Of a stretch of DNA of 36,209 bases, positions 1 through 36,209 are shown one piece after another. A program made the translations under genes and the position numbers. Origin of the DNA: Candidatus Sulfotelmatobacter sp. (lineage in GTDB: Bacteria > Acidobacteriota > Terriglobia > Terriglobales > Acidobacteriaceae); NCBI GenBank assembly GCA_017883385.1, contig JADGNQ010000046.1:1-36209 (forward strand). The letters run 5' to 3'. Positions within the stretch are counted from its first letter, which is position 1. Every line of letters begins with the position of its first letter. Below the pieces are notes generated by a model. That model did not search any database. It had not been told where the DNA came from and saw only the letters and a program-made list of their open reading frames with translations.

Positions 1-140
1 ACTAGGACGACGATGATTATGGCCTTGCGCGGCGGCGCCGGAGGAAGCTCCGGAGGCGGCGTCACCTCTGGCGGACTGCGATGCGGTTCCCCTATAGGCT
101 GATTGGTTTCTGACTCGGTCTGCATTACTCGACTCTCCAT
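1..140 (-). CDS. Probable RND efflux periplasmic adaptor, N-terminal fragment
   Basis: Reading leftward from an ATG at 140, an open frame runs to the window edge and starts MESRVMQTES. About 30 polar, proline-rich residues are followed by a basic PPRKA and a hydrophobic run (AIIIVVL), which looks like a cytoplasmic tail followed by a membrane anchor. It begins 38 bases after the stop of the RND permease on the same strand, so the two are likely co-transcribed. Periplasmic adaptors (HlyD/AcrA type) commonly have this N-terminal layout and this neighbour. That identity is inference, because no adaptor domain lies within the window. A second ATG at 125 is an alternative start; no strong ribosome binding site decides between them. 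Confidence 0.55.
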   Translation of the reverse strand, partial: MESRVMQTESETNQPIGEPHRSPPEVTPPPELPPAPPRKAIIIVVL

Positions 141-178
141 GATTACTTGCTCGACTCTTTGAGATCTCCGTGTCTTGT

Positions 179-3100
179 TTATGATTGCCTAACTTCGGCG
201 GCGCGCGCCTCTCGACGGCTGTGAACCATGGCGAACACGCAGGGTACGAAGAACAATGTTGCCACCGTAGCGAACAGCAGGCCTCCGATGACCGCTCTTC
301 CCAGCGGCGCGTTCTGTTCGCCGCCCTCACCCAGCCCTAGTGACATGGGAAACATGCCGATGACCATGGCCAGCGCCGTCATCAGCACGGGACGAATCCG
401 GGTGTACCCAGCCTCCAGCGCCGCCTGTACAGCCGGCACCCCGACCTGCATCCGATCGCGCGCAAACGACACCATCAAAATGGAATTGGCCGTCGCGACG
501 CCCATGCACATGACTGCTCCGGTCAGGGACGGCACGCTCAACGTGGTATGCGTCAGCAGCAGAATCCATGCGATTCCAGCCAGCGCCCCCGGAAGGGCTG
601 TAATGATGACGAACGGATCAAGCCACGACTGGAAGTTCACCACGATCAGGAAATAGACCAGCAGGATCGCTCCCAGCAGCCCAATCCCCAAGCCGAGGAA
701 CGAAGACTGCATGGTTTCCACTTGCCCGCGCACGACAATACGCGAGCCCCGCGGCAGGTGATCCATGAACGGCTGCAGGACTTTCATCGTGTCCTTGGCG
801 ACCGCGCCCAGATCGCGTCCTTGCGTACTGGCGTACACGTCAATAACTGGTTGCACGTTGTAGTGCGACACCACCGCTGGCCGCGCTGTCGGCGCCATCT
901 GCACCAGATTCCCCAGCACCTGCGAGTTTGGCACCGAAGGGTCATTCACCGGCATATCCAGCAGGTCCTGCAGCGACGTCATGCGGTACTGCGGCGACTG
1001 CACCACCACCTGGTAGGTGACGCCGTTCTTGGGATTCAGCCAGAAGCTGGGCGCAGTCTGAAAGCTGCCACTAAGGGAAACCAGCACACTTTGCGCAACG
1101 TCCCGCGGGTTCATGCCAACCTGGGTCACGAGATTGCGATCCATGTCGAGATGCAACGTAGGCAGACCCAGCATCTGCTGCACGTGCACATCGGCAGTTC
1201 CAGGAATGCGGCGCAACTTGTTGGCAATCTGCTGGGCAATCCCATAGTTGCTCTGCATGTCCGCACCGATTACCTGGATGTCGATCGGCGCGGGCAATCC
1301 GAAGTTCAGGATCTGGGTGACGATGTCCGCTGGTTGGAAGAAGAACTCCACTCCGGGAAAACGCCGGGGAAGTTTCTGGCGTAACTGCTGCACTAACTCT
1401 TCGGTTGGGCGACGGTGCTCCGCATTCAGTCCAACCAGGATCTCGGCATCGCTGGTGCCGATCACTCCCGAGTTGCTATAGGACAAATTGATGCCCGAGT
1501 TGGGCAATCCGATGTTGTCCAGCACGTTGAGGATCTCGCCCTTGGGGAGATCCTGATGCAGGAACTGCTCCACCTGGTCGCAGAGTCGAGCTGTTTCTTC
1601 CACCCTGAGTCCCGCGCGGCCGCGCACGTGCAGTCGTATGAGGCCGGCATCAACCGACGGGAAGAAGTCCTCCCCTAGGAAGAATACCCACCCCAGCGAT
1701 AGCACGCAGAACGCGAGAAAGAAACTGGCGAAGAGCTTGCGGTGCGCGATCGTGGTTTCCAGCAGTTGGTAGTAGCCGCCACGGAACTGGTCGAAGCCTC
1801 TCTCAAACCCGCGTTGAAAGCGCCCCATGAAGGTCTTCGGTCCCTCTGCCTTATGCTCGTGTCCGCGCATGATGTACATCACCAGCGTGGGGATGAGAGT
1901 TCGCGAAAGGAAGTAGGAAGCCAGCATGGCGAAGACCACGGCTTCAGCGAGCGGCACGAACAGAAACTTGGCCACCCCAGTCAGGAAAAACATGGGTACG
2001 AACACGATGCAGATGCAAATCGTGGAGACGAAAGCTGGCACGGCGATCTGCGCCGCGCCATCCAAAATCGCCTGCTTCATCTCCTTGCCCTGCGCCAGGT
2101 TTCGCTCGATGTTTTCGATTTCCACCGTAGCATCATCGACCAAAATCCCAACTGCCAGCGCCAGGCCGCCGAGAGTCATGATGTTGATCGTTTGCCCTAG
2201 CGCGCTGAGCAGGAGAATCGACACGAAGATCGAGAGCGGGATCGAGATTGAGATGACAATCGTGGGACGCCAGTCTCCGAGGAACAGCAGAATCATGGCT
2301 GCTGTCAGCAGAGCGGCGGTCAGCGCTTCGAGCACCACCCCGCGAATGGACGCGCGCACGAATAGCGATTGGTCGAAGAGCGGCGTGATCTTCATTTCCG
2401 GTGGAAGCGACTGCGCCGCGAGTTGCGCCATGCGCTTCACGCCCTCGACGATGGTAATTGTGGAGGCGCTTCCGACCTTCAACATCGACATCAAAGCACC
2501 ACGGGCGCCGTCCATCCGCACGATGTTCGTTTGAGGCGCGAATCCATCGCGGATGTGGGCCACGTCTCGCATGAAGATGGTGGAGCCGTTGACGGTCTTG
2601 ACCGGGAGTTCGTTCAATTCCGCAATGGTCCGCGGATTGCCGTTCATCTCAACCTGGTATTCCAATGAGCCGATTTTTGTAGTGCCGGCGGGAAGGATCA
2701 GATTCTGCGCGTTGAGCGCATTCACGATGTCGGTGGGTGAAAGGCCGTTGGCCTGAAGCCGCGGCAGGTCGAGGTCCACCTGGATTTGTCGTATCTTGCC
2801 GCCGTAAGGAAACGGCGTCGCTGCACCCGGCACCGTCGCCAACTGCGTTCGCAGAAAGTTCTGACCGAGATCGAAGAGTTGTTGCTCGGGCAGGGTCTTG
2901 CTGCTCAAGCCAAGCTGGACAATCGGGGTCGACGACGCCGAATAGGTGATGATTAGAGGTGGGTTGGTTCCAGGTGGCAAGCCGCGGAGAATGGTTTGTA
3001 CCATCGCCGTGGTCTGCGCCAATGCGGTCTGGATGTTCGCCGTGGGCTGAAAGAAAACCTTGATCACACCGATCCCGTTCAACGACTGGGACTCGATGTG

Positions 3101-3337
3101 CTCAATGTCGTTGACGGTGATCGTGAGGCCGCGCTCGGAGTTCGTGATGATGCGGTCGGCCATTTCCTCGGGAGCCAGGCCAGCGTAGGTCCACACAACG
3201 CTGATTACCGGGATGTCGATGTCGGGTAGGACGTCCACCGGCATCCGCAGAATGACCAGCGGCGTCAGGATAATGAGCACCAAGGCCATCACCACGAACG
3301 TGTAAGGACGCCTGAGGGCTAACGCAACAATCCACAT
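179..3337 (-). CDS. RND-family efflux permease (AcrB/CzcA/MdtB-like inner-membrane transporter)
   Basis: This is a proton-driven inner-membrane pump of about 1,050 residues, the usual RND length. After a short basic start comes the first membrane helix, then RMPVDVLPDIDIPVISV, a typical RND beginning, and the first large periplasmic loop. A helix cluster contains GILVDDATVEIENIERN, holding the conserved aspartate pair of the proton relay. A second periplasmic loop and a final helix cluster follow. An upstream ATG at 3370 would add 11 residues (MPYPGWRAVTP), but homologues normally begin close to the MWIVALALRRPY segment, so I chose the ATG at 3337. The probable adaptor follows on the same strand. 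Substrate (drug, solvent or metal) cannot be told from sequence; the conserved features fit the multidrug/HAE1-like group better than a clear metal exporter. Confidence 0.93.
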   Translation of the reverse strand: MWIVALALRRPYTFVVMALVLIILTPLVILRMPVDVLPDIDIPVISVVWTYAGLAPEEMADRIITNSERGLTITVNDIEHIESQSLNGIGVIKVFFQPTANIQTALAQTTAMVQTILRGLPPGTNPPLIITYSASSTPIVQLGLSSKTLPEQQLFDLGQNFLRTQLATVPGAATPFPYGGKIRQIQVDLDLPRLQANGLSPTDIVNALNAQNLILPAGTTKIGSLEYQVEMNGNPRTIAELNELPVKTVNGSTIFMRDVAHIRDGFAPQTNIVRMDGARGALMSMLKVGSASTITIVEGVKRMAQLAAQSLPPEMKITPLFDQSLFVRASIRGVVLEALTAALLTAAMILLFLGDWRPTIVISISIPLSIFVSILLLSALGQTINIMTLGGLALAVGILVDDATVEIENIERNLAQGKEMKQAILDGAAQIAVPAFVSTICICIVFVPMFFLTGVAKFLFVPLAEAVVFAMLASYFLSRTLIPTLVMYIMRGHEHKAEGPKTFMGRFQRGFERGFDQFRGGYYQLLETTIAHRKLFASFFLAFCVLSLGWVFFLGEDFFPSVDAGLIRLHVRGRAGLRVEETARLCDQVEQFLHQDLPKGEILNVLDNIGLPNSGINLSYSNSGVIGTSDAEILVGLNAEHRRPTEELVQQLRQKLPRRFPGVEFFFQPADIVTQILNFGLPAPIDIQVIGADMQSNYGIAQQIANKLRRIPGTADVHVQQMLGLPTLHLDMDRNLVTQVGMNPRDVAQSVLVSLSGSFQTAPSFWLNPKNGVTYQVVVQSPQYRMTSLQDLLDMPVNDPSVPNSQVLGNLVQMAPTARPAVVSHYNVQPVIDVYASTQGRDLGAVAKDTMKVLQPFMDHLPRGSRIVVRGQVETMQSSFLGLGIGLLGAILLVYFLIVVNFQSWLDPFVIITALPGALAGIAWILLLTHTTLSVPSLTGAVMCMGVATANSILMVSFARDRMQVGVPAVQAALEAGYTRIRPVLMTALAMVIGMFPMSLGLGEGGEQNAPLGRAVIGGLLFATVATLFFVPCVFAMVHSRREARAAEVRQS

Positions 3338-3370
3338 CGGGGTAACCGCTCTCCAACCCGGGTAGGGCAC

Positions 3371-3602
3371 ACGTCGTACTTGAGGTCATACGCGCCAATC
3401 GCGCTTCTAGATTTGATGCGGCACGTATCCGATCTATTCAGTATATGAGAAGTGAGTGAGTGCCGCCGAGAACCGCGACCGCTGCGGGTGAGTTCTCCGG
3501 GGGCACGGGATTTCGCCTCGTCATGCCGCTAAGGACATGTCCTCTCGGACGGTGTCCTAATGCCACCTATTGACCGGGGCCACCAAGAGCTAGGATCTGG
3601 GT
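3371..3602. other. Intergenic region between divergent RND operon and PilZ gene
   Basis: About 230 bases separate the minus-strand pump gene from the plus-strand PilZ gene, so promoters for both should lie here. I see no gene and no convincing -35/-10 pair. The one structured element is a perfect 12-base palindrome, listed separately. Confidence 0.5.
3532..3543. promoter_or_regulatory. 12-bp palindrome AGGACATGTCCT upstream of PilZ gene
   Basis: AGGACATGTCCT is perfectly self-complementary and lies about 60 bases before the PilZ start. A second TGTCCT follows at about 3554-3559. It could be an operator for a dimeric regulator of either divergent gene. No cognate regulator can be named, and a palindrome of this length can occur by chance. 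Confidence 0.3.
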
Positions 3603-3968
3603 ATGCATCGGGCCGAGGACTCCCCCACTCCTTACCAGAAAGAGCGCAGGCACCGCCGATTCGACCTTCAGTTTCCAGTTTGCCTGACTTTTCCAGACGG
3701 GGAGGCGGTCCGAGAACTCCAGGCCATCACCCAGAACGTGAGCGTCGGGGGCCTACTCTTGAGTACGTGCGATCAGATCCCGCCGCATACTCGAGTGAGC
3801 TTGACGATTGATGTGAGAAGCCCTTGGTCCCACCGTTCCGTCCGTCTCCTAGGTGAGGGCGAGGTCGTGCGCATGGAGGTCTTAGGACCCGGGGATGGGT
3901 TTGCTATTGCAGTCGAGTGCAAACGCCCCATCACGGAGATGGAAGACCATCTTTCCGCCGCAAGCTAG
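3603..3968 (+). CDS. PilZ-domain protein (probable c-di-GMP receptor)
   Basis: A 121-residue soluble protein consisting of one PilZ domain, a beta-barrel that binds the second messenger c-di-GMP. Both signature elements are visible: an RxxxR motif at R15-R19 (RRHRR) and an N-x-S-x-x-G motif at N45-G50 (NVSVGG). These are the ligand-contacting residues of the family, so ligand binding is likely to be intact. No other domain is fused, so it probably acts on a partner protein. PilZ proteins often control EPS production or motility. The EPS locus starts about 3 kb downstream, which makes a link plausible but unproven. The ATG is preceded by an AGGA at moderate spacing. An overlapping open frame starting at 3560 has no recognisable content. 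Confidence 0.88.
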   Translation: MHRAEDSPTPYQKERRHRRFDLQFPVCLTFPDGEAVRELQAITQNVSVGGLLLSTCDQIPPHTRVSLTIDVRSPWSHRSVRLLGEGEVVRMEVLGPGDGFAIAVECKRPITEMEDHLSAAS

Positions 3969-4261
3969 CAACATTACTGGATGAACTGGCAGCGCTGGAA
4001 AAGACGGCGTTTGGCGTTCGAGCCGATCAGTCTGATCGTGCCCACGACAAGCACCAGAATTACCGCCAGCCTTAATGGTCCTGTGATACGTAGCCTGACA
4101 CGGCTGGCTGATATTACTTCCCCTCTGTTCCGCCAGCGAGCGCACAGGTTGATCCCATCAGAGCAAATTACGGTGAAGTTCTCTCGTTTTTTCCTTGGGA
4201 CCCATTCGGTGTGGCAGAGAACGCTGTATCCCATTGCAAGAAGACCAGGTTAGGTCTCCGG

Positions 4262-4277
4262 TTGCAAACGTTTGCAA
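4262..4277. promoter_or_regulatory. 16-bp perfect palindrome, LacI/GalR-type operator candidate
   Basis: TTGCAAACGTTTGCAA is perfectly self-complementary with a central CG. That is the classic form of LacI/GalR-family operators; the PurR consensus, for example, is built on GCAAACGTTTGC. It lies about 117 bases before the start of the VPEGG protein and about 24 bases upstream of a TTGACA hexamer. No LacI-family gene is present in the window, so the regulator would be encoded elsewhere. A related 12-base palindrome occurs at 6666-6677 in the leader of the EPS block. Confidence 0.5.
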
Positions 4278-4379
4278 TGGGGTTGCAGAAATTATCAGTC
4301 TTGACACCAACAGCGTTCGAGTTGAAGCTAGCGTTGCGGCTTTGTGTAAGCGCTGGCCTTCCCCCCTACAGCACCTATC

Positions 4380-4384
4380 AGGAG
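4380..4384 (+). promoter_or_regulatory. Ribosome binding site deciding the start at 4394
   Basis: AGGAG lies nine bases before ATG 4394. The frame is open from 4211, but only the ATG at 4394 follows a Shine-Dalgarno sequence and opens directly into a signal peptide, so the upstream extension is rejected. Confidence 0.75.
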
Positions 4385-4393
4385 AAGTTAATT

Positions 4394-4708
4394 ATGAAGA
4401 CGAATCAGATAGTCCGGAAGGCTTGCTACGTTGCGGTCATGGCGCTCTTGTGTTTTGCTCCCGGCGCAATGGCACAAAAGACACAGATGAATCAACCGCT
4501 CTCCAGCACCGTGAGTGTCGCCGCACTGACACGCTATTCGGGCGTGTTGATGCTTTCGCCATTTAACGAAGAGAAGCGGCGAAAGAAGAAGGTTGCCGTG
4601 CCCGAGGGTGGTGCTGCCGCGTTGTACTTGCTTCTGGCTGCGGGTGCGTGTTTCGGAGCAATGTTGGTCCGCTCCCGTCGGCAAGTGAGCCCAGAAAAGA
4701 CGGTGTAG
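4394..4708 (+). CDS. Small secreted protein with VPEGG C-terminal sorting-like tail (PEP-CTERM-like)
   Basis: A 104-residue protein with a signal peptide (residues 1-27, cleavage after APGAMA) and a short mature part of about 35 residues. The C-terminal cassette contains basic KRRKKK (61-66), the motif VPEGG (69-73), a hydrophobic segment (74-92) and a basic RSRR stop (93-96). Motif, membrane segment and arginines in this order define PEP-CTERM-type signals, which exosortases cleave. VPEGG departs from the usual VPEP and resembles VPDSG-type variants. The eight residues after the arginines are more than is typical. No exosortase is in the window. The gene stands alone, with a LacI-type palindrome upstream and a strong terminator downstream. 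Its function is unknown; the sorting role is inferred from the tail and the nearby EPS locus. Confidence 0.75.
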   Translation: MKTNQIVRKACYVAVMALLCFAPGAMAQKTQMNQPLSSTVSVAALTRYSGVLMLSPFNEEKRRKKKVAVPEGGAAALYLLLAAGACFGAMLVRSRRQVSPEKTV

Positions 4709-4741
4709 CCGAGAGTAAGTCTCCAAAACAGTTCACAGTAG

Positions 4742-4775
4742 AACGGCGTGCCCGCTAAGGCACGCCGTTTTTCTT
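4742..4775 (+). terminator. Rho-independent terminator
   Basis: An 11-base-pair perfect stem (4742-4752 with 4759-4769) closes a six-base loop and runs into five T residues at 4768-4772. It starts 33 bases after the stop of the small VPEGG protein, so that gene is probably a single transcription unit. The opposite strand lacks a good T tract, so it should act mainly on plus-strand transcripts. Confidence 0.9.
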
Positions 4776-4876
4776 GGATGCCTCAGCATTGGTCCTCGTG
4801 TCCGCAAACAGCCTGAGCGACCCTTCCGAAGAAGATGCCTTGATGTGTTCAGTTGGTGGTACGCGGTGTGACGGAT

Positions 4877-5971
4877 TCAGGCCTTGCCCGCGCCTTTTCC
4901 CAACCCGTCGTCCGGCGCTACGTAGGTCTGGTCGCCAGCCGAGGTGGAAGACTCGGGATCGAGCGGCGGGTCCGCTGATGCGTGTGAGATCTGCTTTAGC
5001 TTTGAGAGCCACACGCTCGCTTTTTGTTTGGCTTCGTCGATCTGCTGTGGAGTCATCAAGTTCGCGATGGATCCTCGGGCCTGGAATGCCCGTTCTGTTG
5101 CAACGAGGTACCACATGTAGGCGTTGACGATATCCTCGGGATCACTGCGGCGGGCTAAATACAGTTGCGCCAACGCGAGCTGTGCAGACGGCAGACCTGC
5201 CTCGGCTGCTTTCTTGAGCAGGGCCGATTCTTCGTTCGAGGAGCCATCGTTATCGCGGTTTCCTTTGGGGGTACCCAGCAAGGCTTGTCCCGCGCCAGTC
5301 TGGCTCAAAGTCATGAACAACAGCTCAACCCGGCTGGAGACGCCTACCTTGTCAAAGATTCGAAAGAGATAGTTCTTGATTGTGTGTTGACTCAGTTTCA
5401 GGCGCTCGGCAATCTCGCGGTTCGTCAACCCCTCAGCGATGCATCGAACCACCTGCAACTCACGCTCTGAGAGCAGCTTCATCCCGCTGGCACTCACGGC
5501 CCGGACCGTCGGGGTGCTGGCCAGCGCTTCCACGGCGACGCGCAATGCTTGAGTGTCGGCCCATATCTGGCCTTGGTGCACGCATTGAACGCATTTGCTC
5601 AGCAACTCCACGGGTTCGTTCTTTCCGAACACGCCTCGCGCGCCCGCGCGAAAAGCTCTCAAAACAGCTTCGTCCTTTGACGAATCCGGCAACAGCACGG
5701 CCCGAGTATTCAAATGCAACCCGCGCAGTTCGTGCAGGACTTCAAGCCCGCGAGAGGGCTGCTCGTCCAGGTTCGAACTAATGACCAGCACGTCGATTTG
5801 CCCGGATGTGACCGCCGCAATCAACTCGGAGGAATCCGATTCGAAAGGGATCACTTCCAACAGCGGATCGAGCTTCAGCGCGTCCGCAAGCAGACAGGTA
5901 TGGATGCGTGAACTATCCGCCACCAGCACTCGGATCGTGCTTTTCCCCGGCGCCCGGTTATCACGGTTCAT
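4877..5971 (-). CDS. LuxR/NarL-type response regulator with degenerate receiver and C-terminal Sel1-like domain
   Basis: A 364-residue regulator with three parts. Residues about 13-130 form a receiver-like domain with D19 and the conserved K117, but the usual phospho-acceptor aspartate is replaced by Ser65 in DVLVISS. Residues about 167-220 are a LuxR helix-turn-helix (LSERELQVVRCIAEGLTNREIAERL...). Residues about 245-295 (EESALLKKAAEAGLPSAQLALAQLYLA) match a Sel1/TPR-like repeat, a protein-interaction element, and are followed by an acidic, disordered tail. It is transcribed away from the EPS block, with a 0.9 kb leader region between them, and is a candidate regulator of that block. Loss of the aspartate suggests control by something other than phosphorylation. 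There is no clear ribosome binding site, so the ATG at 5971 is the best but unproven start. Confidence 0.85.
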   Translation of the reverse strand: MNRDNRAPGKSTIRVLVADSSRIHTCLLADALKLDPLLEVIPFESDSSELIAAVTSGQIDVLVISSNLDEQPSRGLEVLHELRGLHLNTRAVLLPDSSKDEAVLRAFRAGARGVFGKNEPVELLSKCVQCVHQGQIWADTQALRVAVEALASTPTVRAVSASGMKLLSERELQVVRCIAEGLTNREIAERLKLSQHTIKNYLFRIFDKVGVSSRVELLFMTLSQTGAGQALLGTPKGNRDNDGSSNEESALLKKAAEAGLPSAQLALAQLYLARRSDPEDIVNAYMWYLVATERAFQARGSIANLMTPQQIDEAKQKASVWLSKLKQISHASADPPLDPESSTSAGDQTYVAPDDGLGKGAGKA

Positions 5972-6167
5972 TCGGCACCATTCGTTCGGAAGTGAAGCGA
6001 CCTGCCCAACCGGCAGTCCAGACTCTCGGGGGAAGAGCTACGCAGGGACTGTAGCGGTTCATGATAGCGACGCCGCTGGCATCTGCGCAAGCGCCCTTGC
6101 CCTCGGAAGTAGCAAGGCGGTGACACACGTTGCAAAATCTTGCATAGGATTTGAAAGCCAGGTCTGA

Positions 6168-6189
6168 ATGTTCAGGAAATGTTCAGGAA
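6168..6189. repeat. Tandem 11-bp direct repeat ATGTTCAGGAA x2
   Basis: Two perfect adjacent copies of ATGTTCAGGAA occupy 6168-6178 and 6179-6189. An 11-base period is about one helical turn, so both copies face the same side of the DNA, as expected of a direct-repeat activator site. They lie about 200 bases upstream of the LuxR-type gene start and about 730 upstream of the NusG-like gene. Confidence 0.55.
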
Positions 6190-6665
6190 CGATCGCAGGG
6201 GCGAACGCCATATCACCGGAAGGCTTACCATGTAAGACATTTAGTATGAGATGATTACAAGAAAGAAGCCTTTCGGTTGCTGCTCGCGATGGGAAAGGGC
6301 GCGGTCTATGTATAGAGAAATTCATCTCTAGTCTGTTATTCTCTCTACGGAAAGAAGTTATACTCTAATGCATAGAGAAACATCGCGCAGAGAGCGTGTA
6401 CCTCTTGCAGCAACCTGCAATCGTCTGTACGCTCAGATCCAGTTGTAGGAAGCCATTCTGGGAACTGTTCGTCCACACTCTCCCCCGTGGGCTGAAAGCC
6501 GTTCCGAAGCACATGTTCAAGGGGTTGCAGGCAAGTGTGACTTGGCTCGCTCGAAGGTGCCATTGACACTCATTTGCAACCTGATAGTATCTCGATGAAT
6601 TTACTTGTGAATAACTTCCCAAATGTTTAGCGGTGCATTGGCTGCGGTTTAGTTGCGTTGCCGAC

Positions 6666-6677
6666 TGCAACGTTGCA
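6666..6677. promoter_or_regulatory. 12-bp palindrome TGCAACGTTGCA
   Basis: TGCAACGTTGCA is perfectly self-complementary, has a central CG and shares its TGCAA half-site with the 16-base palindrome at 4262-4277. It lies about 240 bases upstream of the NusG-like gene. A common LacI-type regulator for the two sites is possible but speculative. Confidence 0.3.
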
Positions 6678-6837
6678 AGTGCCTGACACACTATACATAC
6701 GGGATCGTTGGAATAGTGACGACGTGTGTTAGCTGAGTACCAGCTCAGAAGGAATGAGCCAAAAGAGATATGTAACAGAGCGCAATCGACCTTAACAGCA
6801 GAGTCCCTCCCCTGATCCGCTCAATTGCCGTCTCCCC

Positions 6838-6855
6838 CGATCTCGATTGAGATCG
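6838..6855 (+). promoter_or_regulatory. Leader RNA hairpin 1 upstream of the NusG-like gene
   Basis: CGATCTC (6838-6844) pairs perfectly with GAGATCG (6849-6855) around a GATT tetraloop. It lies 61 bases before the NusG-like start codon and has no T tract, so it is not an ordinary terminator. Together with the hairpin at 6883-6903 it forms a structured leader. Confidence 0.5.
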
Positions 6856-6882
6856 CAGCAAGACCCTAATTCTATGCATTTG

Positions 6883-6903
6883 GGGTCCCATGAAATGGGA
6901 CCC
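6883..6903 (+). promoter_or_regulatory. Leader RNA hairpin 2 abutting the ribosome binding site
   Basis: GGGTCCCAT (6883-6891) pairs over nine bases with ATGGGACCC (6895-6903) around a three-base GAA loop. The ribosome-binding-like AGAGGG begins right after it and precedes ATG 6917. An upstream in-frame ATG at 6890 is buried in the stem, so it is unlikely to be the start. The position suggests control of translation, or a NusG-paralogue recruitment or pausing element. Confidence 0.6.
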
Positions 6904-6916
6904 AGAGGGCGAAGCT

Positions 6917-7471
6917 ATGGCCACAAACAGCTCACTTTGGCAGCCGGTCGATCAGACTCCGATCGTCGGAACGGAAACCGAAAACTGGTACGCGCTTCAC
7001 ACCCGTCCCCGGCACGAAAAACTGGTGGTCCAGCGGCTTAATGAGCGCGGCGTGGAGACGTTCTTGCCCGTTGTTACCGAAGTGCATCGGTGGAGCGATC
7101 GCAAGAAATCCGTCCAACTACCACTGTTTGGATGCTACGTGTTCGCCAAGTTCGTACCCAACCGCTCGGACCGTCTGGAGGTCCTCCGCGTTGGCGGAGT
7201 GTTGGGCCTGGTCGGCAGCCGAGGCGAGGGTACCCCGATTCCAGACCAGCAGGTCGATGCAGTTCGGGTCCTGGTTGAAGGGGCCGTGGCATGGACCCCT
7301 TATCCTTTCCTCAAGATCGGGCAACGCGTGCGAATCCGCGGCGGCGCCTTGGAAGGCCTCGAGGGGATATTGGTCTCTTGTAGTGGAAATCAGACGCTTG
7401 TGATCTCGGTGGACGCTCTCCAAAGATCATTGGCAGTTCGCGTGGAAGGATACCAAGTCGAGGCCGTCTAG
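6917..7471 (+). CDS. NusG-family transcription elongation factor (RfaH/LoaP/UpxY-like)
   Basis: A 184-residue specialised NusG paralogue that would ride on RNA polymerase and suppress pausing or termination in a target operon. The N-terminal NGN domain begins ENWYALHTRPRHEKLVVQRL and includes the conserved LPLFGCYVFAKF segment. The C-terminal KOW domain is seen in GQRVRIRGGALEGLEGILV. Housekeeping nusG normally sits beside secE and ribosomal protein genes. This copy instead heads a polysaccharide block, which is typical of RfaH, UpxY and LoaP. I chose ATG 6917 because an AGAGGG precedes it; the in-frame ATG at 6890 lies inside a perfect hairpin. It is followed after 44 bases by the sigma-54-type regulator. 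Confidence 0.9.
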   Translation: MATNSSLWQPVDQTPIVGTETENWYALHTRPRHEKLVVQRLNERGVETFLPVVTEVHRWSDRKKSVQLPLFGCYVFAKFVPNRSDRLEVLRVGGVLGLVGSRGEGTPIPDQQVDAVRVLVEGAVAWTPYPFLKIGQRVRIRGGALEGLEGILVSCSGNQTLVISVDALQRSLAVRVEGYQVEAV

Positions 7472-7515
7472 AGTTCCCAGCCTTTCTCTTTCGTCGTCGA
7501 AAGAAGCACTCACCC

Positions 7516-9030
7516 GTGGCTGAAAACATGACTGAAACCGCACGCTTGCTGGTTGTGAGCCGGGAGCCGGCCGTTCTTCGCCCGCTGTGGTCTATCGCGG
7601 ACTCTAACTCGTGGCATGTGGAAAGTGCGGTAAGTGCGTGGGATGCCATGGAGCGCGTGCAGTCCGGCGTAACGCCGCACCTGCTCTTACTGGACTTGCC
7701 TCGCGGCGATGGCGACACTCTGCACATCCTGCGCTGGCTGCGCAGGCTTCGTCCAGATCTGCCGGTTATTGTGATCTGCTTTCCGGAAGATGCAGACCGA
7801 AAACGGGAAGCGACTCGCCTGGGAGCTCAAGAGGTTCTGATCCGCCCGTTCGATGAGGCGAAGCTGGAATCCACGATCGGCCGTTACCTCGTCTCCACGG
7901 AAAATGGACAAGCGGACCTTGACAGCCAGGATATCGAACAACTCGGCCCGGACTCGTTCTTTGTCAGCGCCGGCCCCATCACCCAGAAGCTTCGGGCACA
8001 AGCGGAACTGCTCGCTGAAGCGGACGTTCCGGTTCTCATTCTTGGAGAAGCCGGTAGCGGCAAGGACACTGTTGCCAGGCTGATTCACAAGCTCTCCGTG
8101 CGCTCCGGCTTCAAGTTCCTGAAAGTAAACTGTGCGAACATGCCGGCAGAATTGCTCGAGGCCGAACTATTCGGGAACGAGGGCGCCTCGTTTGGTACCG
8201 GACGGGCAACTCCGGGCAAGTTCGAGCGCGCCGAAAAAGGCACGATCTTTCTCGATGAAATCACTGAAATGCCTTTTGGCCTTCAGACCAAACTGATGCA
8301 GGTCCTGCAGGATAAGCTGTTATTCCGACCGGGCAGCGACAAGGCAATTTCCGCCGATGTACGCATACTCGCGGCGACCAGCGCCAACATCGAACGGGCG
8401 ATTGCCGATAGGAGACTGCGGGAGGATTTGTATTATCGTCTGAGCGCCTTTACCGTCCAGGTCCCTTCACTGCGCCAGCGCAGAAGCGAGATCGCTGTCC
8501 TGCTGCGGCACTTGATGCACAAACTGGCGAGGCACTACGGTCTCCCAACACGAGAATTCTCCTTCAATATGCTCGATGCCTGCCAGCACTATTCCTGGCC
8601 CGGGAATTTGAAAGAGCTTGAAACCTTCGTGAAGCGGTACCTGGTGGCCGGGGACGAGGAGTTGGGTTTCGGCGAACTCGAGTCGACCCTTGCCGGAAAC
8701 CCCGATACGACTCGCGTTTCAGGCGTTCACGAATCAGTGACTTCCCATCTTGGTGCGAGCGACCTCGACGAAGATTCATCCGGGCCCAAGTCGCTGAAGT
8801 CTTTAATCCAGAGCATCAAGTGGGAAGCGGAGAAGAGTGCGATCGGAACTGCGCTGCAGAAAACTGGCTGGAACCGCAAGGCGGCAGCGCGACTGCTCCA
8901 GGTCAGCTATCGAACTCTCCTGTACAAGATCGATCAATATCACATGAGTGCTTCCGAGCCTGTTCTTCCCTCGTTCCAAGGAGACAAGCTGTTCCTCCAG
9001 GGCGCCAAGGGCAATGGAAAAGCAAGTTGA
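7516..9030 (+). CDS. Sigma-54-type AAA+ response regulator with degenerate receiver and GAFTGA loop
   Basis: A 504-residue protein with NtrC architecture. The receiver-like domain (about 9-125) keeps the phospho-acceptor D60, but the acidic pocket is SRE and the conserved lysine is R110. The AAA+ domain (about 150-385) has Walker A GEAGSGKD (177-184) and Walker B IFLDEI (244-249). The sigma-54-contacting GAFTGA loop is replaced by GASFGTG at 223-229. A Fis-type helix-turn-helix fills the end (about 440-485; GWNRKAAARLLQVSYRTLLYKI). In exosortase-type EPS loci a regulator of this kind (PrsR) activates sigma-54 genes; the altered loop questions that here. The start is GTG 7516 or ATG 7528, and an AAAGAAG precedes both. 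It probably regulates the downstream EPS block or the promoter at 29624. Confidence 0.88.
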   Translation: MAENMTETARLLVVSREPAVLRPLWSIADSNSWHVESAVSAWDAMERVQSGVTPHLLLLDLPRGDGDTLHILRWLRRLRPDLPVIVICFPEDADRKREATRLGAQEVLIRPFDEAKLESTIGRYLVSTENGQADLDSQDIEQLGPDSFFVSAGPITQKLRAQAELLAEADVPVLILGEAGSGKDTVARLIHKLSVRSGFKFLKVNCANMPAELLEAELFGNEGASFGTGRATPGKFERAEKGTIFLDEITEMPFGLQTKLMQVLQDKLLFRPGSDKAISADVRILAATSANIERAIADRRLREDLYYRLSAFTVQVPSLRQRRSEIAVLLRHLMHKLARHYGLPTREFSFNMLDACQHYSWPGNLKELETFVKRYLVAGDEELGFGELESTLAGNPDTTRVSGVHESVTSHLGASDLDEDSSGPKSLKSLIQSIKWEAEKSAIGTALQKTGWNRKAAARLLQVSYRTLLYKIDQYHMSASEPVLPSFQGDKLFLQGAKGNGKAS

Positions 9031-9084
9031 ACCGGGTCTTGAGGAATATGCTCGCTAAGGAATCGCCAAGGAGTGGCTACGATC

Positions 9085-9711
9085 ATGTGGACTAGACGAC
9101 TCGCGGTACCCTGCATCTGCTTGCTTCTGTCCAGTTGGCTCTGGAGTCAAACCACCTCGGGAAACCAACCGGCGCCCGCAGCGTCCACCGTTCCCGCCGA
9201 TGCCTCCAGTGCCAAGCCGCACGATGACAGTTACGTCATCGGCAATGACGACCTTCTAGCGATCAATGTCTGGAAAGAACCGGATATCTCACGATCGATC
9301 CCAGTACGGTCGGACGGAAAGATCTCGCTGCCATTGGTCGGAGAGGTACAGGCAGCCGGGCAAACTCCGTTGAACCTGGAGCAGGCGATCGCAAACAAGC
9401 TGCAGAACTTCATTTCCCAGCCGGAAGTTACGGTGATGGTGCAGCAGAGCAACAGCCAAAAGTTCAACGTGCTTGGTCAGGTAGCGCATCCGGGGACATT
9501 TTCGATCACCAATTCCCTGACCGTACTGGATGCGATTGCCCTCGCCGGCGGCTTCCGTGATTTCGCGAAACAGAAGTCGATCTACATTCTGAGGCAGAGC
9601 GCCGACGGAAACCAGACTCGGATTCCCTTCAACTACAAAGAAGTGCTCAAGGGCACGAATCCGGCGCAAAACATAAAAATTCAGCCGCGTGACACCATCG
9701 TCGTACCGTAA
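9085..9711 (+). CDS. Polysaccharide export protein, Wza-like (Poly_export + SLBB)
   Basis: A 208-residue exported protein of the outer-membrane polysaccharide channel family. An N-terminal signal sequence (to about residue 22, ending LSSWLWSQ) precedes the Poly_export domain, recognisable by YVIGNDDLLAINVWKEPDISRSIPVRSDGKI read in sections. One SLBB domain follows (VLGQVAHPGTFSITNSLTVLDAIALAGGF). It is about half the size of E. coli Wza and has no second SLBB domain. The signal peptide has no proper lipobox cysteine. Short Wza-like proteins are usual in exosortase-type loci. AAGGAG at 9068-9073 sits well for ATG 9085; the in-frame GTG at 9073 overlaps that site and is unlikely. The stop is two bases from the next start, so translation is probably coupled. 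Confidence 0.9.
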   Translation: MWTRRLAVPCICLLLSSWLWSQTTSGNQPAPAASTVPADASSAKPHDDSYVIGNDDLLAINVWKEPDISRSIPVRSDGKISLPLVGEVQAAGQTPLNLEQAIANKLQNFISQPEVTVMVQQSNSQKFNVLGQVAHPGTFSITNSLTVLDAIALAGGFRDFAKQKSIYILRQSADGNQTRIPFNYKEVLKGTNPAQNIKIQPRDTIVVP

Positions 9712-9713
9712 AC

Positions 9714-11075
9714 ATGAAACTGTTTGAGCAAATTTGCGTGGGGTTGCTGTTGTTGCCCGCTGCGTCCCTTTGGTCGCAGGTGGACAACGCTCCGAAACAA
9801 CCCGTACCTGCGTATGGCGCGGCCGACAGTTCGGACGCCAGCGACGATCGCATGTCGGCTCCGCCTCCGGTCAGCGGACAAGCGTATCCGACCGCGCTTT
9901 CGTCGGAAGAGCGCTCGAATTACCTTCGTGGCGGAGTGGCTTTCACAGCCGCGTACCTGGATAATGCGATCGTGTCTGCCGGCGGCACGCCGCTCAGCGA
10001 CGTAAGCTATTCCATAGCGCCCAACATCGCGCTCGATGAAACTACGTCTCGGCTGCATTTTCTTGTGTCCTATGCTCCGGGCTTCACCTTTTATCGGCGC
10101 ACGACTTCCCGCGACGAAGTAGATCACAACGCGTCCATCAAGTTCGAGTATCGCTTGAGTCCGCACTTGTCTTTCTCAGCCCGGGATGACTTCCAGAAAA
10201 GCTCCAGCGCGTTCAATCAGCCGGACCTTGCGTCGGCTGGTAACGTGACGGGGGGGCCGCAGAGCGCGAATTTTTCGGTGTATGCGCCGCTGGCTGCGCG
10301 TCTCGCGAACGCCGGCAATCTTGGCCTCGCGTACCAGTTCAGTCTGAATAGCATGGTCGGAGCAGGCGGCTCGTTTTCCAATCTGCACTATCCCGACGTG
10401 AGCGTGAATGGAGGCCTCTACGATTCGAGTTCCCAGGGGGGACTGGCTTACTATTCGCACCGCGTCACGAAGACGAACTACCTTGGGGTCACCTACCAGT
10501 TCCAGAGATTGGTTGCATATCCAGGGGCAGTCATCGACGTTACCCATACCCAGGCGGTCCTGTTCTTCGACACCTTTAACGTCACGCCGAGGTTTTCGAT
10601 CTCTCTCTACGGAGGTCCGCAGTATTCGGACACAACACAGCTTGCTCCACTGCCGTCCGCGCATTCGTGGACGCCGGAAGCAGGAGCGAGTCTGGGGTGG
10701 CAGAGCCGGTTGAGCAGCTTCGCCCTGAGCTACGCGCATAGCATTTCCGGCGGCGGAGGGTTGACTGGCGCCGTTCAGATGGATGGGAGCAGCGCATCGG
10801 TCCGGCAGCGGATGACTAAGACTCTTACTGGAAACCTGTCGGGAGCGTATGTTCAGAATAAAGTCCTTGTGGCCAGTTCGCTCCCAAGCGCGATCGGCAG
10901 CGGGCACTCGATCGTGGGGAATGCATCGTTGCAGCAACAATTCGGCAAGCAGCTAAGGCTCGAACTCGGATACTCGCGAATCCACCAGAACTACGCCGAT
11001 GCGGCTCTTCTGCCCAATACGAATCGGGAATATGTTTCAGTTTCCTATCAATTTTCAAGACCGCTGGGAAGATAA
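9714..11075 (+). CDS. Outer-membrane beta-barrel protein of the EPS locus
   Basis: A 453-residue protein with a clear signal peptide (MKLFEQICVGLLLLPAASLWSQ read in parts) and a mature region of alternating hydrophobic and polar residues rich in Ser, Gly, Tyr and Ala. The end, YVSVSYQFSRPLGR, resembles a final beta strand with a near-terminal aromatic residue. Uncharacterised barrels occur at this position, between the exporter and the chain-length gene, in exosortase-associated EPS loci. It may help the short Wza-like protein cross the outer membrane. No enzyme motif is visible. It starts two bases after the previous stop and ends two bases before the next start. Confidence 0.75.
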   Translation: MKLFEQICVGLLLLPAASLWSQVDNAPKQPVPAYGAADSSDASDDRMSAPPPVSGQAYPTALSSEERSNYLRGGVAFTAAYLDNAIVSAGGTPLSDVSYSIAPNIALDETTSRLHFLVSYAPGFTFYRRTTSRDEVDHNASIKFEYRLSPHLSFSARDDFQKSSSAFNQPDLASAGNVTGGPQSANFSVYAPLAARLANAGNLGLAYQFSLNSMVGAGGSFSNLHYPDVSVNGGLYDSSSQGGLAYYSHRVTKTNYLGVTYQFQRLVAYPGAVIDVTHTQAVLFFDTFNVTPRFSISLYGGPQYSDTTQLAPLPSAHSWTPEAGASLGWQSRLSSFALSYAHSISGGGGLTGAVQMDGSSASVRQRMTKTLTGNLSGAYVQNKVLVASSLPSAIGSGHSIVGNASLQQQFGKQLRLELGYSRIHQNYADAALLPNTNREYVSVSYQFSRPLGR

Positions 11076-11077
11076 TC

Positions 11078-12670
11078 ATGGTTGATGAATTAGAAGAGAA
11101 AAGTCCGGAAGGCCTTGACCTTAAGCATTACCTGGGAGTGATCCGCCGCCGGCATCTTCATTTCCTGATCCCAATGTTCTTGGGATGGGCGTTAGTGTGG
11201 AGTGCCAGTTGGGTGCTGTCACCTCGTTACCAGTCGAGCACACTGATTCTGGTAGAGCAGCCCACCATGCCTAAGGATTACGTCACACCCAACGTTAACG
11301 ACGACCTGCAGGACCGGTTACAGAGCATTACCCAGCAGATTCTCAGCCGAACCCGTCTGGTGCACATCATCGAGCAACTCGATCCCTACGGAAACGAGCG
11401 CAAAAAGCGATCTCCCGACGAGCAGGTCGAGCGCATGCGCAAGGACATCAACATCGAACTGGTGCGTGACGTCCACAACCAGATCACTGCATTCAATGTT
11501 TATTACACGTCGGGAAACCCACACACCGCCCAGAGGGTTACGAGCGAACTGACCAACCTGTTCATCAACGAAAACCTCGAAGTGCGGCAGCAGCAGTCCG
11601 AAGACACCACCAAATTTCTCGAAAACCAGCTGGAAGCCGCACGCAAGACTCTGGCCGACCAAGAGGACAAGATTCGCCAGTTCAAAGCCCAGCACGTCGG
11701 GGAAATGCCCGGGCAATTGGCGAGTAACCTGCAGATTCTGGGTAGCCTGCAATCCCAGCTGCAGAGTCAGGAAGATGCGCTCAACGGCGCCAAGCAGCAG
11801 CGCGTTTACCTGCAGACATTGGCGGACCAGTACCGGAACCTGCAATCGTCAATCAAAACATCGGACGGAGCGCCCGTCGGGCTGCCCGCTCTTGACCAGG
11901 AACTGGATAAGCTCAAAGCGCAGCTCGCCGACCTCAGTTCGCACTACACGGACCGCCATCCGGATGTACGGAAGCTCAAGGAGCAGATCGCAAAGACCGA
12001 GAAAATGCGTGACCAGCTTCTGGCTAACCTGAAGAATAAGGGAGCGGACAGCCCGGCTCCTGGCGCCGAGACCGCGAACGCCGCAAGCCAGACCACCGAT
12101 CCCCAGCTACAGAGTCAGATTCGCGCCAACCAGGTTGAAATCTCGAACCACGAACGCGCCATCGTCACTCTGAACACACAAATCCAAGGTTATCAGGCGC
12201 GCTTGAGTCAGGAACCGATCCGCGAGGAACAGTTAGCCGATCTCACCCGCGGATATGAGCAATCCAAGGCGAATTATGACGACCTGCTGAAAAAGAAGAA
12301 CGAATCGAAGATGGCCACCAGCATGGAACTGTTGCAACAGGGTGAGCGGTTCCGCATCGTGGATCCGCCGAGTTTTCCGGAGAAGCCCGAATTCCCGAAT
12401 CGGCTGAAGTTCTGTGGTATCGGACTCGGCATCGGTCTGGCGCTGGGCCTGATTGTGGCGGGGGCATTTGAGATGATGGATGACCGCCTGTACGACGCGG
12501 CGGAAATCAAGAAGTTGTTGCCAGCAGAAATAATCGGCGAAATCCCGGCGATTGCGAACCTATCGGACGCGCAGAACGCCAGCCGGAAAGTTTGGCTCGG
12601 ATGGGCCACGGCTGCCTTCGTGTTTGCTACCATATTGGCAGGATCGGCTTTCAGTTATCTTCGCGGCTAA
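11078..12670 (+). CDS. Polysaccharide chain-length determinant / Wzz-like co-polymerase (split Wzc)
   Basis: A 530-residue inner-membrane protein. A cytoplasmic start (LDLKHYLGVIRRRHLHF) and first membrane helix (about 28-50) are followed by the Wzz domain (RYQSSTLILVEQPTMPKDYV). A long periplasmic coiled coil follows, with abundant Gln, Lys and Glu heptads over about 165-420. The family's proline-rich exit (IVDPPSFPEKPEFPNR) precedes a second membrane helix (about 447-465), and an extra hydrophobic segment closes the protein. No kinase domain is attached; that function is encoded separately two genes on. This split layout (chain-length protein, AAA ATPase, tyrosine kinase) matches exosortase-type loci. 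Such proteins set polymer length by oligomerising around the Wzy polymerase. Confidence 0.92.
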   Translation: MVDELEEKSPEGLDLKHYLGVIRRRHLHFLIPMFLGWALVWSASWVLSPRYQSSTLILVEQPTMPKDYVTPNVNDDLQDRLQSITQQILSRTRLVHIIEQLDPYGNERKKRSPDEQVERMRKDINIELVRDVHNQITAFNVYYTSGNPHTAQRVTSELTNLFINENLEVRQQQSEDTTKFLENQLEAARKTLADQEDKIRQFKAQHVGEMPGQLASNLQILGSLQSQLQSQEDALNGAKQQRVYLQTLADQYRNLQSSIKTSDGAPVGLPALDQELDKLKAQLADLSSHYTDRHPDVRKLKEQIAKTEKMRDQLLANLKNKGADSPAPGAETANAASQTTDPQLQSQIRANQVEISNHERAIVTLNTQIQGYQARLSQEPIREEQLADLTRGYEQSKANYDDLLKKKNESKMATSMELLQQGERFRIVDPPSFPEKPEFPNRLKFCGIGLGIGLALGLIVAGAFEMMDDRLYDAAEIKKLLPAEIIGEIPAIANLSDAQNASRKVWLGWATAAFVFATILAGSAFSYLRG

Positions 12671-12678
12671 CTCCTTCA

Positions 12679-13665
12679 ATGTATAAGCGCTTCTACAACC
12701 TGCAACGGAACCCTTTCGAGATCACGCCTGATCCGTCGTTTCTGTTCGCCACGAAGAAGCACAATGAGGCGTTGGCGGCACTCTACTACGGCGTGCGCCG
12801 GCGCAAAGGTTTCGTGGTAATGACTGGAGAAGTTGGCACGGGCAAGACGCTGCTCGTGCGCTGCCTTCTTCAGGTCTTGAACCGTGCCAACGTCGCTTAT
12901 GCCTACGTGTTTAACCCGCGCTTGAGTCCCATGGAGTTCCTGCAGTACATCGCAGGAGACTTCCGGATACCGACTGCGGGCAAGTCCAAGAGCGATCTTC
13001 TGCTGGATCTGAGCAGCTTTGTAATTGGACGTCACCAGAAGAATCTCACGACCGTCCTGGTGATCGATGAGGCCCACCATCTTTCGGCGGATGTGCTGGA
13101 GGAAGTCCGGCTCCTGACCAACCTTGAGACGCCACAGGAGAAGTTGCTGCAGATCCTGCTGGTGGGTCAGCCGGAACTGGACGAAAAGCTCGATTCCAAC
13201 GATCTAAGGCAGCTTAAACAGCGAATTGCGTTGCGCTCGCATCTTGGCGCCCTGGACCTGGACGAAACCCGCGGCTATGTCTATTGCCGCCTGCAACTGG
13301 CGGGACAAACGAATCCCTCTCAAATGTTTCCGATGGATACAATTCTCGAACTGCACCGGCAGTCGCGGGGATTTCCCCGGTTGGTCAACACACTGTGCGA
13401 GAACGCCCTGATCAACGGATACGCAAAGCAATCGCGAAGCATTACTCCTGAGATTATCGAGGAAATTGCCGCGGACTTTCGCCTCAACGTAATACACGGT
13501 ACGACGGTCGGGCAGGCAATGCAGGGCGAGAGTTCGGGAGAAATCGAGCGGGCCGCAAGAACTCTTCTGGATCTGTACGCGTACTTGCGGAATGCGCAGG
13601 AGAGTGGAGCGGATTTGAGAATGGCAGTTGGCGCGGGAGCGCGTAAAAATGAGCCGTATATTTGA
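12679..13665 (+). CDS. AAA ATPase of the ExeA/XrtA-associated type
   Basis: A 328-residue ATPase starting MYKRFYNLQRNPFEITPDP, the typical opening of the family that includes GspA/ExeA and the ATPase of exosortase-linked EPS loci. Walker A is GEVGTGKT (50-57) and Walker B is VLVIDEAHH (about 126-134). A sensor region (QILLVGQPELDEKLDS) and the RGFPRLVNTLCENAL segment follow, both characteristic of this family. It lacks the peptidoglycan-binding tail of ExeA. The frame is open from 12592, but that start would overlap the preceding gene by 79 bases; ATG 12679 matches homologue starts, though its ribosome binding site is weak. It lies between the chain-length protein and the tyrosine kinase and overlaps the latter by 17 bases. 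Its exact role in EPS assembly is not established. Confidence 0.9.
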   Translation: MYKRFYNLQRNPFEITPDPSFLFATKKHNEALAALYYGVRRRKGFVVMTGEVGTGKTLLVRCLLQVLNRANVAYAYVFNPRLSPMEFLQYIAGDFRIPTAGKSKSDLLLDLSSFVIGRHQKNLTTVLVIDEAHHLSADVLEEVRLLTNLETPQEKLLQILLVGQPELDEKLDSNDLRQLKQRIALRSHLGALDLDETRGYVYCRLQLAGQTNPSQMFPMDTILELHRQSRGFPRLVNTLCENALINGYAKQSRSITPEIIEEIAADFRLNVIHGTTVGQAMQGESSGEIERAARTLLDLYAYLRNAQESGADLRMAVGAGARKNEPYI

Positions 13666-14569
13666 CGCACTGCAAAGATCGGGGACCGAGCAGTCGGGGA
13701 TTGAATACCCTGACATGGTGTCCGTGGCCACGGAAGTTTTCGAAGCCCCCCGCCGTCAGCCATCCCCAGACCGAGCAGTAGCCGAACCGCTGCCGACATT
13801 CCATGAGTCGGTGGAACAGGTTCTGGTGACCGAAGTCCCGGCGCCGGAGACGGCAACTGGTGTTCCCGAGTTTCCTTCACTCGAAGTATGCGTCACGCCA
13901 TTGAGCCGGCTCGTGTATTTCACCGAGCCTGACAGTCTGGCAGCCGAGAAATTTCGATTTCTGGGTGTTCGCCTGCGGCAGCTTCAGCAAAGCCGCACCT
14001 TGAAGAAGGTCCTGGTTACCAGCACGATTCCGGAAGAAGGGAAAAGCCTGGTGTCAGCCAATTTGGCAGGAGTGCTGGCCCAGAGGAAACAGAGAGTCCT
14101 TCTGATCGAAGGTGATCTGCGGCGACCGGTTCTGGCACAGCAATTCGGTTTGGGAAGACTAGCTGGCCTCTGCGAGTGGCTGCAGAGCGGCCTGCCCACG
14201 GCCTCGAACATTTACCATCTCGGTGGCCCAGGCTTTTGGCTCATGCCTGCCGGCCATCCGCCGGGGAATCCTCTCGAACTGATGCAGTCAGGGAGGCTCT
14301 CTCTTCTGATGGGGCAGCTTTCTACCATGTTTGATTGGATCGTCGTGGATTCCCCTCCGTTGCTTCCTTTGGCCGACACCACGGTCTGGGCTCGGGTGAC
14401 GGACGGAACCCTGCTCGTGGCGCGCGAAGGAAAGACGGAAAAAGCCGCGCTGCAGCGTGGCCTGGAAATTCTGAAAACATCTGATCTGCTGGGAGTCGTG
14501 CTGAACGGCTGCTCCCATTCAGATCATAAGAACTACTACCAACGTTATTCACCATCAGGGACGAAGTGA
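13649..14569 (+). CDS. Bacterial tyrosine kinase, CpsD/CapB-like
   Basis: A 306-residue cytoplasmic BY-kinase, the catalytic half of a split Wzc. About 85 low-complexity residues precede the kinase domain. The P-loop is TSTIPEEGKS (124-133), the Walker A' region is VLLIEGDLRRP, and the Walker B region is FDWIVVDSPPLLPLAD. The C-terminus carries a small tyrosine cluster (NYYQRY), the expected autophosphorylation target. Cycles of phosphorylation and dephosphorylation would control the chain-length protein encoded two genes upstream. A TTG at 13628 could add seven residues; ATG 13649 gives the usual family start MSRIFDAL and has a GGAG-type site upstream. It overlaps the ATPase gene by 17 bases, which points to translational coupling. 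Confidence 0.92.
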   Translation: MSRIFDALQRSGTEQSGIEYPDMVSVATEVFEAPRRQPSPDRAVAEPLPTFHESVEQVLVTEVPAPETATGVPEFPSLEVCVTPLSRLVYFTEPDSLAAEKFRFLGVRLRQLQQSRTLKKVLVTSTIPEEGKSLVSANLAGVLAQRKQRVLLIEGDLRRPVLAQQFGLGRLAGLCEWLQSGLPTASNIYHLGGPGFWLMPAGHPPGNPLELMQSGRLSLLMGQLSTMFDWIVVDSPPLLPLADTTVWARVTDGTLLVAREGKTEKAALQRGLEILKTSDLLGVVLNGCSHSDHKNYYQRYSPSGTK

Positions 14570-14728
14570 AGCACTCTCTAATGCGACCGACGAACCTTTA
14601 CCTCTACTGAAGACGTTCGCTGATCTAAGCGAATCTAGCCAAACCGCCCTCCCCCGGGTTGTTCACAGCGCAAGCCCAGTATTCGGTTACTCATTCAACC
14701 TCCCCTAATCAAAATCAGGAGAACTACT
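14570..14728. other. Intergenic break between export and synthesis blocks
   Basis: This 159-base gap is the first sizeable gap in the EPS block after the NusG-like gene. I see no terminator or convincing promoter. It ends with AGGAG at 14717-14721, seven bases before the GTG start at 14729, which decides that start. Confidence 0.5.
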
Positions 14729-15247
14729 GTGAATTCCCGAACCGAATTTGATAACGCAAGCAGTGGCCTTTTTTCAGCGAGAACTACGAATCGCAATACC
14801 CTCGGGGAAGAGGCGTTTCATCGGATGATCTCGATCGAGCGGCGTAGAACCAGTCGATCGCGCAAGTCGTTCTTGCTCATGTTGCTGGACATGGGGGACC
14901 ACACAACATCAAGAAACAACAAGGTCAGCCTCCGGAAGATTCTATCCGCGTTGTCGCTGATGCTCAGGGAAACGGATGTCACCGGTTGGTACAAGGAGGA
15001 CTCCGTGGTCGGAGTGATGTTTACGGAGATCGCGCTGGACGACCAGAGTTCCATTCCCGCCACGATGATGACTCGCGTGACCCAAACGCTGAAGGGGCAC
15101 CTGAACCCGCAGCAATTTCACCAGATTGGTATCTCATTCCATCTCCTCCCCGAACCGCTGGACCACGATCTCTCTTCGCGAGACTCCTATCCGGCGGTGT
15201 ACCCCGGCGTTGCCACTCCCAACGGCGCCACCGAATCGTCACTGTAG
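14729..15247 (+). CDS. Stand-alone degenerate GGDEF-like domain protein, paralogue of the next gene's N-terminus
   Basis: A 172-residue protein with a GTG start supported by AGGAG seven bases upstream. Residues about 27-150 align along their whole length with residues about 70-195 of the next gene's product. They share the block [22 protein letters not shown], and roughly half or more of the aligned positions look identical by eye. The pattern (Arg-rich helix, LLMLLD strand, R-x-T-D, W-Y turn, strand) resembles a GGDEF fold, but the GGDEF loop and catalytic residues are absent, so no cyclase activity is expected. There is no membrane segment or transferase domain. A regulatory or dimerising role towards the neighbouring phosphoglycosyltransferase is my inference. 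The gap to the next gene is only nine bases. Confidence 0.75.
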   Translation: MNSRTEFDNASSGLFSARTTNRNTLGEEAFHRMISIERRRTSRSRKSFLLMLLDMGDHTTSRNNKVSLRKILSALSLMLRETDVTGWYKEDSVVGVMFTEIALDDQSSIPATMMTRVTQTLKGHLNPQQFHQIGISFHLLPEPLDHDLSSRDSYPAVYPGVATPNGATESSL

Positions 15248-15256
15248 CCTGCGGCA

Positions 15257-16513
15257 ATGAAAACCGAAAGCGAAGCGTTAACGACCCAGAATCACCCCCC
15301 CAAGAATCCAACGCCCGGATTTAACAGCAAGATGATTCCGACTCAGGACAAGAGTGGAGCGGAAGCAGGAGAGGGAGTAGTGAATCTACGTCGTTCAAAT
15401 CGCACCCTGGCGCCGGCGGGGCCGGCGAAGAATCGGGAGTGCATGATCCTGGACGAAGCGTCATTTCGTTCCATGATTGCACTTGAGAGGAAGCGCACCG
15501 AGCGCTCCCGAAAGCCTGTGTTGCTCATGCTGTTGGATGCGGGAAATTTTCTGCCCTTCGATAGGAGCGGAAGAGTACTCAGCACTCTTCTGTCTGCCCT
15601 TTCGTTATCTACCCGCGATACCGACGTGACCGGTTGGTACAAGAACAACTCGGTGGTGGGGGTGATGTTCACGGAGATCACGATGGACGATCATGGAGCC
15701 ATTCTCGGCACCATGATGGATCGCGTGAGCCAGACTCTGCGGAACAACCTGAGCATGAACAAATTCAGTCAAATCAGTATTTCGTTGCACGTTTTTCCGG
15801 AAGACTGGGACCACGAAACTTCCCCTGGAAACCCGGCTCTCTATCCCGACCTCGTACATCGTGATCAGAAACAGAAGAGCGCGCTCGCCATCAAGAGATT
15901 GATGGACATCGTGGGCAGTCTGGCTGCGGTCGTACTGTTCGCTCCGTTGTTTCTTCTGGTTGCGGTTCTGGTCAAGCTGGGGTCCAAGGGGCCGGTTCTC
16001 TACAAGCAAGAACGCCTTGGACAGTTTGGGAATCCTTTCTCCTTCCTGAAGTTTCGATCGATGTATGCGAACAACGATCCCAAGATCCATCGAGAATTCA
16101 TGAAGCGCGTAATCAGCGGAGACCATGACGGGGAAACGGAGGGCGAGAAAAAGAAAGTCTACAAAATGACCAACGACCCCCGCATCACTCGCGTCGGCCG
16201 CTTTCTGCGCAGGACAAGCCTGGACGAACTTCCACAACTTTTCAACGTCCTGACCGGTGAAATGTCGCTTGTGGGGCCGAGGCCCCCTCTGGCGTATGAA
16301 TGCCAGGAGTACGAAATTTGGCATCGGCGTCGCGTTCTTGAGGTCAAGCCTGGAATGACTGGGCTGTGGCAAGTGAAAGGACGCAGCCGCGTTCGCTTCG
16401 ACGATATGGTGCGTCTGGATCTGCAGTATGTGCGCACGTGGTCTCTATGGCTTGACATCCAAATCCTGTTGAAGACTCCCCTCGCAGTCCTTTTGGGTGG
16501 TGATGCGTTTTAG
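15257..16513 (+). CDS. Undecaprenyl-phosphate sugar phosphotransferase with N-terminal degenerate GGDEF-like domain
   Basis: A 418-residue initiating enzyme that would transfer a sugar-1-phosphate to undecaprenyl phosphate. The N-terminal part (about 65-195) is the degenerate GGDEF-like domain shared with the previous gene. From about residue 212 the bacterial sugar transferase domain begins. It has [16 protein letters not shown] and the membrane re-entrant segment, [31 protein letters not shown] with the catalytic Asp-Glu pair, SLVGPRPP, and [14 protein letters not shown]. It lacks the four-helix bundle of WbaP, the cytosolic domain taking that place. ATG 15257 is weakly supported; ATG 15331 is an alternative. 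Which sugar is used cannot be read from sequence. Confidence 0.92.
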
Positions 16514-16569
16514 CTCTGCAACCTGATTCTTAATTCCTATATTTAGCAAATCCCCCGGGGAGTATTGAA

Positions 16570-17748
16570 GTGAAAAGCCAAGTGGAAGCGCCAATCGCCC
16601 TCGTCGAAACAGCACCAACAGTCAGTGTCGCGCATGGGAAGCCCGTCCGCGCCCGACTCGACGTGCCTGCTTTGCAGGCAACGCAAAAGACGAAGAAGAA
16701 AATCTGGATTGATATCGACAATTCTCCGCACGTCCCTTTTTTCTTACCCATCGTCGATGAACTGGAGAAGCAAGGAATTGAACTGACCCTGACGGCTCGC
16801 AACATGTACCAGGTTTGCGAGTTGCTGGACTTCTTCAAGCTGCCCTGTAAGGTGGTCGGCGGCCACTGGGGAAAGAACAAGATTCTCAAGATTCTGTGCA
16901 ACTGCGTGAGAGTGCTCCAATTGATTCCAACCGTTCGTAAAGCGAGACCGGATCTCGCTCTCTCTCACGGCTCGCGAGCGCAACTGCTAGCGTGCAAGAT
17001 TTTGGGCATCCCGACCATCATGTTGCACGACTATGAATTCTCCACCAAGACAGGTTTTCTTGAGGCCGATTGGGTGCTGATGCCGGACGTTATTCCCGAT
17101 GGACTGATGAGCAAGAAATCGGCAAGAGTGCTTCGGTATCCTGGCCTCAAAGAGGATGTTTACATTCCACGTTTCCGTCCGGATCCTTCCATCTTCTCCG
17201 AGTTGGGCATCTCGCCTGACAATCTGGTTGTGACCGTGCGGCCCCCCGCCACAGAGGCGCACTATCACAATCCTGAGAGTGAAGTGCTGTTTGCGGAAAC
17301 CATGCGGCTGCTGTCTTCTCATCCCAACATCCGTGCGGTGACGCTGCCCAGAAATGCACGGCAGAGCCAGCAATTGCAGGCGGAGTGGAGCGACTTGATC
17401 GCGTCGGGTTGCATGGTGATCCCCAAATCGCCCGTCGACGGCCTGAACTTGCTCTGGTTCTCAGATCTGGTTGTCAGCGGCGGAGGCACAATGAACCGCG
17501 AGGCCGCCGCGCTTGGGGTTCCCGTTTACAGCATTTTCCGAGGAAAGATTGGCGCGGTCGATCACTATCTCGCGAACCAGGGGCGACTGACTCTCATCGA
17601 AACGCCCAGCGAGGTCCAAACCAAGATCAAACTCGTTCCCTGGAATCGCCCGCCGAAGCCAGAGAATCGCAATATCCCCGCGCTCCAGTGCATAGTGAGC
17701 AACATCATTTCAGCGCTGGCACAGCATCCCCGCCGTGCTCAGGTGTAA
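16570..17748 (+). CDS. DUF354-family protein (GT-B / UDP-GlcNAc 2-epimerase-like fold)
   Basis: A 392-residue protein. After about 45 variable residues it shows the DUF354 opening KIWIDIDNSPHVPFFLPIVDEL, then the TARNMYQVCELLDFF and LALSHGSRAQLLACKILGIPTIMLHDYE segments. The C-terminal half contains the nucleotide-sugar-site-like SDLVVSGGGTMNREAAALGVPVYSIF. This two-Rossmann layout resembles UDP-GlcNAc 2-epimerases and GT-B glycosyltransferases. No reaction is proven for DUF354; a glycosyltransferase or sugar-epimerase role in this EPS locus is inference. The start is GTG 16570, with GGGGAG seven bases upstream. It ends five bases before the best start of the FemAB gene. Confidence 0.85.
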   Translation: MKSQVEAPIALVETAPTVSVAHGKPVRARLDVPALQATQKTKKKIWIDIDNSPHVPFFLPIVDELEKQGIELTLTARNMYQVCELLDFFKLPCKVVGGHWGKNKILKILCNCVRVLQLIPTVRKARPDLALSHGSRAQLLACKILGIPTIMLHDYEFSTKTGFLEADWVLMPDVIPDGLMSKKSARVLRYPGLKEDVYIPRFRPDPSIFSELGISPDNLVVTVRPPATEAHYHNPESEVLFAETMRLLSSHPNIRAVTLPRNARQSQQLQAEWSDLIASGCMVIPKSPVDGLNLLWFSDLVVSGGGTMNREAAALGVPVYSIFRGKIGAVDHYLANQGRLTLIETPSEVQTKIKLVPWNRPPKPENRNIPALQCIVSNIISALAQHPRRAQV

Positions 17749-17753
17749 CGCCG

Positions 17754-18953
17754 GTGTCTTCCGCGGCAACCGGTACCTCGCTAGGTCACGAAGTCTACCC
17801 CGGGGCGGCTCTGTTCGTTGAAAGAGAAAATATCTTGACCGTAACTTCCTGTCCCGAACGGCTGGCCCTCCCACACCTTGCGCCGGCGATTGAGCCGAAA
17901 CGGGCTCATTGCATCAACCCGCTCGAAGATCCTCGTTGGGATGGATTTGTGCAGCAGCATCCGCGGGCATCGGTTTTTCACTCCTCTTCGTGGCTGGCAG
18001 CTCTTTCTCGAACCTACGGCTACGAGCCCGTGGCCTATACGACGTCCGCTCCGGGTCAGGATTTGGAGAACGGGATTCCTTTTTGCCGTGTCAACAGTTG
18101 GCTGACTGGGCGTCGGCTGGTTTCGCTGCCATTCTCGGATCACTGCGAACCGTTAGTGGACGCAGAAGCGGACATGAATGTTTTGACGGCCGCTTTGGAG
18201 CAGCATTCGACCAGCGACCCCTTGCGTTACATTGAGCTGCGGCCGCTGGAACCAGTCGAGATGTTCCTCTCTCTGTGTCGCACGACAGTCACCTACACTT
18301 TTCATCAGCTCGATCTTGGGGCAGACCTTAATTCGTTGTTCCGTAGTTTTCACAAAAGCTCGACCCAAAGGAAAATTCGTCGAGCCGAACGCGAGGGTCT
18401 GACCTACCGAGAAGGCAGAACGGAATCGCTCCTCGACAGTTTTTACGGACTTCTCACAATCACGCGGAAACGGCACATGTTGCCGCCACAGCCGCGCGAG
18501 TGGTTTACCAATTTGATCGAATGTTTCGGTGCGGCGCTGAAGATTCGCGTCGTTTTCAAGGGCGAGCGGGCGATCGCGGGCATGCTCACCATTCGGCATA
18601 AAGATACTCTTACTTACAAGTATGGCGGCTGTGATCCCCGATTCAATAACCTCGGCAGCATGCACATGCTGTTCTGGGAGGCAATTCAGGAAGCCAAAGC
18701 TGCCGGGCTACGGACCTTTGACCTGGGACGCTCCGACGCGGATCAGTCCGGTCTAATCACCTTCAAGAACCGGTGGGGGGCGACCCAGTCCGCTCTCACT
18801 TATTCGAGATACAGTGCCTCGGAGGATTCGAGCCACCTTTTCGATCTGCAACCGGAGAAATGGAAATCAAAGGCGGCGAAGTACATCCTTGCGCGCTTGC
18901 CGCTGAGTGTCCTTTCGAGTCTCAGCCCGATCTTGTACCGCCATGTCGGATAG
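17754..18953 (+). CDS. FemAB/GNAT-type acyl- or aminoacyl-transferase of EPS loci
   Basis: About 399 residues if started at GTG 17754. The recognisable protein starts near CINPLEDPRWDGFVQQHPRASVFHSSSWLAAL, typical of FemAB-like proteins linked to exosortase EPS clusters. The C-terminal acyltransferase half has HKSSTQRKIRRAEREGL, the GERAIAGMLTIRHKDTLTYKYGG strands and TFDLGRSDADQSGLITFKNRWGA. These enzymes are thought to attach acyl or aminoacyl groups to the polymer; the substrate here is unknown. The frame is open from 17385, but that part lies over the DUF354 gene. There is no ATG in the plausible range; GTG 17754 and TTG 17835 are candidates, neither with a strong ribosome binding site. 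Confidence 0.85.
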   Translation: MSSAATGTSLGHEVYPGAALFVERENILTVTSCPERLALPHLAPAIEPKRAHCINPLEDPRWDGFVQQHPRASVFHSSSWLAALSRTYGYEPVAYTTSAPGQDLENGIPFCRVNSWLTGRRLVSLPFSDHCEPLVDAEADMNVLTAALEQHSTSDPLRYIELRPLEPVEMFLSLCRTTVTYTFHQLDLGADLNSLFRSFHKSSTQRKIRRAEREGLTYREGRTESLLDSFYGLLTITRKRHMLPPQPREWFTNLIECFGAALKIRVVFKGERAIAGMLTIRHKDTLTYKYGGCDPRFNNLGSMHMLFWEAIQEAKAAGLRTFDLGRSDADQSGLITFKNRWGATQSALTYSRYSASEDSSHLFDLQPEKWKSKAAKYILARLPLSVLSSLSPILYRHVG

Positions 18954-19036
18954 CAAGTAAACGAATCTGAATGTCGTTGATCAACCTCAGCTCTGGAGTC
19001 ACCTGCTAACACAACCCATTCAAGGGTTTCAAAACA

Positions 19037-19726
19037 ATGACTACTTCGACCTTATCGATCCGCAGCCTCGCTGATGGCAAGAATCCGAACTCCTTCTCGA
19101 ACCGTGCTCGCACGCGCCGTTTCCAGCGGTTCGAGGCGTTAGCCGCCACTTTGCCGAGGCCGCTGCGCATACTCGACGTTGGGGGCACGAACGAGTTCTG
19201 GGAGAATCGCGGGTGGGCCGGACGCCACGATGTCCAGATCGCTAGCTTGAACCTGGAGGCGCAGGCCCAGAAGCACGAAAACATCCAGTCCCTCGCCGGT
19301 GACGCGACCGATCTCCGCCAGTTTTCCGACGCCAGCTTTGACATCGTCTTCAGCAATTCCGTCATCGAGCATCTGTTTACTCTCGAACAGCAACGGCGCA
19401 TGGCATCAGAAGTTCAACGGGTTGGCAAGTCGTTCTGGGTGCAGACGCCCAATTTCTGGTTTCCCATGGAACCCCACTTCCATATTCCTGGCTGGCAGTG
19501 GCTGCCGCTTGACGTGCGGGTATCCATCATCCGCCGCCGGCGATGCGGCTGGCGCGGTCCCTGCCCCGATCCGGCGAAGGCGCGCGAGCTCGTCAGCGAA
19601 GTGCGGCTCTTGAGCGGACGTGAACTGCGCTCGATGTTTCCGAAAGCGAATCTGGTTGCGGAGCGGTTCTGCGGATTCGTCAAGTCCTGGATCGCAATCG
19701 GCGGATTCCCCCAGGATCGGACATAG
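19037..19726 (+). CDS. Class I SAM-dependent methyltransferase
   Basis: A 229-residue methyltransferase of the Methyltransf_11 type. The SAM-binding motif I is ILDVGGTNEFW (about residues 45-55), with an acidic position at the end of the second strand. The post-motif region FDIVFSNSVIEHL (about 100-112) is typical of this group. A later PNFWFPMEPHFHIPGWQWLP segment may shape the acceptor pocket. Within an EPS block it probably methylates a sugar or lipid-linked intermediate, but the acceptor is not evident. No membrane segment is present. It lies 83 bases after the FemAB gene and 20 bases before the next glycosyltransferase start. Confidence 0.88.
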   Translation: MTTSTLSIRSLADGKNPNSFSNRARTRRFQRFEALAATLPRPLRILDVGGTNEFWENRGWAGRHDVQIASLNLEAQAQKHENIQSLAGDATDLRQFSDASFDIVFSNSVIEHLFTLEQQRRMASEVQRVGKSFWVQTPNFWFPMEPHFHIPGWQWLPLDVRVSIIRRRRCGWRGPCPDPAKARELVSEVRLLSGRELRSMFPKANLVAERFCGFVKSWIAIGGFPQDRT

Positions 19727-19746
19727 GTATCTTGCAAACACTGATC

Positions 19747-20661
19747 ATGCCGACATTACCCAGCTACGTTTTGATCACTCCGGCCCGAAACGAGGCTCAG
19801 TTTATTGAGCGCACTCTGAATTCCGTCGTGAGCCAAACGGTCAAGCCGCTCCGCTGGGTCATAGTCAGCGATGGCGCCACCGACGGCACCGACGAAATCG
19901 TCAGCCGGTACGTCGCGAGATTCGACTGGATCGAACTGGTGCGACTCCCCGAGCGCAGAGACCGGAGTTTTTCCGGCAAGGTGGGTGCGTTCAATGCCGG
20001 ATACGCGAGAGTCGCAGGGATGGACTACGACGTCATCGGCAACCTCGACGGCGACATCTCGTTTGAGCCAGATTATCTTTCGTTCCTGATGAGCAAGTTT
20101 GCCGAGAATCCCCAGTTGGGAGTGGCGGGAACTCCCTATCGCGAAGAGGGCGCTGCAGTCGACGGTTTCCGAAGCCCGAAGGATGTTCCCGGGGCTTGCC
20201 AGTTGTTTCGTCGCGAGTGTTTCGAAAGTATTGGCGGCTACAAGCCGGTGAGTTCCGGTGGGATCGATTTCATCGCCCTCCTGGCTGCGCAAGCGAAAGG
20301 TTGGCAGACGTGGAGATTCGAGGAAAAATTCTGCTGGCACCATCGCAGCGTGGGCAGCGGAAACCATCCTGACTCGTGGCGAAGATTGTTGTTCCGCGGC
20401 AGGAAAGACTATCTGCTGGGCAGTCATCCCGGCTTCGAGATTTTCCGCAGCGCCTATCAGATGAAGAAGAAGCCCTACGTCGTTGGAGGAGTTCTCATGC
20501 TGGCTGGGTACTTCGGGGCTCTGCTCGGTGGCGAGGAGCGAACCATGCCCAAGGAACTGATAGCGATTCGGCGCAATGATCAGATACAACGATTAAAGGC
20601 TGTTCTTCGCCATCCACTCAGACGGAGCGATGGGCAGACTGCCGCGACTGCGCGGTCTTGA
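19747..20661 (+). CDS. Glycosyltransferase family 2
   Basis: A 304-residue GT-A enzyme. The nucleotide-sugar-binding start is YVLITPARNEAQFIERTLNSVVSQ, followed by WVIVSDGATDGTDEI. The metal-binding DxD is in NLDGDISFEPDYL. The acceptor-side region includes GACQLFRRECFESIGGY and a FCWHHRS segment. The C-terminal part has a weakly hydrophobic stretch (YVVGGVLMLAGYFGALLGG) that could touch the membrane. It probably adds one sugar to the lipid-linked repeat unit; donor and linkage are unknown. The frame opens with a TTG at 19732, but ATG 19747 begins directly before the conserved domain and is preferred. Confidence 0.9.
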   Translation: MPTLPSYVLITPARNEAQFIERTLNSVVSQTVKPLRWVIVSDGATDGTDEIVSRYVARFDWIELVRLPERRDRSFSGKVGAFNAGYARVAGMDYDVIGNLDGDISFEPDYLSFLMSKFAENPQLGVAGTPYREEGAAVDGFRSPKDVPGACQLFRRECFESIGGYKPVSSGGIDFIALLAAQAKGWQTWRFEEKFCWHHRSVGSGNHPDSWRRLLFRGRKDYLLGSHPGFEIFRSAYQMKKKPYVVGGVLMLAGYFGALLGGEERTMPKELIAIRRNDQIQRLKAVLRHPLRRSDGQTAATARS

Positions 20662-20747
20662 GCGTCCCCCAGCACGCGATTCCAGCGCTTGTCTTGATTC
20701 CTGCCTATCTTCAGTACGGCGCCCGCCTTCCGCTTCTGCAATCCTAA

Positions 20748-21653
20748 ATGTCTGCCACAATAAGACACATCAACGTGTGCGCGTGTACCTACAAGCGGCC
20801 TGAGATGCTAAGGCGCTTACTGGAAGCACTCTCCTGCCAGGAGACCGGTGGACAGTTCACGTATTCGATTGTGATTGTGGACAACGATCACTTGCGGTCC
20901 GCCGAGGCGGTTGTCTCTGCCTTTGCTACCCAGTCCTCAGTTTCTACCAAGTATTGCTCAGAGCCCCGCCAGGGAATCGCGCTCGCCCGGAACAGGGCCG
21001 TCGAAAACACAACCGGAGACTTTGTCGCCTTCATCGATGATGACGAGTTTCCGATCAAGTCCTGGCTGCTGACTTTGTTGAACACTCTGGACGAGCACAG
21101 AGTTGATGGCGTGCTTGGACCGGTGAGGCCGCACTTCGACGCTGCGCCTCCGAAGTGGGTCATCGAAGGCAAATTCCACGACCGTCCAGAAGACAAGACC
21201 GGTCACATCCTCGACTGGGGAAAGTGCCGGACTGGAAATGTGTTGCTGAAGCGTGAACTCTTCTCGCTGGAAGCTCCAGCGTTCCGGCCCGAGTGCCTTT
21301 CAGGCGAAGACCAGGATTTTTTCCGGCGAATGATTGGAAAGAGCCGCGTATTTATTTGGTGCAACGAGGCCGTAGTATACGAAGTCGTCCCACCGGGACG
21401 TTGGACGCGCAGTTTTCTGGTGCGGCGGGCGTTGTTTCGCGGGGTGTTCTCACTGCGCAACTACGGCTTCCCCCTGAAGCGAATCGTGCAATCCGTCATT
21501 GCCGTTCCAGCCTATGCGGTTGCCTTGCCGGTCGCGCTGCTCTTAGGACAGCCCCGGTTCATGGGATGTGTGTTCAAGTTGTCCTATCATCTGGGAAGGC
21601 TCCTCGCACTCGTAGGTGTCGACCCGATTGGGCAGCCCTACGTTACCGACTAG
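20748..21653 (+). CDS. Glycosyltransferase family 2
   Basis: A 301-residue GT2 enzyme. The donor-binding start is INVCACTYKRPEMLRRLLEAL, then YSIVIVDNDHLRS. A signature ARNRAVENTTGDFVAFIDDDEFP holds the DxD-type metal site. GEDQDFFRRM carries the likely catalytic Glu-Asp pair. A hydrophobic C-terminal region (VIAVPAYAVALPVALLLGQ) suggests membrane association. The sequence differs clearly from the GT2 encoded just upstream, so the two probably add different sugars. The 86-base gap before it contains no evident signal, and the ATG lacks a strong ribosome binding site. Confidence 0.9.
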   Translation: MSATIRHINVCACTYKRPEMLRRLLEALSCQETGGQFTYSIVIVDNDHLRSAEAVVSAFATQSSVSTKYCSEPRQGIALARNRAVENTTGDFVAFIDDDEFPIKSWLLTLLNTLDEHRVDGVLGPVRPHFDAAPPKWVIEGKFHDRPEDKTGHILDWGKCRTGNVLLKRELFSLEAPAFRPECLSGEDQDFFRRMIGKSRVFIWCNEAVVYEVVPPGRWTRSFLVRRALFRGVFSLRNYGFPLKRIVQSVIAVPAYAVALPVALLLGQPRFMGCVFKLSYHLGRLLALVGVDPIGQPYVTD

Positions 21654-21683
21654 CTGAGACCTGCAGCCGAAATCGCACTTAGA

Positions 21684-22748
21684 ATGATTGCCATGACAGA
21701 AAACACCATCGAGATCAGCGTCAATGGAAAGTGGACGAAGGTTCCCGCGTTAGAGGTTAACGGGAAGACAATTCTCGTTCGCGGAACCTGGCTCAAGGTG
21801 GCTGCCGTCCACGATGAAGACTGGGCGGAAACGGAACTGGAAGACCCGGCGCTGTGTGTGCGGCAACTGAAGGAGAAGAAATCGTCTGGATTGCGCGCCG
21901 ATCTTTTCACGTTCGCGCAGAAACTACCCGCCACGCAGCCAAACTATGACTATCCGATGGAATGGGACAGCCTCGCTGTGGCTCGCACCGCCAGCTTCAA
22001 AGGATGGTGGGAGAGTCTGCCGCAGGAGACCCGCAAGAACGTGAGGCGATCCCAGAAACGGGGCGTGCAAGTCGCGGTCAAGCCGTTCGGTGACGAAATC
22101 ATCCGAGATCTGGTGGAGTTGAACAATGAGTCTCCTATGAGGCAGGGGAGGCCAAACAACCACTACGGAAAAACGTTCGAGCAGGTGAAGAGAGACTATT
22201 CGTCATTTCTGGATAGAAGTGACTTGATCGGCGCGTACGTCGGAGACGAATTAATTGGCCTGGTGAAGATCATTTATCGTGGACAGATTGCCTCCGTCTT
22301 GCAGTGCCTGTCCAAAGGGAGCCACTACGATAAAAGGCCGTCCAACGCCATGCTGGCGAAGGCGGTTGAGCTTTGCGAGGCGAGGGGGATTTCTCACCTC
22401 ACCTACGGAATGTTCCGCCATGGCAACAAGCGCGACAATCCTTTACTCGAATTCAAAATTCGCAACGGTTTTGAAGAGATGCTGGTGCCGCGATTCTATG
22501 TTCCGTTGACGCAATGGGGAGCATTCTGCCAAAGAACAAATTTGCATCGCGGTCTTCTCGGAATTCTTCCGCATCAAGTGATCACGTTGGGCGTTCGCGC
22601 CCGATCGCGATGGTACAATTTTAAGCAGTCGAAAAGCCGGTGTAGCTCAATCGCAGAGCGGCCGAATTGTGATCGGCAGACGGAGCGTTCAAATCCTCCC
22701 GCCGGCTCCAACCTTCAGGATGTTCCATCCTCTCCCCGCAGTCGGTAG
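21684..22748 (+). CDS. GNAT/FemAB-like acyltransferase whose 3' end reads through a tRNA-like sequence
   Basis: A 354-residue product. The core (about 95-290) has FemAB/GNAT-like features: a basic RKNVRRSQKRGVQV segment, the LIGAYVGDELIGLVKIIYRG strands, and the GISHLTYGMFRHGNKRDNPLLEFKIRNGFEEM helix-strand region. It may acylate an EPS sugar. The recognisable protein ends near RARSRWYNFKQ. The last 38 or so residues (SKSRCSSIAERPNCDRQTERSN...) translate a tRNA-like sequence and are very unlikely to be part of the family. A TAA in the next frame sits at that boundary (22621-22623 region), so a small frameshift may have removed the original stop. ATG 21693 is an alternative start; neither has a clear ribosome binding site. 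Confidence 0.75.
   Translation: MIAMTENTIEISVNGKWTKVPALEVNGKTILVRGTWLKVAAVHDEDWAETELEDPALCVRQLKEKKSSGLRADLFTFAQKLPATQPNYDYPMEWDSLAVARTASFKGWWESLPQETRKNVRRSQKRGVQVAVKPFGDEIIRDLVELNNESPMRQGRPNNHYGKTFEQVKRDYSSFLDRSDLIGAYVGDELIGLVKIIYRGQIASVLQCLSKGSHYDKRPSNAMLAKAVELCEARGISHLTYGMFRHGNKRDNPLLEFKIRNGFEEMLVPRFYVPLTQWGAFCQRTNLHRGLLGILPHQVITLGVRARSRWYNFKQSKSRCSSIAERPNCDRQTERSNPPAGSNLQDVPSSPRSR
22636..22710 (+). tRNA. tRNA-Thr(UGU)-like sequence, degenerate, overlapping the upstream CDS
   Basis: A 75-base cloverleaf with an encoded CCA end. The seven-pair acceptor stem (GCCGGTG with CGCCGGC, one G-T) and the four-pair D stem (GCTC/GAGC) are intact. The five-pair anticodon stem (GCCGA/TCGGC) closes the loop ATTGTGA. 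By position the anticodon is TGT (Thr), and the first two acceptor pairs, G-C and C-G, fit threonine identity. GTG (His) is present one base on, but a His tRNA would need an extra 5' G and C73. Defects: the D loop lacks the GG pair, position 37 is G, and the T stem GAGCG/CCTCC has two mismatches and one wobble, although TTCAAAT is kept. It is either a decaying tRNA gene or an unusual functional one. Confidence 0.55.
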
Positions 22749-22777
22749 TCCCTCGCTTCCGGTGAAACTGAACTGAT

Positions 22778-24616
22778 ATGCCAGGAATTGTTGGTCTCAT
22801 TACCAAAATGCCCCGTGAGTGGGCGGAGCCGCGGCTATTGCGGATGGTTGAGACCCTTCGCCACGAGTCTTTTTACGAAACAGGGACCTGGATCGACGAA
22901 AATTTGGGAGTCTACGTCGGGTGGATCGCGCGCAAGAAATCCTTCTCCGACGGCATGCCTCTGCGCAACGAACAAGGGGACATCGTTCTGATCTTCTCCG
23001 GCGAGGAATATCCGGAACCGGGAACCGCGAGTGGCCTCAGACAGCGCGGACACAGTTTTGACGCTAGCGGCCCCTCGTATCTGGTTCACCTCAGCGAAGA
23101 TGGCCCGGCATTTCCCGCCGGACTCAACGGAAGATTTCACGGGCTCCTCGTCGACCGCAAAGGCGGCACAGCAACGCTGTTCAACGATCGCTACGGAATG
23201 CATCGCCTTTACTACACCGAATCCAAGGAAGCCTTCTACTTCGCCGCGGAAGCGAAGGCGATTCTCGCGATCTGTCCCGAACTTCGAACGGTGAACCAGC
23301 AGAGCCTTGGGGAGTTCATCGCCTGTGGCTGCGTATTGGAGAATCGAACCCTCTTTGCAGGCATCCAGGTCCTGCCGACCGCGTCAACTTGGTCGTTTCG
23401 CAACGGCTCACTCGAACAGAAGGCTAGCTATTTTCATCCCCGGGAATGGGAAGATCAGACGCCTTTGGATCCTGAAGCCTACTATCGGGAGTTCCAACAG
23501 GTCTTTGCTCGAAATCTTCCACGATACTTCGATGGTCAGGAGCGCGTCGGTTTGTCACTCACCGGCGGGCTCGATACTCGAATGATACTGGCCTGGCACA
23601 AGGCAGCCCCGAACACGCTCCCGTGTTACACGTTTGGCGGGACGGTGCATGATTGCCAGGACGTGATCGTATCGCGCCAAGTGGCGCGCGCCTGCCATCA
23701 GCCTCATCAGGTCATACCCATCGGAGACGACTTCCTTTCGCGTTTTTCTCACTACGCTGAGCGTGTGGTGTATCTAAGCGACGGATGTACGCGCGTCAAC
23801 CGCAGCGCTGATTTGTATGCGAATGAGAAGGCTCGCGAGATCGCTCCGGCCAGGATGACAGGAAACTACGGCAGCGAGGTATTACGCTGGGTTCCCGCCT
23901 TCAAACCGTCGAGGCCTGCGCCCGGGCTTTTCTCTCCGGAACTCGCCTCTTCCGTTCGAGCCGCCGGCGATACCTACGCGAAAGTGCTTCAAGGACATCC
24001 GGTGTCCTTTGCCGTTTTTCGGCAGGCTCCATGGCATCACTACCCGCTGCTTGGGCTCGAACAGACACAGCTCGCAATGCGCACGCCGTTCCTTGACAAC
24101 CAGTTGGTTCGAACCGTCTTCCGCGCTCCGGATCCCGGCATCGCGACGAACGGACCAGTCAACAGCGATGTCTGCCTGCGCCTGATCGCCGATGGCGATC
24201 CCGCCCTGCGTGGGATTCGTACCGACCGCGGCCTCGGTGGAAACGGTGGAGCAGTTTCCGCATTCGCCCGGCATCGTTTCCTCGAGTTTACGTCCAAAGC
24301 GGAATACGCTTATGACTCCGGGATGCCGCAGTGGTTGGCGCGGGCCGATCACTTCGTCTCGCCGCTCCATCTCGAACGCGTCTTTCTAGGAAGACATAAG
24401 TTCAGTCATTTTCGCGTATGGTATCGGGATGCGCTCTCCCGGTACGTAAAGGAGACGCTGCTCGATCCACGCGCCCTTTCCCGGCCGTACTTGCAGGGGA
24501 AACAGCTTGAGACGCTGGTGCAAGGTCATGTCAGGGGAGATCGAAACTACACTAACGAGATCCATTTGGCGCTGACGTTGGAACTCATACACCGCCTGTT
24601 TGTCGATTCGGAATGA
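22778..24616 (+). CDS. Asparagine-synthase-like protein lacking the glutaminase nucleophile
   Basis: A 612-residue protein with the AsnB plan. The N-terminal class II amidotransferase-like domain (about 1-200) starts MPGIVGL where active enzymes have MCGI, so the nucleophilic Cys2 is Pro and glutamine hydrolysis should be lost. It still has LNGRFHGLLVDRKGGTATLFNDRYGMHRLYY. The C-terminal synthetase domain contains the ATP-pyrophosphatase motif LTGGLDTRMI (about 263-272) and a later MRTPFLDNQLV segment, as in AsnB. Such proteins are frequent in exosortase-type EPS loci, where amidation of uronic acids has been proposed. This one would need ammonia, a separate amidotransferase, or another amine donor. 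Its ATG is 29 bases after the previous stop. Confidence 0.9.
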   Translation: MPGIVGLITKMPREWAEPRLLRMVETLRHESFYETGTWIDENLGVYVGWIARKKSFSDGMPLRNEQGDIVLIFSGEEYPEPGTASGLRQRGHSFDASGPSYLVHLSEDGPAFPAGLNGRFHGLLVDRKGGTATLFNDRYGMHRLYYTESKEAFYFAAEAKAILAICPELRTVNQQSLGEFIACGCVLENRTLFAGIQVLPTASTWSFRNGSLEQKASYFHPREWEDQTPLDPEAYYREFQQVFARNLPRYFDGQERVGLSLTGGLDTRMILAWHKAAPNTLPCYTFGGTVHDCQDVIVSRQVARACHQPHQVIPIGDDFLSRFSHYAERVVYLSDGCTRVNRSADLYANEKAREIAPARMTGNYGSEVLRWVPAFKPSRPAPGLFSPELASSVRAAGDTYAKVLQGHPVSFAVFRQAPWHHYPLLGLEQTQLAMRTPFLDNQLVRTVFRAPDPGIATNGPVNSDVCLRLIADGDPALRGIRTDRGLGGNGGAVSAFARHRFLEFTSKAEYAYDSGMPQWLARADHFVSPLHLERVFLGRHKFSHFRVWYRDALSRYVKETLLDPRALSRPYLQGKQLETLVQGHVRGDRNYTNEIHLALTLELIHRLFVDSE

Positions 24617-24656
24617 GCTGGATCCGCTCGTCGGAAATGTTCACAGGAAATCAATA

Positions 24657-26048
24657 ATGTCCGCGAAGCTTGCTACTCTCCTGTTCGCCATCGGGATCGC
24701 AGGACTCTTCGTCCTCGATCGCGATCGCAAGGGGCGAACTTCGCGCGCGCTTTGGATCCCCGTGATATGGCTTACCATCGCCGGGTCCCGCATGGCGTCG
24801 CAGTGGATGTCAGCGATCAGTTCGGGCTCGATGAGTCATTACTCAGCTGAACAGATCCGAGACGGTAACCCTTTTGACCGCAACTTTCTTACGGTACTCC
24901 TCTTGATCGGAGTCGGCGTCCTGATCAGCCGAGGGCGGAAAGTCACAACACTGTTGCGGGCAAACGGCGCACTGATCTTGTTTTTCGTTTACTGCGGAGT
25001 TAGCACGCTCTGGTCTGACTACAGCGACGTGTCGTTCAAGAGGTGGATCAAGGCCTTGGGCGACCTGACCATGGTGCTGCTGGTCCTGACCGATCTAGAC
25101 CCGTCCGCTGCGGTCAAGCATCTGTTGGCGCGTGTGGGCTTTCTTCTGCTGCCAGCGTCGATTCTTCTGAGCAAGTACTACACCGCTCTGGGGCGCGGGT
25201 TTGGAGAAGGTGGCGAGGCCCTATACACCGGTGTTACCACTAGCAAGAACGAGTTGGGAGGTATCTGCCTTCTGTTCGGACTTGGGGCTGTCTGGCGTCT
25301 TTGCCGGCGTTTTCGAGGCGAGGCGAACCGTGAAGGCACCGGCCCTCTCATCACGAACGGCGTGCTTCTCCTGATGGTGGTCTGGATCTTCGTAAAGGCC
25401 CAGACGATGACCGCGTTGGCCTGCTTTCTCATGGCTAGCACCATACTCGTCGTCACCTGCTTTCCCAGTCTTTATCGCAGACGCTGGCTGGTCCACGGGT
25501 TGGTCGCTGCCATGCTGTTAGTTTCGCTATCGGCGCTGTTTCTTGGGGTCGGTTCAGGCCTGTTGACGACGATGGGAAAAGACGCGACCCTCACGGGCCG
25601 AACTGCAGTGTGGGACCTCGTGCTAAGCCTTGGGCAAAACCCGTTGATTGGAACCGGCTTCGAGAGTTTCTGGCTCGGTCCACGCCTCGACAAGATTTGG
25701 AGCGTGTACTGGTGGCATCCCAATGAGGCTCACAATGGGTACATCGAAGTGTTCTTGAATCTGGGGTGGATCGGTGTGGGCCTGCTCGGCGTGCTGATGG
25801 TGAAGGGGTATCGAACCGTAATCGCTGGGTTGCGCCGGGATCCGGACTCGACCGGCCTTCGCCTGGCATTTTTTCTGGTGGCGGTAGCTTACAACTTCAC
25901 TGAATCTGCTGTCCGGATCATGCACCCGGTGTGGATCATATTCCTTCTGGCGACGATCACCGTACCCGGCGGTTGGGTACGCATGCCGAAGAAGGTCGTG
26001 GTGAGCAAAGCCAGCCCGGAACCAGTTCCCTGTCTGGAGTCCGCTTGA
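24657..26048 (+). CDS. O-antigen ligase / Wzy-like polysaccharide polymerase
   Basis: A 463-residue inner-membrane protein with about ten or more hydrophobic segments. The Wzy_C-type region is recognisable in LTGRTAVWDLVLSLGQNPLIGTGFESFW, then WHPNEAHNGYIEVFLNLGWIGVGLLG. It carries the periplasmic Arg and His typical of ligases and polymerases that transfer glycans from undecaprenyl pyrophosphate. With the Wzx-like flippase next door and the split Wzc upstream, a polymerase role is more likely than LPS ligation, but the family does not separate the two by sequence. AGGAAA precedes ATG 24657; the upstream start at 24600 would overlap the asparagine-synthase gene. Its stop overlaps the next start. 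Confidence 0.9.
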   Translation: MSAKLATLLFAIGIAGLFVLDRDRKGRTSRALWIPVIWLTIAGSRMASQWMSAISSGSMSHYSAEQIRDGNPFDRNFLTVLLLIGVGVLISRGRKVTTLLRANGALILFFVYCGVSTLWSDYSDVSFKRWIKALGDLTMVLLVLTDLDPSAAVKHLLARVGFLLLPASILLSKYYTALGRGFGEGGEALYTGVTTSKNELGGICLLFGLGAVWRLCRRFRGEANREGTGPLITNGVLLLMVVWIFVKAQTMTALACFLMASTILVVTCFPSLYRRRWLVHGLVAAMLLVSLSALFLGVGSGLLTTMGKDATLTGRTAVWDLVLSLGQNPLIGTGFESFWLGPRLDKIWSVYWWHPNEAHNGYIEVFLNLGWIGVGLLGVLMVKGYRTVIAGLRRDPDSTGLRLAFFLVAVAYNFTESAVRIMHPVWIIFLLATITVPGGWVRMPKKVVVSKASPEPVPCLESA

Positions 26049-27637
26049 AGCCGTTTGACGCCAGTGGATCCTTCCAGCTTCCTGTAGAGGGAGGCGGATT
26101 GCGGCGCCTTGCTGTGCGCGGCGCCGGAGTGACGGTGCTTTTCAGCGGGTTGAGTTTCTCGGTCCAGATGATCGGCACCATGGTTCTGGCTCGAATCTTG
26201 ACGCCCGGGGACTACGGCCTCGTCACCATGGTTACGACCTTCAGCCTGCTTCTCATGAACTTTGGGTTGAACGGGTTTACGGAAGCGGTGCTGCAGCGGG
26301 ACGAAATCGATGAGGCGCTGGCCAGCAATCTGTTCTGGATCAACATCTCTGTGGGCCTTCTGCTGACCATCGGATTTGCTGCAGCGGGGACGCTGCTGGC
26401 GAAGTTCTACCACGAACCGCGGGTGGCGCATGTCGCGGTCGCTATGTCGGCGACGATCTTCGTCACCAGCGCGTCCGTCCTGCACTTAGCCTTGCTCAAG
26501 CGTGCCATGTGTTTCTCTGTTGTCTCCTTCAATGAGATCCTCTCTCGAACAGCCTCAGTCGTGATATCAATTCTCCTCGGCTGGGCGGGCTGGAGATACT
26601 GGGCGCTGGTTGCGGGGGCGGTGGCTCTGCCGTTAACCGTGTCTGTTATGGCGTGGATCGCGTGTCGATGGATACCGAGCCGGCCCCGGCGGGTGGACGG
26701 CATGAGCCCGATGGTGAGGTTTGCGACCGTCGTCTACGCCCGCTTCAGCCTCAACTATTCCACGCGGAACGTGGATAACTTGCTGGTGGGCTGGCGTTTC
26801 GGCACACCCGCTCTGGGCTTTTACAAGAAGGCCTACGACATTTTCGTCCTGCCTTCGAATCAACTCGTATCAAACATCGCCGAGGTCGTAATATCGGCCC
26901 TGAGCCGTTGCAAGCGGGACCCAGTCCGGTACCGGAGGTACTTTCTCGGCGGCTTGTCGGTACTTGCTTTCGTCGGCATGGGTCTGGGCGCGGACCTGAC
27001 ACTGGTGGGCAAAGACCTCATCCGCCTGTTACTCGGGCCGCGTTGGGGAGTGGCCGGCAAGATCTTCACTTTCTTCGGTCCCGGAATCGGGATCATGCTC
27101 GTCTATTACACTCACGGCTGGATTCACCTTTCTACCGGGAGAGCGGACCGCTGGTTTCGCTGGGGAGTATTCGAGATCGCGGTGACCATCTCGCTATTTA
27201 TCGTGGCCCTGCATTGGGGACCAACGGGCGTAGCCGCCGCTTGGACCGCATCGTTCTGGATCCTGTGCGTGCCCGCATTCTGGTATGCGGGAAAGCCCAT
27301 ACAATTTGGCGTCGGACTGGTCATCGGCACGGTGTGGAGGTATGCGCTGGCATCGTTGCTGGCGGGCATTGCCTGTGCCTGGATCGTGTCCACAATCCAC
27401 CTCCCATTCGCGTCAGACGCGACCGCGGCGGCCGCCTTCGCTCGCATAGTGACCGACTCCGTTTTGCTATTTACTCTCTACATCGGCGCTGTGGTTGGCT
27501 TGCATGGGGGATGGGAGCCTCTCCGTCAGATAGCGCGGCTCTTGCCTGATCTGATGCCCGGCCGACGGCCGGTCTTCGAGAGTCCTCAAGAGGAACTGGC
27601 AACCGTTGGAGTTTCCGGCGGCGAGTCAATTGACTAG
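26045..27637 (+). CDS. Wzx-type polysaccharide flippase (MOP/PST family)
   Basis: A 530-residue membrane protein with about 12-14 hydrophobic segments. The start region LAVRGAGVTVLFSGLSFSVQMIGTMVLARILTPGDYGLVTMV is a clear PST/Wzx opening. FSLNYSTRNVDNLLVGWRFGTPALGFYKKAYDIFVLP is the second signature. It would move the lipid-linked repeat unit across the inner membrane. I chose TTG 26045, which overlaps the TGA of the polymerase gene as TTGA and has a GGAG five bases upstream. This implies translational coupling of polymerase and flippase. An ATG at 25931 is in frame but lies well inside the polymerase gene. The next gene starts 70 bases later. Confidence 0.92.
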   Translation: MKPFDASGSFQLPVEGGGLRRLAVRGAGVTVLFSGLSFSVQMIGTMVLARILTPGDYGLVTMVTTFSLLLMNFGLNGFTEAVLQRDEIDEALASNLFWINISVGLLLTIGFAAAGTLLAKFYHEPRVAHVAVAMSATIFVTSASVLHLALLKRAMCFSVVSFNEILSRTASVVISILLGWAGWRYWALVAGAVALPLTVSVMAWIACRWIPSRPRRVDGMSPMVRFATVVYARFSLNYSTRNVDNLLVGWRFGTPALGFYKKAYDIFVLPSNQLVSNIAEVVISALSRCKRDPVRYRRYFLGGLSVLAFVGMGLGADLTLVGKDLIRLLLGPRWGVAGKIFTFFGPGIGIMLVYYTHGWIHLSTGRADRWFRWGVFEIAVTISLFIVALHWGPTGVAAAWTASFWILCVPAFWYAGKPIQFGVGLVIGTVWRYALASLLAGIACAWIVSTIHLPFASDATAAAAFARIVTDSVLLFTLYIGAVVGLHGGWEPLRQIARLLPDLMPGRRPVFESPQEELATVGVSGGESID

Positions 27638-27707
27638 GGTTGGCTCGACTCAACAGCAACAGAACAGAATAGATTCGCTGACTTCATCGGAGCGGGAAAA
27701 AGGTTCA

Positions 27708-29597
27708 ATGTCACTTCCGGCGAGAATACACGGCTTCTACCAGAGGAAGGCTGCAGGTCTTCTGTTCCGAAGACAGTTCGCGATACGTCCGCAGCAACCT
27801 CTGATCTCGTTTACGTTCGACGATTTTCCGCGATCGGCCTTATTGACTGGTGGCCGCATTCTGAACCAGCGTGGCTTCGCAGCCACGTACTATGCCGCTC
27901 TTGGGCTCGCAGGTAAGGAGGCACCCAGCGGCCAAATGTTTTTTACTGACGACCTGGCGACGCTTTTTGACCAGGGACACGAGCTGGGATGCCATACATT
28001 TTCACACTACAATTCGTGGGAAACGGAAACGGGAACGTTTGAGAATTCGATCATCGAGAATAGCGCCGCACTCAACAGATTGTTCCCCGGTACCGAATTC
28101 AAGAGCTTTTCCTACCCCATCAGTTTGCCTCGACCATTGACCAAAGCGAAGGTCGCCGACTATTTCCTAAGCTGCCGCGCCGGTGGCCAGACACTCAATG
28201 TTGGAACGGCAGACCTGAACCAGCTTTCGGCTTTCTTTCTGGAGCAGAGCCGGAATGATATCCAAGCTGTCAAAGACATCATCGACCGCAACCGGCAAAG
28301 TCGCGGCTGGCTCATCTTTGCCACACACGACATCTCCGACAATCCGACTCCATTTGGATGCACCCCGGAATTCTTCGAGCAGGTGGTTGAGTACGCGGCT
28401 AACTCAGGCGCTCGCATACTCCCCGTGCTTCACGCCCTGGGAGAGCTCGATGCCCCGGGTTGCCGGCAAACCTCGAAAGCCCCAAGTCTGGTTTCCGAGG
28501 CAAGATCGTCCTCCTTGCGGTCGTCCTCGAAACCTTTGGTGTCGATTCTCATTCCCGCTTACAACGCGCAGGAATGGATCTCTGAAACGCTTCGCTCCGC
28601 ACTGGCTCAGACGTGGGAACCCAAGGAAATCATCGTCGTCGACGATGGCTCTACCGATCAAACTCTGGCCATCGCCCGCCAGTTTGAGTCGGATGCCCTC
28701 CACGTCGTCTCACAGCAGAACCAGGGTGCGGCAGCAGCCCGAAACACAGCCTTGTCTCGCAGTAAGGGGCAGTACATTCAGTGGCTGGATGCCGACGATC
28801 TTCTGGCGCCCGACAAGATCCTCAGGCAGATCGAAGCGGTGGACCCGTCTCATCGCAAGCGGACCCTTCTGGCTTCCCCATTCGGACAATTCATGTACCG
28901 GTGGTATCAGGCAAAATTTGTTCCGTCTGCATTGTGGACCGATCTGTCTCCCACAGAATGGCTGCTGCGGAAGATGGGACAGAATCTTTTTATGCAAACC
29001 GCCACATGGCTGGTCAGTCGCGAGTTAACTGATGCTGCCGGCTCGTGGGACACCCGGCTGCGCGGGAATGATGACGACGGCGAATACTTCTGCCGCGTGC
29101 TTCTCGCCAGTGATGGCGTACAGTTCGTTCCAGACGCAAGAGTCTACTACCGCGTGTTCGGTTACGACAGCTTGAGCTACATCGGAGCATCCGATTTGAA
29201 GCGCGAGGCCCTATGGCTTTCCATGCAGATGCACGTCGGCTATCTAAGGTCGTTGGAGGACAGTCCAAGAACTCGAGCTGCCTGCGTTGACTATCTGCAA
29301 CGAAACTTGTTCTATTTCTACCCCAATCGCCCTGACATTACCAAGGAAGCGCAGCAGCTAGCCAAGGACCTGGGCGGAGAGTTGGGCGTTCCACACCTAT
29401 CGTGGGAATACTCGTGCATAAAGTCGGTGATCGGATGGAGGCGGACCAAGCAGCTAGCCATGGATTTGCGCACGCTCCGTAAGTCGCTGAACAAGGTCGT
29501 AGACAGGACGTTGTTTTCGTTCGATAGCCGAATGCACGCGGTTCGCCCGGCCATTACAAAAGAGAGAGTCTTGCTAGCCGCAAATAGAACAACCTAG
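27708..29597 (+). CDS. Polysaccharide deacetylase (CE4)-glycosyltransferase family 2 fusion
   Basis: A 629-residue two-enzyme protein. The CE4 domain (about 30-255) has the metal/catalytic motif TFDD (D38, D39), the histidine box HTFSH (H96, H100) and a late FATHD segment with a further histidine. After a Ser-rich linker (about 255-278) the GT2 domain runs to about 500. It has VSILIPAYNAQEWISETLRSAL, IIVVDDGSTDQT, GAAAARNTAL and the DxD site LDADDLL. No signal peptide is visible, so both domains should be cytoplasmic and act on nucleotide- or lipid-linked precursors, unlike most secreted CE4 enzymes. It could deacetylate an N-acetylhexosamine and add another sugar to the same intermediate. 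AAAAAGG before ATG 27708 decides the start. Confidence 0.92.
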   Translation: MSLPARIHGFYQRKAAGLLFRRQFAIRPQQPLISFTFDDFPRSALLTGGRILNQRGFAATYYAALGLAGKEAPSGQMFFTDDLATLFDQGHELGCHTFSHYNSWETETGTFENSIIENSAALNRLFPGTEFKSFSYPISLPRPLTKAKVADYFLSCRAGGQTLNVGTADLNQLSAFFLEQSRNDIQAVKDIIDRNRQSRGWLIFATHDISDNPTPFGCTPEFFEQVVEYAANSGARILPVLHALGELDAPGCRQTSKAPSLVSEARSSSLRSSSKPLVSILIPAYNAQEWISETLRSALAQTWEPKEIIVVDDGSTDQTLAIARQFESDALHVVSQQNQGAAAARNTALSRSKGQYIQWLDADDLLAPDKILRQIEAVDPSHRKRTLLASPFGQFMYRWYQAKFVPSALWTDLSPTEWLLRKMGQNLFMQTATWLVSRELTDAAGSWDTRLRGNDDDGEYFCRVLLASDGVQFVPDARVYYRVFGYDSLSYIGASDLKREALWLSMQMHVGYLRSLEDSPRTRAACVDYLQRNLFYFYPNRPDITKEAQQLAKDLGGELGVPHLSWEYSCIKSVIGWRRTKQLAMDLRTLRKSLNKVVDRTLFSFDSRMHAVRPAITKERVLLAANRTT

Positions 29598-29815
29598 TCA
29601 CCAGCTTCGCTTCGGACAGTTGTTGGCACACTCCATGCCGCGACGGGTCTATCGGCAGCTCCAAGGGCCATGACCGAACGGCCCACAACCATTGAGTTTC
29701 CATGTCGGGAAAGATGCACCTCCGTGTCTTGAGAGCACCCTTGCCTGGGCTTAAAGTCTTTGGGTAGGCACCCTTAGCGTTATTAGGCCAGAATCAAGAG
29801 CCATGGCGAGGTAGA
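29598..29815. other. Intergenic region with sigma-54-like promoter
   Basis: This 218-base gap separates the long synthesis block from the secreted beta-helix gene. Apart from the -24/-12 element described separately, I see only a GAGG ribosome binding site four bases before ATG 29816. No terminator follows the deacetylase fusion gene. Confidence 0.5.
29624..29638 (+). promoter_or_regulatory. Sigma-54 (-24/-12) promoter candidate
   Basis: TGGCAC at 29624-29629, a five-base spacer and ATGC at 29635-29638 place the GG and GC dinucleotides exactly ten bases apart. The consensus is TGGCAC-N5-TTGC, so only one position of the -12 element differs. Transcription would start near 29650, leaving a leader of about 165 bases before the beta-helix gene. 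A sigma-54-type AAA+ regulator is encoded at 7516-9030, although its GAFTGA loop is altered. Confidence 0.6.
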
Positions 29816-31762
29816 ATGACACGAAATATTCGATTTTTCTTCCCCCTATTTTTGCTCTGTCTTTGTACCTATTCCTCGGCACAGAACTGGTCCGGAGTTC
29901 TTGCCCCAACGAGAGCGATCGACTGGAGTCAGGCGGGTGCAGGAGCGATTCCTCCGCGATCTACAAACTGTACAACGCTCAATCCTGGAGTCACGGCGGC
30001 ACAGATTAACAGCGCCATCACAAGCTGCGGTTCCGGTCAGACTGTGTTCCTGAATGCCGGAACGTACAACCTTTCGGGCGGGATCGTCCTGATCAACAAA
30101 TCGAACGTTACGCTTCGCGGAGCGGGAGCCGATAAGACCCTTCTTGTCTTCAGCGCTGGAGGAACCGGGGGTCTCGTTTACGTCGGCAACGCCGACACCG
30201 ACTACTCCGACGGTCCCAGCAACGTAGCGACGTGGACAAGCGGCTATGCGGCAGGGGCAACGTCGATTACCCTGGGGTCGCTAAGCCTGGGCAGCATCGG
30301 GAATCTCCACGTGGGCAGTCTGCTGATTCTTGATCAACTCGACGACGCCAGCGATACGGGGAACATCTACGTTTGTCAGAGCTCCGGCTCGAATGGCACT
30401 TGTTCCCAAGAGGGAAGTTCCCATAATGGGAGAGCCGGGAGATCGCAAAACCAGCAAGTGATCGTTACATCCATTTCGGGAAGCGGTCCGTGGACGATTG
30501 GCATTACCCCTGGACTCTACGCACCAAACTGGCGTAGTTCGCAGACGCCGGGTGCGTGGTTTTCAAGCGCCCTTCCGGTCACGGGCATAGGTTTTGAGGA
30601 TTTTTCCGTGGACGCGCGCGCCGTTTCTAATGTGAACAGCGGCATCTTCTATTTTCAAAACGTGGCATATAGCTGGATCAAGGGTGTGCGCAGCGTCAAC
30701 AGCACGGGCGGAAGCGCGTTGCACAAGCATGTTTGGCTGTATCAGTCTTCCCACGTGACGGTCCGTGACAGCTATTTTTATGGCGCGGGTGGTGCCTCGG
30801 AGTCTTATGGCGTCGACTCGGCCTACAGCAGTTCTGACAACCTGATCGAGAACAACGTATTCCAGCACATTGCAACCGCGACCATCCGGGAAGGCGATGC
30901 CGGGTCGGTATTCGGTTACAACTATGCGGTGGACAATTTCTACACGGCGGGTGGTGGCGATTGGCAGCAAGGCGACGCCTACAGCCACGCCATGGGCGAC
31001 CATGGATTGTGGGAAGGAAACATAGGCTCGGAACTGGAGCTCGACGACATCCATGGAACGAGCTTCATGTACACCGCGTTTCGCAATTACTGGACAGGGC
31101 TGGATACCGGTGGCAATAAGTCAGCCCAGACAGTCCCAGTTCAAATCTACGCGGGAAGCCGCTATGTGAATCTGGTGGGGAACGTTCTGGGCAAACCGGG
31201 ATACCACTCGGTCTATCAAACGGCTGCCGCTAGCGCAACCGATTGCGGCAGCATGGCCAACGGAAATGTCTCCATCTATGACATTGGATACTCCAGTGAA
31301 ATGGGTACACGGTTTGCGCCGTTGGGAACCTGCGGCAGCGGACTGGGCGCTAATTTCCTGATTAACGACGACACAGTGGCGGTCAGTTCGCTGATGCGGT
31401 GGGGCAACTATGACACTGTCAATGCCACAAGTCGCTTCTCGAGCGCGGAGGTTCCGACCGGCATTAGCCCTTATGGAAACCCCCTGCCCGCAAGTCAGAC
31501 CTTGCCGAGTTCGTTCTATCTGAACGGGAAGCCGGGTTGGTGGGGAAGCAGCGTCCCCTGGCCTGCGATTGGACCAGACGTAACCGGAGGGACTGGACCG
31601 GGCGGCCATGCGTACCTTACGCCCGCAGCGGCTTGCTACTTGAACGTGATGTCCGGCAAAACAGATGGCACCAGCGGACCTCTGACGTTCAGCGCAGACA
31701 GTTGCTATGCCTCCGGCACAATCGTGGTGCCGCCGAGCGGCCTAACGGCTGTGGTTCAGTGA
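29816..31762 (+). CDS. Secreted right-handed beta-helix protein (pectate-lyase-like fold)
   Basis: A 648-residue exported protein with a signal peptide (cleavage after CTYSSA, about residue 22). Residues about 50-110 (VTAAQINSAITSCGSGQTVFLNAGTYNLSGGIVL read in parts) match the start of pectate-lyase-like beta helices. Helix-turn repeats follow: NVTLRGAGADKTLLVF, VTVRDSYFYGAGGAS and DNLIENNVFQHIATATI. Proteins of this fold cut or epimerise acidic polysaccharides or bind glycans. The position after the EPS block suggests that it trims, modifies or releases the polymer outside the inner membrane. Catalytic residues cannot be assigned without alignment. It has its own sigma-54-like promoter and a terminator, so it is probably a separate unit. 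No PEP-CTERM tail is present. Confidence 0.82.
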   Translation: MTRNIRFFFPLFLLCLCTYSSAQNWSGVLAPTRAIDWSQAGAGAIPPRSTNCTTLNPGVTAAQINSAITSCGSGQTVFLNAGTYNLSGGIVLINKSNVTLRGAGADKTLLVFSAGGTGGLVYVGNADTDYSDGPSNVATWTSGYAAGATSITLGSLSLGSIGNLHVGSLLILDQLDDASDTGNIYVCQSSGSNGTCSQEGSSHNGRAGRSQNQQVIVTSISGSGPWTIGITPGLYAPNWRSSQTPGAWFSSALPVTGIGFEDFSVDARAVSNVNSGIFYFQNVAYSWIKGVRSVNSTGGSALHKHVWLYQSSHVTVRDSYFYGAGGASESYGVDSAYSSSDNLIENNVFQHIATATIREGDAGSVFGYNYAVDNFYTAGGGDWQQGDAYSHAMGDHGLWEGNIGSELELDDIHGTSFMYTAFRNYWTGLDTGGNKSAQTVPVQIYAGSRYVNLVGNVLGKPGYHSVYQTAAASATDCGSMANGNVSIYDIGYSSEMGTRFAPLGTCGSGLGANFLINDDTVAVSSLMRWGNYDTVNATSRFSSAEVPTGISPYGNPLPASQTLPSSFYLNGKPGWWGSSVPWPAIGPDVTGGTGPGGHAYLTPAAACYLNVMSGKTDGTSGPLTFSADSCYASGTIVVPPSGLTAVVQ

Positions 31763-32075
31763 TTCTGGGCTGGCCGCGATAAGTCGGCCCGAGTTTTAAG
31801 CCCTTCCCTATTGTGTGCAGCCGGGTCGTGTCCGCGTTCGACGCATACATGATCCGGCGAGCATAAGGCGTAACCGAGTGGAACCCCGCCCTCGGCGTCC
31901 GGAAACTAGATACAACGATCGCGCCCCGAAAACCCCAGATGCAAGCGTGGGCAGCATTTAGAAATGCCACACCGAATGCGATTCCCTCTGTGCGCCATGG
32001 AGCGAGCGAAGGCCCGTTACGTTAGCAGTCCTGGCAGCCAGAATTGCAGTTCATAATTGTAAAGTGGAGAGACTA
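31763..32075. other. Intergenic region between beta-helix gene and FAD oxidoreductase gene
   Basis: These 313 bases contain a terminator at the left end and the leader of the next gene at the right. A minus-strand open frame across 31689-31970 has no recognisable content. A promoter for the next unit should lie here; a CATAAT at 32052-32057 could be a -10 element, but no matching -35 was found. Confidence 0.45.
31767..31797 (+). terminator. Probable rho-independent terminator after the beta-helix gene
   Basis: GGGCTGGC (31767-31774) pairs over eight positions, two of them G-T, with GTCGGCCC (31783-31790). Three bases later come four T residues (31794-31797). It lies five bases after the stop codon. 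The stem is fair but the T tract is short. Confidence 0.6.
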
Positions 32076-33350
32076 ATGAAAATCTGTGATGTAGCGATTA
32101 TTGGAGCTGGCCCTTATGGGCTGTCTATTGCGGCCCATCTCAGGGCACGCGGCGTCGATTTCCGTATCTTCGGCAGCCCGATGAAAACCTGGCTCACGCA
32201 TATGCCGAAGGGCATGCACTTGAAATCGGAGGGCTTTGCCTCCTCCCTGTATGATCCTGGTTCGACTTTCACATTGGGCGCTTACTGCAAGGAGCAAGGA
32301 CTCCCGTATGCCGACATCGGAACTCCGGTCCCTCTCGAGACGTTTTGTGCCTACGGCCTCGAGTTCCAGAAGAGGTTTGTGCCTGATCTGGAAGACCAAT
32401 GGGTCGCTTCGCTGCAACAATCAGGCGCGGGCTTCCAGGTAACGCTGGGGAACGGTGAGGTGTTCAACGCGCGCCGAATCGTGGTCGCGGTTGGGTTGAC
32501 CCACTATGACTATGTCCCGCCCGAGTTGGCGGCGCTTCCGCTGGCGTATATGACCCACGCCTCAAAACACTCCGCGCTCGATTATTTCCAGGGAAAGGAA
32601 GTCGCGGTCGTCGGAGCAGGAGCCTCGGCCCTTGACCTGGCTGCCCTACTTCATCAAGCTGGCGCGTCTGTTCAAGTCGTGGCCCGCGTCGCCAAGATCC
32701 GCTTCCATGATCCGCCGGACAACATCAATCCGTCGTGGCTCGACCGATTGCGCTCGCCAGTAACCGGGATCGGCCCGGGGTGGAAGCTGGCCCTGTGCAC
32801 CTACGCGCCGCTCGTCTTCCGCTTGATGCCCGACCAATTTCGAGTCGAGAAGGTGCGCACCGTTCTCGGCCCGGCGCCTTGCTGGTTCATCAAAGAGCAA
32901 GTGGTTGGGAAAGTGGGATTCAACGTCGGGGTTACGATCGCGAAGGCTGATGTACAGAATGGCCGCGTCCACCTTGAGCTAGCCGACAGTACAGGTGCAA
33001 AAAAGACGCTGACGGCCGATCACGTAATCGCGGCCACCGGGTACAAGCCCGACCTGAGACGGCTACCCTTTCTGGGTCCCGAGATCCTGTCCGGCGTTCG
33101 GTGCGTCGAAAACACACCGTACCTCTCCTCGCATTTTGAGTCATCCGTGCCGAACCTATACTTCGTCGGCATTACTGCAGCGAATACTTTCGGCCCCCTG
33201 CTGCGATTCGCCTACGGCGCCGGATTCGTGGCTCCCCGAATCGCCAGGCACCTGGCGCGATCGGCTTCTCGCAATCTGGTGAAGCGCGAGCTCGTGTCGA
33301 ACTCAGGATCCACCGCGCCGCGTGAAACCGCGGAACCGGTGGCGAGGTAA
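32076..33350 (+). CDS. FAD-dependent NAD(P)-linked oxidoreductase (flavin monooxygenase-like)
   Basis: A 424-residue soluble flavoprotein with two Rossmann motifs. The first is VAIIGAGPYGLSIAAHL near the N-terminus (GAGPYG at 10-15) for FAD. The second, VAVVGAGASALDLAALL, lies at about residue 175 for NAD(P)H. A later ATGYKPDLRRLPFLG matches the ATG-Y motif shared by flavin monooxygenases and N-hydroxylating enzymes. The end GITAANTFGPLLRFAYGAGF is also typical of this group. It could hydroxylate or oxidise a small amine-, thiol- or sugar-containing molecule; the substrate is unknown. ATG 32076 follows GGAGAG at good spacing; the GTG at 32064 overlaps that site. It heads a run of same-strand genes with an ATP-grasp ligase and a Cys-rich protein. 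Confidence 0.88.
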   Translation: MKICDVAIIGAGPYGLSIAAHLRARGVDFRIFGSPMKTWLTHMPKGMHLKSEGFASSLYDPGSTFTLGAYCKEQGLPYADIGTPVPLETFCAYGLEFQKRFVPDLEDQWVASLQQSGAGFQVTLGNGEVFNARRIVVAVGLTHYDYVPPELAALPLAYMTHASKHSALDYFQGKEVAVVGAGASALDLAALLHQAGASVQVVARVAKIRFHDPPDNINPSWLDRLRSPVTGIGPGWKLALCTYAPLVFRLMPDQFRVEKVRTVLGPAPCWFIKEQVVGKVGFNVGVTIAKADVQNGRVHLELADSTGAKKTLTADHVIAATGYKPDLRRLPFLGPEILSGVRCVENTPYLSSHFESSVPNLYFVGITAANTFGPLLRFAYGAGFVAPRIARHLARSASRNLVKRELVSNSGSTAPRETAEPVAR

Positions 33351-33438
33351 CTTCAACCGTTCTGTCATGAATCTCCCCCTCAGACGAAACGAGCTCCAGA
33401 TAGAGCGGGCCCTGATGTCATGAGATGGAGTCTACAAA

Positions 33439-34761
33439 ATGAATAGCCCTAAATCGGAAGCCCCGGCCGTTGCGGCCCCAAAGGTTCTGCTCACCGATAC
33501 CAACCGGTGGGCCTTGTCGGCCCGACTCGCAATCAGTCTGTCCCAGGCCGGCTGTGAGGTTTCGGCCATCTGTCCTGTACCGGGTCACGCCCTGCTGAAA
33601 ACCCGGGCCGTGCAGCGTACGTACGGTTACAGTGGCCTCCGTCCGCTCGAATCGTTGACCGCGGCCATCGAGGCTGTCGATCCCGATGTCGTCATCCCCT
33701 GCTGCGATCGGAGTGTGGGACATCTTCACGAGTTGTATGCAAGCGCTCAAAGCCGGGAAGGCGCGAATAGCAAACTGGCGGCGCTGATTGCGCGGTCGCT
33801 GGGTTCGCCCGCGAGCCACGCCACGGTTTCGTCACGCTATGACCTGCTCGCTCTGGCCCGCGAAGAGGGAATTCGAGTACCCCACACGGCGCACGTTAAT
33901 ACTCCTGAGGAACTCGCTGTATGGCAGTCACAGGAAAATTTCCCCTGGGTATTGAAGGCGGATGGAACCTGGGGCGGCTGCGGCGTCAAGATGATCCACA
34001 GGCCAGGACAGATTCAACAATCCTTCGCGGAACTAAACCGGGTATTTGGTTTCAAGCAGGCCATCAAGCGGCTCTTGATGAATCGCGACTCCTTCTGGCT
34101 GCGGCCCTGGCAGAGTCACTCCAAACACAGTTTTGTCGCCCAGTCCTACATTCACGGCCGTCCTGCGAACTGCGGCGTGATCTGCTGGAAAGGGCGGGTT
34201 CTGGCGGGCAGCGCCGTCGAAGTGGTCATCTCCGAAGGGGTGACCGGGCCCGCGGGCATCGTCCGCGTCGTCAACAGCCGCGACATGATGTTCGCGGCCG
34301 AGCGCATCGCCTGCCGTCTGGATCTGTCGGGATTCTTCGGTCTCGATTTCATGATCGAAGAGGGCACCGGCACCGCCTATCTCATCGAAATGAATCCACG
34401 CTGCACCCCGCTGAGTCATTTGCGATTGGGCACCGGAAGAGACATGCCGGCCGCTCTCTGGGCGGAACTCGCGGGTCAACCGCTGCCCACAACCGAGCCG
34501 GTGACTCGAAAAGATATGATTGCCTATTTCCCGCAGGCAACCGACGTGAGCAGCGAGTTGCTGGAGTTGAGCTTTCAGGATGTCCCGAAAGATGAGCCAG
34601 AACTGATTCAAGCGCTACTGCATCCGTGGTCCGAGCGCAGTCTGGTCGGTCGCGTTGTGGACTCGCTGCGCGGGTCGAAAGAGAAAGTAGCGCTATCGCC
34701 GTGCTGTGTTTTCCCCGAGGCCGTAGCGGCGCCAGCGGTTTCTGAAACCTCAAAAGTGTGA
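33439..34761 (+). CDS. ATP-grasp carboxylate-amine ligase-like protein
   Basis: A 440-residue cytoplasmic protein. The N-terminal third has a Rossmann-like preATP-grasp region (KVLLTDTNRWALSARLAISLSQAGCEVSAI) and DPDVVIPCCDRSV. The ATP-grasp core includes FPWVLKADGTWGGCGVKMI, with a nucleotide-contacting lysine and a glycine-rich loop. Metal-binding residues are in FFGLDFMIEEGTGTAYLIEMNPRCTPLSHLRLG (Glu and Asn of IEMNPR). Family members join a carboxylate to an amine, thiol or other nucleophile through an acyl phosphate. Substrates here are unknown. It follows the oxidoreductase after 88 bases and precedes the Cys-rich repeat protein by 30 bases, so a shared pathway is likely. Confidence 0.88.
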   Translation: MNSPKSEAPAVAAPKVLLTDTNRWALSARLAISLSQAGCEVSAICPVPGHALLKTRAVQRTYGYSGLRPLESLTAAIEAVDPDVVIPCCDRSVGHLHELYASAQSREGANSKLAALIARSLGSPASHATVSSRYDLLALAREEGIRVPHTAHVNTPEELAVWQSQENFPWVLKADGTWGGCGVKMIHRPGQIQQSFAELNRVFGFKQAIKRLLMNRDSFWLRPWQSHSKHSFVAQSYIHGRPANCGVICWKGRVLAGSAVEVVISEGVTGPAGIVRVVNSRDMMFAAERIACRLDLSGFFGLDFMIEEGTGTAYLIEMNPRCTPLSHLRLGTGRDMPAALWAELAGQPLPTTEPVTRKDMIAYFPQATDVSSELLELSFQDVPKDEPELIQALLHPWSERSLVGRVVDSLRGSKEKVALSPCCVFPEAVAAPAVSETSKV

Positions 34762-34791
34762 ACCTGAAACTCATGAGCGAATACGAGAGAT

Positions 34792-35907
34792 ATGAAGAGT
34801 AACAATAACCTGCACGTCGGTGACTGGGTGGAAGTCCGAAGCAAGGAGGAAATCCTGCGGACTCTCGACTCCGACGGGCGGCTCGACGGAATGCCCTTCA
34901 TGCCCGAGATGCTCAAATTTTGCGGGCAGCGATTCCGGGTCTACAAGAGCGCGCACAAGACCTGCGACTATACGACGCCTTATCCCTACCACATGCGGCG
35001 GCTCGCAGGAACTGTGCATTTGGAAACACGCTGTGACGGAGAGGCGCATGGTGGGTGTCAGGCAGGCTGCCTGCTCTACTGGAAAGAGGTGTGGCTGAAA
35101 CCAGCCAACGGGAATCTCGCCGCGTTGAGCACTGAGGTTGGAGGATCGCTGGCCGCCGGGTCCACAGCACGATGCACCAGCTCCGAGGTCGCAGCTCACA
35201 CCCAGATATCCGATCCCGATGGTGGGCCACCAACGTACGTCTGCCAGGCCACGCAAGTACCGCATGCCACGAAACCTCTTGCCTGGTGGGACCTGCGTCA
35301 ATATCTTCAGGACTACTGGTCGGGAAACGTAGGTCTCGAACGCATTTTCAGTGGCTTGACCTACTCGACCTTCTACCACCTCAGCCAGGCCGGGATTGGA
35401 CTAGGGCCTGCGATGCGCTGGTTCTATAACAAGTTCCATCGCTTGTGGGGAGGCACTCTGTATCCCAGGACCCCGGGATTGATCCCTGAGGGCAAGCCCA
35501 CGCCGACGGGGCCCCAGAACCTGCAACCGGGTGAACTGGTCCGCGTGAAGTCGCACGAGGAGATCCTGAAATCCGTCGACAGCAGCAACCGCAATCGAGG
35601 AATGTACTGGGACGCAGAACTGGTGCCATACTGCGGTGGAACGTATCGGGTCCTGAAGCGTGTCACCAAACTTATCGATGAGAAGACCGCAAAGATGGTG
35701 GAGATGAAGACCCCCTGCATCATCCTGGATTCGGTGGTGTGTCAGGCTCGATATAGCTCGTGCCGCATGCTCTGCCCCAAGGCGATGTATCCGTACTGGC
35801 GGGAAATTTGGCTGGAGCGGGTTGAGAAGGTTGAGAAGAATGACACCGGTGTTTCCGATACCGGTTCGGCGGCGGAGACGACAACTGTGTCGTCATGTCA
35901 GCATTAA
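34792..35907 (+). CDS. Uncharacterised protein with two Cys-rich repeats
   Basis: A 371-residue protein with no signal peptide or obvious membrane helix. It has two copies of one domain, at about 9-103 and 246-342. Both start with a beta-like G-(D/E)-x-V-x-V-(R/K)-S-x-E-E-I-L and then a (F/Y)-C-G-x-x-(F/Y)-R-V segment. Both end with a cysteine cluster and W-(K/R)-E-(V/I)-W-L. Copy 1 cysteines are 44, 58, 81, 89 and 93; copy 2 cysteines are 281, 309, 317, 324 and 328. The C-x3-C ending (89/93; 324/328) and the spaced partners suggest a metal or Fe-S site. Between the copies lies a linker with a hydrophobic, Trp-rich part. I recognise the domain as recurring in uncharacterised bacterial proteins but know no function. 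It follows the ATP-grasp gene by 30 bases. Confidence 0.8.
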   Translation: MKSNNNLHVGDWVEVRSKEEILRTLDSDGRLDGMPFMPEMLKFCGQRFRVYKSAHKTCDYTTPYPYHMRRLAGTVHLETRCDGEAHGGCQAGCLLYWKEVWLKPANGNLAALSTEVGGSLAAGSTARCTSSEVAAHTQISDPDGGPPTYVCQATQVPHATKPLAWWDLRQYLQDYWSGNVGLERIFSGLTYSTFYHLSQAGIGLGPAMRWFYNKFHRLWGGTLYPRTPGLIPEGKPTPTGPQNLQPGELVRVKSHEEILKSVDSSNRNRGMYWDAELVPYCGGTYRVLKRVTKLIDEKTAKMVEMKTPCIILDSVVCQARYSSCRMLCPKAMYPYWREIWLERVEKVEKNDTGVSDTGSAAETTTVSSCQH

Positions 35908-35946
35908 ACAAAGAATCAGATTTCGCCCACAGAGGATAGTGACTGC

Positions 35947-36209
35947 ATGCGTTTCGCGGAGACCGAAGTCGTCGGAGCAAAGGTGATCGATCCTGCGCCG
36001 CACCAGGATGATCGCGGACGTTTCATGCGAGCGTGGTGTGCCAAAGAATTCGAGGAGAACAGGATCCACTTTGTGCCGGTCCAGGCGAACATGGGATTGA
36101 GCGTGCGTAAAGGCACGGTCCGTGGAATGCATTTTCAGGAAGCGCCCGCCCTTGAGGCCAAACTGGTCCGCTGCACCCGGGGAGCGATGTTCGATGTAGT
36201 GCTTGACCT
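35947..36209 (+). CDS. rfbC: dTDP-4-dehydrorhamnose 3,5-epimerase, N-terminal part (cut by window edge)
   Basis: The first 87 codons of an RmlC-type cupin. It shows the family's DDRGRFMRAW segment (about 21-30), the VPVQANMGLSVRKGTVRGMHFQ region with the catalytic-site histidine in RGMHFQ, and AKLVRCTRGAMFDVVLD at the window end. The enzyme makes dTDP-4-keto-L-rhamnose for rhamnose-containing polysaccharides. Alternatively it belongs to a related sugar 3,5-epimerase branch, since only a fragment is visible. The presence of an rfb gene suggests that the EPS region continues to the right. It begins 39 bases after the Cys-rich gene, with GAGG some way upstream. Confidence 0.88.
   Translation, partial: MRFAETEVVGAKVIDPAPHQDDRGRFMRAWCAKEFEENRIHFVPVQANMGLSVRKGTVRGMHFQEAPALEAKLVRCTRGAMFDVVLD

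What the first reader, a model, noticed from the sequence alone, without database searches (positions are those of the whole stretch)
32076..35907. Candidate undescribed pathway: flavoprotein + ATP-grasp ligase + two-repeat Cys-rich protein
Three adjacent same-strand genes combine an oxidase or hydroxylase, an acyl-phosphate-forming ligase and a protein of unknown function with two cysteine-rich repeats. None of the three is a standard EPS biosynthesis enzyme. Oxidation plus ligation beside a possible metal- or thiol-bearing protein suggests synthesis of a small molecule or a modified polymer substituent. The gene order is seen directly; the pathway is inference.
Basis: partly seen in the sequence, partly recalled or inferred. 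Interest (0 to 1): 0.7.

Follow-up and report, generated by a model that had tools for sequence, protein, structure and literature searches.

The report
Flavoprotein–ligase pair in exopolysaccharide locus
Two of the three genes (a flavin enzyme and an ATP-using ligase) are a recurring pair of unknown function in soil Acidobacteria, here inside a sugar-polymer gene cluster where they may add a decoration to the polymer; the third, cysteine-rich gene belongs to a separate, widespread, unnamed protein family.

Summary
The three same-strand genes are real: FAD (32076-33350), an NAD(P)H/FAD flavoprotein; GRASP (33439-34761), an ATP-grasp ligase; CYS (34792-35907), two homologous SH3-like repeats with 13 cysteines. 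They close an XrtA/PEP-CTERM-like exopolysaccharide (EPS) locus.

FAD and GRASP are a conserved pair. Of 73 GRASP loci from 397 order genomes, 35 have FAD within 5 kb, 32 of these within 500 bp (23 divergent, 9 co-directional). In the eight closest GRASP loci, the window included, FAD is always directly upstream. CYS is no part of the pair: it is in 5 of those 73 stretches, in varying positions. CYS has at least 7,987 relatives in many phyla, often beside nucleotide-sugar and glycosyltransferase genes.

Co-directional pairs like the window's lie in glycan loci (8 of 9, strict count); divergent pairs mostly do not (4 of 23). Best explanation: an EPS tailoring cassette in which GRASP attaches an acyl, perhaps amino-acid-type, group and FAD oxidises it or its acceptor. 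The chemistry is inferred. An aspartate kinase follows GRASP in 11 of 73 loci, but in none of the 32 close FAD pairs. A two-enzyme unit is supported; a three-gene pathway is not.

The parts
32076..33350 (+). FAD: two-dinucleotide-binding flavoprotein, 424 aa from ATG 32076 (GTG 32064 also possible); FAD motif GAGPYG, NAD(P)H motif GAGASA, ATGY motif; class B monooxygenase / YpdA-like superfamily
33439..34761 (+). GRASP: ATP-grasp ligase, 440 aa; predicted ATP-grasp fold; K173, K210, D303, E317 and N319 (EMN motif) invariant in an alignment of 48
34792..35907 (+). CYS: 371 aa, two homologous SH3-like repeats (about residues 5-106 and 240-346) joined by a helical linker; C81-x4-H86-x2-C89-x3-C93 and C151 invariant in 32 of 32 aligned sequences; no Pfam/NCBIfam family at E<=0.001
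35947..36209 (+). start of an RmlC-type (dTDP-4-dehydrorhamnose 3,5-epimerase-like) gene, cut by the contig end; in the relative L003 a nucleotide-sugar block (RmlC-GT-RfbF-DRL-RfbG-amine oxidase-PIG-L-Wzx) follows
6890..31762 (+). EPS locus upstream: UpxY antiterminator, export protein, chain-length protein, tyrosine autokinase, sugar phosphotransferase, FemAB-like proteins, glycosyltransferases, Asn-synthase-like amidotransferase, Wzy, Wzx, deacetylase-GT fusion (27606-29597), weakly beta-helix-like protein (29816-31762)

Best explanation
FAD and GRASP are a conserved two-enzyme cassette; in the window's form (FAD directly upstream of GRASP, same strand) it is a tailoring cassette of exopolysaccharide (EPS) loci of Terriglobales. 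Shown: both genes, their families, their recurrent adjacency, and the glycan setting of the co-directional form. Inferred: GRASP uses ATP to make an acyl phosphate of a carboxylate (amino-acid-type or a sugar acid) and joins it, as an amide, to a sugar precursor or repeat unit; FAD, with NAD(P)H, oxidises (for example N-hydroxylates) that building block or its acceptor. CYS is not a catalytic partner of the pair. It is a tandem SH3-like, probably metal- or thiol-dependent accessory (scaffold or binding) protein found in many nucleotide-sugar/EPS loci, and lies here because two EPS sub-modules abut.
For: Pairing: of 73 GRASP loci from 397 order genomes, 35 have FAD within 5 kb and 32 within 500 bp, 23 divergent and 9 co-directional. 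FAD is directly upstream in 8 of 8 GRASP loci of at least 400 bits, the window included. Contig lengths shared by the two top-120 lists: 26, against 0.6 at offset controls. Glycan setting of co-directional close pairs: 9 of 9 loose, 8 of 9 strict. Hints at an amino-acid-type substrate in the wider families: aspartate kinase directly downstream of GRASP in 11 of 73; FAD-MetY-MetA in L061, L066, L097, L099, L117; L-amino acid ligases among the top 20 fold matches of GRASP (4wd3, 3vot). CYS independence.
Against: 38 of 73 GRASP loci have no FAD within 5 kb (18 of the 73 stretches are under 15 kb, so some could lie beyond a contig end). The aspartate kinase is in none of the 32 close FAD pairs, in 9 of 38 loci without FAD and in 2 of 3 with FAD further off, so the amino-acid hint does not come from pairs like the window's. 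Of 23 divergent close pairs only 13 (loose) or 4 (strict) have glycan neighbours, and the pair in L062 has none among the markers tried. The fold search does not tell amino acid ligases from biotin carboxylase, carbamoyl-phosphate synthase or PurK. FAD is no closer to known monooxygenases than to YpdA-like reductases. There was no control of random genome stretches for the glycan counts; part of the loose list was named by eye after looking; related genomes are not independent.
Confidence: 0.45

Rival explanations
1. FAD, GRASP and CYS are one three-gene pathway making a small molecule or substituent, with CYS as metal- or thiol-bearing partner.
For: The three are adjacent in the window and in the relative L003 (82% identity for CYS), and occur together in L086, L061, L097 and L099. 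Of the 9 co-directional close pairs, 3 have CYS; of the 23 divergent ones none.
Against: CYS is in 5 of 73 GRASP stretches and moves: downstream of GRASP in the window and L003, four genes upstream of FAD in L086, about 5-8 kb from GRASP in L099 and L097, on the opposite strand in L061. FAD/GRASP are near 3 of 53 CYS loci. In the phylum sample 12 of 13 CYS-positive genomes lie outside the window's class, while all 6 GRASP-positive ones are in its family; in the class sample 4 of 11 GRASP-positive genomes are in other families.
Confidence: 0.12
2. FAD is a reductase of disulfides or other redox partners (YpdA / ferredoxin-NADP reductase-like), and the pair does a redox-dependent ligation unrelated to oxygenation.
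For: The best NCBIfam match is YpdA (68.8 bits, far under its cut-off 339.9); the best solved relatives are ferredoxin-NADP reductase-like and YpdA.
Against: It has an ATGY motif and a Lys_Orn_oxgnase match (54.9 bits, cut-off 21.3), typical of flavin monooxygenases (motif meaning recalled). At 424 aa it is about 108 aa longer than the YpdA model of 316.
Confidence: 0.25
3. The pair is a free-standing metabolic module (for example for an amino acid derivative) that is only sometimes recruited to EPS loci.
For: Of the 32 close pairs, 10 (all divergent) are among the 14 stretches without any glycan marker; the pair in L062 has no marker hit; one pair on a Granulicella tundricola plasmid lies among relaxase and toxin-antitoxin genes, with UbiA and glycosyltransferase family 8 genes beyond; MetA, MetY and aspartate kinase neighbours of the wider families.
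Against: All 9 co-directional close pairs, the window's included, have glycan-type neighbours; plasmid pACIX902 carries a divergent pair at the head of an EPS locus.
Confidence: 0.25

Closest known systems
Class B flavin monooxygenases / N-hydroxylases (Pfam PF13434, PF13738) and the YpdA/ferredoxin-NADP reductase group
   Same: Two Rossmann dinucleotide-binding motifs and an ATGY motif; Pfam matches above gathering cut-offs
   Different: None of the 25 best NCBIfam matches shown meets its cut-off; closest solved structure only at E 1.8e-10; recurrent genomic partner is an ATP-grasp ligase
ATP-grasp ligases: L-amino acid ligases (RizA 4wd3, B. licheniformis 3vot), carbamoyl-phosphate synthase, biotin carboxylase, PurK
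   Same: Predicted fold, invariant EMN / ATP-binding residues
   Different: No PDB sequence match at E<=0.001; 12-18% identity in the 50 fold matches listed; no NCBIfam cut-off met
Mind bomb SH3 repeat (PF18346) and nitrile hydratase beta-subunit SH3-like domain
   Different: The window protein is under Pfam's cut-off; invariant Cys/His motif; tandem arrangement in a bacterial protein
XrtA/PEP-CTERM-type EPS loci
   Same: Export, chain-length, kinase, FemAB, amidotransferase, ligase and sugar transferase genes upstream
   Different: All seven XrtA models hit are below their cut-offs; the FAD-GRASP-CYS end matches none of the named models

Membership tests
Class B flavin monooxygenase | FAD (GxGxxG) and NAD(P)H (GxGxxS/A) Rossmann motifs with a C-terminal ATGY-type motif (motif meaning recalled) | tested here: met
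   GxGPYG and GxGxSA invariant in 22 sequences; T321 and G322 invariant, Y323 in at least 90%
Class B flavin monooxygenase | oxygenation of a substrate | not testable with these tools
   sequence places it between monooxygenases and YpdA-like reductases
ATP-grasp superfamily | curated Pfam match and ATP-grasp fold with conserved ATP/metal residues | tested here: met
   PF02655 34.3 bits against cut-off 23.2; fold matches E down to 7.8e-17; K173, D303, E317, N319 invariant in 48
L-amino acid ligase | amino acid substrate | not testable with these tools
   fold search not discriminating; context suggestive only, and not from pairs like the window's
Mind bomb SH3 repeat PF18346 | Pfam gathering score 24 | tested here: not met
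   window protein 13.7 bits; 9 of 32 members hit at E<=1, best E 2.1e-4
Nitrile hydratase beta-like domain | shared fold over the domain | tested here: inconclusive
Three-gene FAD-GRASP-CYS system | the three families found together as a rule in other genomes | tested here: not met
   CYS in 5 of 73 GRASP stretches; FAD/GRASP near 3 of 53 CYS loci
FAD-GRASP gene pair | the two families adjacent in other genomes | tested here: met
   32 of 73 GRASP loci, the window among them, with FAD within 500 bp

The most novel reading that the evidence does not exclude
Acidobacteria decorate their EPS with amino-acid derivatives (in part aspartate-family, homoserine/homocysteine-like, possibly N- or S-oxygenated). 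GRASP-type ATP-grasp ligases attach them. Interchangeable partners supply or modify the group: dedicated aspartate kinases in some loci, MetA/MetY in others, FAD-type flavoproteins in the window's kind. CYS would be a new, very widespread tandem SH3-like metal-binding family serving glycan assembly.
Probability: 0.15. Interest if true: 0.65.

Novelty: new variant of a known kind. Interest (0 to 1): 0.4.

Why it matters
If right, the pair gives a genetic handle on how soil Acidobacteria chemically modify their EPS and makes one concrete prediction (an amide-bound, perhaps oxygenated substituent). CYS separately is a family of at least 7,987 database proteins; none of the 32 members scanned gave a convincing Pfam family, and the window member none in Pfam or NCBIfam, so naming and testing it would help annotate many glycan loci.

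Tried and rejected
Considered and rejected: a three-gene unit (CYS does not travel with the pair); thioredoxin reductase for FAD (weak match under the cut-off; that it lacks a CxxC redox pair is by eye); a curated function for GRASP (no NCBIfam cut-off met); an RNA element in the stretch (at gathering scores Rfam gave only a tRNA at 22636-22707); a sigma-70-type promoter in front of FAD (0 matches in 31500-36209, shuffles give 1.1; other promoter types are not covered). Nitrile hydratase as a functional lead for CYS: the fold score is weak and VIA aligns mostly the second repeat.

Led nowhere: eight paper searches. I saw listings only, read no paper, and saw in the titles and abstract starts nothing on this pair or on CYS; most subscription papers are not in that library. 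The Nonomuraea record has no annotation in the stretch. Model coordinates were not in the Python box, so spatial clustering of the cysteines was not tested. The first repeat and linker of CYS are barely covered in the VIA list; that is no evidence of a new fold.

Dropped rows and limits: alignment A1 has the window and 31 of 34 loci. L011 and L026 were left out because the matched stretch held a stop codon, L032 because it is partial. The CYS neighbourhood count left out 19 loci as duplicates or short re-fetches (L001, L037-L051, L053, L070, L072), leaving 53 with CYS, among them two contigs of the window's own genome; L086, L097 and L099 were fetched later through GRASP and are not in it. The FAD counts use a limit of 120 bits. 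The strict glycan count is two or more marker types over 40 bits (37 of 73). The loose count (59 of 73) adds gene clusters that I named partly by eye after looking.
Full report
What is there. The window is one whole contig (G000:C344) of a 6.8 Mb genome in 446 contigs. At its 3' end lie three complete genes on the + strand: 32076-33350, 33439-34761 and 34792-35907. They follow an EPS locus with UpxY antiterminator, export, chain-length, autokinase, sugar phosphotransferase, FemAB-like, glycosyltransferase, amidotransferase, Wzy, Wzx, deacetylase-GT and weakly beta-helix-like genes. Seven XrtA/PEP-CTERM models are hit, all below their cut-offs. After CYS an RmlC-type gene starts and is cut by the contig end. 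In the closest relative, L003 (82% identity for CYS; an Acidobacteriaceae MAG, probably the same contig as L088, since both are 119,185 bases), the order WZY-WZX-GTDEAC-PECT-FAD-GRASP-CYS-RmlC is the same, and GT-RfbF-DRL-RfbG-amine oxidase-PIG-L-Wzx follow.

Do the three belong together? In a class sample of 200 genomes CYS was found in 15, GRASP in 11 and FAD in 32 (E limits 1e-10, 1e-30, 1e-40). In a phylum sample of 297 genomes GRASP was in 6 and FAD in 4, all in the window's own family, while CYS was in 13, 12 of them outside the window's class (E limits 1e-30, 1e-60, 1e-10, with alignments as query for GRASP and CYS). In an order sample of 397 genomes GRASP was in 68, with 73 loci. I took up to 20 kb around 70 of these; the other three were the window, L064 and L065. 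In these 73, FAD lies within 5 kb in 35 and CYS anywhere in the stretch in 5. The FAD distance is at most 500 bp in 32: 23 divergent, 8 co-directional with FAD upstream, 1 co-directional with FAD downstream. By the genus column these 32 span 14 genera. The eight GRASP loci of at least 400 bits, the window included, all have FAD directly upstream on the same strand; three of the eight have CYS. A check on the top-120 database lists found 26 shared contig lengths for FAD and GRASP against 0.6 at offset controls, four besides the window for CYS and GRASP against 0.7, and none for CYS and FAD against 0.8 (contig length is only a proxy).

What CYS travels with. Of 53 CYS loci, a family-2 glycosyltransferase is within about 10 kb in 32, an RfbF-like nucleotidyltransferase in 25, PIG-L in 23, RmlC in 17, Wzx in 17, a C-methyltransferase in 15, and FAD or GRASP in 3. 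None of ten sugar markers is near 17 of the 53. The marker families were named by scanning representatives only. Annotated plasmid records: in Mesorhizobium ciceri pMc1284 a CYS homologue lies among PIG-L, sugar nucleotidyltransferase, rfbC, DUF4910 and glycosyltransferase genes, while in Bosea it stands beside one lipopolysaccharide-biosynthesis gene only. Some distant, shorter members stand elsewhere, for example beside a ScdA/hemerythrin-type protein in L074 and L075.

Setting and chemistry of the pair. On the strict count (two or more marker types) 37 of 73 GRASP stretches are glycan loci; on the loose count 59 of 73. Split by arrangement (loose/strict): co-directional close pairs 9 and 8 of 9; divergent close pairs 13 and 4 of 23; FAD further off 3 and 3 of 3; no FAD within 5 kb 34 and 22 of 38. 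So the window's own form is tied to glycan loci, the divergent form much less. In 11 of 73 GRASP loci (six genera) the gene directly downstream on the same strand is an aspartate kinase. Two of the 11 exceed the NCBIfam TIGR00657 cut-off, one other has the Pfam domains, and the rest rest on BLAST clustering and the KFGGTS motif. Nine of the 11 lie in the same EPS core block as the window's 5' part; the other two, L097 and L107, have FAD 3.9 and 2.7 kb away. None of the 32 close FAD pairs has it: FAD and aspartate kinase look like alternative partners of GRASP. In L061, L066, L097, L099 and L117 a FAD relative precedes MetY- and MetA-type genes. The L097 two are confirmed above cut-off; the others are named by clustering or by the start of the sequence. 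L061 also holds carrier-thioesterase, acyl-activating, acetolactate-synthase-like and aminotransferase genes. This hints at an amino-acid-type substrate for the wider GRASP/FAD families; for the window's own pair it is inference.

Verdict. I rate the pair a new variant of a known kind (polysaccharide tailoring) and the CYS family worth a name of its own.

Noticed in passing
window 22636-22710 (+): A tRNA-Thr (TGT) gene is predicted by ARAGORN (22636-22710) and by Rfam (22636-22707, 51.7 bits) inside the 3' end of the ORF 21684-22748, within the EPS locus.
   Followed up: partly
G000:C416 (L002): A second contig of the same genome starts inside a CYS copy (96% identical over residues 231-371) followed by RmlC and a glycosyltransferase: assembly break, strain variant or second copy.
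   Followed up: no
L093, L094, L097, L100, L102-L104, L107, L109, L112, L137: Aspartate kinase gene directly downstream of GRASP, in nine of these inside the EPS core block, and in none of the 32 close FAD-GRASP pairs.
   Followed up: yes
L061, L066, L097, L099, L117: FAD relative in front of MetY- and MetA-type genes; all five stretches also hold GRASP and three a distant CYS (L061, L097, L099). In L061 carrier-thioesterase, acyl-activating, acetolactate-synthase-like and aminotransferase genes are near: perhaps an undescribed biosynthetic cluster.
   Followed up: partly
L003:13024-17843: RfbF-like, DRL_cat/SAF-domain oxidoreductase, CDP-glucose 4,6-dehydratase (482.5 bits, above cut-off) and an amine-oxidase-like protein in a row; DRL-type proteins are near CYS in 9 of 53 loci, perhaps a branched CDP-sugar route.
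   Followed up: no
L052, L064, L067, L128: A UbiA prenyltransferase with a HAD-like N-terminal part lies near FAD or the FAD-GRASP pair; Pfam was run on the L067 protein only.
   Followed up: no
L074, L075: Short CYS homologues sit beside a ScdA/hemerythrin-type (iron-centre repair-like) gene, a hint at a metal link.
   Followed up: no
window 27606-29597: A polysaccharide deacetylase and a family-2 glycosyltransferase are fused in one ORF; in L052 a shorter deacetylase-like relative (255 aa) stands next to a separate glycosyltransferase gene.
   Followed up: no
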